This document shows positions 1 to 64,000 of a DNA stretch of 64,000 nt, in pieces. The stretch is from Sycon ciliatum. Its lineage: Eukaryota > Porifera > Calcarea > Leucosolenida > Sycettidae. A program made the position numbers and the translations under genes. The first letter of the stretch is position 1. Every line of letters begins with the position of its first letter. The stretch lies in NCBI RefSeq assembly GCF_964019385.1, contig NC_088645.1, positions 44,543,529-44,607,528 on the forward strand, in the 5' to 3' direction. The notes below the pieces were generated by a model. The model was not told where the DNA came from. It made no database searches and worked only from the letters and a program-made list of their open reading frames with translations.

Positions 1-611
1 TCAATATTCACTTTCTCTCTTGGTATTTTGATCAGAAAACATATGTCACAGTGAGACTACTATGTGTTATACTCCGAGCCAAAATTTCATGGCTCTGCGA
101 TGACCAGAAGCGCCATATCAAGCAGGTGAGTTTTTGACGTGTTGCTTCGCACTGCGACTTGAGTTTTACGACTTTCGAAAAATCAACTTCTTGTCGCAGG
201 TAAACAGCGGCTCGCCTCTCGCCAATAAAGCACCGCATACCAATCAAAACTAATGGAAGCACACACAAGGCTTATTGTTACTCTATACTGGCCGTCGTGG
301 AGCGATAGCAATTACCTAATTTCAGACCCAGAGTGAATTTGACGTGCACTCTAAAACGTGTCCGGTTTGGAGCCATCTCTGATTTGAACTTTTTTGAAGC
401 GAAAAATTGGGCAACTTGGAGGCAATGGGTCAACACAAAGGAGTGGCTCAGTTCGATTGACTCTGGCCCCAGAGCAAACTTCAACACTCCAGTTTCCTTC
501 CACAAACATATTTCGAGTGAAAAATCAACGCTGATGATCGGTTTGGGTCTATACAAATTTGGCTGTCAAAACGTCCCGGTATCGAGCCGTCTCCTCTACG
601 TCATATTTGGG
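1..611. other. No gene recognised
   Basis: A plus-strand reading frame runs through the second half of this stretch into the PLE remnant that follows. Its peptide upstream of about 612 does not resemble the PLE proteins elsewhere in the window, so I treat it as flanking sequence. No repeat or RNA gene was recognised here. Confidence 0.5.
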
Positions 612-1549
612 ACAGTGCGTGCGTTCAGTGTGAAGAAGGATGTTCTACCTACCCTTAGTAAAAGTAACCTTATCTATTTCTTTCAATGCCGACAATGTGA
701 AGATCGGTATGTAGGTAGAACCCTTCAGCACCTGGGCGCGCGCATTCGTCAACATGTGCCGTTAAGTTTTGTTCCGCTTGATGCGCGTGAGTGTCGTCCT
801 CGCCGTGGTCGTCCTCCCAAATGTGCTGTCATGTCCATTGGTGGATCTTCCTCTTCCTGTGAAGATGTGACTGCATGCCCGTGCTCCTCCGCGTGTGTAG
901 GGCAGGATCCAGCTGAGAACAGCGTGAAAGCTGGTGAAAGACCGACACGTAAACCACCGAAATTGACAAAGGATCTGTCTGCGTCGGGAAGGGTTACGCG
1001 AAGCCAAGTAAAAATACGGACTGGTGAGGACACACGTACAACGACAACGGAAGTGACAACAACAGTCAATATTCGAAAACGTGGTAGACCGCGAAAACGA
1101 ACCTCAATATCGAACACCGGACAAGTTGGAGTAAGAAGATCAATAGAAATCCGCAATGGAGGAGACGTAGCTGAAAGGACACTGGGCATCGCGCACACAA
1201 CGGCTAGTGTCAGAAAACCTGGAAGGCCGCGGAAAAGCAAAGAGACGGATAGTGGTGATGCCGCGAAGAGGCGAGATGACGGGACATTGGAGGAGACAAC
1301 ACCCAACTGAGCTAAGAATCCCACTTCGTCCATCAAGCAACATCTGTCAGCCCGTACCAATTGTCGTGAGTTGTACAGTGATAATGTGTTCTCAATATTA
1401 TCACGTGGTAGATGTGCGTTGCATCTGGCTGTGTTAGAAGCTTTGTATATCCGTAAGTTAGATCCTGAACTTTGCGTACAGAAAGAAAATGTATTGTCGC
1501 TACAATTGTTTGGTGTTACTCCTCGTCGAGGTGTTAACAATGTAACTTA
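612..1549 (+). pseudogene. Penelope-like element 3' fragment: GIY-YIG nuclease with three AT-hooks
   Basis: This is the C-terminal part of a Penelope-like retroelement protein, from just before the GIY-YIG nuclease to the end; the reverse transcriptase is missing. It opens with TVRAFSVKKDVLP and the nuclease start LIYFFQCRQCEDRYVGR, with the catalytic-type arginine and histidine in ARIRQH. It then carries three AT-hook cores (RRGRPPK, KRGRPRK, KPGRPRK). The end has the conserved VLEALYIRKLDPELCVQK block, which supplies the glutamate of the fold. A single in-frame TGA at 1308-1310 separates the AT-hook region from that block; the frame otherwise stays open to the TAA at 1547-1549. The copy is 5' truncated near 612 and inactive. 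Its family differs from the copy at 42.6-45.2 kb. The PLE assignment rests on family motifs and on alignment by eye with that copy. Confidence 0.85.
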
Positions 1550-1828
1550 ATTTGTTCACTATGTTCTTGTCACTATTATTATTTCGTGCTGAACTTGATA
1601 ATTTTCCACCTTGTCACGAGTGTTGTTATCTCATATCTTTACGCTATATAAGTTTTAGTGTTTCCAACTTGAGCCATTCCCTGTATAATCCTTGATGAGA
1701 AGGGACCGAAAACGTTCGGATACTTTGACAAGTGCCTTATTTTGACTGGATGTGTGTTTGCGTGGATACTTACGACCCAACACGTACCTTCGTTATTAAA
1801 GTATCATCCGCCTCCGACTTCTTGTGAA
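1550..1828 (+). mobile_element. PLE 3' UTR ending at an ATT array
   Basis: Non-coding tail of the preceding PLE fragment. It ends in CTTGTGAA and runs directly into (ATT)n at 1828-1855. The other PLE 3' ends at 16331 and 17421 also end in a short AAATT before ATT arrays. Confidence 0.6.
1688..1721 (+). ncRNA. Degenerate hammerhead-like motif in PLE 3' UTR
   Basis: Stem I ATCC/GGAT encloses a core reading TTGATGA (first base T instead of the invariant C), then GAA and the short stem III AACGTT followed by C. The layout matches the intact hammerheads in this window, but the C-to-T change at the catalytic position and a poor stem II suggest loss of activity. Confidence 0.45.
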
Positions 1829-1855
1829 ATTATTATTATTATTATTATTATTATT

Positions 1856-2622
1856 GCCTGTGTGGATTCACAGGAAGTGTGAGTTACGAAGTCTGAAGAA
1901 AATGTTGAACGGCCTCTGCTGGGATGACGACTACACCATAGCTCAGTGGTTAGAGCATCGCTGGCTACAAGCGAGGGTCCCTGGTTCGAGTCCTGGTGGT
2001 GACAGTCAATTTTTTCTTCAGACCTTTCCCGTTTGTCTCTTTCCCTCAAACCATTTAGTATTTTATGACTTGGGGCTCCCGGCGTGCTAGTTTGTACGTG
2101 AAGTGTGTGGGTTACAGTGAGGGCTGCGTCCCACCCGCCTGTGTGGATTCACAGGAAGTGTGAGTTACGAAGTCTGAAGAAAATGTTGAACGGCCTCTGC
2201 TGGGATGACGACTACACCATAGCTCAGTGGTTAGAGCATCGCTGGCTACAAGCGAGGGTCCCTGGTTCGAGTCCTGGTGGTGACAGTCAATTTTTTCTTC
2301 AGACTTTTCCCGTTTGTCTCTTTCCCTCAAACCATTTAGTATTTTATGACTTGGGGCTCCCGGCGTGCTAGTTTGTACGTGAAGTGTGTGGGTTACAGTG
2401 AGGGCTGCGTCCCACCCGCCTGTGTGGATTCACAGGAAGTGTGAGTTACCAAGTCTGAAGAAAATGTTGAACGGCCTCTGCTGGGATGACGAATACACCA
2501 TAGCTCAGTGGTTAGAGCATCGCTGGCTACAAGCGAGGGTCCCTGGTTCGAGTCCTGGTGGTGACAGTCAATTTTTTCTTCAGACTTTTCCCGTTTGTCT
2601 CTTTCCCTCAAACCATTTAGTA
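1856..2622 (+). repeat. 281-bp tandem array with tRNA-like heads (three units)
   Basis: Three near-identical units repeat every 281 bp. Each has a tRNA-like segment (1932-2003, 2213-2284, 2494-2565) with an A box TAGCTCAGTGG and B box GGTTCGAGTCC. The D stem GCTC/GAGC and anticodon stem TCGCT/AGCGA are perfect, but only five of seven acceptor pairs form. The first unit is truncated at its left edge against an ATT array, and the last ends at CTCAAACCATTTA against another. This is best read as a tRNA-derived SINE-like repeat in tandem, not as tRNA genes. Confidence 0.8.
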
Positions 2623-2633
2623 TTATTATTATG

Positions 2634-5600
2634 GAGTTGGCTTTATTTCACTCACGTTGTCATGAGATGAGGTAAGAACCCCATCACCGGGCCAAAAGAG
2701 ACCAAGGGTAATGAGAGAAAAAAAATAGATAAATGGCCAACGCAATGAAGACCGAAGCAAAAAAGGATTGTAAAAACCAAAGCAAAAATATTGAAAGCCG
2801 ACGCAGAAACTGAGAGACGGACAGAAATAAGCAGTACGATGGAGGATGCCAGGACATATTCGAATACAAAAAGATGGAGGAGGACAGGACATATTCGAAT
2901 ACAAAAAGAGTAATTACAAAAATGGACTACCAGTACAGGAATAGACCTGTAGAAATAGAGGAAGAGATGAATGCCGGACATACTCAAATGGCAAGAGAAA
3001 AATCAGGCTGTGAGAACCGTCATACTGCACATTCATGGATGTCAAAGCAAATGCGGTATTGGAGGTTTATACAGACTAGCTCTACCCGTAACATGAGGAG
3101 CCTAATGCCGAATGCCAAGAACCGACTTGATGATGTTCAGCGTGCCCAGGATAGCACATTGCTGAGCCCTTTCAATGCGCAGAGTGCCTGCCAATGCCAA
3201 CACAAAGTGTGAGAGGGGCACACCAGTCAGTCCACCAAGCGCCCCAACAACCAGGGGCACAACGCGGACATCATCCACATGCCAGATGCGCCGCAGCTCT
3301 TGGCAAAGGGGAGCGTACTTTGTTATTTTTTCGGCGATTTTTGTGGGCACATTCTGGTCCAGTGGAACACTGACATCCATCAGCAGCACCTGTGTGCTGG
3401 ACCGCAACACCAGGTCTGGACGGTTGTGGCGCACTTGCGTATCCGTTGGGATATTGAACTCCCACAGGAGCTTCATGTCAGGATTTTCCGTGACAGGCAC
3501 AAGATGATGCTTCAGCGGGTTGCTTCCCGGCTGACCCAGACCATGCCGCTTGCATAGTGCCCAATGCACCAACTTGACGAGCGTGTCATGCCGTTCGATA
3601 TACAGTGTTTTGGCTAGGGCTGGGCAACAGGCCACAATGTGATCAACTGTTTCTCCGCGAGTGCCGCAAACTCGACAAATGTCCACAACGTCTCCCCGTC
3701 CAATGACCGTGACCTGATAGTGCCTGGTCGCAATGGCCTGATCCTGTACAGCCAGCAAGAGTCCCTCTGTCGCAGGCCTGATCGTTGGCGATTTCAGCCA
3801 GCGAAAACTCAAGCCCAGGTCCAAGCCAGCATCAGAAGCTCGTCTCCAGAACTGGCCATGGAGAGGCTTACCTTGGATAACGGCCAGGCACCGGAGAGCA
3901 ACGGCCTTCTTGACAATGACTTTTGTGGCAGTCTCCAAGTCGGGTAGGTCAAGTTCACCCAGAAGTCTGGAGGCTTGACGTGTAACTGATTTTGACGGTG
4001 CCACATCATTGTCGTGATGGCGCTTAACAGCAGCCAACAGTGGCACGTTTGGGTGGGCTTGTAGGTACCGCGCCACCCGGACACGGGTTCTATCCAGGAG
4101 ATCCCGGAATGATAGAATTCCTCGACCACCCATGTCACGAGGCAGGTGGACCCTGGCGGCAGAGTCCTTGGGGTGGCGGGCGTGTGCTTTAAACAGTGCT
4201 TGGCGGGTCTGTCGGTCGAGTTCTTCTATCTCTGCCTTTGTCCACTCAACGATGCACAGAGAGTAGAGGATGACTGGAATGGCAAAGGTGTTGATGGCTT
4301 TGACCAAGTTCCTGGCGTTCAATTGAGACGAGCATATCAATTGAAGGCGGCGGCCGAACTCAGCCTTTGCTGTGGTCTTCAATTCGGTGGCGTGAAAATG
4401 TGCTGATTCCGGGACACCAAGGTACCTGTAGGACTCCTCCGCCTGCAGCTTAGCAATGGCGTGACCCTGGAGTGTCTGGAGAGCAGACTGCTGATCGCTC
4501 TGGGCTCTTCCCCGTTTCATGGTGAGCCAGCTAGACTTTGATGGGTTGAATCGCATACCAATGCAGTCGCCCATTGACTCCACAACATTGGTCATGGAGA
4601 GCAGATTATTGTCGTTTCGGGCGAAGAGCTTCATGTCGTCCATGTACCACAGGTGCGATACAGGGCACACCTGGGCCGGTGGGCCACAGCGGTAGCCAAG
4701 ACCCGTCCTGGTCAACTCGCCACTGATCGGATTTAGAGACAGGCAAAATAGCAGTGGAGAAAGGGAATCGCCCTGGAAAATGCCACGGTGGATAGATATT
4801 GGGCGACTGAATGCACGGGGTGTTTGACCAGGCAGTACCATTTGCGTTCTCCAATGATCCATCATGCTTGAGATGCATGAGACAAGATTGTCTGCAAAGC
4901 GGTAGATCAACAGGCATCTCCGGATCCACTGGTGAGACAGGCTATCGAAGGCTTTGCGGAAGTCCACCCAGCACGTCGAAAGATTCCGACTACGGGATGC
5001 TGCATCCTCTAGAACCATCTTGTCGATCATTAGTTGGTCAAGGCATCCACCACGCCCTGGAGTACAGCCAACTTGCTCATCTGCAAAGATATCCTCTGAA
5101 GATAAATGGCGCCACATGGCAGCAGCGAGTAAGGATGTGAATATCTTGCTAATCGTTGGCAGGCATGTTATTGGGCGATAATTCTCGGGCCTAGAAAGGT
5201 CTCCTTTCTTAGGCAGTAGAGTGGTGATACCAAACGAGAACCAGGCCGGCGACTCTGTCTCTGCATCCAGGATTGATTGAAAGGAGACCACAATACGCTC
5301 GTGGATAGACGAAAACTTCTTCCACCAAAATGCATGGATCTTGTCCCGTCCTGGGGCTTTCCAGTTGTTTGATTTCTTCAAGATGTCCCTGAGGTCCTCC
5401 AGTTGAAGAATGACACGGTCTTGTTGTTGAATCTCCTCACAGTCCCTCTCCAAATTATCAAGCCAAGCACCGCCACGCAGCTCCACGGGTTCTTCCAGTA
5501 TAGATGACCACACTGAGAACTCAGTAACAGCCTCACCCGATGGATGCGCAGCAGCTTGGTCGACAGGTGGCTGCCCAGGCATTTCCGTAGACTTGGTCAT

Positions 5601-5975
5601 ATTGCGGTAGAACTGACGCTCATTCGTGACGAAAACACGATTCTCCGACCTGCGTGTTGCCTCTAGCTTATAGCGCCGGATCCGTGCGGCTGTTGCTTCT
5701 AGCTGCATTTTCGTATGCTCCAGTAGCTGGCGGGCCTGATCCAAAGTCTGGACTTTATATTGCCGGTGGATCCTGTGCTGCTTGATGTTGGTGTCAGAGA
5801 GGGATCCATCACGCAGGAAGCTGGTCAGCCGGGAGACGTCAGCCCTCAGTGCACAAACACGTTTTTCAAGGCGTTGTCGCCAGGCAGGCAAGGAGCGTTC
5901 TCCTCTAGCTGTGTCAGGGGTACCATCTGTATTGATATCCAGCAGTGAGAGTACAAGCTTGGCCCCAGCATAGAC

Positions 5976-5978
<3 letters not shown>
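2634..5978 (-). mobile_element. R4/Dong-like non-LTR retrotransposon, bounded by ATT arrays
   Basis: The element reads right to left from an ATT array at 5977-6045 to a short ATT run at 2623-2633 in the tail of the 281-bp repeat. It comprises one long ORF and about 470 bp of 3' UTR (2634-3101). The UTR contains a near-perfect direct duplication around 2845-2905. Both ends lying in ATT repeats fits the known TAA-repeat insertion of Bombyx Dong. A second 3' fragment of the family lies at 12577-13129. Confidence 0.75.
3102..5978 (-). CDS. Reverse transcriptase with restriction-like endonuclease (R4/Dong-like)
   Basis: About 958 codons from the ATG at 5978, which lies directly against the ATT array; translation upstream would read only poly-isoleucine, so that part is array sequence. 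The N-terminus is helical and Lys/Arg-rich with no zinc finger visible, suggesting 5' truncation. Reverse transcriptase blocks follow: APGRDKI, LPKKGD..ENYRPITCLP, the VDFRKAFDS motif, GIFQGDSLSPLLFCLSLNP, and the catalytic YMDD near residue 445. Near residue 765 comes a CCHC-type cluster (CRVC..HIVAC). It is followed by the restriction-like nuclease signature RPD (about 853) and MDVSVP (about 867), with about 14 residues between the two acids. RT plus a C-terminal CCHC and PD-D nuclease defines the R2/R4/NeSL group; FQGDSLSP with YMDD favours R4/Dong. No internal stop or frameshift is seen. Confidence 0.85.

Positions 5979-6045
<67 letters not shown>
5977..6045. repeat. (ATT)n array
   Basis: Uninterrupted ATT repeat at the 5' boundary of the R4/Dong-like element. 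A 66-bp unassigned segment (6046-6111) separates it from the next array. Confidence 0.99.
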
Positions 6046-6108
6046 TGCAAGAAAAGGGTTTGCTCCCCACACCGGAGCTCGCGCTATTCCGCCGACTTTA
6101 CTTGACAC

Positions 6109-6219
<111 letters not shown>

Positions 6220-6878
6220 GTTCTCCTCTGTCGGGGGAGCTGGCGGTGAGGCCCGGAATATGTTGAAACGTCTCGCCATTCGCCTGGCAGCGGCAACCGG
6301 AGACTCGTACAGCATCCTCATGGGACGGATCCGCTGTAAGCTTGGCTTCACTCTAGTCCGTGACTCCGTCATGATGTTGCGTGGTAGTCGGAGGAAGGTG
6401 AATTTCAGCCATCACCCCAGCGATGTCCTGCAGCATGAGTCGCTCATGCCAGTTTGACTCGGCTCGATTTGTCTTTTGTGTCTGTGCATGATGATGTCAC
6501 AGGTTTGTTTGCCAGTTTTGGTTCTGTTGCCGTTTATCCTCCGTCTTTGCTTTTTGTTTTGCTGTTTCCTTTCTCTTCTTCCTCTTTGCTCACGTTGATG
6601 CCATTTTGTTGTGAGTCCGCATGCTTTGACTCGAACTCGCAAGGTTGATTATTATCTCTTGCACCTTTTACTGGTTTAGGACTTGTGCCCAGTCCTGAAG
6701 TTATTGCTCATTGTTTGTGTTTTTGTTTTTAATTGTTTTGCATTTACATTTACATGTATTTAGAACACATGTGCAAGGTTGATTGCTATCCCTTGCACGT
6801 ATCAGGGCCTGTGCCCTTTCCTGTTTTATTTCATCTCACATAATAGTACATAATAAACCAGTTTATTATTTAATAATA
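6220..6878 (+). pseudogene. 5'-truncated retroelement C-terminus, copy 1
   Basis: An open frame from the array edge to 6457 reads SSVGGAGGEARN, then a helical block ending in SVMMLRGSR, followed by a 3' UTR of about 400 bp. The domain matches 10273-10674 almost exactly and a diverged copy at 33887-34316. Its hallmarks (a DxRVFxP strand, then SxxGG, then LRCxLxFxLxR) recur at the C-termini of invertebrate retroelement proteins. I cannot place the family, and a nuclease role is only a guess from the DxRV strand. This copy is cut at the ATT array and lacks the DxRV part. Confidence 0.55.
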
Positions 6879-6925
6879 ATAATAATAATAATAAAAAAAA
6901 TAAAAAAAAATTATTATTATTATTA

Positions 6926-7036
6926 AAATATTGACTGGTTTGAGGGAAAGAGACAAACGGGAAAAGTCTGAAGAAAAAATTGACTGTCACCACCAGGACT
7001 CGAACCAGGGACCCTCGCTTGTAGCCAGCGATGCTC

Positions 7037-7037
<1 letters not shown>
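6926..7037 (-). repeat. Single truncated 281-bp-family unit
   Basis: The 3' part of the tRNA-headed repeat in reverse orientation, from ACTGGTTTGAGGG to inside the tRNA-like region, where it is cut at GATGCTCTT. It lies between a mixed AAT/ATT run (6879-6925) and the array at 7038. Confidence 0.85.

Positions 7038-7107
<70 letters not shown>
7038..7107. repeat. (ATT)n array
   Basis: Uninterrupted array at the left end of the retrozyme palindrome; the junction reads ATT directly into TGAAACTCGG. Confidence 0.99.
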
Positions 7108-7645
7108 TGAAACTCGGATGTTGAGCCATAAATAAATGTAAAATAGAAAAGGACATATGGATACGAGTTTAGAGTAACTCTCCATCACTGTAACATGATA
7201 CTATATACAGTCAGAAAGTGCAATAACTAGGCACAAAACTGACAGAGTACTGAGACATTCGACGTCCTGACACCTAACTTTAACACATCTCCGTAGCGCT
7301 AACCGACAGCCTTCCAACTTGGAAGGTTCAAGGTTATGGAAAAGACCAAAGAGGGGAAGGCAAGCGCAACGAAAACGAGCAAAAGCTACAGTCCCAACGG
7401 AACAAAGAATGTCGATTGTTACTGGACGATGACGAGACCAGTACGATATTTGACAAAGCGGTCTAACTACAATTCGAAGCAGCAAAGCAGCACACCACCC
7501 AACTTGGGTGGGTCATAAATATCAAAGATAAGTAAAGAAAGGGAAGCTTTGCGAAAACGAATTGTACAAGCCGAAAGCCAAACTCCTACAGTACTCCTCA
7601 TGCATGACATTGTGATGGACTAGTTGACTACAAAACAAGTTGTTT

Positions 7646-7694
7646 CACACGACGTACGTTTCGCCGTATGGTTCGTGACGGCTCATCAGGTGTG
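7646..7694 (-). ncRNA. Type I hammerhead ribozyme (retrozyme monomer, minus arm)
   Basis: On the minus strand: stem I CACAC/GTGTG, core CTGATGA, stem II GCCGT/ACGGC with a 10-nt loop, GAA, a short stem III from ACGTACGT, and cleavage triplet GTC. All invariant core bases are present. Confidence 0.9.
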
Positions 7695-8033
7695 CAATTT
7701 GAAACTCGGATGTTGAGCCATAAATAAATGTAAAATAGAAAAGGACATATGGATACGAGTTTAGAGTAACTCTCCATCACTGTAACATGATACTATATAC
7801 AGTCAGAAAGTGCAATAACTAGGCACAAAACTGACAGAGTACTGAGACATTCGACGTCCTGACACCTAACTTTAACACATCTCCGTAGCGCTAACCGACA
7901 GCCTTCCAACTTGGAAGGTTCAAGGTTATGGAAAAGACCAAAGAGGGGAAGGCAAGCGCAACGAAAACGAGCAAAAGCTACAGTCCCAACGGAACAAAGA
8001 ATGTCTTTCAAAAAAAGAATGAGTTTCAAATTG

Positions 8034-8082
8034 CACACCTGATGAGCCGTCACGAACCATACGGCGAAACGTACGTCGTGTG
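8034..8082 (+). ncRNA. Type I hammerhead ribozyme (retrozyme monomer 1)
   Basis: Same 49-nt motif as 7646-7694 in the opposite orientation. Stem I is 8034-8038, CTGATGA 8039-8045, and predicted cleavage follows the C at 8077. Confidence 0.9.
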
Positions 8083-8625
8083 AAACAACTTGTTTTGTAG
8101 TCAACTAGTCCATCACAATGTCATGCATGAGGAGTACTGTAGGAGTTTGGCTTTCGGCTTGTACAATTCGTTTTCGCAAAGCTTCCCTTTCTTTACTTAT
8201 CTTTGATATTTATGACCCACCCAAGTTGGGTGGTGTGCTGCTTTGCTGCTTCGAATTGTAGTTAGACCGCTTTGTCAAATATCGTACTGGTCTCGTCATC
8301 GTCCAGTAACAATCGACATTCTTTGTTCCGTTGGGACTGTAGCTTTTGCTCGTTTTCGTTGCGCTTGCCTTCCCCTCTTTGGTCTTTTCCATAACCTTGA
8401 ACCTTCCAAGTTGGAAGGCTGTCGGTTAGCGCTACGGAGATGTGTTAAAGTTAGGTGTCAGGACGTCGAATGTCTCAGTACTCTGTCAGTTTTGTGCCTA
8501 GTTATTGCACTTTCTGACTGTATATAGTATCATGTTACATTGATGGAGAGTTACTCTAAACTCGTATACATATGTCCTTTTCTATTTTACATTTATTTAT
8601 GGCTCAACATCCGAGTTTCAAATTG

Positions 8626-8674
8626 CACACCTGATGAGCCGTCACGAACCATACGGCGAAACGTACGTCGTGTG
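8626..8674 (+). ncRNA. Type I hammerhead ribozyme (retrozyme monomer 2)
   Basis: Core CTGATGA at 8631-8637, stem II 8638-8642/8653-8657, GAA 8658-8660, stem III 8661-8668, predicted cleavage after 8669, stem I 8626-8630/8670-8674. Confidence 0.92.
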
Positions 8675-9217
8675 AAACAACTTGTTTTGTAGTCAACTAG
8701 TCCATCACAATGTCATGCATGAGGAGTACTGTAGGAGTTTGGCTTTCGGCTTGTACAATTCGTTTTCGCAAAGCTTCCCTTTCTTTACTTATCTTTGATA
8801 TTTATGACCCACCCAAGTTGGGTGGTGTGCTGCTTTGCTGCTTCGAATTGTAGTTAGACCGCTTTGTCAAATATCGTACTGGTCTCGTCATCGTCCAGTA
8901 ACAATCGACATTCTTTGTTCCGTTGGGACTGTAGCTTTTGCTCGTTTTCGTTGCGCTTGCCTTCCCCTCTTTGGTCTTTTCCATAACCTTGAACCTTCCA
9001 AGTTGGAAGGCTGTCGGTTAGCGCTACGGAGATGTGTTAAAGTTAGGTGTCAGGACGTCGAATGTCTCAGTACTCTGTCAGTTTTGTGCCTAGTTATTGC
9101 ACTTTCTGACTGTATATAGTATCATGTTACAGTGATGGAGAGTTACTCTAAACTCGTATCCATATGTCCTTTTCTATTTTACATTTATTTATGGCTCAAC
9201 ATCCGAGTTTCAAATTG

Positions 9218-9266
9218 CACACCTGATGAGCCGTCACGAACCATACGGCGAAACGTACGTCGTGTG
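9218..9266 (+). ncRNA. Type I hammerhead ribozyme (retrozyme monomer 3)
   Basis: Identical motif exactly 592 bp after the previous one. The monomer that follows is cut short by the ATT array at 9775. Confidence 0.9.
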
Positions 9267-9773
9267 AAACAACTTGTTTTGTAGTCAACTAGTCCATCAC
9301 AATGTCATGCATGAGGAGTACTGTAGGAGTTTGGCTTTCGGCTTGTACAATTCGTTTTCGCAAAGCTTCCCTTTCTTTACTTATCTTTGATATTTATGAC
9401 CCACCCAAGTTGGGTGGTGTGCTGCTTTGCTGCTTCGAATTGTAGTTAGACCGCTTTGTCAAATATCGTACTGGTCTCGTCATCGTCCAGTAACAATCGA
9501 CATTCTTTGTTCCGTTGGGACTGTAGCTTTTGCTCGTTTTCGTTGCGCTTGCCTTCCCCTCTTTGGTCTTTTCCATAACCTTGAACCTTCCAAGTTGGAA
9601 GGCTGTCGGTTAGCGCTACGGAGATGTGTTAAAGTTAGGTGTCAGGACGTCGAATGTCTCAGTACTCTGTCAGTTTTGTGCCTAGTTATTGCACTTTCTG
9701 ACTGTATATAGTATCATGTTACAGTGATGGAGAGTTACTCTAAACTCGTATCCATATGTCCTTTTCTATTTTA

Positions 9774-9774
<1 letters not shown>

Positions 9775-9810
<36 letters not shown>

Positions 9811-9811
9811 T
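9775..9811. repeat. (ATT)n array
   Basis: Joins the right end of the retrozyme array (TTTTACATT) to a reverse-oriented 281-bp-family repeat. Confidence 0.98.
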
Positions 9812-10216
9812 TAAGTGGTTTGAGGGAAAGAGACAAACGGGAAAAGTCTGAAGAAAAAATTGACTGTCACCACCAGGACTCGAACCAGGGACCCTCGCTT
9901 GTAGCCAGCGATGCTCTAACCACTGAGCTATGGTGTAGTCGTCATCCCAGCAGAGGCCGTTCAACATTTTCTTCAGACTTCGTAACTCACACTTCCTGTG
10001 AATCCACACAGGCGGGTGGGACGCAGCCCTCACTGTAACCCACACACTTCGCGTACAAACTAGCACGCGGGGAGCCCCAAGTCATAAAATATTAAGTGGT
10101 TTGAGGGAAAGAGACAAACGGGAAAAGTCTGAAGAAAAAATTGACTGTCACCACCAGGACTCGAACCAGGGACCCTCGCTTGTAGCCAGCGATGCTCTAA
10201 CCACTGAGCTATGGTG
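9812..10216 (-). repeat. 281-bp tandem tRNA-like repeat, one and a half units, reversed
   Basis: One complete unit plus a second truncated just past the tRNA-like region at GAGCTATGGTGT, between ATT arrays 9775-9811 and 10217-10243. Confidence 0.85.
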
Positions 10217-10243
10217 TATTATTATTATTATTATTATTATTAT

Positions 10244-10993
10244 ATAGTATATAGGGGAGGGGCCTCTGGTCCATGCAAGAGGATGCATTTTTTGACATAA
10301 GGGTTTTCTATCCCTGCGCGTCCTCTTACATGACTAAGTCCCTCTCTGCGACCTACAGATGGCATGAGGAGCAGAAGAAAGCGGCTTATGGTGAGCGGAT
10401 CCGGCGGGTGGAGAGGGGCAGCTTCTCTCCATTGGTGTTCTCCTCTGTCGGGGGAGCTGGCGGTGAGGCCCGGAATATGTTGAAACGTCTCGCCATTCGC
10501 CTGGCAGCGGCAACCGGAGACTCGTACAGCATCCTCATGGGACGGATCCGCTGTGAGCTTGGCTTCACTCTAGTCCGTGACTCCGTCATGATGTTGCGTG
10601 GTAGTCGGAGGAAGGTGAATTTCAGCCATCACCCCAGCGATGTCCTGCAGCATGAGTCGCTCATGCCAGTTTGACTCGGCTCGATTTGTCTTTTGTGTCT
10701 GTGCATGATGATGTCACAGGTTTGTTTGCCAGTTTTGGTTCTGTTGCCGTTTATCCTCCGTCTTTGCTTTTTGTTTTGCTGTTTCCTTTCTCTTCTTCCT
10801 CTTTGCTCACGTTGATGCCATTTTGTTGTGAGTCCGCATGCTTTGACTCGAACTCGCAAGGTTGATTATTATCTCTTGCACCTTTTACTGGTTTAGGACT
10901 TGTGCCCAGTCCTGAAGTTATTGCTCATTGTTTGTGTTTTTGTTTTTAATTGTTTTGCATTTACATTTACATGTATTTAGAACACATGTGCAA

Positions 10994-11024
<31 letters not shown>
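10244..11024 (+). pseudogene. 5'-truncated retroelement C-terminus, copy 2, with poly(A)
   Basis: The frame 10273-10674 reads FFDIRVFYP, a basic helical stretch, FSSVGGAGGEARN, and SVMMLRGSR, and ends at the same stop context as the 6220 copy. The 3' UTR is nearly identical to that copy, then becomes A(27) at 10998-11024, followed at once by (ATT)n at 11025-11044. Its left edge is an ATT array. It extends further upstream than copy 1, so the two are independent truncations. Function unknown. Confidence 0.6.
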
Positions 11025-11025
<1 letters not shown>

Positions 11026-11044
11026 TATTATTATTATTATTATT

Positions 11045-11482
11045 GTAAAATAGAAAAGGACATATGGATACGAGTTTAGAGTAACTCTCCATCACTGTAA
11101 CATGATACTATATACAGTCAGAAAGTGCAATAACTAGGCACAAAACTGACAGAGTACTGAGACATTCGACGTCCTGACACCTAACTTTAACACATCTCCG
11201 TAGCGCTAACCGACAGCCTTCCAACTTGCCTTCCCCTCTTTGGTCTTTTCCATAACCTTGAACCTTCCAAGTTGGAAGGCTGTCGGTTAGCGCTACGGAG
11301 ATGTGTTAAAGTTAGGTGTCAGGACGTCGAATGTCTCAGTACTCTGTCAGTTTTGTGCCTAGTTATTGCACTTTCTGACTGTATATAGTATCATGTTACA
11401 GTGATGGAGAGTTACTCTAAACTCGTATCCATATGTCCTTTTCTATTTTACATTTATTTATGGCTCAACATCCGAGTTTCAA
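11045..11482. mobile_element. Short retrozyme palindrome without ribozyme
   Basis: A minus-oriented piece of the 592-bp monomer (11045-11228) meets a plus-oriented piece (11229-11482) head to head inside the CCAAGTTGGAAGG region. Both outer ends touch ATT arrays, at TTTTACA on the left and TTTCAAATT on the right. Both pieces stop short of the hammerhead. Confidence 0.85.

Positions 11483-11576
<94 letters not shown>
11483..11576. repeat. (ATT)n array
   Basis: Separates the short retrozyme palindrome from the next 281-bp array. Confidence 0.99.
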
Positions 11577-11579
<3 letters not shown>

Positions 11580-12513
11580 GGTTTGAGGGAAAGAGACAAA
11601 CGGGAAAAGTCTGAAGAAAAAATTGACTGTCACCACCAGGACTCGAACCAGGGACCCTCGCTTGTAGCCAGCGATGCTCTAACCACTGAGCTATGGTGTA
11701 GTCGTCATCCCAGCAGAGGCCGTTCAACATTTCCTTCAGACTTCGTAACTCACACTTCCTGTGAATCCACACAGGCGGGTGGAACGCAGCCCTCACTGTA
11801 ACCCACACACTTCACGTACAAACTAGCACGCGGGGAGCCCCAAGTCATAAAATATTAACTGGTTTGAGGGAAAGAGACAAACGGGAAAAGTCTGAAGAAA
11901 AAATTGACTGTCACCACCAGGACTCGAACCAGGGACCCTCGCTTGTAGCCAGCGATGCTCTAACCACTGAGCTATGGTGTAGTCGTCATCCCAGCAGAGG
12001 CCGTTCAACATTTCCTTCAGACTTCGTAACTCACACTTCCTGTGAATCCACACAGGCGGGTGGAACGCAGCCCTCACTGTAACCCACACACTTCACGTAC
12101 AAACTAGCACGCGGGGAGCCCCAAGTCATAAAATATTAACTGGTTTGAGGGAAAGAGACAAACGGGAAAAGTCTGAAGAAAAAATTGACTGTCACCACCA
12201 GGACTCGAACCAGTTATTATTATTATTATTATTATTAACTGGTTTGAGGGAAAGAGACAAACGGGAAAAGTCTGAAGAAAAAATTGACTGTCACCACCAG
12301 GACTCGAACCAGGGACCCTCGCTTGTAGCCAGCGATGCTCTAACCACTGAGCTATGGTGTAGTCGTCATCCCAGCAGAGACCGTTCAACGTTTTCTTCAG
12401 ACTTCGTAACTCACACTTCCTGTGAATCCACACAGGCGGGTGGGACGCAGCCCTCACTGTAACCCACACACTTCACGTACAAACTAGCACGCGAGGAGCC
12501 CCAAGTCATAAAA
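11577..12513 (-). repeat. 281-bp tandem tRNA-like array, reversed, interrupted by ATT
   Basis: Two complete units (11577-11857 and 11858-12138), a 75-bp partial (12139-12213), an ATT run (12214-12237), then another full unit to 12513. The partial breaks off at CTCGAACCAG, inside the B box region, and the next unit restarts at the standard 3' end. Two independent insertions appear to abut. Confidence 0.85.

Positions 12514-12576
<63 letters not shown>
12514..12576. repeat. (ATT)n array
   Basis: Left border of the second R4/Dong-like fragment. Confidence 0.99.
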
Positions 12577-13129
12577 GACGACTTTATTCACTCCCAAAGC
12601 AGAAAAAGAAAGCTTGAAAGGAGGCATGAAGCACAGCACCGGGATCCATATGACCCAAGGGTGAAGCACCAATCAATGAAGATAAAAGAAAATCCTGAAC
12701 CAAATTTTGATAAACTTCATGAGAGAAAAATTCAAGTATACCAACTTCGATACTCACATAAAATCACAGTCATGTATAACAGAACTACTCAAGTAGTAAA
12801 AAAGAAGCATGCTGCACATGGGACACTCCAAGCAAGACAAACTCAGACGAGATAAAACGGCATATGCAGAGAAAGACAATACATGACTGGGGGCATATGG
12901 CAGAAATTCACGCCTCTCGGCTCGTCACACAGCACATGATGCACCACAATCATAAAACACACAGACTGAGACACATCGAGACATTACGGGCAGGCTAACA
13001 TAAGGTCAACCGACCGTTCCGACCATGCCACTCTCCCATCCATGACCAGTCACCGACCGCACAATTCTCAGGGTGCCCAGAATAGCACATTGCTGCACAT
13101 TGCTGCAGCCGCTGGATCACGGATCACGG
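12577..13129 (-). mobile_element. R4/Dong-like element, 5'-truncated copy (3' UTR and last codons)
   Basis: The left end, ATT then GACGACTTTATTCACTC, parallels the 3' end of the element at 2634. At the right end, minus-strand codons read QCAILGTLRIVRS, matching QCAILGTLNIIKS at the C-terminus of the 3102-5978 ORF. Only about 550 bp remain. Both sides are ATT arrays, so this copy independently supports insertion into TAA/ATT repeats. Confidence 0.75.

Positions 13130-13180
<51 letters not shown>
13130..13180. repeat. (ATT)n array
   Basis: Right border of the Dong-like fragment and left border of the largest 281-bp array. Confidence 0.99.
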
Positions 13181-15228
13181 GTGGGTCCCTGGTTCGAGTC
13201 CTGGTGGTGACAGTCAATTTTTTCTTCAGACTTTTCCCGTTTGTCTCTTTCCCTCAAACCAGTTAATATTTTATGACTTGGGGCTCCCCGCGTGCTAGTT
13301 TGTACGTGAAGTGTGTGGGTTACAGTGAGGGCTGCGTCCCACCCGCCTGTGTGGATTCACAGGAAGTGTGAGTTACGAAGTCTGAAGAGAATGTTGAACG
13401 GTCTCTGCTGGGATGACGACTACACCATAGCTCAGTGGTTAGAGCATCGCTGGCTACAAGCGAGGGTCCCTGGTTCGAGTCCTGGTGGTGACAGTCAATT
13501 TTTTCTTCAGACTTTTCCCGTTTGTCTCTTTCCCTCAAACCAGTTAATATTTTATGACTTGGGGCTCCCCGCGTGCTAGTTTGTACGTGAAGTGTGTGGG
13601 TTACAGTGAGGGCTGCGTCCCACCCGCCTGTGTGGATTCACAGGAAGTGTGAGTTACGAAGTCTGAAGAGAATGTTGAACGGTCTCTGCTGGGATGACGA
13701 CTACACCATAGCTCAGTGGTTAGAGCATCGCTGGCTACAAGCGAGGGTCCCTGGTTCGAGTCCTGGTGGTGACAGTCAATTTTTTCTTCAGACTTTTCCC
13801 GTTTGTCTCTTTCCCTCAAACCAGTTAATATTTTATGACTTGGGGCTCCCCGCGTGCTAGTTTGTACGTGAAGTGTGTGGGTTACAGTGAGGGCTGCGTC
13901 CCACCCGCCTGTGTGGATTCACAGGAAGTGTGAGTTACGAAGTCTGAAGAGAATGTTGAACGGTCTCTGCTGGGATGACGACTACACCATAGCTCAGTGG
14001 TTAGAGCATCGCTGGCTACAAGCGAGGGTCCCTGGTTCGAGTCCTGGTGGTGACAGTCAATTTTTTCTTCAGACTTTTCCCGTTTGTCTCTTTCCCTCAA
14101 ACCAGTTAATATTTTATGACTTGGGGCTCCCCGCGTGCTAGTTTGTACGTGAAGTGTGTGGGTTACAGTGAGGGCTGCGTCCCACCCGCCTGTGTGGATT
14201 CACAGGAAGTGTGAGTTACGAAGTCTGAAGAGAATGTTGAACGGTCTCTGCTGGGATGACGACTACACCATAGCTCAGTGGTTAGAGCATCGCTGGCTAC
14301 AAGCGAGGGTCCCTGGTTCGAGTCCTGGTGGTGACAGTCAATTTTTTCTTCAGACTTTTCCCGTTTGTCTCTTTCCCTCAAACCAGTTAATATTTTATGA
14401 CTTGGGGCTCCCCGCGTGCTAGTTTGTACGTGAAGTGTGTGGGTTACAGTGAGGGCTGCGTCCCACCCGCCTGTGTGGATTCACAGGAAGTGTGAGTTAC
14501 GAAGTCTGAAGAGAATGTTGAACGGTCTCTGCTGGGATGACGACTACACCATAGCTCAGTGGTTAGAGCATCGCTGGCTACAAGCGAGGGTCCCTGGTTC
14601 GAGTCCTGGTGGTGACAGTCAATTTTTTCTTCAGACTTTTCCCGTTTGTCTCTTTCCCTCAAACCAGTTAATATTTTATGACTTGGGGCTCCCCGCGTGC
14701 TAGTTTGTACGTGAAGTGTGTGGGTTACAGTGAGGGCTGCGTCCCACCCGCCTGTGTGGATTCACAGGAAGTGTGAGTTACGAAGTCTGAAGAGAATGTT
14801 GAACGGTCTCTGCTGGGATGACGACTACACCATAGCTCAGTGGTTAGAGCATCGCTGGCTACAAGCGAGGGTCCCTGGTTCGAGTCCTGGTGGTGACAGT
14901 CAATTTTTTCTTCAGACTTTTCCCGTTTGTCTCTTTCCCTCAAACCAGTTAATATTTTATGACTTGGGGCTCCCCGCGTGCTAGTTTGTACGTGAAGTGT
15001 GTGGGTTACAGTGAGGGCTGCGTCCCACCCGCCTGTGTGGATTCACAGGAAGTGTGAGTTACGAAGTCTGAAGAGAATGTTGAACGGTCTCTGCTGGGAT
15101 GACGACTACACCATAGCTCAGTGGTTAGAGCATCGCTGGCTACAAGCGAGGGTCCCTGGTTCGAGTCCTGGTGGTGACAGTCAATTTTTTCTTCAGACTT
15201 TTCCCGTTTGTCTCTTTCCCTCAAACCA

Positions 15229-15229
<1 letters not shown>
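13181..15229 (+). repeat. 281-bp tandem tRNA-like array, seven full units plus a partial
   Basis: Seven essentially identical 281-bp units follow a partial that begins inside the tRNA-like region at GGGTCCCTGG. Each unit keeps the A box TAGCTCAGTGG and B box GGTTCGAGTCC. The anticodon loop reads GGCTACA; its second base is G where real tRNAs have U33, so these are not functional tRNAs. Units are joined by TTAATATTTTATGACTTGG, and an ATT tail occurs only after the last unit. That suggests either one long tandem transcript was inserted, or the array expanded after a single insertion. Confidence 0.85.

Positions 15230-15273
<44 letters not shown>
15230..15273. repeat. (ATT)n array
   Basis: Tail of the 281-bp array and left edge of a PLE 3' end. 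Confidence 0.98.
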
Positions 15274-15274
<1 letters not shown>

Positions 15275-15602
15275 TGTGTGTCCAGAAGGACAGCATTATT
15301 CGTTTGAAATTGTTTTAGTAGCAACTTGTTCTGTCGGTTTGGCTCTGGTTGGCCATGGTGTCATATCTTGTGTCACAGTATACTAGTAGTCCTTACAAGT
15401 TCGTTAAGTGCTTTCGCAGTTTTTCCTGTTATTACCTTAGTGCTAGGATTATCATTTTCATAGGTGTTGTTTCTTCTCACTCCATTTCTCTTTATTAGTA
15501 TCTTTCTGGATTGTTTTTCATTAGTACAACGTAGCTTCCTGAGGAGTGTTGTGCGAAAACTAGTTCGAAGTACAATTTTTGTTCATCATTTCTTCCACAT
15601 CA

Positions 15603-15603
<1 letters not shown>
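15274..15603 (+). mobile_element. PLE 3' end (last codons and UTR), truncated at ATT array
   Basis: The first 15 codons after the array read LCVQKDSIIRLKLF and stop (15316-15318), the same C-terminal signature as the other PLE copies. About 285 bp of 3' UTR with an intact hammerhead follow, up to the ATT array at 15604. The family is distinct from the other PLE copies in its UTR. Confidence 0.75.
15535..15570 (+). ncRNA. Hammerhead ribozyme in PLE 3' UTR
   Basis: Stem I CTTC/GAAG (extendable by GTA/TAC past a bulged G), core CTGAGGA fitting CUGANGA, a weak stem II GTG/TGC-type closed by G-C, GAA, palindromic stem III AACTAGTT, and cleavage base C at 15566. Confidence 0.75.
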
Positions 15604-15639
<36 letters not shown>

Positions 15640-15725
15640 AAGCGAGGGTCCCTGGTTCGAGTCCTGGTGGTGACAGTCAATTTTTTCTTCAGACTTTTCC
15701 CGTTTGTCTCTTTCCCTCAAACCAG

Positions 15726-15727
<2 letters not shown>
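15640..15727 (+). repeat. Truncated 281-bp-family unit
   Basis: The 3' end of the tRNA-headed unit, starting inside the anticodon arm at GCGAGGGTCC and ending at CTCAAACCAGT, between ATT arrays 15604-15639 and 15728-15784. Confidence 0.85.

Positions 15728-15784
<57 letters not shown>
15728..15784. repeat. (ATT)n array
   Basis: Left border of the PLE palindrome at 15785. Confidence 0.99.
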
Positions 15785-15843
15785 GCAATGAAAAATATCA
15801 ATTGTGCACTCATAATCATGTATAAACAATTAAAATGAAACAA

Positions 15844-15879
15844 TTCCAGAACGTTTTCGTGTGACCATCATCAGTGGAA
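15844..15879 (-). ncRNA. Hammerhead motif, weak stem II (left arm)
   Basis: Stem I TTCCA/TGGAA, core CTGATGA, GAA, stem III AACGTT and cleavage base C are all present. The nine bases of stem II (TGGTCACAC) cannot form the usual first G-C pair without bulging two bases. Confidence 0.6.
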
Positions 15880-16200
15880 CATCGTCACATAGTAAGAATC
15901 ACTAAAACAACCAGTTATATAGCTAGAGTAACATGAAAAGAAGCGTGAGAATGCAGCACAGCTAGCGGTTATGCATAACGCACAATGCATAACGCATAAT
16001 GCATACGCACTCACCAGTTTTTGTTCACACGCACTCACAGCTGCCACATTCATCTACTGCTACCATTCTCAGATACACTGCAAAGGTTCACACTACACGC
16101 GTTATGCATAACCGCTAGCTGTGCTGCATTCTCACGCTTCTTTTCATGTTACTCTAGCTATATAACTGGTTGTTTTAGTGATTCTTACTATGTGACGATG

Positions 16201-16236
16201 TTCCACTGATGATGGTCACACGAAAACGTTCTGGAA
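16201..16236 (+). ncRNA. Hammerhead motif, weak stem II (right arm)
   Basis: Mirror copy of 15844-15879 with the same 36 bases; core CTGATGA at 16206-16212 and predicted cleavage after 16231. Confidence 0.6.
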
Positions 16237-16331
16237 TTGTTTCATTTTAATTGTTTATACATGATTATGAGTGCACAATTGATATTTTTCATTGCTATTT
16301 TACGACTGTTGTCTCCTCGTCGGTTATTTAA

Positions 16332-16407
<76 letters not shown>
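16332..16407. repeat. (ATT)n array
   Basis: Shared border between the two neighbouring PLE palindromes. Confidence 0.99.
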
Positions 16408-16408
<1 letters not shown>

Positions 16409-17421
16409 AAAAAAAGTATTGTCTACGCATGCATCTACGTAAGAGTCACCACCAGCCAATTAGGACATGTGTCAAAGTATTGAACGTTTTCGTTCCCTTC
16501 TTGTCAAAATACTACAGGGAATGATGGAAATAAGCTAAAAGACTACAACTATAAGGAAAGAAGTTCAGAAATATATCACTCCAATTATGTGTAGAAGTGA
16601 CACGAAAAAAATAGATGTGAAGAATCAAGAAAACCGCATGCAAATCCAATAAGTGACAAAAACGTAGTGACAAGAAAAAGAGAGAAACATCAAGAGATCT
16701 ATTTCGCACCTTCACGACGAACAGTGCCAAACAACTGTAAAGACAACACATTCTCCTTCTGAACACAAAGCTCAGGGTCTAACTTACGTATGTACAAAGC
16801 TTCCAACACGGCAAGATGTAACAAAGACCTACCACGCGACAAAACAGAGAATACATCATCGGAGTACCACTCACGACAACTAGCACTGCCCGACAGGTGA
16901 CACTTGATTGCCGAGGTACCGTTTCCCGATGATTTCCCGATGATGTATTCTCTGTTTTGTCGCGTGGTAGGTCTTTGTTACATCTTGCCGTGTTGGAAGC
17001 TTTGTACATACGTAAGTTAGACCCTGAGCTTTGTGTTCAGAAGGAGAATGTGTTGTCTTTACAGTTGTTTGGCACTGTTCGTCGTGAAGGTGCGAAATAG
17101 ATCTCTTGATGTTTCTCTCTTTTTCTTGTCACTACGTTTTTGTCACTTATTGGATTTGCATGCGGTTTTCTTGATTCTTCACATCTATTTTTTTCGTGTC
17201 ACTTCTACACATAATTGGAGTGATATATTTCTGAACTTCTTTCCTTATAGTTGTAGTCTTTTAGCTTATTTCCATCATTCCCTGTAGTATTTTGACAAGA
17301 AGGGAACGAAAACGTTCAATACTTTGACACATGTCCTAATTGGCTGGTGGTGACTCTTACGTAGATGCATGCGTAGACAATACTTTTTTTGTAATATTTT
17401 CTGCCTCCGTCCTACTTTCAA
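16408..17421. mobile_element. Head-to-head palindrome of a second PLE 3' end
   Basis: A minus-sense arm (16408 to about 16928) meets a plus-sense arm (about 16929-17421). Each encodes the C-terminal end of the PLE nuclease: DDVFSVLSRGR, then VLEALYIRKLDPELCVQK and a stop (plus arm 17097-17099). The minus arm reaches further upstream into the protein. The sequence resembles the 612-1549 copy, so they are the same or sister families. ATT arrays flank both sides. Confidence 0.8.
17286..17323 (+). ncRNA. Decayed hammerhead-like motif
   Basis: Stem I AGTATT/AATACT, GAA, stem III AACGTT and cleavage base C are kept, but the core reads TTGACAA instead of CTGANGA. A mirror copy lies in the minus arm around 16470-16510. 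Probably inactive. Confidence 0.35.
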
Positions 17422-17473
<52 letters not shown>

Positions 17474-17474
17474 G
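17422..17474. repeat. (ATT)n array
   Basis: Separates the PLE palindrome from the 3' end of the PLE split by a LINE. Confidence 0.99.
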
Positions 17475-18110
17475 CAACAAAAAAACAAAAAAGTGAGAAC
17501 GAATGATAATAATAACAATAATAAACAAGAAGGTGACAAAACACATTTAGGCACAAGTGGCAACAACGTTGCCACACTACACAACAGAACATTATTTGAA
17601 CAATTTTAGGGTAATAACACTATCTTTCTGGACACACAAATTCGGCTTATGAATGCGCTGACAAACAGCTTCCAAAACTTGTAACTGCAAAAGATAACCA
17701 TGACGAGCACGGCACAAAACAGAAAAACAGGAATCAGAATAAGTACGACAACAGTCAGTACTAGAAACCAAATGATTGTATACTGAAGACTTGTTATTAC
17801 GAGACGGACGCACACAATCTCGACTCACGCGCACACCCTCACACTCCCTCTCACCCTCACTCAGCTCACCTTCTCCCTCACTGTCCGAATCAGAACCTGC
17901 TCCGTCATCCACCGCGGTTTGACTCTCCTCCTCACTTGCATCGTCCTGCGTCTCACCTTCACCACCCACGCCAACCCTGAATGCCGTTGCCTTCACGTCA
18001 GTCGTCGTCCTTTCCGATTGTTTCCTTTGTATTTTTACCGTGAATTCATAGGTCCGGTTGTAATCTGCTGTAGATCTCCGTGGTCTGTCATTTGCTGCTT
18101 TGTTTTGTGG
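17475..18110 (-). pseudogene. PLE copy 3, 3' part (C-terminus and UTR)
   Basis: The minus-strand frame from the LINE junction at 18110 to the TAA at 17592-17594 encodes an acidic, serine-rich stretch followed by the PLE C-terminal block VLEAVCQRIHKPNLCVQK and LKLFK. The other half of the same gene lies beyond the LINE at 22861-23363. The 3' UTR (17475-17591) contains a small hairpin TGGCAAC/GTTGCCA and ends at the ATT array. I found no hammerhead in it. Confidence 0.75.
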
Positions 18111-18253
18111 ATTATTATTATTATTATTATTATTATTATGAAATGACCCAAAGGCAATGTGCCTATCGAGGGGTTCATTTGATTGAAAGAACAGTAGATG
18201 TAGATGTATGTACAAAGAGAAGTAGGGATTGATGAGGAGAGAAATGGGGAAAA

Positions 18254-21200
18254 TCAACTGCAAGGTGGCGGAATTCCGTTGATTGCATAAGCATAGTCAG
18301 CTGTAAATTTCCTGAGGGCAGCTTTGAACTTATAGAGCGAGGCTTCCGATGTTAGACTGGGGGGTAAACAGTTCCATAGAATAGCAGTTCGGAACATGAA
18401 GAGAGACTTAGACAATGATTTAAATTTGGGAAGAATGATTTTATTTGGTCGTCGCTCACTATTCGTAATCTTGAAATGGAAATCAGCAAGGTAATCACGA
18501 TGATGGAAAACATATCTGTGAAAAGTAGTGAGACTGATGATTTGACGACGATAGGCTAGTGACTCTAGGGAGCATTTAGAATTTAAGACAGATTTGGAAG
18601 AAGTGTAATCAAATGCAATTTTTTTCTTTTTCAGTAGAGCTCTAGCAAACCTTGCCTGTAATTGATCAAGAGTGGTCATGGGTTTCTTATTAGATCCAAA
18701 CGACCACACCGTACAGCTATATTCGATCACAGGTCTTACAAACCCTTTGTACAGTATGATCATTGCCGAAGGCGTAAGTTGCTGGGACATAATTGACAGT
18801 AGGTGCACTCGATATCTGAACTTCGAAGTTATTGAGGCGACATGTTTGCGGAAATCCAGGTTGTCGGTCAAGGTGATGCCAAGATGTTGCAGTTCAGAAA
18901 CCACCGTTAATGGCTCATTGTACATTTGGTATTGGATTCCTGCAGGTGGTGTATCATTGATAGCTCTATGGCACAGCACGGATGTCTTGCTTGCTGAGAA
19001 TTCACCTCCATTGTTCTTGCCCCATGTTTGACATGCATCGAGATCAGACTGCATGTTCGCTCTACTGGCGAGGGTGTCTTCAGGTTTGTAAGCCAGTAGG
19101 AGGGTGACATCATCTGCAAATAGATATTGCGTGCAATGTTGCATAGCGTTGGGCAGGTCATTTATATAGAGTAGGAATAGGAGTGGTGAAAGGTGGGAAC
19201 CTTGAGGCACTCCGCAGTTGATGCTCCGCTTCTTCGATTTAGTGCTATGTACCTTCACTTCAATTTGTCGATCCCCTAAGAAGCTCTTCAGCCATTTTAC
19301 TGATGAAGCTGTAGCAATCTTACCGAATTTCTTTAGGAGTACAGAGTGGTCGACCCGGTCGAAAGCTTTCCTGAAATCTAGAGATATCAGGTCAAAATTA
19401 GTGCCACTATCAATATTTACAGCCATTGATTGGGTTAGCAAGATAAGTTGGTCCGTTACAGACTTGTTGCGTACATATGCGAATTGACCTTTACAAATTA
19501 CACCCTGGGTCATCAAGTATCGAAGTAGACGTTCCGAGAGAATCTTTTCCATTAGTTTCGCTATGCATGGGAGAAGGGATATAGGTCTGTAATTGGTAGG
19601 CTCTTTGGCGCAACCTCTATTCTTGTACACCGGTATTACAGTGGATGATTTCCAGGAGGACGGGAACACACCATCATCAAGGCTGTAGTTGAACAATACT
19701 GATAGTGATTGGGAAAGGATATCTGCGAATTGCTTTAGTATACGGTTTGTCAGGTTGATGTCTGATGATGATTTATGTTGTTGCAGCCTCTTTGCTGCAT
19801 CGAAGACTTCAACAGGACGTATGTTTCCGAATCCAAATTTGTTTCCATCGACGTCGGCTTCATTGATTGTTATACTAGTTGCTACAGTATTCGGCGGCGT
19901 TGACTGAGTGGTGCATTGGCGGGCAAAGAAGGTACACAGCGTTTCGGCCTTCGCTTGATCTGTTTTGTGAATTTCATTGCCGTTCTGCAGGTCTGGAATT
20001 GCCTTTTTATTTGTTTGGTCAATATTGCATATTGCTTTGGCACGTTTCCACCACGCATAGCCACCCTTTCTTTCCTTGCCAAGCATTGTGTATCCGAGCG
20101 TTGACAAGTATGTGTCCTTGGCGGCTCTTAATGACAGGTACAGGTTGCGCGAGAGTTTGTATGCAGCTCGTAAGGAATCGTTGAGTGGCTCCTTTCGGTG
20201 GAGCACATAGAGACGGTTAGTTCGCTGACGTTGCGTCTTAAGTTTTTTTGTGAACCATGGTTGGTTCGACTGGGTGTTTTTCCGGCGTGTGATGGTCGTT
20301 GCTGCCTGAATTGCCTGGTCCAGCAGTGCAGAGTAGGCCATGCATCTGAAACTGATGTGCACGTTGGTGCCCTGCATGCATTCGGTCAATGGTAGTGTGC
20401 TCAGTTTCTGCCTGAGGAGGTGCATGTCAACCTTTCTGGAGACTGCGGCTGCGTTGACAGTACTTCTAGAGTGGCGTTTCTCTGGTGGAGAATATGCGCA
20501 AAATAGAGGACAGTGGTCTGCAATGGGCATGGATGTGTAACATGAAGTGACAAGATGGGGCATATTAGTTAAAATCAGGTCTAGGGACGGATTAGAATCT
20601 TTAGTTGGCCTCGTTCCATGGTTCTTGGAGACCATAGTGAAGCCATACCGGTAGTCGTCAAAGGCGGACTGCATGTGTCTACCTGCAGTGTTCGTAGGGT
20701 CTGCGTTGTTCCACTCATTGTTCTTGGAGTTGAAGTCTCCCACGACAATTACTGGACGGTTGTCAACGAGGGGGTGAAGAGGACTGAATGAGTTGCAGAA
20801 TGCAAGACTATCGTGTCTTGGAGGACGGTACATACAGGAAATGATTGTAGCTCCTGTTTCGACAGTTATCATCTCTGAATTGTTGCACTCTAGATCCCGG
20901 CGGCGCATAGCACAAAGGGCGGACGAAGAGAAGACTGCTACCCCACCACCACCCAAGTCGCTCCATGTAGTGCTGCACTGGGACCGGTCACGACGGAACA
21001 GGTCGTAACCCGGTATCTGAATGATCTCGTCTGGGATACACGAATTTAGCCACGTTTCCGTTATACACAAAATGTCTACTTTATGGTGGTCAAGGAGGTC
21101 TGTAATATCAGCCAGTTTATGTTTCATACTACGACAGTTCAGGGTACATATCCGAATGCAAGAATTATTGTTATTGTTGTGGGGGGATGCGTTTACTGGT

Positions 21201-21463
21201 GTGGTATCAGGTGGAGGTTGTTCTCTTACAAACGTTGAGTGGGGTTGGGCACGATAGGTGCGAGGCATGAAAACTGGTGCATGGGGATTGAGTGGGAACA
21301 CGGTCGTGGCTGCTGTTGAGCGGGGTTGGGCACGATAGGTGCAAGGTATGAAGACTGGTGCATGGGGGTTGAGTGGGAACAAGGTCGTGGCTGCTGTTGA
21401 GCAGGGTTGGGCACGATAGATGCGAGGTAAGAAGACTGGTGCATGGGGATTGAGTGGAAACAC
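18254..21463 (-). CDS. LINE ORF2: AP endonuclease and reverse transcriptase
   Basis: About 1069 residues. The N-terminus has three 26-residue repeats beginning FPLNPHAPVF. The endonuclease follows: CTLNCRSMKHK, ITETWL, VVGDFNSKN, LDLILTN and ADHCPLF, all of the APE catalytic motifs. The reverse transcriptase has NYRPISLLP, LDFRKAFDRVDH, GVPQGSHLSPLLFLLYIND and the catalytic FADD, then a C-terminal LINE tail. No stop or frameshift is seen, so the enzyme could be active. The frame opens at a GTG just two codons after the ORF1 stop and in the same frame. The clade (CR1/L2/Rex-like) is judged from APE plus the motif style; a phylogeny is needed to choose. Confidence 0.85.
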   Translation of the reverse strand: MFPLNPHAPVFLPRIYRAQPCSTAATTLFPLNPHAPVFIPCTYRAQPRSTAATTVFPLNPHAPVFMPRTYRAQPHSTFVREQPPPDTTPVNASPHNNNNNSCIRICTLNCRSMKHKLADITDLLDHHKVDILCITETWLNSCIPDEIIQIPGYDLFRRDRSQCSTTWSDLGGGGVAVFSSSALCAMRRRDLECNNSEMITVETGATIISCMYRPPRHDSLAFCNSFSPLHPLVDNRPVIVVGDFNSKNNEWNNADPTNTAGRHMQSAFDDYRYGFTMVSKNHGTRPTKDSNPSLDLILTNMPHLVTSCYTSMPIADHCPLFCAYSPPEKRHSRSTVNAAAVSRKVDMHLLRQKLSTLPLTECMQGTNVHISFRCMAYSALLDQAIQAATTITRRKNTQSNQPWFTKKLKTQRQRTNRLYVLHRKEPLNDSLRAAYKLSRNLYLSLRAAKDTYLSTLGYTMLGKERKGGYAWWKRAKAICNIDQTNKKAIPDLQNGNEIHKTDQAKAETLCTFFARQCTTQSTPPNTVATSITINEADVDGNKFGFGNIRPVEVFDAAKRLQQHKSSSDINLTNRILKQFADILSQSLSVLFNYSLDDGVFPSSWKSSTVIPVYKNRGCAKEPTNYRPISLLPCIAKLMEKILSERLLRYLMTQGVICKGQFAYVRNKSVTDQLILLTQSMAVNIDSGTNFDLISLDFRKAFDRVDHSVLLKKFGKIATASSVKWLKSFLGDRQIEVKVHSTKSKKRSINCGVPQGSHLSPLLFLLYINDLPNAMQHCTQYLFADDVTLLLAYKPEDTLASRANMQSDLDACQTWGKNNGGEFSASKTSVLCHRAINDTPPAGIQYQMYNEPLTVVSELQHLGITLTDNLDFRKHVASITSKFRYRVHLLSIMSQQLTPSAMIILYKGFVRPVIEYSCTVWSFGSNKKPMTTLDQLQARFARALLKKKKIAFDYTSSKSVLNSKCSLESLAYRRQIISLTTFHRYVFHHRDYLADFHFKITNSERRPNKIILPKFKSLSKSLFMFRTAILWNCLPPSLTSEASLYKFKAALRKFTADYAYAINGIPPPCS

Positions 21464-21469
21464 GGTCGA

Positions 21470-21842
21470 TTAGATGGTGGCTGTGGGCCTATTTGCCTCG
21501 CTGAAGTCCCATGGCCGAACCTGAATGGGCGCTGGCCAAAACCCATCTGCCTCGATGGCTGCACATTGGTCTTCACGGACTGTAAGCCTTGCAGCTTTTG
21601 TGCCTACATGCTTGCGAGAAGGAAAGGTGCGGCAAGCTGTGGGTGTGATGACATTCTGGACACAGTGGGACGTTATGGAGTCTGCGTCGCAACTGTCATC
21701 AATATTGCCAACAAAGTATACTTTCCGCAGGGAGCCAAGAGAACCTCTCAGTTTGCGGCTGGTAACTGTAGTCCATTGTTCGTCGTGTTGCTGGTGTTGG
21801 TGGTGTTGGTGGTGCTGTTGTTGCTGCTGCTGCTTCTGGCGC

Positions 21843-21887
<45 letters not shown>

Positions 21888-22822
21888 CGCTGTTGGGGTC
21901 GTTGGTGCTGGTTAGTTTGCTGGCGGTGCTCCTGTGGGAGAGGTGGCTGCGCAGTGACCGATGGCTTGGAGGAGGGCCGAAGTGCTCCGTTGTCACTGGA
22001 GCTATTGAGCACTGATGCCCATACGCGCTGCTGGGTCGTGGATCTGCAAGTGCTACAACTTGTAGTGGTATCCATGTGGTTGGCTTGCTGCATTTGCAGC
22101 CCATGTGCACCCGGCTTGGATACGGTATCGCCCGCCTTTTGGAATGGGGTCGGTGCAGTGTGTTGTACATGCTCTACTGACTTGAGGCGCCCTTGGTTGG
22201 CTTGCTGCATTTGCAGCCCACGTGCACCCGGCTTGGATACGGTATCGCCAGCCTTTTTGAGTGGGGTCGGTTCTGTGTACATGTGTTGCATATGCTCTAC
22301 TGACTTGAGGCGCGCTTCCTGTTCCTTACACTTGTCCTCCAGCGCAGATATACGGGAATCTGATTGCACCGTACTAATAGGCGTATGCGTGTGTGCAAGG
22401 TCAGCTTGCTCTTTTCTAATCATGGAGAGTTCCCCTTGCATGTTGACGATTGCCGAGGAGATCCCTGAAAAAACTTCCTGAAGGGCGGCCAATTCAGCCT
22501 TGACTGTCCCAACTATTTCGGTCTTGATGCTTTCGATCAGGCCATTGACATCTAATATGGAGTCTTCGGGAGGCGAGATAACCTCTAAGTCACTTACCGG
22601 CGACTTGCTGCCTGCATCTCGACCGCATTCCGTAGGGTGTGTGGTTCTGCCCGCAGAACACACGTTCGCCTCTCCAGTAGAGTCACCAGCAGACCGAGAG
22701 TCTGTGTCGTCCTCCTCAACGTAGAGATCAAAGCATGGCTTCCCAAAGGCCTGCTTTGGGGTTACCGATCCTTGCTTGTAGCTATCGTTTGGATATGAAT
22801 AGTCGATCAACGGCATGGTCAC
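21470..22822 (-). CDS. LINE ORF1: coiled-coil RNA-binding-type protein
   Basis: 450 residues. An acidic N-terminus is followed by a heptad-like stretch with alternating charged and hydrophobic residues (roughly 95-180). Two copies of a KSVEHMQH/KSVEHVQH motif, a glutamine run encoded by a CAA/CAG repeat, and a C-terminal domain starting WTTVTSRK and KVYFVGNIDD follow. This layout fits CR1-type ORF1 proteins that coat the RNA and act as chaperones. Its UAA stop at 21470-21472 is followed in frame by ORF2. Confidence 0.7.
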
Positions 22823-22860
22823 AGCTCAAAAAATGCAACCGCACTCTACGATGTACAAAC

Positions 22861-23363
22861 TATCTGATTAGTTGTTGTTGTTGTTGTTGGATGTGAACCT
22901 GGTGTTGTTGTTGGATGTGAAGCTGGTGTTGTTGTTGCCGCCATGGTTGTTGGTCTTTCTGTTGAATCCAGCTCTGGTTCCGGTGGGACAAATCGACCAC
23001 CACGGGTGCTCCCCACCAACACAGACCTCGAAGGAGGAGGGTCAGGGGGAGGCAGAGGTGCTGTCACCACTCGAGGCACAGCCCCATGCAAAGCACCCAG
23101 AGGCACAGACTTAGGCACACCCGAGGGCTGCACCAGTGGCGGTTCCGCACGCACCTCCAAAGAGCTGCCAAGCTCCAGCCCGTCCAACACAGATGTCAGA
23201 GGGGGAGCGGCAGACAGCGGCAGGGAACTATCCTGCCGTCTAGGTGATGGGTTTTTCCTAGGCCTCCCGCGTTTGGGCCTCTCAGATTGCGCACTGGGTG
23301 GAAGGATGTGAAGTGGAGTGTGTTGTTTGATACGTGCGTTCAGGTGCTGAACAGTCGATAGTG
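22861..23363 (-). pseudogene. PLE copy 3, 5' part (GIY-YIG remnant and AT-hook region)
   Basis: The minus strand begins in the middle of the nuclease at TVQHLNARIKQH, then the AT-hook PKRGRPRKNP, then a long Pro/Thr-rich linker up to the LINE. The GIY and YIG strands are absent: the sequence is instead joined to an inverted copy of the element's own 3' end (23364-23529). This is the same head-to-head layout seen in the neighbouring palindromes. Confidence 0.75.
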
Positions 23364-23529
23364 TTATTACCCTAAAATTGTTCAAATAATGTTCTGTTGT
23401 GTAGTGTGGCAACGTTGTTGCCACTTGTGCCTAAATGTGTTTTGTCACCTTCTTGTTTATTATTGTTATTATTATCATTCGTTCTCACTTTTTTGTTTTT
23501 TGTTGCTGATACACACTTGTCACGCTTAA
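23364..23529 (+). repeat. Inverted 3'-end arm of PLE copy 3
   Basis: Matches the reverse complement of about 17475-17625, including the last codons (GTGTTATTACCC) and the UTR hairpin, with few differences. It then abuts an ATT array at 23530-23552. The short unique tail GATACACACTTGTCACGC is not in the other arm. Confidence 0.85.
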
Positions 23530-23552
23530 TTATTATTATTATTATTATTATT

Positions 23553-23703
23553 CTTGAATTATTTGCAGGCAACCTGCCTACACTCAAGAGAGCACTGCAT
23601 TTCACACAAATCCATTGGTATCGTTTATGTAACGATACCAATGGATTTGTGTGAAATGCAGTGCTCTCTTGAGTGTAGGCAGGTTGCCTGCAAACGATTC
23701 AAG
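23553..23703. repeat. Near-perfect hairpin: 64-bp arms, 5-nt loop
   Basis: Arms 23562-23625 and 23631-23694 are exact reverse complements around TATGT, and the match continues about 9 bp further with two mismatches. ATT runs lie on both sides (23530-23552, 23742-23756). It may be a foldback cDNA product, a tiny MITE or a small-RNA hairpin; it encodes no protein. Confidence 0.9.
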
Positions 23704-23756
23704 TATAATGAAGCGGCATGAAGCGTCCTTCAAAATTTTGAAATTATTATTATTAT

Positions 23757-24839
23757 TTTATTTATTTTACTAGGGTGGTTCCCACAGACCTATGGTCTTC
23801 TTTAATACGGGAGCATTAATTGGCAAAATATTATAATATTAGCACCTGCATAATGCTTTCTCTCTTCAGTTCAGGCCATGAGTGTAGCCCGTAGTGTAGC
23901 CCTTTCTTCTTCAGGACAGAGTAGAGCAGTGATTCGCATTGAGTTACAATTTTTTGGAGCAAGGAGATATTGTTGTTGGCGTTCATTTGTTTTACATCGC
24001 GTGTCAAACGGGCAGTTGAAGGTACCTGTCGCTGACTACGAGATGTGTGTATTGACATGGTACCCTATCTGTTAACTTCGGAATATCCACTCTTCACAAA
24101 GCGTTTACATGGTTTAGGCTGATCAGATCTCTGGACTAGTTTAGCGAGGGTCTTCGCAGACTCTTTCTTGCACCTTCTAAAACCTTGGTAGAACCGTCAT
24201 TACTCCGTTAGTTTAATATTAAACTAAAGCTAAAATTAAAAATGCAAAGCTCAGACGTGTGTGCGTGGGTGGCAAAAGACGTCTTTTTCGATACGCCTCC
24301 AACGCCAACCCGTTTTGTGCGAAGATGAGGTGAGGTTGCGGGTCATCTGTGGGGTTCTGGGATCACTTTTGTCAGCCAGGGGTCATTTCCCCAATAATCT
24401 TTGAGTAATGTGGGGCACCCCAAAGGCTCTCCTCCAGCATACTCGTCCTTTTCATTGGCTCGTAATGCGTACGCAGCGGCCAGATAAGGCCGTTGTTGCG
24501 CCGTTTAGAGCCCCCAGCACGAACCGTTCATGGGGGCGCTTCATAGGTATCACTATGAAGCGCCCCGAGGTTCGTGGCCCCAGTTTCAACTGTTGAGTGT
24601 TGACTGTTTTGTCCAGCTGCCCAGAAAGATTAATTGACAAATTAATATTAACTGGTTTGAGGGAAAGACAAATTAATAATAATATTCACGTATGTCACGT
24701 GATTGTCGCCTTGGAGTTATATTTATTCTTCTTCTACTAGGGAATTCCCAACAGGCGTCAGCGCCTTTTTACATGGAACCCTAGGTATTTGATGGATGAG
24801 CGAAATTCAGCTGGTGAACTAAACATGCGACAAGCCGGT
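23757..24839. other. No gene recognised; small hairpin and SINE scrap
   Basis: Two details only. A hairpin with GGGGGCGCTTCATA/TATGAAGCGCCCC arms lies at 24533-24565. A roughly 24-bp scrap of the 281-bp repeat 3' end lies at 24646-24669, at an AATTAATATTAA stretch. Confidence 0.5.
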
Positions 24840-25325
24840 GGAAGTGTATTATCCATATAAAAATCGCTCTGTGAGCGGTTCTGAAAAACCTTTACTGGTA
24901 CTGCCCCGTCGTAAAAGTAAGAAATTAGAACTGGCCCATTGTCCCCCCAAATGCGAACTGATCCACCTAAATCGCGAATGACGGGACCCGAACGCACCAG
25001 TAGCACGAGGTCGGGAGGGCACAGGATCACGGCAATTATCATAGGGTAACACCAGTAGTAGTAGTAGAATTTATTATTTTGATAGGGAAGCCTACCGCTA
25101 GTACATGGTACATGGCCTATGGTCCGGACCAACGTCCCCATCTGCATCCACAGGTAGGAACCTCGTGCTACTGGTGCGTTCGGGTCCCGTCATTCGCGAT
25201 TTAGGTGGATCAGTTCGCATTTGGGGGGACAATGGGCCAGTTCTAATTTCTTACTTTTACGACGGGGCAGTACCAGTAAAGGTTTTTCAGAATCGCTCAC
25301 AGAGCGATTTTATATGGATAATTTC
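24840..25325. repeat. Foldback repeat with a LINE tail in its loop
   Basis: Arms 24845-25016 and about 25159-25325 are near-identical inverted copies. The loop contains, on the minus strand, the terminal CCCTATCAAAATAATAAA and (CTA)n of the LINE at 26736-27979. Both arms keep the same open frame (LLVRSGPVIRDLGG), which I do not recognise. Confidence 0.8.
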
Positions 25326-26735
25326 AGCTCTTTTTCCGTTCCCTCCCCACCCCAACCCCGAAGGTAAACATGATGACCACGCGCGCGATGTACTGTATGT
25401 AGCCATGCGACTGCAATAACACACTGATACATACCAGCCCTCCCCGCCTCGCTACCCCGCACACAGATACACAAACATGTGTATGCACACGGCACACACA
25501 CGTGGCCACGCACACATACGCACATGCACACGACACAAACAGGAAATTCTTCATGTATAATGCCATGCAAAGCAGTGGCCACCGTACTTGAGGAAGTCAG
25601 TTGTGAAACAAAAATAATTCAACTACAGCGTGTAGACAAGCTGACGGCCAAAGCACAACATCGCAAACATGACATTTGCCCAAGGATTGCAGTTTGCAGA
25701 CCATGCCATGGAAGCAGCGGATGCAGAATGCAATATCATACAAAGTGACAAGCAAGGACGTGGCCATCATACACCAGAAACTTGCAGAAAGTCACATATC
25801 CAACAGATAGAGAAGTGAACAGCAATCTGATACAGCCCACACAGGACAAAGCGGACCTGATACTCGTCCCAGGATCGCAGGTGGCAAACCCTTTTCAATG
25901 CATAACATGCAGGTGTACGTTAGACGCATGAACATCTGACCGTGTCGCCAGCATACAATGTCATCACATGTTTACCCCACAAGTTACACACATGCACAGT
26001 AGAAGCACAATGAAAGCAATGGAAAAGTACGATGTGGTTGCTGAAGCATCTTCACACTTCAAATTCAGACTTCAATGTGGTCGTCACGGGATGATATACC
26101 TGCAAGATACAAGTGATGAAGAAAGAAAGCAGAAGGTCGTGAGGTAGGCTATGAGACACCACAAACGGTTCACCTCAATGTCTGTTCAGGGCTAGTGCAC
26201 TCACACGGAGAATTGTCATAATCGAGCATTTCCCAAACTGGGAAGTGCAATGAAATCCACTTGCATGCACAGGAGCAATTTTGCAATATTATGATGCGCA
26301 ATTTGACACGATCTGCGATGCTGCGTGCGATGTGCCCTGCTGTCATGATAGTGACAGTCACCGCGGTATGTTTTGTCAACGTCGCCCGTGCACTCTTCTG
26401 TCAAGTCCAAAGTGCTCACATATTTGGCAATGTTTTTGCAGTGATTAACTTTTATCCTAGTTATGTCACGGGTAACTTTAATGAAGTACCCGCAGGCCGT
26501 GTCGATCTGCACATCGTCCACTCTCTCATGTACTTGGCCTGCTTTGTCTGTGTATCCATTTCATGTGCGATCCACAGAATCGACTAGACAGTGGGTGCAA
26601 TACGCTCTCTACCTGAAGACGTTCTTCTGGCGACATCTCGCCATGTACTTGGCCTGGCTTTGTCTGTGTATCCATTTCATGTTCGATCAACTAAATCTCA
26701 ATGCACTACAGAGACTAGACAGTGGGTGCAATACG
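25326..26735. other. No gene recognised; local direct duplication
   Basis: CA-rich simple sequence lies near 25450-25540. A roughly 80-bp segment starting ATGTACTTGGCCT is directly duplicated at about 26529-26605 and 26642-26735; the second copy is interrupted by the LINE that follows. Confidence 0.6.
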
Positions 26736-27979
26736 AGGATGCGTTAACTCTCGCAGTAAACCGCTGGATGATGAGTGTGGACAAGGGCGAGTATTGCGGG
26801 GTTGTACTCGTGGACATGAGCAAGGCCTTCGATCGGGTACGCCATGAACTACTACTTAACGAGCTTCAAGCTATTGGCATAAGCGGAGTAGCACTACAGT
26901 GGTTCTCCAGCTATCTCCAGGGTCGACGACAACAGGTGAAAATTGGAAATAACAGAGGAGACGAGACACATTGTACACGAGGCGTTCCGCAAGGGTCGGT
27001 GCTAGGGCCTCTGTTATTCTCTTTGTACGTGCGACATGTCCCTGGAGTACTTCGCCACGCAGAGTCCCAACAGTATGCTGACGATATCGCCTTTTATATA
27101 CACTGTCAGTCTACTGGAGAACTTCAGCACAAGTTGACAAGTGAGTTGAACAGACTAAATACGTACCTTGGAAGCATTGGTCTCATCTTGAATGCCCAGA
27201 AAACGAAGTTCATGGTGCTTCGGAAGAAGGCTCTGCCTCTTGCGCCGGATCTTACCATTGCATGCGGTGGTGTCGATATTCGACCTTCTGCCACAGCGCG
27301 TTATCTTGGCCTCATTATTGACCAACACCTCACCTTTGAGGATCAAGTCAACCATGTGTGTACATCTGTTTATAAGAAGATAGGAGCATTCCGCCGCTGC
27401 CGCCGTACAGTAGATCACCAAACTAAGCGAATATTTTATTTATCCCTCATCCAATCCACTATTGAATACGCCAGCAACTCGTATGCTCACTGTCTTACAC
27501 CATCTTTATACTCTCGCCTTGTTACTTTAAGTCATATCAGCATGAAACAGGTTTTTGGTCTCCCTCGCCGTACCCCGACTGTCTTTGTTTTGCGCCACGC
27601 TAAGTTATACTCCCTCGAATCTCGTCTCAACTTGAGGCTTTTTATTTTTGTTTTCCGCTGTATTCATCAGCTTACAAGTCCTCTTCTTTCCTCAATGTTC
27701 ACCCTCCAGTCGGCTGCTACTTGCACCGAGAGGCGCACTAGAGGGCAATCATTCTCTTCACTTTCTTTGCCCGCTGCTACCACTAGATATGGCATGTTCT
27801 CCATTTCTTTCCTTGGCGCTGATAGGTGGAATTCTCTGCCTGTCTCGTGTCGTCAGGTTGAGCATCTGTCCGTTTTTGTTTCGCTCTGTAAAGAGCACTT
27901 AGGGTTCCCTGTAACAAGACGGCAACGTCTGTAGGGCCTTCCCTATCAAAATAATAAATTCTACTACTACTACTACTAC
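26736..27979 (+). pseudogene. 5'-truncated LINE reverse transcriptase with (CTA)n tail
   Basis: The frame to 27934 gives about 400 residues: VDMSKAFDRVRHE, GVPQGSVLGPLLFSLYV, the catalytic YADD, YLGLIIDQHL, and the LINE C-terminal tail (DRWNSLPVSCR). The endonuclease and the first RT blocks are missing, so it cannot act alone although no stop interrupts it. The 3' end is CCTATCAAAATAATAAA followed by (CTA)n. The target site is visible as TACG at 26732-26735 and 27980-27983. The uninterrupted sequence GCAATACGCTCTCTACCTG survives at about 26597. CR1/Jockey group by motif style. Confidence 0.8.
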
Positions 27980-28255
27980 TACGCTCTCTATCTGAAGACG
28001 TGAACCAGTACATTTTTTGGAAAAGTTATACGTACACCTGAAACGTAATGAAGTACAGGAATAGAGAGAGTGACTACAATACGCTCTCGACCTGATATAG
28101 TGATAACGTGAGTACAAGACACTCTCCACCTGATAACGTGTTAGAAGGTAACATGTCTACAGTCCCACCGTTCCCTTCCGACACGACTGTGGACCATTAA
28201 ATTTTTTTGAGAAGTTATACGTACACCTTAAACGTAATGAAGTACAGGAATAGCA

Positions 28256-28480
28256 CTATGGTTGACACCTATTATGTAATGCTGTATCACTTCCTTTTTT
28301 TGTTCACACTTTTAATTATGCTGTTATAAAATGTTCTATTTTTTGTACACAGTACCCTCAGTTCCGCTACTATTCACTGATGAGTGGAACACGAAAATCG
28401 ATTTTGAATAACATAAAAATCTTTAAAAATTTCCATAAACTCGTTGTTGTCTGGCCATGTCTGCATCGATTATACTCTTA
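28256..28480 (+). mobile_element. Solo 3' end of the PLE-4 family
   Basis: Matches the 3' UTR of the element at 40.9-45.6 kb (GACACCTATTATGTAATGC to GTCTGCATCGATTATACTC) with scattered substitutions and no protein sequence. It holds an intact hammerhead. It is a solo terminal repeat or an extreme 5' truncation. Confidence 0.85.
28371..28410 (+). ncRNA. Hammerhead ribozyme, solo PLE-4 end
   Basis: Stem I TATTCA/TGAATA (6 bp), CTGATGA 28377-28383, stem II GTG-GAA-CAC (perfect), GAA 28393-28395, stem III AA-TCGA-TT, and cleavage after T at 28404. Every core base is canonical. Confidence 0.88.
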
Positions 28481-28929
28481 TTTTCATTATTTTATTTTTC
28501 TAATAAAGAGCTTTGCTGATGTGGTGTAGTGGAACTCATGTGAAATCTACACCGTGATTGTTTTCGTCAAATATTATCTTCTCTTTTCTCTCTCTGCCGC
28601 GGTGCTTTTTGTTACTCCATTGTCGTGAGTTCCCTTTGGAACGTAGACGAGAATTATAATTATTATTATTATAATTATTGCCCACCCTCTTGACCAGAGA
28701 TCGCACAAACCCTGAGTTTTGACGGGTCTGTACTACTCCTGGCTCTTGACCGTTGGTCGGTGTACGCGATGCACGAACAGTTTTGGTAGGGGGAGTACGT
28801 TTTCAAGTAGGACTGAATGCGGAAAGTAGGACTCGTCCATCTGCCCCTCCCCACCTGGAGCATCGAGGAGGTAGGGGTGCTCTGGCAGGGGTGTTACCGT
28901 ACTGGCACGTGCACACGTACTGTTTTCCA
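28481..28929. other. No gene recognised
   Basis: AT-rich flank of the solo PLE end with a short TTATAATTATT run near 28655; nothing else recognised. Confidence 0.4.
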
Positions 28930-29121
28930 TGTAGTAGGGTACGCTTTCCAACGGCCAAAGAGAGTTGGAAAGCTTGTGTCTTTGTGGGTAACCTGAACAT
29001 TTGGGCTCATGCAAAATCGCACCGATTTTGGGATTTCCCCACAACTTTTTGCGTCCGCAAAAATGTTGTGCTGGACCGCATTCCTGTCACTTCGCAGTGG
29101 TTTTTCGTTGGTGCAGTTTGT
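28930..29121 (+). repeat. Dispersed 190-bp repeat, copy 1
   Basis: Nearly identical to 33018-33203, from GGTACGCTTTCCAACGG to TGGTGCAGTTTGTAT. Non-coding; family unknown. Confidence 0.9.
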
Positions 29122-30639
29122 ATTTTGGAGTTCTATGACATTTTGGGTCTAACATGATCATGGAAGAGTGCTCTTTCGACGAGAACAGGGCTTCAACTGT
29201 AGCTTTACAGCAGGAAAGAAAATCGATGCTGGTGGTCAGAGGGAAGACGTGATTGAACGATTTCTTGGCTGTTTTATGTTGGCAAGTCAAATATTCACCC
29301 TGCCGGGGCGTAGGCAGGTTAGTTTTTCTTCAGCTTCGGCCGTTTTTACCTCTGCTGCTGAACAGCTAGATCCCTGGGCGTCAACTGCCGGCCAAGCACG
29401 TCATTGTTACGTACGGCCGGCCTGCTGCGAGTGTTCATCCAAATAATAGTGTGATCTACAGCGGGGCTGCCAAGTTTGTCCATTGATGCTGTCCAGCCAA
29501 CTTTGTTGCTGCGTCTTATCAGCCAAATCCAGTGTCATCTGCTGCGAATATGCCAAATTTGGCCATTGCTACTACTTCTAGTCCGTCACATACAGTATTA
29601 TCTGCGGAGAATCGGCCAAATGATTCGTCCAGTGCAGCTGGTCAGCCAACCATTGTGGCATCTGCTGCAGGCCTGGTGAATGTTGCTGTTTGTCAGTCAA
29701 CACGTAAAACCATCGACCATGTATAAGTAATCACTCGTACATTGTTCACAATGCAGTATGTTGCTGGGCACCCATATTCGCCCTTCACAGCCAGTCAGCC
29801 ACTAATTTTCCTGCTGGTGGTCATCCGTATATGCCAGCTTTGTCGGTCGGTCGGTACCCGTATGTCGCGTACTGCATTCAGTTGCGCATGTTGCCAGCTG
29901 CAACTAGCCAGCGAGTTATCTCACATCACGGTAATAATGGACGTACCTCACAGTGCTGCCCCTGCATGGGCTCTTTGGCCGCGTGAATGAGTGGAGAGAT
30001 TTTCACAAAAAAAATCCGGGGTTCCAGTAAGTAGCGGCAACACCCCGACCGCTCAGCAAGCAACTTCTGCACAAGCAGCAAGATGTTCGGGCGTAGTGTG
30101 AGAGCCGGCGTCAATCTAAGTCTGGAGGCCGTGGAGAATGATCAAACCATGACGGCAGAGATGCTGCAATATTTGAGTGGCGCGGAAGTGGATGGATTTG
30201 ATGTGGCCGCCTCCTATTCTCAGTAGCGGTTTTGCAGCAGAGGAGGCTAGCAGAGTTCTTGGCAGCCACCAAGAAAAAGCTGGAATCGCCCACAGCGGCA
30301 ATCTGACAAGTGAGATGCTTTACAGCCACACCTGTGCCGAGGGCATATAAATCCCCTCAGATACCACCTGGGCTGAATTATCCATCAGGCAAGTGTACAT
30401 GATGATAAACAATGTCTGTTTTGGGCTTAAGGTATTCATTTTGCATTGAATGAGTGGTCAGGCCATGCAACGAGCTTCTTACAAGCGGATGAGTATAATG
30501 TAGGGGCCTGGTGGGTCATGCAATTTGTGTGCAAGGGATGTATTTACTCATAATTCTCGGTGCTTTGCCGCTAAACCAGTGATGAAACATCACTATGATC
30601 CATGGACATGACAAACAGAATCCATTATAAGGTATATGG
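29122..30639. other. No gene recognised
   Basis: Short open frames only, on both strands, with no domain or repeat I recognise. Splice-like sites are not convincing. Confidence 0.4.
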
Positions 30640-30930
30640 GTACCTACGAAAGCATGAATAAGGAATAACGAGCATGAATGAGACAAGGGTACCTGCGGAA
30701 GCATGAATAATGAATAACGAGCATGAATGAGACAAACACCGAAAAGTGTGAAATAGTTGGGTACCTACGAAAGCATGAATATGGAATAACGAGCATGAAT
30801 GAGACAAGGGTACCTGCGGAAACATGAATAATGAATAACGAGCATAAATGAGACAAGGGTACCTGCGGAAGCATGAATAAGGAGTAACGAGCATGAAGGA
30901 GACAAACACCGAAAAGTGTGAAATAGTTCT
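30640..30930. repeat. Minisatellite, roughly 48-bp units in a higher-order pattern
   Basis: Repeats of GGTACCTGCGGAAGCATGAA, ATAACGAGCATGAATGAGAC and, less often, AACACCGAAAAGTGTGAAA. Two larger blocks of about 130 bp are arranged in the same order. Confidence 0.85.
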
Positions 30931-31019
30931 GTAGCCGATTACCGTATATCTGGTATCCTATTCTTACTTTGCCCTTGTCAGTGAAGTGTAAGAGAGCCCC
31001 AGTGCGGCTCAGAAGTGTG

Positions 31020-31044
31020 AAGGGTGCGAATGCCTTCGGGCAAT

Positions 31045-31128
<84 letters not shown>

Positions 31129-32159
31129 AATGCCACACTGGCACAATTTCGTGGGTGTGAATGTCTTCGGGCAATGAGAGAGAGAGAGAGCTAATGCCGC
31201 AGTGGCACAGTTTGGTGGGTGTGAATGCCTTCGGGCAATGAGAGAGAGAGAGAGAGAACTAATGCCGCGGTGGCACAGTTTGGTGGGTGTGAATGCCTTC
31301 GGGCAATGAGTGAGAGAGAGAGAGCTAATGCCGCGGTGGCACGGAGATATTGCCGAAGTGGCACAGTTTGGTGGGTGTGAATGCCTTCGGGCTATGAGTG
31401 AGAGAGAACTAATGCCGCAGTGGCACGGTTTGGTGGGTGTGAATGCCTTCGGGCAATGAGTGAGAGAGAGAGAGAGCTAATGCCGCGGTGGCACAGAGAT
31501 ATTGCCGAAGTGGCACAGTTTTGGTGGGTGTGAATGCTTTCGGGCAATGAGAGAGAGAGAACTAATGCCGCGGTGGCACCGAGATATTGCCGAAGTGGCA
31601 GAGTTTGGTGGGTGTGAATGCCTTCGGGCTATGAGTGAGAGACAGCTAATGCCGCGGTGGCACGGAGATATTGCCGAAGTGGCACAGTTTTGGTGGGTGT
31701 GAATGCTTTCGGGCAATGAGAGAGAGAGAACTAATGCCGCGGTGGCACGGAGATATTGCCGAAGTGGCACAGTTTGGTGGGTGTGAATGCCTTCGGGCAA
31801 TGAGAGAGAGAGAGAACTAATGCCGCAGTGGCACGGTTTGGTGGGTGTGAATGCCTTCGGGCAATGAGAGAGAGAGAGAGAGAGAGCTAATGCCGCAGTG
31901 GCACCGAGATATTGCCGAAGTGGCACAGTTTGGTGAGTGTGAATGCCTTCGGGCAATGAGAGAGAGAGAACTAACGCCGCAGTGGCACAGTTTGGTGGGT
32001 GTGAATGCCTTCGGGCAATGAGAGAGAGAGAGCTAATGCCACAGTGGCACAGTTTGGTCTGTGTGAATGCCTTCGGGTAATGAGAGAGAGAGAGAGAGAG
32101 CTAATGCTGCAGTGGCACAGTTTGGTCTGTGTGAATGCCTTCGGGTAATGAGAGAGAGA

Positions 32160-32257
<98 letters not shown>

Positions 32258-32330
32258 AGAGCTGATGCCGCAGTTTCATGGGTGTGAATGCCTTCGGGAA
32301 ACGAGTGAGAGAAATATTGCCAAAGTGGCA
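31020..32330. repeat. (AG)n-rich compound minisatellite
   Basis: Alternates (GA)n runs with a unit GCTAATGCCGCAGTGGCACA plus TTTGGTGGGTGTGAATGCC and TTCGGGCAATGA. Some units add CGGAGATATTGCCGAAGTGG. The longest GA tracts are at about 31048-31125 and 32158-32252. Open frames across it are low-complexity artefacts. Confidence 0.95.
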
Positions 32331-32936
32331 CAGTTTGATGGGTGTGAGTACCGTCTGGGAATTAGTGAGAAATACAGTACAGTACCTCTTTGGCCTGCAG
32401 TTGTGTGTTGTGTTTGTGCTTCGCTTCTGTGACTTGTATGTTTCCACAGGTGGAGGCGTTGGGCACGGAAGTGACATATCTTGTCTTAATCTTGCGCTCA
32501 GTTGTGTGGCTTTCGCAGTGGTCTGAAGAGCACTAAGATGCCTGGGTTCAGGGGGGCCGTTTGGTACCTACCGAGTCAATGCCCTGACCGTACAGTATGG
32601 ACTGTGGCCTATATACAGACTTTTTGGCATGATCACATCAGCAGCTGGGCCAGCCATTGTATGGCGAGACACATGCTTGGCACTCACCATGGCCTTCACA
32701 TCTCTATGACGTATACCAGGGCCGAGAGCTGTTTTCTATAGATGCTGCGCGAGTAGGATGTTAATGAGAGTGTTGTTCAGGAACATGGATAGTGCAGTCT
32801 GCCTTACTGGACGAATCCAAACCTCGTATTGGCAAATATTGGGAATCTATGCAAGCGCTATGCAGCCGAATCGGATGACACAATTTGACAGGTAACACAG
32901 AGTATATGGCAAGGCATGTACCCAGGGCTATCCTTT

Positions 32937-33203
32937 TCTGTCGCCATTGCCGAGCCACCATGCTCACAGCAGAGACTTCTGTGTGTGTTATTGTTGTGAA
33001 GTGGACCACAAAGACGGTACGCTTTCCAACGGCCAAAGAGAGTTGGAAAGCTTGTGTCTTTGTGGGTAACCTGAACATTTGGGCTCATGCAAAATCGCAC
33101 CGATTTTGGGATTTCCCCACAACTTTTTGCGTCCGCAAAAATGTTGTGCTGGACCGCATTCCTGTCACTTTGCAGTGGCTTTTCGTTGGTGCAGTTTGTA
33201 TCC
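32937..33203 (+). repeat. Composite dispersed repeat
   Basis: The first part (32937-33017) recurs at about 33698-33770; the second (33018-33203) recurs at 28930-29121. Here the two are joined, so this copy probably shows a longer parent element. Confidence 0.85.
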
Positions 33204-33886
33204 CACCCTCCCACCCCTGACTTCTGGGTGTGTGCTTATCGATATATTATCGTATTGGTTTTTCTTATTGGCCATGTGGCTGTTGCAGTTACGACTGCTT
33301 TTCTTTTTTAGTTAAAAAACGTAGGGGAGGTGTGTGCGTCGTGGGCCATTGTATGGTTACATACAGCTTCAGATTGTATGGCTAGTGACAGGGGGGTTGA
33401 GTCTGCAGGGGAAGAATACAGTGATTGAACTGAAGCTGGATGATGACCGTGTGGTGAGTGTGTGGGGGGTTCGAGATGCCGTCCTGGGGCAGGGATGTCG
33501 GTCCTTTAGCTTGGACGGGTGTTGTTACATTCATTGTAACATTTTGTCGTTTTCTGTGTGTTTTGCTGTGCGACTATAGTAGCAGCAGTGCCTTGTGCTA
33601 ATTTTTCTTATGATATCAGGCCCTATGCGTACAATTATTCAAAAAAGAAAAAAAAGAAAAAATATCAGGAAGGAGATATAATAATATCAATAATAAAGCC
33701 ATTGCCGAGCCACCGTGCTCACAGCAGAGACTTCTGTGTGTGTTATTGTTGTGAAGTGGACCACAAAGACTACATTATTATTGCAATTGAGAGCGTATAC
33801 AGGAAGGCCATAAGAGATGATAATTTAGGGCAAAATGAAGAAAAGAAAGAAAATGATAACACTCAAAAGCGCTCAAAACATACCAC
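33204..33886. other. No gene recognised; second copy of a dispersed repeat
   Basis: Contains the truncated repeat copy at 33698-33770 (GCCATTGCCGAGCCACCG to ACCACAAAGAC) and an A-rich run near 33643-33665. Confidence 0.5.
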
Positions 33887-34316
33887 TCAGGAGCGAATGC
33901 AAGCCTCAGCAACAGCCAAAACAGGTGGCGAGTCCATCTGCGTTCTCAGGTTACGGCATCCGCACAGGCAAGTAACACTGGAGCGGAGCAGTGCGAAGGA
34001 GAGCTTACACCTCAGCCAGGACATCAAGCAGCTGTACGGATTACCGGTCTTGGATGACAGCAACAGTGCGATACACTTGTACAGAGCCTCCGCGTGCTTG
34101 CCCATGCCGCCAGTGGTCGAAAAAAATAGCGGGGACAAACGATGATTGCTCAATCTCACGAGTGCGCTGCTCATAGCTCATTCTTTTCTCCTTCTTATGC
34201 TTTGTGTAGCAGGAAGGAGTTGAGGTGGCACGGTTTGATGGCGCAAGTGGGTTAAAAACTCGCACATCGATGTAGGTGCGCTCAAACCGGCCACTCCATA
34301 GGCCACTTGCAGTCAC
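33887..34316 (-). pseudogene. Retroelement C-terminal domain, frameshifted copy 3
   Basis: Reading leftward: TASGLWSGRFERTYIDVRVFNP, a basic helix, SSFVPAIFF, then in another frame STTGGMGKHAE and LRCKLSFALLRS to CLCGCR. It is the same domain as at 6220 and 10273 but diverged, and a frameshift near 34140 breaks it. No reverse transcriptase remains next to it. Confidence 0.6.
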
Positions 34317-36816
34317 ATCCAGACGTGCTTGATCGGTGCGGATGCAACCATGTGCTTTATGACGGATGCGTCATAAAGCACGGTCCGTGACGGAAGACCT
34401 TTGGACCAAATTTCTTGTTTTTCGGGACTTCTTTTCCATTATTTCTCCTGAAATGAAGCGGAGTCAAGTTTACAAAACCATTTTTTAATGAAGACCAAAA
34501 AAAGTAGCTTCGGAAGGTGTGCTATTCAAATAATAGCTCCAGGAAATGATCAGTTCGTCTGTCACAGTCCTGAACTATCCCTAAATACCGTATGTGACAT
34601 CAGACCTTATCTTGCTTAACTTCACCTCAAGTCGTGTTAGCCATTCTGCGAGTTATCATGGTGTTAGGTACCTCCGCCCGTACGGTATACCCTTTTCCCC
34701 TAGCTGGCCAACATGCACCCGTACTACGTCATTCTCACCTTTCCTTCCATTGGCCTGGGTAGCTACTTGTTTGCCATAGATACCCAGGCCCTATATTGCG
34801 TTGGCTTTCTTCAAGTCTCTCTCTCAATTCTCTTCAAATAATCGCTCTCTTGAGTCGAGCTTTCTCTAGTCATAATGTAGTTGTTGCGTTGCGTTGCGTC
34901 GCCTCTTGAGTCGAGCTCTCTCTAGTCATAATGTAATTGTTGCCTTGCGTTGTGTCAGAATGTCCAACAATGGCGTTCAACAATGGGAAGCGCAGAGTTC
35001 AAAATCTTAAAAATTTCCAAGTACGAATCGGGAGTAGTCGGCGCGCAACACCGTCTCCTGTTAAAACTCAAAGTGGAGCTGTTTTGTGCGCTTGCGTCCC
35101 CGTCTACGCCCGTCTACGGTAGGAAAGGTTGGATCGATCCTCTTACGTCGCTTTTCCATCCGTACGACAGTACGGTTGCGTTCCCGTTCCTGGTGTTCCC
35201 ATTGGAGGCCGTCAGAGTGTCCCGTCGCTTCCCGTCGATTGTTACGTCGTGTGTCGTCGCCCCCTTCGAATGTGAACGAGGCTTTAGACTAGGGGTGAAA
35301 GGGGTGATCCGGGTAACCGTCTGTTTAGCTGCTGATCCGTTAGCAAACGAGTACACGATAGTCGTGTAGGATTGTAGGGTACAGTATTAGAAGCTTGCTT
35401 GTACAGTTGTACAGTTCAGTGCACAGTTTTGAGTGTGTTTTTCCTCGTTCAATCCTGCTACATATCAAGGTATCCATTGTAGCTATGACAATTTCGACTG
35501 TTAGCATGTAGTGCAGTGATTGTGCACACTGTGCTTGTCGCGGTATAGTGTACTTGCATGACTTCGCATATCCTCCTGGCGTGAAATCCGGAAGGCTACT
35601 GTAGCAATTGTTGCCCGCAAATCTCTCTTCTATCAGAATGCCTGCAAAAGACATGTTGCGCTTACGATCTCAAGCAAATGCAATGTTTTTGGAAAAAAGT
35701 ATAGCGGATAAAGGGTACCCGATAACCCGCCCGTTAAGCCAGATACCCGTTTGTTAACTGAAAGGGTAACCGTTGTACCCCTACTTTAGACACATACAAA
35801 GCAAGAAGTAAGACAAAAACATCTGCCTCAAAATGATCATTGGATAATCATGGTGAAATGATAAGGCATGTACAATGGCAAGGGATACGTTTAGTGGCAG
35901 GAAATGCAATGAAATCATCATTATTTTTATTGGCACTGCAATGAAATCATCATTAATTGGCACTGCAATGAAATCATCATTTATTGGCACTGCACGTGCA
36001 CATCGTGTTGATTGTTCCATTTTTCTTTAGGGCGAAGTCAGAAACGGAAATACTATCTGGACAGATTTCAGAACAGAAGACAAATGAAGAAATCTCCTAG
36101 CAAATGTCGAACCCAATCGACTCTCATTAGCAAGAACCAGAACGGAGAGAGGAAGAAGTTATGGGAAAGGCAGGCGAGAGAGGGCAGTGTTAGAACTTGA
36201 TGTATAAACGGTAACAAGAGATATGAGGATTTGAGAAAGATCAGCACAGAGAAAAGAAGAAAAGAAGGATTGTTGGTGGAATATACTTATTTTGATGCCA
36301 TGGGTTGTGATTTCGAACGGCGGAACGGAAACCTACCATGACGAGACATTATATGCTGGAAGTAAGCAATTGTCTGATGGGAATAAAGCAAGAAACCTGC
36401 TGAACGTTGAAACCTGGGTAGGTGAGGAGGAGTGTAATGACAGATGGCTACTGATAACAAGGTTAGCAGAACAGCCTAACAAGGAGACAGCCGGGCAAAT
36501 AATTATGAGGATGAAAAGGAAGGTAAAAATGGGGGGGGGGGGTGAGTACTATCTGGTGGTGACACCAGACCCTTGAAGGATAAGAGACAAAGATTCTTTT
36601 TGTGCAATGACTGACACTGGCAGTGGGGTACAACAGAGATGGTGGTATCAGGTAGAGGGGTACAACAGAGATGGTGGTATCAGGTTGAGTGAAACGTTAC
36701 CCTGTCTGTAGACTGTGATGTTCGTAGTCTGATTTGCGAATAAGGCGGGGTAAAATTGATTTGAAGACGGTCTGTCGACTGATTCTCATTCATACAAAGA
36801 ATGATTCCATCCTTGC
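34317..36816. other. No gene recognised; small tandem duplications
   Basis: A hairpin GTGCTTTATGAC/GTCATAAAGCAC lies at 34350-34381. A tandem duplication of about 60 bp lies at about 34853-34965. A TTGGCACTGCAATGAAATCA repeat occurs three times at about 35930-35995. A 27-bp duplication occurs near 36627-36690. The right edge is the 3' flank of the receptor gene, which ends at 36817. Confidence 0.5.
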
Positions 36817-38210
36817 TTAGTCAATACTACCATAGATATCCTGTCGTCCATTTTTCTCTTCATCAGATCTGATGCTGGGAGGAATTATATCTTCCTGGGG
36901 TGGATTTCCGTCAGGAAGCTCTGCATAAAGATCCTCCTCATCCTCTGAATTCGTCGTGGGCAAGGCTCGGCATGGCAGCAGTGCGGGTGTATCGATTCTA
37001 CGTGCTGGTTCCTGCGTTCCATCTCGGCTTACATCTCTGGTAGAGTTCCGAGGAGAATACCCGTTGCCATATACTTCCTCACGAGAGACTGCGCGTGATT
37101 CACCATTCGCGTATGTTTCCTCAAGGTCAGTCCCATTCTCTAGACCAGTTGATAAGAGTTTCGGAAGTTTGACCTCTGCCTTAGTAAGACGCATCCCAGT
37201 TTCGGTGGCAGCAGACGATGCCAGCAGCACTGGATCGGCTTCATAGATTCCTGAAGCCGCATCCGCCTCAAAAATGTCCTCTTCGATGAGATCTGCACCT
37301 GGAGCCCCGATGGTATTTGTTCTCATTTTGCTGAGGTTGTCGTAAGAGCTACCATTGACGCTCGGGAGATTTGGTGGAAGTTTCATTATTTCTTCAGCAT
37401 TCGTATGGATCCCAGAAGCTGAGCTAATAATGCCGCATGATGTCTTTGGCAACAAACCATTACCATACATATCCTCGCTGCTCTGTCGAGATGGACAAGA
37501 CAACTTGTCTTTATCCGGCCCTGCTTCGTCAGAAGATTTCACGGTGGTTGATGCCTTGCCAGGACTGCCTCTCATCATTCCTGCTGTCTGTTTGCTTGGA
37601 TCATCATATGAACCACCGTCAGGGCTCGGAAGATGCGGCGAAACCTTTAGATTTGACAACATGCCACCCGGTCTCAGATTATCACCGATGACTGCACTGA
37701 AATCTCCACAAAATGGTCTTGGGGACGAACAATTACCGTACAAATCGACACTGTTCCGTTTTGAGGCACTGCATGATTCTCCGTTACCATAAATGGATTG
37801 GAGATCTTCATGTGAAGTGAAGCCGGTCTCTATTAATTGTGCGGGTGTGTCGCCTTGTGATGGTTTTGTTGCTACCTCTTTCTCTTGCTGTTTGTTTTGC
37901 GCCTGACCCGCACTAAGTTCATCATAGATATCACCATCAGTTGCAAGCAACCCAGTGCTGCTATCAAATGTACTCTGCTCTGGTTGGTTGAGGTTTCCGT
38001 ACAGCCCAGTTTTCTGGCCGGCCAGCAATTGTTTCTCCTTAGACTCAGCCAAGTTAAGATACGTTTCCATTCCAGCGCTGTTGCTGTTTCTTGGTTGTAA
38101 TGGTACGAACGGAGGGTTATTACTGACATCACCTGTGCCAGGGCTGGCTCCTGGTTGCTCGCCCTTCTTCTCTCTCATACTTCTTTTTGAAATATATTGC
38201 AAGGCTCCTG
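36817..38210 (-). CDS. Receptor gene, last exon: tyrosine-rich cytoplasmic tail
   Basis: About 463 residues after the membrane span, ending at TAA 36817-36819. The frame stays open upstream to 38253, but the sequence there is a pyrimidine-rich intron end (TTTGTATTATCATGTGTTCCAG). I place the acceptor at 38211, which gives phase 1 and matches the donor of the transmembrane exon. The tail starts with a basic stretch (KRSMREKK) and is otherwise disordered. It carries about 14 tyrosine motifs, eight of them YxN (YLN, five YGN, YDN, YAN), plus YDEL and YAEL. YxN is the preferred SH2 site of GRB2-type adaptors, so an inducible phosphotyrosine scaffold is likely. No kinase or phosphatase domain is present. 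Confidence 0.75.
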
Positions 38211-38310
38211 CTGGAACACATGATAATACAAACAGGAAGGCAATCAGCAACATGCTGTAAGTAGATGTTTGAGTTTTAGACGACTAACAAGCATACTGTA
38301 CATACTTTGG

Positions 38311-38745
38311 AGAACTAACCATCATTCTGTATATGGAGACTCTGACTCACAGAACTAACCATCATTCTGTATATGGAGACTCTGGCTCACAGAACTAACC
38401 ATCGTACTGTATGGAGACTCTGGCTCACAGGACTAACCATCATTCTGTATATGGAGACTCTGGCTCACAGGACTAACCATCGTACTGTATATGGAGACTC
38501 TGGCTCACAGGACTAACCATCATTCTGTATATGGAGACTCTGGCTCACAGGACTAACCATCATTCTGTATATGGAGACTCTGGCTCACAGAACTAACCAT
38601 CATTCTGTATAATTATAGAGACTCTGGCTCACAGAACTAACCATCATTCTGTATATGGAGACTCTGGCTCACAGAACTAACCATCATTCTGTATAATTAT
38701 AGAGACTCTGGCTCGCACGACAAGGTATTGTACGGAGACTATGGT
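38311..38745. repeat. 40-bp minisatellite in the last intron
   Basis: About eleven copies of a unit AGAACTAACCATCATTCTGT plus ATATGGAGACTCTGGCTCAC, with some 44-45-bp variants containing AATTATAGAG. It lies 100 bp upstream of the last exon. Confidence 0.95.
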
Positions 38746-39227
38746 TAGCAGAACTAAGCAACATACTGTATGTGGAGACTATGGTTAGCAGGACTAAACA
38801 TTATGGTTGCAAGGAATATTCGAATATTCGATTGATATTCGTTTTGGAACCCGATGAAAGTAATATTTTCCCCTTTGGAATATTCGTTCGTTGTCACAAG
38901 TGTGTACACTCTGCTCTAGTGTCTATCTATCGTAGTAATTCTAGAACGGATGGAGTGATAATACATGCGTTATGTGTCGAGAAAGAGGCTATGACTCACA
39001 AGAGTAGTGGACATGACTTCACAAGACACCTACTTGGTCTAGAACAACCGGGGACTAGCCAAATTCGATTTTGGTCCGATTTCAATGTTTGTTTCACCAC
39101 TAGAAACTAGAGAGCTTGGAAGCTCAGGGCCCTACGCTATGCTTTTTGCCTTGATGACCTAGGCAAAAATAGTTTTTTCATTTCTCCTATTTTTTTTAGA
39201 CATAACCTGGGATTCGAACCCGCACTA

Positions 39228-40517
39228 TTGCACTGCATGCATCCCCCGATACACTTCGCATACATACTTATTCTGAAGGAACAGCATTACAATGAAGCAT
39301 TTGTGAACGCTACGGGGAACCCAAGGCGGACTGGGCGTGTATTGAATCAGCTGAGCGGACGGCGGCCAGTCCACACTTTTCCCAAATGCTCCCAGATCAC
39401 ATTGGTAATGTGTTTGCAGGCATATTCAATGATCCTCAACGTCCCCAGCTTTGACTCTACCTCAAGGCCCCAGTCTCCGAATAGCCTTTCAATCTTTAAG
39501 CCTGTTACCACTGCCCGTTTGCGTAAGCTCCTATCGTCAATAGCCACAACAAAAGCTACTGGCAGTGATGGCTTGCCAGGAACGATTCTTAAATCCTGCG
39601 CTGACCTTCTTGCACCCTCACTGATGCTCATCTTCAACAAATCATTGTCCGAAGGCCAGCTGCCACTGAGCATGAAAATCGCCAACATCACTCCCGTCTA
39701 CAAAGGTGGTGACCCCAGTCAACCCACCAACTATAGACCTGTCTCTTTGCTCCCTATAGTCTCCAAGCTGCTTGAGCGTATCGTCCATGAGCAACTCAGT
39801 CGATACCTGGCTGAACATAATCTTTACCCTTCCTGTCAATTTGGCTTCACACGCCAGCACTCTACAGAGGATGCTCTCACAATGGTTACAGACAAATTCC
39901 TATGAGCCCGAGATGACGGGCTGTCAACTGGCGCTGCTTTACTGGACATGTCAAAGGCCTTTGACAAGGTCCAGCATCAGACACTTGTCGAAGACCTATT
40001 CCAGCTTGGAATCTCCGGCACAGCCCTGAACTGGTTAAGCGACTACCTCTCAAATCGTCAACAACAAGTCGTCATCAGCGGCGATAGCAGCTCATCTTTC
40101 ACATGCTCAAGTTGGTTCCCCCAAGGGTCTGTACTGGGACCACTATTGTTTGTCATATATGTCAGGGATGTCGCCAGTGAAGTGGATCAGTTTGCCGACC
40201 AGGTAACCCAATTCGCGGACGACATCATGCTACACGATAGCAGGAAGGACAAGGTAGTGCTGTCACACAACCTTTCTTCAGCCATCACCCATCTCAGCAA
40301 CTGGCTTGGTGAGCGCAACCTAATCCTGAATAGTCGAAAAACACAAATATTGTTTATTCCTGCCAATCGTCATGACGACAAGACATTGAATGTGCACTGT
40401 GCAGCTACAGTCCTCCAGCAAGTGACAAGCGCCAAGTACCTGGGCTTGCACATCAATGACGACCTGAAATGGAACACAATGGTTGACCATAAGCCAAGAC
40501 AGTGTCCTCAAAGATAG
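39228..40517 (+). pseudogene. LINE reverse transcriptase fragment with one nonsense codon
   Basis: One continuous frame gives KATGSDGLPG, NYRPVSLLPIVSKLLE, LDMSKAFDKVQH, FPQGSVLGPLLFVIYV and the catalytic FADD, broken only by TGA at 39903-39905. GVPQG is changed to WFPQG. The endonuclease and the C-terminus after YLGLHINDDL are missing. CR1/Jockey-type by motif. It lies inside the receptor's last intron. Confidence 0.8.
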
Positions 40518-40943
40518 CCATTCTCTTCCGCCACAGGCAGTGCCTCCCGATGCCATGTCACCCAACTTTTTTTCTTTTTTTTTAAAGAGAACACAAACCT
40601 ACAAATCATGTTGAAAGACAAAAAGTACATTGGACTGGGTAGGCGCTATCCACAATGCCAGTTAATTGCTGTGTTGATGAAATACATGGACTCTGCTGAC
40701 CATGGGTCTCGGCGTCACATTGCCATGTATGCATCAAAATTAATCATAAGTTTATTATGAGCCAACATAAGAAAGTGACTAAAGACAACAAAATGAAATA
40801 AAAAAATAAGACAAAACAAACAAGAAGGGAATAATAAAGAGTCGGCGTGGAGAAAGCAATTTTATTAGTGCAATTAGGAGTATAATCGATGCAGACATGG
40901 CCAGACAACAACGAGTTCATGGAATTTTTAAGGATTTTTATGT

Positions 40944-40983
40944 TATTCAAAATCGATTTTCGTGTTCCGCTCATCAGTGAATA
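40944..40983 (-). ncRNA. Hammerhead ribozyme, left arm of PLE copy 4
   Basis: Same 40-nt motif as 45448-45487 in reverse: stem I TATTCA/TGAATA, CTGATGA, GAA, stem III with TCGA loop. Stem II is GCG/CAC, with a C-A mismatch in the middle pair. Confidence 0.8.
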
Positions 40984-41070
40984 GTATCGGAACTGATGGT
41001 ACTGTGTACAACAATAGAACATTTTATAACAGCATAATTAATTAAAAGTGTGAACAACAAAGGAAGTGCT

Positions 41071-41574
41071 AATAATAATAATAATAATAATGACAGTTCG
41101 CATTTCACTCATTGCATGAGGTCAACGCATCTGTTAACAATTTCGAGCCAAGCAGCTCTATCAGAAGCAGATTGCACAGCATCCAGAAGCGACAGATTAA
41201 TGCATTGTAAGTCTTTCTTGACAACGTCGATCCATCTCAGACGTGGTCGTCCTCGGGGTCGTCGTATGTCTGTTGTGTTGATTGACATTAGGAGGGCTTG
41301 GAACGAGGACGATTCTTCGCCTTCCCTCACTACATGGCCGAACCACAGCAGTCTCCGTTGCCTGCAGACTTGAGATAGTGGGGTCTGCTCGGTTCTGGCA
41401 TACAGCGCTGTGTTCGAGATTTGTTGCGGGTACGTGATACCAATGATGGTACGTAGTTTTTTCCGGTGCCATACATTGACGACGTCGGTTAATGTTTGCG
41501 ATAAGGTCCAAAGCGCACAATTATACAGCAAGACAGGCAATATCAGGCAGGAAAACATACACAGCCTGGAATTC
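41071..41574 (-). mobile_element. Nested 504-bp LINE 3' fragment with 10-bp target duplication
   Basis: AGGAAGTGCT occurs at 41061-41070 and 41575-41584 and only once, as AGCACTTCCT, in the other arm. The minus strand encodes a LINE C-terminus: VLLYNCALWTL, RKKLRTIIGI, LLWFGHVVR, RGRPRLRWIDVVKKDL. The tail is (ATT)n. It was inserted after the two arms formed. Confidence 0.92.
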
Positions 41575-41697
41575 AGGAAGTGCTACAGCATTACATAATA
41601 GGTGTCAAACATAGTGCTAACGTATATAACTGAGTGCAGCCACAAAGCAAGAGGTGATACAGTGCAACATGACACAACATTTACATCTGATAACCAG

Positions 41698-42585
41698 CTA
41701 CGAGAACAACTTTAGCGCGACTACATGCTTCTTTTGTTTACAAAGAACCGGATTATGCACACGAATACATACAGCTTCCAGAACCTTCAACTGCTTAACA
41801 TAACTTGCACGGCACAAAACAGAAAAGTGAGAATCATCGTACACACCAAGACAATCTGGACGTGATAACAAGTGACAAAATACAGCTGACTTTTTGCTCA
41901 CGTCGCTCTCTTCCGTCTCATCCCGCTCCTTTCCTTCGACCTCCTCCGCCTTATCCTCGTCCTCCGTCTCATCTTCATCTTCATCATCATCGTCCTCATC
42001 ACCACCATCATCATCATCAGTCACTTCCTCATCATCCGTTTGATGCTCAGTCTCACTGCACTCCTTATCAGCCTCCAACATGGCTCCATCATCTCCACCA
42101 GCATCACAAGTCGTTTGACCGCTGCTCCGCGTCACCGTTGCTGGGTTCTTTGCTACTGCACACCCATTTCCACTGTCCATTTTGCGTGGGCCAAGTCCAT
42201 TCCGTGCATAAATTTCAAGTGAATAGTTTGCTGTGCTTCTTCTGGGTCTATGGGTGAGGATATTGGTTTCATTTTGGTTTGTCGATGATCTCCCTCTCTG
42301 TCCAGACACAGTCGGCACCGTGGATCCCAGCACCGGGGGGACCACCGTCTCGGTAGTCACCAAAGGTAAAGGGGGTGGCTCAGGCGGAGGCAAGGGCAAC
42401 TGCCGAGGTGAAGGTTCAGTGTCTCTCGGTGGCCCCTCCTCCATTCCAGGACGATGATGTTGTGCTAGAGTAGGCTCCGCTGCCGTTTGCAGTGGGTCGA
42501 GAAGTGGTGGCCAGGTCAATGATGGCAAACCCACCCCAGCCCCAGCCACCCACGGCACCCCAGGTGGTTGGGCCGGTGGTGGCAC
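41698..42585 (-). pseudogene. Inverted duplicate of the PLE nuclease C-terminal region
   Basis: The left arm's coding part: the Pro-rich linker, acidic run and VLEAVCIRVHNPVLCKQK block in reverse orientation, matching residues about 582-876 of the main ORF. It lacks the reverse transcriptase and the GIY/YIG strands, so it is an arm and not a separate gene. Confidence 0.9.
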
Positions 42586-42616
42586 GGGAACAGGCGGCGC
42601 TGTCGCCTAACAGAAT

Positions 42617-45247
42617 TTGAATTATTTCACAAAAAAACTCATCAACCTTACGCCAGTATCTAATGACCAACAAGCCGTATGCACTGCCAGTGTTAGGGCA
42701 ATAGCGGAGGAGCATGCCGAGAAGCCTCCTGATCGCAGCACATTCTCCTTATCTCGTGAACATTTTAAAACTCGCCAGGAACTCATTAAAAACAATGCGA
42801 TCATTATCACCCGACCTGACAAAGGACGGGCCACAGTCATCCTCACCAGAGAGGAATACCTTTCTAAAATGGCAGTCATCCTTGATGATACCTCGAAGTT
42901 CTCAAAATTAGGCCCAGTCGCGACTCATGACAACACCGTAAAAGTAGAGAAGAACCTAGTTACGTATCTCAAGCGACTAAAAGCCGAAAAGGAAATTACC
43001 AATGGCGAGTTTCTTAAAATCAAGCCAATGGGTTCCATCCGTCCACGACTTTATGGCTTGCCAAAAATACATAAAACCAATTGTCCTTTGCGACCGATAC
43101 TATCAATGGTTTCATCTCCACAGTACAGCATTTCTAAGTGGCTCTGTGTTATTCTCGGGGTCGTACAAAGTTATTACTGTACGCGCACAGTGAAAGACAG
43201 TTTCCAGTTTGTAGATATCTTGCGCTGTCATCAGGTTCCCGCTAGTGCTCATATGTGTTCATTTGACGTAGTATCATTGTTCACGAACGTACCATTGGAT
43301 GAGACAATCGATATTTGTGCTGATGTACTGTATCGAAATGATTCGGTAGATACTCCTTGGTTGTCGGAGACAGCCTTCCGTAAGTTAATGTCCTTGGTCA
43401 CTACTGGTGTAGAGTTCTCGTTCAACGACATAATGTATCGGCAGGTGGACGGTGTGGCCATGGGGTCCCCCCTTGGACCCGTTTTGGCAAATATATTCGT
43501 TGGATACTGTGAATCCTTGATCAATGAGTCGATGTGGCCTAAGGTATACGTTCGTTTCGTCGATGATTCTTTTACATATTTTGATTCCGTTGAGCAATGT
43601 GACACATTCTTTCATCATCTAAACAACCTACACCCAGCGCTTAGATACACATGTGAGCATGAGCATGACAACAAACTCGCCTTTCTGGATGTGCAGGTAG
43701 AAAAATCTAATAACAGCGTCGTAACATCAGTCTACCGAAAGCCCACTTTCACTGGGCAGTACATCGTCTATGATTCATATTGCTCACATCAATACAAAGT
43801 GAACCTGGTACGTGACCTGGTGGGGAGAGCAAAGCGGCTCTGCTCTGAAACGAAGCTCAACGACGAGCTGGAATTTCTCAGATCAATATTCCTTAAGAAT
43901 GGATACCCACATGACTTATTGAACAAAATACTGAAGCAAGAATCTAATAACAAAGATACATTCACAGGTCCTCGGAAGTGTCCTATCTACTTATGCCTGC
44001 CTTGGAAAGGCAACGCGTCTGTCAGCATGTCCAGAGCTATCAAGACCCTAGTCAATAAAACATACTTTGCTGCCCACTTCATCCCCGTGTTCACCACGGT
44101 ACGTGCGTTCATGGTGAGGAAGGATGTCCTACCTCCCCAGCTTTCAAGCCATTTGGTTTATCTCTTTGAGTGCCGGAATTGTGCTGCCCGGTACGTTGGT
44201 AGGACTCTTCAACACCTGAACGCACGTATCAGACAACATGAGCCGTTGCACTTATTACCACCAGCAGCCAGAGCAAAGAGGCCAAAGCGTGGTAGGCCGT
44301 GTAAGAACCCAGTTAGCTCAGTAGACAAACACGCTGTGCCGACGGCGCCGCCTGTTCCCGTGCCACCACCGGCCCAACCACCTGGGGTGCCGTGGGTGGC
44401 TGGGGCTGGGGTGGGTTTGCCATCATTGACCTGGCCACCACTTCTCGACCCACTGCAAACGGCAGCGGAGCCTACTCTAGCACAACATCATCGTCCTGGA
44501 ATGGAGGAGGGGCCACCGAGAGACACTGAACCTTCACCTCGGCAGTTGCCCTTGCCTCCGCCTGAGCCACCCCCTTTACCTTTGGTGACTACCGAGACGG
44601 TGGTCCCCCCGGTGCTGGGATCCACGGTGCCGACTGTGTCTGGACAGAGAGGGAGATCATCGACAAACCAAAATGAAACCAATATCCTCACCCATAGACC
44701 CAGAAGAAGCACAGCAAACTATTCACTTGAAATTTATGCACGGAATGGACTTGGCCCACGCAAAATGGACAGTGGAAATGGGTGTGCAGTAGCAAAGAAC
44801 CCAGCAACGGTGACGCGGAGCAGCGGTCAAACGACTTGTGATGCTGGTGGAGATGATGGAGCCATGTTGGAGGCTGATAAGGAGTGCAGTGAGACTGAGC
44901 ATCAAACGGATGATGAGGAAGTGACTGATGATGATGATGGTGGTGATGAGGACGATGATGATGAAGATGAAGATGAGATGGAGGACGAGGATAAGGCGGA
45001 GGAGGTCGAAGGAAAGGAGCGGGATGAGACGGAAGAGAGCGACGTGAGCAAAAAGTCAGCTGTATTTTGTCACTTGTTATCACGTCCAGATTGTCTTGGT
45101 GTGTACGATGATTCTCACTTTTCTGTTTTGTGCCGTGCAAGTTATGTTAAGCAGTTGAAGGTTCTGGAAGCTGTATGTATTCGTGTGCATAATCCGGTTC
45201 TTTGTAAACAAAAGAAGCATGTAGTCGCGCTAAAGTTGTTCTCGTAG
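42617..45247 (+). CDS. PLE protein: reverse transcriptase plus split GIY-YIG nuclease
   Basis: 876 residues, no stop. PLE-type reverse transcriptase: RPDKG (66-70), RLYGLPKIHK with LRPILSMVSSP, SFDVVSLFTNVPLD, VAMGSPLGPVLANIF, catalytic FVDD (about 315), and KLAFLDVQV with SVYRKPTFTGQYI. The GIY-YIG nuclease starts LVYLFECRNCAARYVGR (about 514-530) with the R/H pair in ARIRQHEP. Then about 270-280 residues intervene: an AT-hook KRGRPCKNP (about 558), a Pro-rich linker, an RRSTANY motif and a long Asp/Glu run (about 768-800). The fold resumes at HLLSRPD with the LEA glutamate (about 848) and LCKQK. The N-terminus is shorter than in typical PLEs, and the start lies 17 bp from the arm junction, so 5' truncation is likely. 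Confidence 0.9.
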   Translation: MNYFTKKLINLTPVSNDQQAVCTASVRAIAEEHAEKPPDRSTFSLSREHFKTRQELIKNNAIIITRPDKGRATVILTREEYLSKMAVILDDTSKFSKLGPVATHDNTVKVEKNLVTYLKRLKAEKEITNGEFLKIKPMGSIRPRLYGLPKIHKTNCPLRPILSMVSSPQYSISKWLCVILGVVQSYYCTRTVKDSFQFVDILRCHQVPASAHMCSFDVVSLFTNVPLDETIDICADVLYRNDSVDTPWLSETAFRKLMSLVTTGVEFSFNDIMYRQVDGVAMGSPLGPVLANIFVGYCESLINESMWPKVYVRFVDDSFTYFDSVEQCDTFFHHLNNLHPALRYTCEHEHDNKLAFLDVQVEKSNNSVVTSVYRKPTFTGQYIVYDSYCSHQYKVNLVRDLVGRAKRLCSETKLNDELEFLRSIFLKNGYPHDLLNKILKQESNNKDTFTGPRKCPIYLCLPWKGNASVSMSRAIKTLVNKTYFAAHFIPVFTTVRAFMVRKDVLPPQLSSHLVYLFECRNCAARYVGRTLQHLNARIRQHEPLHLLPPAARAKRPKRGRPCKNPVSSVDKHAVPTAPPVPVPPPAQPPGVPWVAGAGVGLPSLTWPPLLDPLQTAAEPTLAQHHRPGMEEGPPRDTEPSPRQLPLPPPEPPPLPLVTTETVVPPVLGSTVPTVSGQRGRSSTNQNETNILTHRPRRSTANYSLEIYARNGLGPRKMDSGNGCAVAKNPATVTRSSGQTTCDAGGDDGAMLEADKECSETEHQTDDEEVTDDDDGGDEDDDDEDEDEMEDEDKAEEVEGKERDETEESDVSKKSAVFCHLLSRPDCLGVYDDSHFSVLCRASYVKQLKVLEAVCIRVHNPVLCKQKKHVVALKLFS

Positions 45248-45447
45248 CTGGTTATCAGATGTAAATGTTGTGTCATGTTGCACTGTATCACCTCTTGCTT
45301 TGTGGCTGCACTCAGTTATATACGTTAGCACTATGTTTGACACCTATTATGTAATGCTGTAGCACTTCCTTTGTTGTTCACACTTTTAATTAATTATGCT
45401 GTTATAAAATGTTCTATTGTTGTACACAGTACCCTCAGTTCCGATAC

Positions 45448-45487
45448 TATTCACTGATGAGCGGAACACGAAAATCGATTTTGAATA
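45448..45487 (+). ncRNA. Hammerhead ribozyme, right arm of PLE copy 4
   Basis: Stem I 45448-45453/45482-45487, CTGATGA 45454-45460, stem II GCG-GAA-CAC with a central C-A mismatch, GAA 45470-45472, stem III AA-TCGA-TT, cleavage after T 45481. Confidence 0.8.
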
Positions 45488-45566
45488 ACATAAAAATCCT
45501 TAAAAATTCCATGAACTCGTTGTTGTCTGGCCATGTCTGCATCGATTATACTCCTAATTGCACTAA

Positions 45567-46069
45567 GGGAATAATAATTGTGGAAAAAAGGGGGAGATTG
45601 AGAGATGTATGGGTAGCTCTCGAGTGATACGGTAGGGTGAATCTAGACCAGAGTGGCTGGCAATTTCGTCGCAGGTGTGTGTGCAGCGGTGGCTTTCAGA
45701 GGTGGTCTGTAGCCCACAGCCAGTCAGTGTGTAGCAAGTGCTTCCATGCAGCTGCTTTGAAGCGGTGCAGCCATTGCAGGGACATTGGTGGCTGGAACAG
45801 GGAGGGTGGCAGTTGACTTCACAAACTGATGTGGGCAAACGGGAAGGACCGCCTGATGTACTCTGGTGCAGCTGGTTGTAGGGTATTGAGGAGCTGGTGA
45901 GGATGGGTCACCGCGTGCGTGTGTCGGGTTCGTGGACGAACCACAGTGGGTACAGCTGGTGGGACAATGTTGGTCAGCTGTTGTGGGCTTCCGATGCACT
46001 GAAGCTTGTACATGTAGCACAGCCCAGAGAGAGTGCGTCGTGCAGCCAGACTCTGGAGGAGCACATCTG
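45567..46069. other. No gene recognised
   Basis: A minus-strand Cys-rich open frame (45563-45838) has irregular cysteine spacing and no clear splice sites, so I do not call it. Confidence 0.4.
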
Positions 46070-46867
46070 CTCCTACTTGAGATGTATAATTTTACCCACA
46101 TTCCAATACGAATGCAACAGCTTTTCCTATTCCCTTTCCTCTACACAACGTGATCGTCTTGAGAAACTTCTCAAGAGAGCGGTGTGTGTTGTCTGCTCTG
46201 CTCATTTCCTGTATGCAACTGCCCCTCTTTTTGAACGCCACAGCATTCAACCCCTGCAATCAATGTATTGCCGCAAACTCCTCCTGCTAACCTTTCGTGT
46301 AATTCATAATAGAGAGGTTCGGGGGTACGATTTTCCGTGCCAAAATCCGTGTGGGCGCTACGGATTTTTTCCAGGCGTGCTCAATATTTCGGCACCGAGA
46401 ATCCGTGTGGACTGGCTTTCACACGAACCATGTTTCGTAGGGAGATTTTGCGTCATCGGGTGCAGAAAGATTTTTCGCGTACAAATTTAGTACGAGAAAC
46501 ATGGATTTTCCGCGGGAAGTTTTGATTTCGGTACAAATTTTCAAAATACTAAGGCATAGCGCGGGAATGTGACGCGTTTGCGATCGTAACCTAGGCAATG
46601 ACGGCAACCACATAAGTTCCGTACTCCGGAACATTTCACTGCTCGAAAACGACGTATAAAAAATCCGTAGCGCCTCTACGGATTTTGGCACGAAAAATCG
46701 TACTCCGGAACCTCCCTAATAACTGTAGTGTGCTTCTTCATGACCTCGTTACACCTCTGTCACACACCCGTCGAACGAGGAGCACAAATGTTCCCCTGCT
46801 TCTTTTAGCGAGGATCATATCTGCCGCCGCCACACACAGCCCTTCATCTCAATGTTCCGCTCTCTAG
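46070..46867 (+). pseudogene. LINE C-terminal fragment split by a MITE
   Basis: Before the MITE: PTFQYECNSFSYSLS, RLEKLLKRAVCVV and RKLLLLTFRVIHN. After it: NCSVLLHDLVTPLSHTRRT and PLLLARIISAAATHSP, as at the end of CR1/Jockey-type ORF2 proteins. The rest of the reverse transcriptase is absent. The 3' flank to about 47140 includes AATAAACCAATCC. Confidence 0.65.
46312..46716. mobile_element. MITE with about 55-bp terminal inverted repeats, TAATA target duplication
   Basis: The ends begin GAGAGGTTCGGGGGTACG and, reversed, GGGAGGTTCCGGAGTACG; the repeat continues through CCAAAATCCGT and GCGCTACGGATTTTTT. TAATA flanks it at 46307-46311 and 46717-46721. It is 405 bp long with no ORF. Confidence 0.85.
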
Positions 46868-46871
46868 AATA

Positions 46872-47398
46872 AGTTGCCTGCATCTATACGATCACTGAAG
46901 AAACCAGGTCAATTCCGGACCGCTCTCTTACCCCACTTGAAAAATGCACTGACTTACGTTGCTCACTGATCAAATAATCATGCAATCTTTCCTCTGCTGT
47001 CTTAAATCCTACTCTATTTTTTCTTTTTTTCTTTTAATCTTTTCCTTACATGTGTGTGCCTATAACTTTAGTCGATCTCATGTTATAAGGCAACACTGCC
47101 TGTTTGTTATTCGACGTTAAATAAACCAATCCAAAAATCCAATCCAGGACTCAGGATCATACTGTATTTGGAGAATTAGCTAGCATGGAGCATGAACAGC
47201 ACCATGGGAATGTTGTCTTAGTCATTTGCTAAATGGTATGCCTATCCACATATTCTACCAGAAGAGGACATATTGTAAGAAGTCTACCACAGGTCCGGAA
47301 ATAACTACAATATAAACCTCTAAGAAGTTGTCATGTTGCGTGGTGATGTCTGCGGCATTCATTGAAATTTAGGACATAATCGGACTGCTAGAGGGGAA
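46872..47398. other. No gene recognised
   Basis: LINE 3' flank followed by unassigned intron sequence of the receptor gene. Confidence 0.4.
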
Positions 47399-48228
47399 GT
47401 TGAGCCTAAAATCAAATATTCACCAGTTGTAGTCTTCGGGGTGGAGAGTCGAATGGTCTTGGTCCGAGGAAGCTGAGACACTCGAGCACTTCCACCGAAA
47501 CTGGGAGACTGTGCCTTACTAGATGGGGATTTGTATGCAAAATCTCACTAAAAGCGCCATGTCGTTCTTATAAAAGCACGGATGATCGCGATTGCATATG
47601 TTGTAGTCTTTTGGACGCTGAATCGATTGGGTTTGGTCTGAAAAGGCTGCGATGCAGCATTCGGCCCTTACTCCCAATAGAACATGGCTGGACTAACGGT
47701 CATGTGCTCGTGCGTACACCAGTCACCTGGTCACTGTGCCTGCAGAGCCGTGCAGGCTACAACTAACAGCACGTTTGAGTGAGTTTCTGTCACTCGAGTT
47801 GAACCTTTTGCACCTTTGAGTTGAACCTTGGTGTGAAATTTGTCGCCTGCTGGCGCGGTGTCCAGGTGACTGGTGCACGCAGGAGCACGGTACCGCTTGT
47901 TCAACCATGTTCGATTGGGAGTAAGGGCCGAACGCTACATCGATGCCTTTTCGGACCAAAACCAGTCGGCTCAGCCTCCAAAAGACTACAACATATGGGC
48001 CAATCGCGGTCATCCGTGCTTTTATAAGAACGAAATGGCACTTTTAGTGACATTTTGCATACAGATCCGTATCTAGTAGGGCGCAGTCTCCCAGTTTCGG
48101 CGGAAGTGCTTGAGTTCGATTGGGAACAAAGGAGAAAGGGAGCGTCTCAGCTTCCTTCGACCAAGACCATTCGACTTAGCACCCCGAAGACTACAACTGG
48201 TGAACATTTGATTTTAGGCTTAACTTAA
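47399..48228. repeat. Foldback element with roughly 340-380-bp arms
   Basis: The left arm starts GTTGAGCCTAAAATCAAAT and the right arm ends ATTTGATTTTAGGCTTAAC. The arms are diverged (many mismatches and small indels) around a centre near 47745-47860 where CCAGTCACCTGG faces CCAGGTGACTGG. It is an old, non-coding inverted repeat 100 bp from the transmembrane exon. Confidence 0.8.
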
Positions 48229-48329
48229 CTTAACATGATATAGAAGAAAAACATGATAAAATCGGACTATTCCATGGTGATGTAAGTGAGGTTAGAACAT
48301 AACGTTAGCTGATATCTACTGGTACTAAC

Positions 48330-48470
48330 CGGGTATGGCGGGTTTGCCGGATATCTGCCGTTTGTGGATGATCATAGCGGCAGCCACTGCTATGCCTCCG
48401 ATGCCCAATAAACTGAGAGAAAGAGATATAGCTAAGGAGCGACCAGAGTTTGAGCCGGCTTCCCCCGTCC
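48330..48470 (-). CDS. Receptor gene, transmembrane exon
   Basis: Acceptor TATCTTCAG at 48471 and donor GTTAGT at 48329 define a 141-bp exon of 47 codons in phase 1 at both ends. It reads TGEAGSNSGRS, then a hydrophobic span SLLGIGGIAVAAAMII, then the stop-transfer HKRQ, so the following exon is cytoplasmic. The small-residue GIGG near the start of the span could support helix pairing. Its phase matches the tail exon at 38210 and the EGF exon at 52030. Confidence 0.75.
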
Positions 48471-49083
48471 CTGAAGATACACAGCGGAAATATCAACAAG
48501 ACCCCGTTAGTGGTTTTGTTCATCGATTTAGAAATGAATAACAGAAAAACCCAGAAAAGAGATTTTTCATCAGTTTCAAAACTTCGCTGTTAACCCTTTG
48601 CATGCTGAGTATGAGTTGACTCGCGCTTTATGCATGACCTGATCCACTATGTACGAGTTAACTCGCAAAAAAATCGCAGAGAGAGAGAGAGAGTGTGTGC
48701 GTGTTGGTCAGTTTTGGTTTGCTGGACGAATAGTCTGTGTCAGTGTTTTCTTTGGGTTTAATACTAGTGAGATTTTGCTGTACAGTGTACGTGAAACGTA
48801 GGAGTCACTTAGAAAACAGGTGCCTGGGTCAGAGTCCATGGCTTCTCTTGGGTCCAAATTCGGATGGGTAGAATACGGCTTCTACATTGTCCCCACATGT
48901 AGAGAAAAAACGTGTACGAATCTGCCGGGTATCATCAAAATCTGGCGAAGCATAGAGCAGAACAGGTTTCCTTAGTGTCTGTCACACAACGGCCTCCGAG
49001 AGTGAAAGACTTTTCACGTCTTCTTTCTGTGCGTGTCCTTATTATTTGGTAGTATGGTGCTTTCTTTTTGATTTTGTTGCATT
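48471..49083. other. No gene recognised
   Basis: Intron sequence with a short (GA)n run near 48678-48695. Confidence 0.4.
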
Positions 49084-49330
49084 GTGTTGGTTGCATGTGC
49101 AGTCTTCTGCAGAACAGTGTGTTGGTTGCATGTGCAGTCTTCTGCAGAACAGTGTGTTGGTTGCATGTGCAGTCTTCTGCAGAACAGTGTGTTGGTTGCA
49201 TGTGCAGTCTTCTGCAGAACAGTGTGTTGGTTGCATGTGCAGTCTTCTGCAGAACACTGTGTTGGTTGCATGTGCAGTCTTATGCAGAACACTGTGTTGG
49301 TTGCATGTGCAGTCTTCTACAAAACACGCA
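49084..49330. repeat. 35-bp minisatellite, about seven copies
   Basis: Unit TGTTGGTTGCATGTGCAG followed by TCTTCTGCAGAACAGTG. All frames are open because the unit lacks stops, giving Cys-rich artefact peptides. Confidence 0.95.
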
Positions 49331-50333
49331 CACCATTGTCATTTATATAACATTGTTTTTGCACGCATGGCCAAATGCTGTAACACGGTTTTCTTTTTTC
49401 TTTGGTTATCACTTTTGCCTCATCGTGTCTAGCAGTCTTCTTGTTTGTCTGTCTCCAAGGAATTATGTAGAACATTTAGTTCATTTTCGTTGTTGTGTGG
49501 CGAGGCGGATGGGAGGGGAGGCTGGGTGCCTGACGCACGGAGATGTCACTTCTCTGCGGTTGACGTCACAGTATAAGAATTAGCAGAGAAGTAGTGTTCT
49601 CTGTCCACCCGGGAACGGGTATGAGGGAGCACGGTGTGGGATAAAAGGAGGTGACGAGTGCAGGGTCGGCCTCTTTTGTCTTTGTGCGGAGAGTTGAGTG
49701 AGAGTGCACACCCACCCACCCCAGTAATGATCATGTAATTCCATACATCATCGCTTTGATTATTCTAGTGATTTGATTATTCTAGAGTGTGCGGATGCAT
49801 AATGGTCGGGCGTGGTTTTCTGGTTGTACGTAGCTGGAGTTTTTGGTTAGACTAGGCAATGGTTCTGTATAGTCATGACCGCGGAATTGTGTGCAAAGAC
49901 AATAAGTTGGGGCGCTGTGCTGTGGTGGCCCCCACTGGCAGTGTTCACGTGTTCAATAGTGGTGTACACGTATGAGTGAGTGTGCGGATGTGTGCGCAAC
50001 GAATGAGTGCAGGGTGGACAGAGAAAACATTTTTTTATTATTTCACCGTCCAATGGCAGAAGCCAATGCAAAGGAGGAGGCGCTAGCCAGCCATGGCAGG
50101 AGAAGAAAAAAGAAAGAAAGAATGAAAGAAGATGATAATGGGAAGAGATGAATGCATCAGCGCTGTGAAAAAAAAATATGCTGGTGCACTAAAACATTAC
50201 GGGAATGCAACACGTGTTCACGGGATTCTCCTCACCTCATCCCCCAAAAAGTAGCTCTCAACTCAGACTGATTACCCTCAAGCACCAACCTACATTCCAT
50301 CCTCACAGACCAAAGTGATACTAAGTCTTTATA
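49331..50333. other. No gene recognised
   Basis: Intron or intergenic sequence; no domain, repeat family or RNA gene seen. Confidence 0.4.
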
Positions 50334-50568
50334 GCAGGAAATTTTCGGACGGAATTTATTTTCGTACGATTTCGTACACGGCCTCTTTTGTACGGAAATT
50401 AATTCCGTACTAAAATTTGTTCATGTGCAATTATGTACACTATACATGTACATGCATACTCCTTGCAAACACGTGTATTTAGCATGCAGCACTGTACGAA
50501 AATATAACCCGTACGAAAGGTCGAAATTTGGCTTTGTCCGAAAATATTTCCGTCCCAAAATTTCCTGC
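50334..50568. mobile_element. 235-bp MITE, TATA target duplication
   Basis: Ends GCAGGAAATTTTCGGACGG and, reversed, GCAGGAAATTTTGGGACGG; flanked by TATA at 50330-50333 and 50569-50572. TA-type duplication suggests mobilisation by a Tc1/mariner-like enzyme. Confidence 0.75.
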
Positions 50569-50587
50569 TATATAGTATTGTCTCCCA

Positions 50588-50950
50588 AACTGTTCGTGGT
50601 AGAGGAAACCATACTGTTCGTGGTAGAGGAAACCATACTGTTCGTGGTAGAGGAAACCATACTGTTCGTGGTAGAGGAAACCATACTGTTCGTGGTAGAG
50701 GAAACCATACTGTTCGTGGTAGAGGAAACCATACTGTTCGTGGTAGAGGAAACCATACTGTTCGTGGTAGAGGAAACCATACTGTTCGTGGTAGAGAAAC
50801 CATACTGTTCGTGGTAGAGGAACCCATACTGTCCGTGGTAGAGGAAACCATACTGTTCGTGGTAGAGGAAACCATACTGTTCGTGGTAGAGGAAACCATA
50901 CTGTTCGTGGTAGAGGAAACCATACTGTTCGTGGTAGAGGAAACCGTACT
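50588..50950. repeat. 24-bp minisatellite, about 15 copies
   Basis: Unit CTGTTCGTGGTAGAGG plus AAACCATA. Being eight codons long, it keeps several frames open, producing repetitive artefact peptides. It directly follows the MITE. Confidence 0.97.
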
Positions 50951-50994
50951 GGCAGCGTTAAGTACATCGAACGGAGGGCAGTAATCTTGCACTA

Positions 50995-51800
50995 CTAGAA
51001 TAGTTTACCCTTGATGTACTTTGTGTATGCAGATCGATCACATATGATCGATTCATAATTGATCCTTAAAACCTTCGTAACTCCATCATTTTTTTCAAAC
51101 TCAACAATCAAAGGGTCTATCTGGTAGCGGTAACTCCCAGCTTCCAATGCAACAACCGCCGAAGAGCTACGATGGCCTAATCCAAAGATATAGCACTTCG
51201 CATTCTTATCTCGGCAAATTCAAATTTTTTGATCGATCTCTTCGCCATTTTAGGGTAAAATCCCTTCTTCGTGTACTCTTTGACCAACTGGGCACAAGAT
51301 AATGACGTTGGCTGAAGTTAGAATCGCCTCGAAAAGATTTGAGCGTTCTGAGGTAGAGGAGAGTGGCCACAATGGTGTACAGTCAACTTCGCTAATAACG
51401 ACTGCGGATATAACGACAATTCGCGAATAACGACAGCATTTCCATGCCCAGAGCAAAGTCCCTTCCAACTGTAGTACATATAATGAGACTTCGGGTATAA
51501 CGACACTTCGCGAATAAGGACACTTTTTTGATGCCCCGCCGAGTGTCGTTATAAGCAAAGTTGACTGTAGATGGGGATTTGCGCGCCTATCGGGCTTGAA
51601 TATGACTTTTGCGGTATTCCCCGCGCCTGATTTGTGGCAGCTAGTTGATGGAGCCTGGTGTCCTGGCGTTGCTGTCGCCGGGAGGTTTCCAGAGCCCAAG
51701 GTTGTGGAAATGGAGTGAAGGGGGCCAAAGTCATAGCCTGTGGAAGGTGAAAATTGTGCTGAAAATTCAAATTCTGCTTCATTCTGTGCTGGAAATCATT
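50995..51800. repeat. Segmental duplicate A, intron part (empty piggyBac site)
   Basis: Aligns with 52937-53018 joined to 60474-60930, with the piggyBac removed; the intact site is GATCCTTAAAACC with TTAA at 51066-51069. A copy-specific stretch of about 150 bp (near 51380-51560) is absent from the other copy. It leads into the EGF exon at 52030. Confidence 0.85.
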
Positions 51801-52029
51801 ACATTAAGGGTTAAAAATTAACACATATGCGCAACAGAGTTGACCAGTAGACATCAGCTTGAGAGGTTGAGGGAGGGGGACGATGATTTCTCAGCGAGCC
51901 TGGGGCACAAACTTTGAACAACTTGCCATGTAGAAGGCGCCAAGTATTTGAAAAGCTACAACTCACACGTACTGAAGGTGTATGAAATTCACCACGGCAA
52001 CACAAACAAGTCGTGTATTTAACACTTAC

Positions 52030-52161
52030 CTATACAGGAGAGACCATCTCCTTTAAAACCTGGTTCACAGGTGCAAACGTATGATGAGTTTCCCTTCGCA
52101 ATCTTTCTGCAAACAGCATTCTGGTCACACTGGTGAGATCCCTCGGCACATCCATCAAATG
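52030..52161 (-). CDS. Receptor gene, EGF-like exon A
   Basis: Acceptor TTGTTTCAG and donor GTAAGTG bound a 132-bp phase 1-1 exon of 44 codons. It encodes one EGF-like domain with six cysteines: GCAEGSHQC, AVC, YVCTCEPGFKGDGLSC. Without the D/N-x-D/N calcium signature it is probably non-calcium-binding. It is a duplicate of exon B at 61160-61288 and the domain nearest the membrane. Confidence 0.88.
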   Translation of the reverse strand, partial: HLMDVPRDLTSVTRMLFAERLRRETHHTFAPVNQVLKEMVSPV

Positions 52162-52216
52162 CTGAAACAAGGCCAAGATATCAGAACGAGCACAGAAATT
52201 GGAAGATGACACGTAC

Positions 52217-52315
52217 CACTACATGGCCAGCAATCGAGGACATCTGAGAGTTGTAATTTTTGTACTCCTCCGAGGTGTGATTTTTGGCGTGCTGGGCCAA
52301 GCACAAGGAAGCCAT
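52217..52315 (-). CDS. Receptor gene, short exon resembling half a CCP domain
   Basis: Acceptor TTTTTTTGCAG and donor GTACGT bound a 99-bp phase 1-1 exon, separated from EGF exon A by only 55 bp. It reads GFLVLGPARQKSHLGG and ends DVLDCWPCS. The start resembles GFRLLGDGS of the CCP exon at 61837-62004 and the end keeps a PxC-like ending, but the central cysteine is missing. It may be a decayed or truncated CCP exon from the module duplication, or it may not be used. Confidence 0.5.
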
Positions 52316-53014
52316 CTGCAAAAAAACTGCAGAAAATGGTTGTTGTTTGATCCTTTGGTGTAATCTTTGTTTCTAGTCGAAGCTAGTTGCTGTTTGGAGC
52401 AGAAACGCTGAAATTGACTATTTTCTGCATGTACTCATACATGTACTCATGTACTCAGGCATGCAGTCTCACTCGTATTTTAGCTCTTTTTCTGGAATGG
52501 ATGCTGCTCTGCGCCCCTTGGTGAACCTTTCCTGCGCTCGTGGAGCAGCTGAAAAGGACCACTGGTATGTCTGGTTCCTGGTTAGAAAGTGGAGAGTCGA
52601 CTTTTGTGCCTTGAAAAAGGAGTAGAGAGCAATAAAGGTACGTCTGTGGCTTATTTTTGAGTGCTCCTCGTACATTTTTGATCGTGATAGAAATTCTCAG
52701 ACCAAAGTCAGACCAAAGTCAGCGCGATGATGGCCGTACAGTTTTCTTCTGGATTTTTTAGTTGTTTCATCTCGTATCTATGTCAGTATCGTGATGGTGA
52801 AGTGGAGAGGGTGATTTTCTTCCTCTAGGCTTCGTTCGGCCGACTTTGCTTCATCCTCGTTGAAAAGTGATCCTGAAAAAAAGGTCGATTCGCAAAATTA
52901 TGTTGATTTTGAATGTACGTGGTGACATGCGATTGCTGGCTATGCTAGAATAGTTAACCCTTTATGTATTTTTGTATGTGGATCGATCACATATGATCGA
53001 TTCATGATTGATCC
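52316..53014. other. No gene recognised; intron
   Basis: Intron of the receptor gene. From 52937 it matches 50997 onward, including the ACATATGATCGATTC palindrome, up to the piggyBac target TTAA. Confidence 0.5.
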
Positions 53015-53289
53015 TTAATGATAGCTTGCATAGCGTCCTACCGGTAGGACGTTGCGTCCTACCGGTAGGATGCTGGAACTCACCCTGAGAAAATTTGAAC
53101 GCTTGAGATTTTTTCTTTTTGAACTGGGTTTGAATTCTTTTATTCTCACGATGGCCTGTGGCCAATAAGAGAAAAATAATTACAGGCACGGGGATCAGAT
53201 ACAGAGAGATCAAAGTTTAGCTGCTTGCTGAGGCAGTAGCGATGGCAATACTAATTGGGTGTTAATCACGTATGCTGGGCGCAATGGAG

Positions 53290-55689
53290 CTATAGATGTG
53301 CTGAGCAATGTGAGCAAGTACATACGGAAGAGATGACAAGTGGTAGGATGTTTGCTTTGAAATCTCGTCTGGCATTGATTTGCCGGATGCTGGGTGGGAT
53401 GCTATTAAAGAGATCAAGAGAAGCATAGATGGGGGAGTCTCTTAGCCGGTTTGTACGTGTTGTGGGTAGCTCAAAGGTTCGGGGGAACCTGAGCGTGCGA
53501 ATGGGTTGTATTCGGGGTAGGTGAATTGCAAGAAGGTGTGGTGGTGCATATCTATGGTGCAGGCTGTGTGCAAGAAGGATATGGGAGAGGGTACGGCGGC
53601 TGCTGAGTGATGGCCATTTGAGTCGGTGCAGCAGCACGTAGTGGGTTCTGTGTTCAAAGAGGGGGAGATGCAAACAGAGGCGAGCAGCGCGCCGTTGGAT
53701 GCGCTCAAGCCGGTCGTTCAGGGTTGCGGGGAGGGGTGAGAGGACAGTGCAAGCATACTCAAGAATAGGGCGGATGTAGGTTAGATAGATGGAGGAGAGA
53801 GCAGAAGTGTTTAAGGAATTGCGTAGTCGCAGGAGAAGGAACATCTTCCTGGTCGCTTTAGTGATGATGTAGTCAACATGCGAGTTCCAGCATAGATTCT
53901 GCTGTATGAAGAGGCCAAGGTGGCGATGCCTTGAGGCCACAGTGAGGTTGGTATCGTTAAGTGTGATTGATGGTGGTCTGGGAGGTGGCCGGTTGGTGTG
54001 GTGAAAGTGGATGACAGTGGTCTTACTTTCGTTGACCAGGAGATGCCAATCCTTCAGCCACTGTGCCGCGGTTGTCACAGCTGACTGGAGGTGCTCTTCT
54101 GCGGCTAGAAAATTCTTGTGAGCGGCAATGATGGCAGTGTCGTCGGCAAACTGGCTGCACTCAGTGTTGGCATTTATGCAGGCGGTTGGCAGATCAACTG
54201 TGTAGGCCGTGAACAAAAGCGGCCCCAAGACAGAGCCTTGGTGGACCCCCGCTGGAATGTTTAGCCATGTTGATTTGCTGCTCTCCACTTGCACACGTTG
54301 TCGTCTATTGGTGAGATAGGAGGCAAGCCACTGGAGGCATTTGCCATCGAGTCCGAGGTGGGCCAATTTTGCAAGCAGTCCTTGGTGCCACACCCGGTCA
54401 AACGCCTTAGAGAGGTCGAAGAAGCAAGCAATTACTGTTTGCCCGGCGTCTCTTTTCTCGGTGATCTGATGGATTAACCGAGATAGCTGCTGTGTGGTGC
54501 CATCGTTTGGCCGAAAGCCTGATTGGCCGTTGGGGAGGTGAGGTTGGATGTGCTTTGAGATGCGGTCAGCAACTATCCTCTCTTGTACTTTCGACGTCAC
54601 GCTGAGTAGCGATATCGGTCGATAGTTGGAGGGCTCGGTTTTGCTGCCTTTCTTGTGGATGGGGGTGACTGTTGCGTCCCTCCACTCTTGCGGGATAGTG
54701 CAACGTTCGAAGGAGATGTTAAAAAGGGTTGCTAGGGACGGCGCAAGTGAACTGGCTGCCTCTTTCAGTAGGCGGGTTGGTATGCCATCACAGCCCGGAC
54801 TCTTTGACGGGTCCAGGTTAGACAGTAACTTTGAGACCTCTTGGGCTGTTGTTTCAAGTGTAGTGAGGCCAGGTGTATTGGGTGTGGGGGAATGAATGGA
54901 GGGAAGTTCCTCGTGGCATCCTGTGACTGACTGTTGGCTCTGCGAGATGAAGAAAGCGTTCAGGGCGGTTGCTTTTTCAGCGGGGGTTGAGAGAGTCTGG
55001 CCCTGGGAGAGCATGTCTGGTAGAGTAGGTCGTTGTGAGGACTGGAGGCCGCGCATCAGTTTGTGTAGGTTTGGTGTGGAGTGGCTCGTCCCAGTGCCAT
55101 TACTGACATATGTAGACTTAGCGATTCGGAGAAGGTGAGTAACTTTGTTGCGTTGGGTGGTGTATGCTGTCCAGTTGCAGGGCGTCCGGGTGCGCAAGTA
55201 GGCACGGTAGAGCCGGTGTTTTTCTCTGATGGCGTTAGTGAGCTCTGGGTTCAGCCATGGCTTTGCGGGGTGGCTAGTATGCCTCGGGGAGTGAGGTACT
55301 GCACAGTGTTTGCGGGCGCAAGTGAGCACTTTGTCCTTCCATGAGTGCCACAGGTTGTCTATGTTGGTAGTGTTCAGGGTGTCACCTTCCGGTAGCAGTT
55401 GTGTGCGTTCAATTTCGGCTTTCAGACTGCTGATGCTTGGGTTTGACCATTTCCAATTGGTGGTGTTATGGGTGGGAGGTGGTACGGCTCGAGGGGGTGC
55501 AGCGACTGGCTTGATTAAACCCCTGATGGATAGGTGGTCCGAGTTGCCGATCTGCGGGAGACTAGAGATAAGGACATAGTCGCTGTCTACATCCGTGACG
55601 ACGAGATCTAGGCAGGATTTAGGGTGCCCATTCTGCACAAGAGTGGGGAATGTGACATATTGGTGTAGAGAGTAAGTTTGGAACAGCAC
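53290..55689 (-). pseudogene. LINE ORF2, main part: endonuclease end and reverse transcriptase
   Basis: About 799 residues. Endonuclease end: LDLVVTDVDSD, then GNSDHLSIRG. Reverse transcriptase: KSPGCDGIPT, NYRPISLLSVTSK, FFDLSKAFDRVWH, GVHQGSVLGPLLFTAYTVD and the catalytic FADD, then the C-terminal tail. Downstream of the break it is open. The endonuclease start lies in a different frame at 55808-56194, so a frameshift near 55750-55800 has inactivated the protein. CR1/Jockey group by motifs. Confidence 0.85.
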
Positions 55690-56194
55690 TGCTAGATCCT
55701 CGCCAACAGCATCTGTCGTGTCAGAGTGGCACCAAGCGGCGTTCTTTGCATTAAAATCACCGAGGATAATCTTTTACGTTATTGTTGGTATGGCTCGGAT
55801 CAGTTCCTCAAGGTGCTGGCAGAATTAACGATGGTCGCAACGGGGTGGTCGGTAGACGCATGTTGCAGTTGATGGTGCTGTCGTTGGCTGACAGTTTCAG
55901 CGATAATAGGTCAAAGCTGTCTGGGGTTGTTGTAGGGACGAGTTCATGAGGTATAGTGTCGTTCACGTAGAGAATCACTCCTCCACCTTGGCGGTCTGGG
56001 CGGTCTGCACGATGTAGTGTGTATCCACTGAGGGCAAACAGGGAGTCTGGGTCGTGCTGGGTACACCATGTTTCAGAGACAGCAATGACATCATAGGGTG
56101 GCGTTGTTGACGATGCTATTGCTGACAGTTCGTCCATTTTGGGGTAGAGACTGCGAGCGTTGAAGGAGAAGAAAGAGATGCTATTTTTTTTCAT
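55690..56194 (-). pseudogene. LINE ORF2, N-terminal endonuclease part
   Basis: The frame 55808-56194 starts MKKNSISFFSFNARSLYPK with VSETWC and GGGVILYV. The bridging ILGDFNAKNAAW lies at about 55700-55770 in the other frame. Together they complete the APE motif set, confirming that a shift and not a deletion breaks the gene. Confidence 0.8.
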
Positions 56195-56301
56195 TTCCGT
56201 TTTTCATAATTTTTTTTTTTCACTGGTGGGACCTGGTGTTGATGATGATTCCAGTTCAGGCGTGGTCCATGGTGACTCCTGTAGGTCTCTGGTCAGCTAG
56301 C

Positions 56302-57591
56302 TTATTTTGTTTTTTGTTTTTTAGAGGCATGTGGATGTTGTGCGCCTGGGGGCGTCTGCTCTAGCTGGTGGCGTCTGCGTCTGCGACGTCCGGTGTAGAG
56401 TTTCCATTCTTCCTCCGCTGCATTGAGCTTCTGCAGGAGTTGTTCGGCGCGATTTCCATCTTCCTCAAATAGGCTCTCGTCGTTGCTGTCGTCTTCCGCT
56501 GCCGTGCGAGGTGAGCCTGGCGAGTGGCAGTACATGCTTGCGCTGGGTGATAGTGCGCGGACTGCGCTCTCGTCGGCTCGATCGATATCTGTACTAGTTC
56601 TACGAGTACGAGTTTGGTGCTCATCAGAGGCACTGGCAGTGTGTCCGTGCTGGTCTGCACTTTTGCTGGGCTGGCTGTGTTCAGTGACTTCCTGTGCGGG
56701 TGAGCTGGCAGAGGTCACAGGGGACGCTACCTGTGCGTACAGTAAGCTGACCTGGCCTGTGGAGGCTGTCGGATCTGGTGCTGGATCGTCGTTTTGGGTC
56801 TGTGTGTTGCTTGTTTCGGTGATTTCCTGTACGAGTGTGCTGGCAGGGGCCGGGGTCGCTGCCTGTGCGTACGGTAAGCTGGCCTGGCCTGGCAGGGCTG
56901 TCGCCAGTGCTGGATCTGGTGCTGGGTCTTCGTTTTGGTTCTGCCGCGTGTTGGTTGAAGTGCGGGTCCGTGTGTTTTGTAGCTTGTTCGATTTAGGGCA
57001 GGAGCCGGCAAGGTGATTTTCTGAGTTGCAGAGGCGGCAAGTTGGCGCCTGGCCCTCATGCTTCACGCGGAAGGTATTGCCTTCGGCTGTCCGCACGAAA
57101 GATGGCACCTGCCTGCAGCCGTTGTTCAGGCGAACAGTTGCGAAGCGTACGCCTGTTCCTACAAATGCGCCCGACTTTGTGCGGGTATGGCCGTGGCGAA
57201 TGGTGCCTTGCACCGTACCGTATTTTGTGAGTGCATGTATGATGGCGGCATCGGAGATCCAAATCGGGACGTCAAAGATGTGCACTTGCAAGGAGAGAGA
57301 ATGGCGGACAGAAATATGTGTTTCGCCAAGAAAGAAACCGTGTTCTGCAATGGACTTAGTTGTAGATTGGCTGCAGAACGTTACCTTACAGGCTGATCCG
57401 GTAATTTGGACGGAGGCGACGTCAGCATAACCCTGGTCGATGAGGGTGTCCGCAATTTCTACTATCTTCTGGCCTGCGAGGCCGTCGACAAATATTACGG
57501 TATTGGCCTTCAATTCGGCCGGCGACATCGACCTCCACAGTGGCTCTGGGGGCTCAGGCTTTGGGCTGCCTAGCGCTGGGGAGTCATCCAT
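56302..57591 (-). CDS. LINE ORF1 with RRM-like region and CCHC knuckle
   Basis: 429 residues, intact. The N-terminal half contains VIFVDGLAGQKIVEIADTL and a second region with VHIFDVPIWISDAAI, both RRM-like in pattern. A zinc knuckle CRLCNSENHLAGSC follows near residue 190. The C-terminal half is a low-complexity Gln/Ala/Pro/Thr region with a duplicated block (LPYAQAA/LLYAQVA), ending in a basic stretch. Expected to bind the element RNA. Confidence 0.75.
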   Translation of the reverse strand: MDDSPALGSPKPEPPEPLWRSMSPAELKANTVIFVDGLAGQKIVEIADTLIDQGYADVASVQITGSACKVTFCSQSTTKSIAEHGFFLGETHISVRHSLSLQVHIFDVPIWISDAAIIHALTKYGTVQGTIRHGHTRTKSGAFVGTGVRFATVRLNNGCRQVPSFVRTAEGNTFRVKHEGQAPTCRLCNSENHLAGSCPKSNKLQNTRTRTSTNTRQNQNEDPAPDPALATALPGQASLPYAQAATPAPASTLVQEITETSNTQTQNDDPAPDPTASTGQVSLLYAQVASPVTSASSPAQEVTEHSQPSKSADQHGHTASASDEHQTRTRRTSTDIDRADESAVRALSPSASMYCHSPGSPRTAAEDDSNDESLFEEDGNRAEQLLQKLNAAEEEWKLYTGRRRRRRHQLEQTPPGAQHPHASKKQKTK

Positions 57592-57807
57592 GCTAGATAG
57601 GTAATACTAGTTAGAATAGCAGTGCATATATGCTTCTAGGGTGGGGACGTGGTCACGACACTCAGAGCTTCAAAACTTGCTTCTTACTCCTGGCGAGCTT
57701 TTGAGCAACGTTCCGTGGGTTGTTGTAATCATTGGACTCCTTGGCAGTGGCGCAAGACGCGAGCACATGTTCTGCGCACTGCGCATGCGCAAAATTTCAT
57801 TGTCAAA

Positions 57808-60063
57808 ATGCCTACATTGATTCAGGTCGGAACGCGATTAACTGTGCCAGTGACGACTTTTGATCATGGTTTTTACGCACACGATGAGGATCGATGGTCA
57901 TTCTCCTCTTACGGAGACAGCTGGAGAAGTGCGGAGTGTTTGGGCACTGTTTTGAGTGTGACTTTTGATCGAGAACGATGCAGAATAAAGTGGGATTTGT
58001 ACAGTACTACATCGATTGTAGCCGTTGCTGAAGTTCGTGCAGCTGCAGAGTCCGACCCGTGTGACGACGGAGCAAGAGGTAAGCGTAGAATTGTTCGTCC
58101 CAAGCGTTTTGAGGACAGCGACAGCGATGTAGCCGATCAGCCTAGTAACAGTCGTACCTTTGCAAATAGTCGGAGTGTAAGTTCTGGATCTGTGCGTGCG
58201 GCACGTTCTGCTCAGCCATCCAATGTTCCATCGAGAAAACGCTGCCTCTCTCCAACTCCAGAGCCTGACCAATGCTTGTTGGACGACGACGATGATACTT
58301 CACCGTTGTCAGTATATCCGCCTTTCCAAGACCCCGTATCGACGCGGCGACAACCTGCACTAGCTGCACTCGATGGCGACGACAGCAGCTCAAGTAGATG
58401 TCGCAGTGACGACGATAGTGATTCGGATTCATCGGAATGTAGCAGTAGTGAAGGATCGAGTCTTGAAGACGCTCCCACTGTTCTTCAGGCACATGGTTTG
58501 GACTGGACATTGGGTGACGTAGTGATCGATCAGTACAAGGATATTCCGTACAAAGCGAAAGTAGATGCTGACAATTTGCACACAATGAATGAATTGGACG
58601 CCTGGATGCTGTTCTTTCCGCAGAAGGAAATGAATGAGATAGTGAAGTGCACAAATGCTCACCTGCGTGACAAGCGGAAAGCTGTAACCCGCGATGAGTT
58701 TTACAAGGTGATAGGTATCCTCTACCTGATGACGCTGTGTCCAGTACGTTGCCAACGGCGTGACCACTGGAGTGTGACCGAGGGTCTCCTTCCAGCACCA
58801 GCCTTTGGACATCGATACGGCATGGTAGCAAATCGCTTTGAGGAAATTCTTCCTGCCATGCACTTTCGCCCACCAGTCAGCGGAGACACCAGGCGCGGCT
58901 GGAAAATTGTGAGCCCCCTCTTCGACAAGTGCAATTTGAAGTGCCACACTTCAATCCGGCCCGGCCACAAATTGACGGTGGACGAGTCAATGTTTGCTTG
59001 GTACGGTCGTGGTGGTGACATTGGCGGGATGCCCACAGTCATCAAAATCAAGCGAAAGCGGAAAGGTGTGGACTGCGAAATTAGGTCCGTTGCTGATCTC
59101 CATCATGCTTGCGATGGAGATCTACCATCGCAAAGACACCATGGCTACCAAGAAGTGGCAGAAATAGTTCGGTGCCGGAACTGCCACAACTTTGCGACTG
59201 ACCGATATATGGCATGGCTCTGGAAGAATCGTGTGCGGCGATTCCTGGTTTGCATCCGTCAAGACAGCAGTCGCTCTTATGAAGCATGGGCTCTTCTTTG
59301 CGGGTGTTGTCAAGACGGCGCACACAGCCTTCCCGTTGAAGCTCCTGTCCGCGATGTGTCCTTCTCCGAAAGGCCGCTTCGTGTCCGCAACCGCACAGAG
59401 GGACGGCATAGCACTGAATGCTGTTGCATGGCGCGACAGGAAGGTGCATTCGTTTGTCAGCACGTGCGCGACGACTCTTGCCGGAGATCCTGCCAAGAAA
59501 AAGCGTATGATGACAGCTTGAAACTGTACTTCAAGACAGTTGATCGACCGAAGTTGGTGGCAATGTACCACGATGGCGCGCCTTCCATTGATGTCCGCAA
59601 CCACCTTCGGCAGAATGGCTTGGCTCTGGAGCAAGTGTGGCGCACGGACACCTGGCACCATCGTGTGTATGCCTCAGTGTTAGGCATCATGGAGAAAAAT
59701 GCTTACCTTGCATTTTCCCATTTCTGCTGTGGCCTCGACAGGATCACCCACTCGGCATTCACCACTCGTCTTGCAGAGCAACTGATCCGCTACAACGCCC
59801 CGCAGCAGCCGCAAAGTCAAACAGGTGCTGCGGAGCCTGAAGTAGATCAGCCTGACAGCACCGAGCATCGGTTGGTATCCCTGTCCGAGGTCAGCGGCAA
59901 GCCACACACACGTAAATGTGTTGTGTGCAGGCATGTCCGCGACTTGGGCAGGAAGGCGAGCTAATACTGCTACACGTGTGGGCCGAATGCTGTGATGTGC
60001 TCTCCGGCCACGGGACGCACGTGCTTTCAATACCACATCGTCCATGGCCTGCCACACTGAGTG
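57808..60063 (+). pseudogene. piggyBac transposase, frameshifted
   Basis: I prefer the ATG at 57808 (MPTLIQVGTRLTVP) over the one at 57649, because the sequence before it looks like untranslated LINE or element DNA. An N-terminal domain with GDSWRSAECLGTV is followed by an acidic Ser/Asp-rich region. The transposase core (DEFYKVIGILYLMTL, then KLTVDESMFAW) comes next. The frame is lost near 59100, passes through another frame with GRIVCGDSWFASVKTAVAL and one stop, and returns near 59510 with YDDSLKLYF. A last TAA at 59962-59964 splits the C-terminal cysteine-rich finger (CVVCRHVRDLG, then YCYTCGPN, MC, TCF), which ends at 60063. Several lesions, so inactive. Confidence 0.88.
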
Positions 60064-61159
60064 AACGTGTGTTCAGCCTGCTATGCTCATGCTTGCATCT
60101 ATATTATTTATTTTTCATTTTAACTCCTTTTTCTACTGTTGCCATGGGCGTTGCCATGGTACCCAGCAATTCAACATTCGACACGGTCGTTATGCAATGC
60201 TTACATCAGTCAGCCTGCTATGCTCATCTTACATTATTTTATTGTTCAATATATCTTCTTTTGTTCTCCCGCTTCCATGGGCGCTACCATGGTAGCCTGC
60301 AGTAGTACTCCTCCAACCGCGTCAAAATTTTCAGAGCTTCACCCAATGGCTCTATGTAGTGTGTGGTTTCAAATTTATGGAAGACACTGGTATATAGCCA
60401 GTGTGGCATGTCTGTGTATGATGGTCCTACCGGTAGGTCCTACCGGTAGGACCAGGGTCTATGCAAGCTATCATTAAAACCTTCGTAACTCCATAATTTT
60501 TTTCAAATTCAACGATCGAAGGGTCTATCTGGTAGCGGAAACTCCAAGCTTTCCAATGCTACAATCGCCGAAGAGCTACGATGTCCTAATCCAAAGATAT
60601 AGCGCGCCGCATTCTCATCTCGGTAAATTGAAATTGAAGTTTGAATCGCCTCGAAATGATTTGAGCGTTCTGCGGTAGAGGAGAGTGGAATGGTGTAGAT
60701 GGGGGAATTTGCTCGCCTATCGGGCTTGGATATGACTTTCCTGTATTCCCAGTGCCTGATTTGTGGCAGCTAGTTGATGGAGCCTGGTGTCCTGGCGTTG
60801 CTATCGCCAGGTGGTTTCCAGAGCCCAAGATTGTGAAAATGGAGTGAAGCAGGCCAAAGTGATGGCTTGTGGCAGGTGAAAATTGTGCGTAAAATTCAAA
60901 TTCTGCTTCATTCTGCGCTGGATATCAGTACATAAAGGGTTAAAAAAATCACACATAAGCACAACAGAGTTGACCAGGAGACATCAGCTTGAGAAGTTGA
61001 GGAGGGGGACGATGATTTCTCAGTGAGCCAGGGGCACAACACTTTGAACAACTTTCCATTTAGAAGGTGCCAAGTAATGGAAAAGCTACAACTCACAAGT
61101 ACTGTACGTGTATGAAATTCACCACGGCAACACAAACAAGTCGTGTATTTAACACTTAC
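60064..61159. other. piggyBac 3' flank, then segmental duplicate B
   Basis: 60064-60473 is non-coding piggyBac sequence up to the right terminal repeat. From 60474 the sequence matches 51066 onward and continues as the intron leading to EGF exon B. No other gene seen. Confidence 0.7.
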
Positions 61160-61288
61160 GTGCACAGGTTAGTCCATCTCCTGTAAAACCTGGTTGACAG
61201 GTGCAAACGTGTGAGTTTCCCTTTTCAGCCTTTTTGCAGCCAGCATTCTGGTCACACTGGTGGGATCCGTCGGTACATCCATCATCTG
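61160..61288 (-). CDS. Receptor gene, EGF-like exon B
   Basis: 129-bp phase 1-1 exon of 43 codons between TTGTTTCAG and GTAAGTG. One EGF-like domain: GCTDGSHQC, AGC, HVCTCQPGFTGDGLTC. Closely similar to exon A at 52030-52161, including its intron flanks, so the two arose by duplication of a block of about 1-2 kb. Confidence 0.9.
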
Positions 61289-61836
61289 CTGAAACAAGGC
61301 CAAGATATCAGACAGATGACGCGTAGTCTCAATGTAATTATGTACCCTCCTGAGTCAAGGGGGGATAATGCTCGAAAAGGTGGCAGATTCTGCTCGAAAA
61401 GCAGTGAAATTGGCAGAATCACACAAACCTTACAGCGGGCACTTCCTTGAATTCTGCTCCATTTCTTTATCCACATACCAAACATGCATGAAACTTACCA
61501 GAAAAGTACTGAATTCTGCCAATTTTTCTGCCGGCATTGTCCACCAAGGCCTAACCCTCCCGAATCAATGGCCTTGAAATGCAAATCTGAGAATTGATGA
61601 GAGTACCCAGTCGTAGATGTGATGTGAGTACACAGCCCTGCAACTGGTTAACAATATCCTCAATACCTGCTGGAATGTCAAACTCGACTGGGTTTGCTGC
61701 CATAAGAGGGTCACATACAATTGTCTTAATGTGGGCACAGGGTATACATGTATGTGAAATAGTAGGGTATAGAACATATTTTAATTTTCTCCCCCGCCAC
61801 ACAATTTTGAACTACTGATAGGGCTGAAGCACTTAC

Positions 61837-62004
61837 AAACGCATTTAGGTAGTGATGTCAGCTTGCCCTCTGCAGTGCAGTTTGGTGATCCATCACCGAG
61901 TAGACGAAAGCCATCATCACAAGCATATCGAGCGGTATCTCCATAAAGTATACGTGATGTGTTCTTTTTTCCATTGGTAATCTTAGGTGTTCTACATTGA
62001 ACAA
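61837..62004 (-). CDS. Receptor gene, Sushi (CCP) exon
   Basis: 168-bp phase 1-1 exon of 56 codons between TTTGGCAG and GTAAGTG. It encodes VQCRTPKITNG, GDTARYACDDGFRLLG, NCTAEGKL and LPKC: four cysteines and the PxxxG and Y-x-C spacing of a CCP module, a protein-binding extracellular domain. Confidence 0.88.
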
Positions 62005-62009
62005 CTGCC

Positions 62010-63840
62010 AAACAAATTCCATAAAACCAAACACACGCTCACAATCATGTCAGGGGTTTCGGGTTCGAATCCACCTTTTGACAAGATTTTTCCTCTTCTT
62101 TTTTCGCTTCTTCTTACCTTCATCTTGTGATTATTTCTTCACAGCTAGCATAGTAAGATGGGACGAGTAGCCTTTTTCTTTTTTTAATTCCATCTGTGTG
62201 ACGGGCGGCGTTGACAGATATTTTCGGAATTTTTATGTTTTCACCCTGAGAATGGGCCATGCCCGCGCAGTTTGGTGAATGTAATGATTTATTTATTTTG
62301 AAAGATGTGTGCAGGGAAGAGACCGTATCTGGAAAGTTCCAGTTGAGGTAGGAGTGGCTGCAATGGAGTCTGCGAGTTCTTGAAAAGTTTGTACTTAAAG
62401 TACCATAATTTGGCTAATGCTCAATCTCATGTTTGAGTCTAGGGTTGAGGGACAGTTAATGAGTAAGTTATGGAGCCAGTGTAACTTATGTATCTGCTAA
62501 TAGTTGGGTAATTATGTAGAAGTAGAAAAGAGGACCCAAGAGCTACAAGTTATGCTATAATATCCACTAACACCACTAGTTACTTTACAATCAGCTCATG
62601 CAATAACATTGCATGACACTTGCCAACGGCACGGACGTTCTATCAGCTCTAGCAAATCTTGGATGCGCACTCCAACAGCCTTCGAGCTTGGAAGGTTCTT
62701 AGTTATAGAAATAACTCAAAGTCTCAGTTCTGAAGGATTCTGTCGGATGTACATGTATGTCGAGGACCCGAGTGTAACTGTGGAAGGAGCCTGGTATCTT
62801 CCATTCTTAGAAGGTTTCATTTCAAAATTTGCACAGGCAAAATCTGCTTTCACACAGGGCATGTTTCCACACTTCTCTCGAAATGATGAAGATAGTGATA
62901 AAAGGAAAAAGGAAAAGGATAGCTCGTGCATATCTTTGTGGCGCATCCCCTGCCCTCATTAGAACTTCCCGCACGTGAGATAGCAAACGCCCAATTTAGG
63001 AAATTTTATGAAAAAAATGATCACAGATATAGATATAGATGGTGGCCAAATGGTTTTTGAAACCAGAGGTCTGGACTTTAGAAACACACTATAGTACGGA
63101 AACAACTGACATCTGGTGCCGAAACAGCATCAGTCCCATGCAAATTTTGTTCTGCCCAACGTAATTCTACCTAACGTCAACATCGACATAACGCTCGCTA
63201 CGGCGCGGTCCCCGATGTGTGCACTCTCGAAGCAACGCAGCTTCTTGTGTGCGGTACGATCAAGCTGTAGCTTTACCTAGCCAGTTTAGGCCAGTTTAGT
63301 CCTATATAACCTAAACATCGACATAACGCATGCTTCGATGGAGTCCCCGACGTGCGCACTCCCGATACAACGTAGATTCACGTGCGCAGTACGATCAAGC
63401 TGTAGCTGTAGCTAACCAGTTTAGTCTTACCGTGCATATATTCTGCGGCATCGATTGCATCTGATGTCGATGGTGGTACAGTGTGGACATGTTTTCATGG
63501 TTAAATCCGCCTTGTAATTCCCTTCAGTTTTAGGTACATCTTTTATTTTACAGACAGTTTTCTACATAACATAACTCTTGATGGTGTTTGCGAGGTCCCA
63601 GAGATTACGTTATATAGAGAGTAGACCTGAACTACGACTTCAGCATTTGCTTCTGAGCTTTTCTGATGTAAAATGATGTAAAATATTCCACGCAATGGGC
63701 TTATCCCTGCCCAGGAGGGTAACAATATACTAAGCAGCGACTGTCTAACTAATTAATTTTGACAGCAATATGATGGGAGGTGCATGTGCAGAAGAAACTT
63801 AAAAACATCGTCAATCTCGCATTCAGCGTAATGATGTTGC
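62010..63840. other. Intron; possible decayed CCP-like exon, direct duplication
   Basis: On the minus strand at about 62750-62900 an open stretch reads CANFEMKPSKNGRYQ then TVTLGSSTYMY, like the first half of a CCP domain, but it hits a stop and lacks a clean acceptor. A direct duplication with a period of about 136 bp (ACATCGACATAACGC to CGATCAAGCTGTAGCT) lies at about 63178-63420. An isolated GGTTCGAATCC at 62064 is not part of a tRNA fold. Confidence 0.4.
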
Positions 63841-63844
63841 TTAC

Positions 63845-63982
63845 CACCACAACCACCATAATCCTGTCTTCCAGTGCCTTCAAAACCTTCCGGGCAAACA
63901 CACTCGTAACTTCCAGCCGTGTTAATACATGAACCCCTCGAACGTATACAGTCGTTCACATCTAAACTGCATTCGTCCATAT
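63845..63982 (-). CDS. Receptor gene, calcium-binding EGF exon
   Basis: 138-bp phase 1-1 exon of 46 codons between TGGTTTCAG and GTAAGC. It reads DMDECSLDVNDC, SCINTAGSYECVCPEGFEGTG: the D-x-D-E start and the N-x(4)-Y pattern mark a calcium-binding EGF domain, with six cysteines before the exon end. Further upstream exons must lie beyond the right edge. Confidence 0.9.
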
Positions 63983-64000
63983 CTGAAACCACACATCAGC

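Follow-up and report, generated by a model that had tools for sequence, protein, structure and literature searches.

Palindromic insertions of a 592-bp hammerhead retrozyme in Sycon ciliatum carry end signatures of the PLE type

Introduction

Metazoan retrozymes have been described by Cervera and de la Pena (2020) as repeats of 150-450 bp with circular RNAs of 170-400 nt, and circles above 1000 nt are allowed for in the discussion of the same paper (PMC7229834). Which enzyme spreads these animal elements, that of LINEs or that of Penelope-like elements (PLEs), is stated as open in the excerpted text of both PMC7229834 (2020) and PMC11722881 (2024). PLEs themselves leave recognizable scars at their insertion sites. 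In an anole PLE, reverse transcription (RT) starts at two adjacent sites, to which the genomic tail of 30-40 bp corresponds. The enzyme, for which a dimer is predicted, cleaves 5'-ATT-3' in either strand, and no start-site difference between the strands was observed, according to the excerpted text (Frangieh 2024, PMC11167929). In the Adineta PLE, as described in passages of Arkhipova 2013 (PMC3846280), a 31-bp tail is optional on one inverted pLTR, duplications of 8-10 bp accompany some copies, and the inverted repeats are attributed to self-priming.

In this regard, we analyzed a 592-bp repeat element in the genome of the calcareous sponge Sycon ciliatum. Its insertion scars point to PLEs for one retrozyme family, and the genome contains a second retrozyme family with a different mode of integration. 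Among the CC-licensed papers listed, we found no earlier report of PLE-type scars at retrozymes.

Results

A 592-bp unit with one type I hammerhead

The window is the whole stretch of DNA that was analyzed, 64,000 nt of contig NC_088645.1 (assembly GCF_964019385.1, positions 44,543,529 to 44,607,528 of the forward strand). It contains an array for which an exact 592-bp period had been claimed, and this period was confirmed, with the second full plus-strand copy differing from the first by two substitutions (9132 and 9160) and no indels. The unit was numbered from position 8670 of the window, i.e. directly after the predicted hammerhead cleavage between 8669 and 8670. The expected single type I hammerhead per unit was also recovered by the Rfam model Hammerhead_1 (RF00163), which matched at 8033-8083, 8625-8675 and 9217-9267 on the plus strand and at 7645-7695 on the minus strand, each with 26.8 bits and an E value of 0.0016 in a search of 4.1 kb. 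This score is below the RF00163 gathering score of 34, and at the gathering threshold no match was found in the window. The anatomy given in the original prediction stood in every part, comprising a stem II of 5 bp, a loop II of 10 nt, GAA, a palindromic ACGUACGU stem III and GUC, and the exact core and three stems of a type I hammerhead are thus present. A descriptor scan of the window for the exact core returned the same four hammerheads together with two minimal motifs (15539 and 28377). Applied to 20 null sequences generated from the window with a first-order Markov model, the descriptor gave no match.

The unit has a GC content of 42.6%, within the range of metazoan retrozymes (below about 45%), and it appears non-coding, the longest ATG frames over three units being 49 aa on the plus strand and 60 aa on the minus strand. 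It carries no ORF with the RT and GIY-YIG parts of a PLE; without a long ORF, the 592-bp element is therefore not itself a PLE. The remark that the unit would be unusually large also held, as 592 bp lies outside the 150-450 bp given in the excerpted text of PMC7229834.

Across the copies of the element, 145 hammerheads were found, 126 of them identical over 50 nt and 19 with one change. Counted per site at the insertion level, variation was five-fold lower in the hammerhead than in the rest of the unit (3/1859 versus 165/20129 cells), but counted by position the difference was not significant (2/51 versus 50/499, p 0.21). One scan of viral contigs for the exact 39-nt hammerhead found no copy.

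Palindromic insertions dispersed in the genome

The genomic form had been proposed to be a palindrome, and the array at 7105-9777 indeed has this structure. It consists of an antisense arm at 7105-8005 (minus strand, 1.52 units), a filler of 15 bp at 8006-8020, which marks the central junction of the arms, and a sense arm at 8021-9777 (plus strand, 2.97 units). A (TTA)n target tract adjoins it on the left (7037-7105) and an (ATT)n tract on the right (9775-9810). The window holds a second, smaller palindrome of the same element at 11044-11485, with an antisense arm at 11044-11228 (minus strand) and a sense arm at 11225-11485 (plus strand).

Copies were also sought genome-wide, and at least 212 matches were obtained. 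Together with 44 dispersed palindromic insertions on 12 contigs, they exclude a simple satellite confined to this locus. Our sample comprised the window and 36 genomic regions, i.e. the clusters among the roughly 150 matches that were listed out of 212, with flanks of 1.5 kb. It yielded 44 head-to-head palindromic insertions and five single-orientation pieces (44/49 palindromic). The element occurs as dispersed tandem units, from dimers to multimers, as is typical of metazoan retrozymes. L030 is a local duplicate of L029 and was excluded from the counts; in L012, a sixth single segment belongs to a palindrome that a later insertion has divided in two; and the left end of the L022 insertion lies beyond the fetched region. 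Older, diverged relatives, 76-95% identical to the 592-bp element, were seen in L031 (8198-8349), L062 (3-86), L044 (493-1054) and L023 (415-710), and their presence suggests that the family is probably long-lived.

ATT-rich targets and target duplications

Tracts of (ATT)n with at least 4 units border 29 of the 44 palindromes on both sides and 6 on one side. Tracts of at least 5 units number 19 in positions 1-18200 of the window, 3 in positions 18201-64000, and none in a comparison set of 33.5 kb (L050-L060). Pure (ATT)n targets conceal their own duplications. Fifteen palindromes do not have (ATT)n on both sides, and 12 of these were examined for target duplications, namely all except L022 and the second insertion of L029, which are cut by the fetched edge, and the first insertion of L029, which has ATT/AAT repeat flanks. 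A duplication of 12-13 bp was found in nine of the 12 and none in three, overlap with the element end being counted. Mismatched flank pairs mostly have 0-7 bp in common, but up to 8-14 bp in AT repeats, where three of the nine duplications (L020, L024 and L031) sit and where mismatched flanks can reach a similar length. Since AT repeats inflate such matches, the clearest duplications are the other six, in L012, L016, L019, L023, L039 and L040.

At 12-13 bp, the duplications exceed those of plant retrozymes (4 bp), in keeping with a metazoan retrozyme, and an ATT-rich target with a staggered cut is what PLE-type integration involves, with PLE duplications being of similar length. Fold-back artefacts of the assembly are an unlikely source of the palindromes, because the flanks differ and carry direct duplications.

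Outer ends at two sites about 31 nt apart

Read in the sense of the element, the outer ends of the palindromes are 3' ends, and most of them fall at site A (unit 546/547) or at site B (unit 514-516), 31-32 nt apart. In an internal plus-strand unit of the array, site B, which reads ..TATTTTACatt or, as a variant, ..CTCTTCCACatt, corresponds to 8591-8593, and site A, ..GAGTTTCAAAtt, to 8623-8624, directly 5' of hammerhead stem I. Judging from the outer ends, both would be RT start sites, and the stretch between them (8594-8622, plus strand) would correspond to the tail. Each window insertion uses both sites: the array ends at A (unit 546) in its antisense arm and at B (unit 516) in its sense arm, and the second insertion ends at B in its antisense arm and at A in its sense arm.

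An automatic rule applied to the 44 palindromes assigned A+B to 33, A/A to none and B/B to one, and left an unclassed end in ten. When the ends were permuted, A+B pairs averaged 17.0 and reached at most 28 in 100,000 permutations, compared with the 33 observed. The ten unclassed cases include L022 and the second insertion of L029, both cut by the fetched edge, L012, which is split by a nested insertion, and the first of L024, which is B by eye. An inspection by eye, in which the other part of L012 was used, L030 stood in for the missing end of L029 and L022 was left out, found A+B in 36 of the 43 palindromes with both ends visible. The seven others are L010, L015b, L016, L031, L036, L040 and L044a, and three of them use a site near unit 494-499. 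Apart from these seven of 43, the insertions have the inverted arms and the 30-40 nt tail on one end that characterize PLE-type integration. The palindrome is the key feature of this element, since the PLE signature is found at its two ends.

In (ATT)n targets, neither A nor B showed a clear preference for one strand; with ATT on the top strand, the left end was A in 11 and B in 7 cases, and with AAT in 5 and 4, respectively. Arm length showed no dependence on the start site. Both sites offer AUU-like bases to an (ATT)n or (AAT)n primer, and primer pairing may contribute to site choice. As A and B are also used in less regular targets (L019, L023 and L039), it would not be the whole cause.

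The tail also figures in the predicted structure of the RNA. The circular unit folds with -175.3 kcal/mol (z -5.55 against 50 shuffles), and in the predicted minimum-free-energy circle the hammerhead core is masked by the tail, in which GGCTCA is predicted to pair with TGAGCC of the hammerhead. Over unit positions 517-560 (window 8594-8637) of this predicted circle, the tail ATGGCTCA pairs with the hammerhead TGAGCCGT. For the isolated hammerhead, the minimum-free-energy structure given by ViennaRNA is not the hammerhead fold. According to this model, binding of a PLE protein at the tail could switch the masked ribozyme.

Two arms, probably from one template

For the comparison of arms, unit positions 506-548 were excluded because the ends lie there. 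In 31 of the 33 insertions that could be compared, the two arms showed no difference at any position that both contain. The mismatches were confined to L039 (8/549 positions) and L036 (1/90), and the mean difference was 0.0008 within insertions, arm against arm, and 0.0134 between insertions. Short overlaps are identical even in many unrelated arms, so the long overlaps are what count, and 19 of the 20 pairs sharing at least 460 positions showed no difference. Among the 36 insertions with a near-complete consensus, 23 haplotypes were distinguished, of which the two largest comprise 7 and 5 insertions, so that a pair drawn at random would be expected to match in about 8% of cases; the 24 insertions with at least 3 copies at every position contain 18 haplotypes. 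Identical arms in differing insertions suggest that a single template, in the simplest case a single circle, was used for each insertion. The hammerhead cleavage junction is crossed by 55 of 88 arms, which, taken together with the identical arms, suggests that a single sequence, uninterrupted at the cleavage site, was the source for both target strands. None of the 88 arms has its inner end within 5 nt of the cleavage site, where 1.6 were expected, so this is not below chance.

Complete monomers were compared in the same manner. In the L022 insertion, the 21 monomers of this kind in the two arms do not differ by a single letter (12.4 kb). Of the 72 complete monomers in 21 other insertions, 59 match the commonest one of their own insertion, which indicates that later mutation is common in some insertions (5/9 in L031). 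Among 36 insertions with at least 3 copies, 40 sites vary within an insertion, and at 39 of them the variant occurs in a single copy.

Instead of one circle, an older array might have supplied a linear multimeric transcript as template, or two RNAs might have been used. A linear multimer would likewise carry RT through the cleavage junction, and two transcripts of one homogeneous locus would look alike, which haplotypes common to 7/36 and 5/36 insertions would allow. However, private variants of the source monomers should then recur in both arms, contrary to what the within-insertion variants show; the identical monomers of L022 would presuppose a source just as free of changes, and an RNA of this kind should be cut by the hammerhead. 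We consider a linear or double template fairly unlikely, and one circle is the simplest reading of these sequences. The same variants speak to a simple satellite, in which unequal crossing-over or DNA circles produce the arrays and gene conversion keeps the copies alike. The arrays are tandem and homogeneous, as a satellite would be, but the insertions are dispersed, their ends are fixed and they come with target duplications of 12-13 bp, and conversion would spread variants to several copies, which was seen at one site in 40. A satellite origin is thus hardly credible.

The smallest arm measures 43 bp and the largest at least 9.3 kb. Within a palindrome, the lengths of the two arms are uncorrelated (rho -0.06, n 34), and the arms are equal within 80 nt in five of the 44 palindromes, one of these being cut by the fetched edge. 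At 17 of the 44 palindrome centres, the inner ends lie at most 47 nt apart (modulo the unit) against about 7 expected, which is commoner than chance and perhaps reflects common stalling sites. Closely spaced inner ends, like the palindromes themselves, would also result if the antisense cDNA snapped back and copied itself, as proposed for the Adineta PLE in the excerpted text of PMC3846280. Such self-priming predicts equal arms and the same outer end on both sides, yet the arms are uncorrelated in length and the outer ends differ, A versus B. The unequal arms and unequal ends therefore argue against self-priming of the 592-bp element, and we regard it as very improbable here.

PLEs of the same genome

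The window also contains PLE copies with comparable ends. A 3'-end palindrome of PLE-C (15785-16331) and one of PLE-B (16407-17421) both lie between (ATT)n tracts and have a tail on the right end only, of about 28-36 nt by eye. A longer copy, the window PLE (40838-45564, plus strand), has an inverted 3' duplication with a tail on the left end only, its left part being interrupted by another insertion, and it is bordered by a 13-bp target duplication, AAGGGAATAATAA, at 40825-40837 and 45565-45577. Its open frame (42611-45247, plus strand; 878 aa from stop to stop) matches RVT_1, and the C-terminal part is GIY-YIG-like by eye, though not called by Pfam. At 15539, 28377 and 45450, the window has minimal hammerheads of the PLE type, in which stem-loop II is 9 nt long; the last one lies inside the window PLE and has a stem II mismatch by eye.

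In the PLE-B family, all 12 palindromes with both outer ends readable in the matches listed pair an A site (query 522) with a B site (495-499), and four of them (L046, L047, L049 and L062) were sequence-checked. Among the other PLE-B copies listed, one further palindrome (C10:27313168) is represented on one side by an inner fragment alone; the rest show one end only. In L062, arms of 3.1 kb are 99.87% alike and come with a 12-bp duplication. The window-PLE family was found at 45 places in the genome with a query lacking the tail, so that A/B pairing is not readable there.

Between the retrozyme and the PLE-B copy itself, only chance-level matches of 17-21 nt were found. A sole longer match, of 84 nt, was rejected as a sign of kinship, since it lies outside the PLE and is an older retrozyme relative. 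The end motif TTTCAAatt is common to the retrozyme and PLE-B, but it is short. As far as can be read from sequence, the retrozyme ends reproduce the facts of the anole PLE, i.e. two starts, a tail and ATT cutting. The retrozyme reading of the original prediction and its link to PLEs are supported at the DNA level.

A second retrozyme family and neighbouring elements

A second retrozyme family of the same genome, unrelated to the first, has a 226-bp unit with a type I hammerhead of up to 34.9 bits and was found as 14 pieces in 12 loci (L050-L061), with tandem copies in some loci. None of the 14 pieces has an opposite arm within the 1.5 kb searched on each side. The 3' end lies at unit 11-15 in 12 of the 14 pieces and the 5' ends are variable; apparent duplications of 7-16 bp were found in nine of the 13 pieces tested and none in four. 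Compared with the 592-bp family, it has one orientation, one main 3' end and mostly other targets, and its insertions look like LINE-type target priming. Since this family is not palindromic, the palindromic form is not general to hammerhead repeats or to this assembly.

The LINE-like appearance of the 226-bp family brings in a LINE-type enzyme with frequent twin priming as a possible source of the 592-bp palindromes, the left arm then being an L1-like inversion. In L1 twin priming, both target strands prime on one RNA, which leads to an inversion; it is a minority outcome, and the second priming site is scattered. The topology of our palindromes equals that of L1 twin priming, and the window has LINE-type RTs, including one at 3102-6083 flanked by (ATT)n. 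However, 44 of 49 insertions of the 592-bp element are palindromic, with the second site mostly fixed 31 nt from the first. Moreover, the A/B site pair equals the PLE tail described in passages of PMC11167929 and PMC3846280, and PLE-B of the same genome has it. A LINE-type enzyme is therefore quite unlikely for the 592-bp element, and a PLE enzyme is preferred.

Several neighbouring elements share the (ATT)n surroundings. The frame at 3102-6083 (minus strand) is a non-LTR-type RT ORF (RVT_1, 1.8e-24) with (ATT)n on both sides and, by eye, a CCHC motif and an RPD-like C-terminus; it may resemble R4/Dong elements, which target TAA repeats. Units of 281 bp, tandem or partial, lie at 1856-2629, 6926-7036, 9811-10216, 11576-12213, 12238-12513, 13183-15242 and 15640-15727 of the window. 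Most of these pieces have an intact tRNA-like cloverleaf with anticodon CTA (RF00005, 37.9 bits), and in the window they sit between (ATT)n tracts in one orientation each, with a near-constant 3' end, CAAACCAGTTA, and a variable 5' end. The descriptor scan found no hammerhead in the 281-bp units, and by these sequence features the unit is a tandem SINE-like element. Two more inverted-repeat elements, at 24848-25322 (83% arms) and 47397-48226 (75% arms), have no (ATT)n flanks.

Discussion

The 592-bp element can be understood as a non-autonomous retrotransposon of the retrozyme kind, for which the following cycle is proposed. Its arrays would be transcribed, the hammerhead would release unit-length RNA, and a host ligase would close the circle; from the anatomy of the insertions, we infer that a 592-nt circular RNA is made. 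The reverse transcriptase/endonuclease of a PLE would then take this circle as template, as the scars suggest. The endonuclease would cut both strands of an ATT-rich target with a stagger of 12-13 nt, seen as target duplications, and each target 3' end would prime RT on the same circle, with one start at A and one at B, which lies about 31 nt further upstream; these starts are seen as the outer ends. Synthesis would cover anything from part of one turn to over 15 turns of the circle, as reflected in the arm sizes. Finally, the two antisense cDNAs would be joined, often at short microhomology, to give the head-to-head palindrome whose junctions are seen.

We consider it probable that the retrozyme is mobilized by PLE machinery with both target strands primed on one circular RNA, trans-mobilization being suggested by the scars that the two kinds of element share. 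We also lean, with clearly less confidence, towards a broader proposal, in which the PLE tail would be the footprint of a two-start, one-template complex. In such a complex, an RT dimer would sit on a single circle, its protomers would start at A and B on opposite strands, and both would go round; retrozymes of this type would parasitize the complex, and others in the same genome would use LINEs. The insertions provide about 40 natural records of PLE-type start-site use, mostly one each per insertion and from one template. Two questions, namely what mobilizes retrozymes and what purpose the PLE tail serves, thereby become one defined in vitro test.

Among known systems, L1 twin priming is occasional and uses a scattered internal site, whereas the palindrome of the 592-bp element is nearly obligatory and its second site is mostly fixed. 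With the metazoan retrozymes described in the excerpted text of PMC7229834, the element shares one type I hammerhead per unit, tandem arrangement, a non-coding sequence, a GC content below 45% and co-resident PLEs; it differs in its larger unit and in palindromic insertions with two mostly fixed 3' ends. The hammerhead core is masked by the tail in the predicted 592-nt circle, whereas it is free in most of the metazoan circles reported there. With the PLEs that carry a tail (passages of PMC11167929 and PMC3846280), it has in common two adjacent RT starts about 31 nt apart, a one-ended tail on an inverted arm, an ATT-rich target, a target duplication and a hammerhead nearby. Unlike these PLEs, the retrozyme has no ORF, a fuller rather than a minimal hammerhead, and multimeric arms of the rolling-circle kind. 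RT would start just 5' of the hammerhead in the retrozyme and about 85 nt 3' of it in PLEs (by eye; passages of PMC11167929), so that the order of start and ribozyme, and with it the layout of the RNA, differs between the two.
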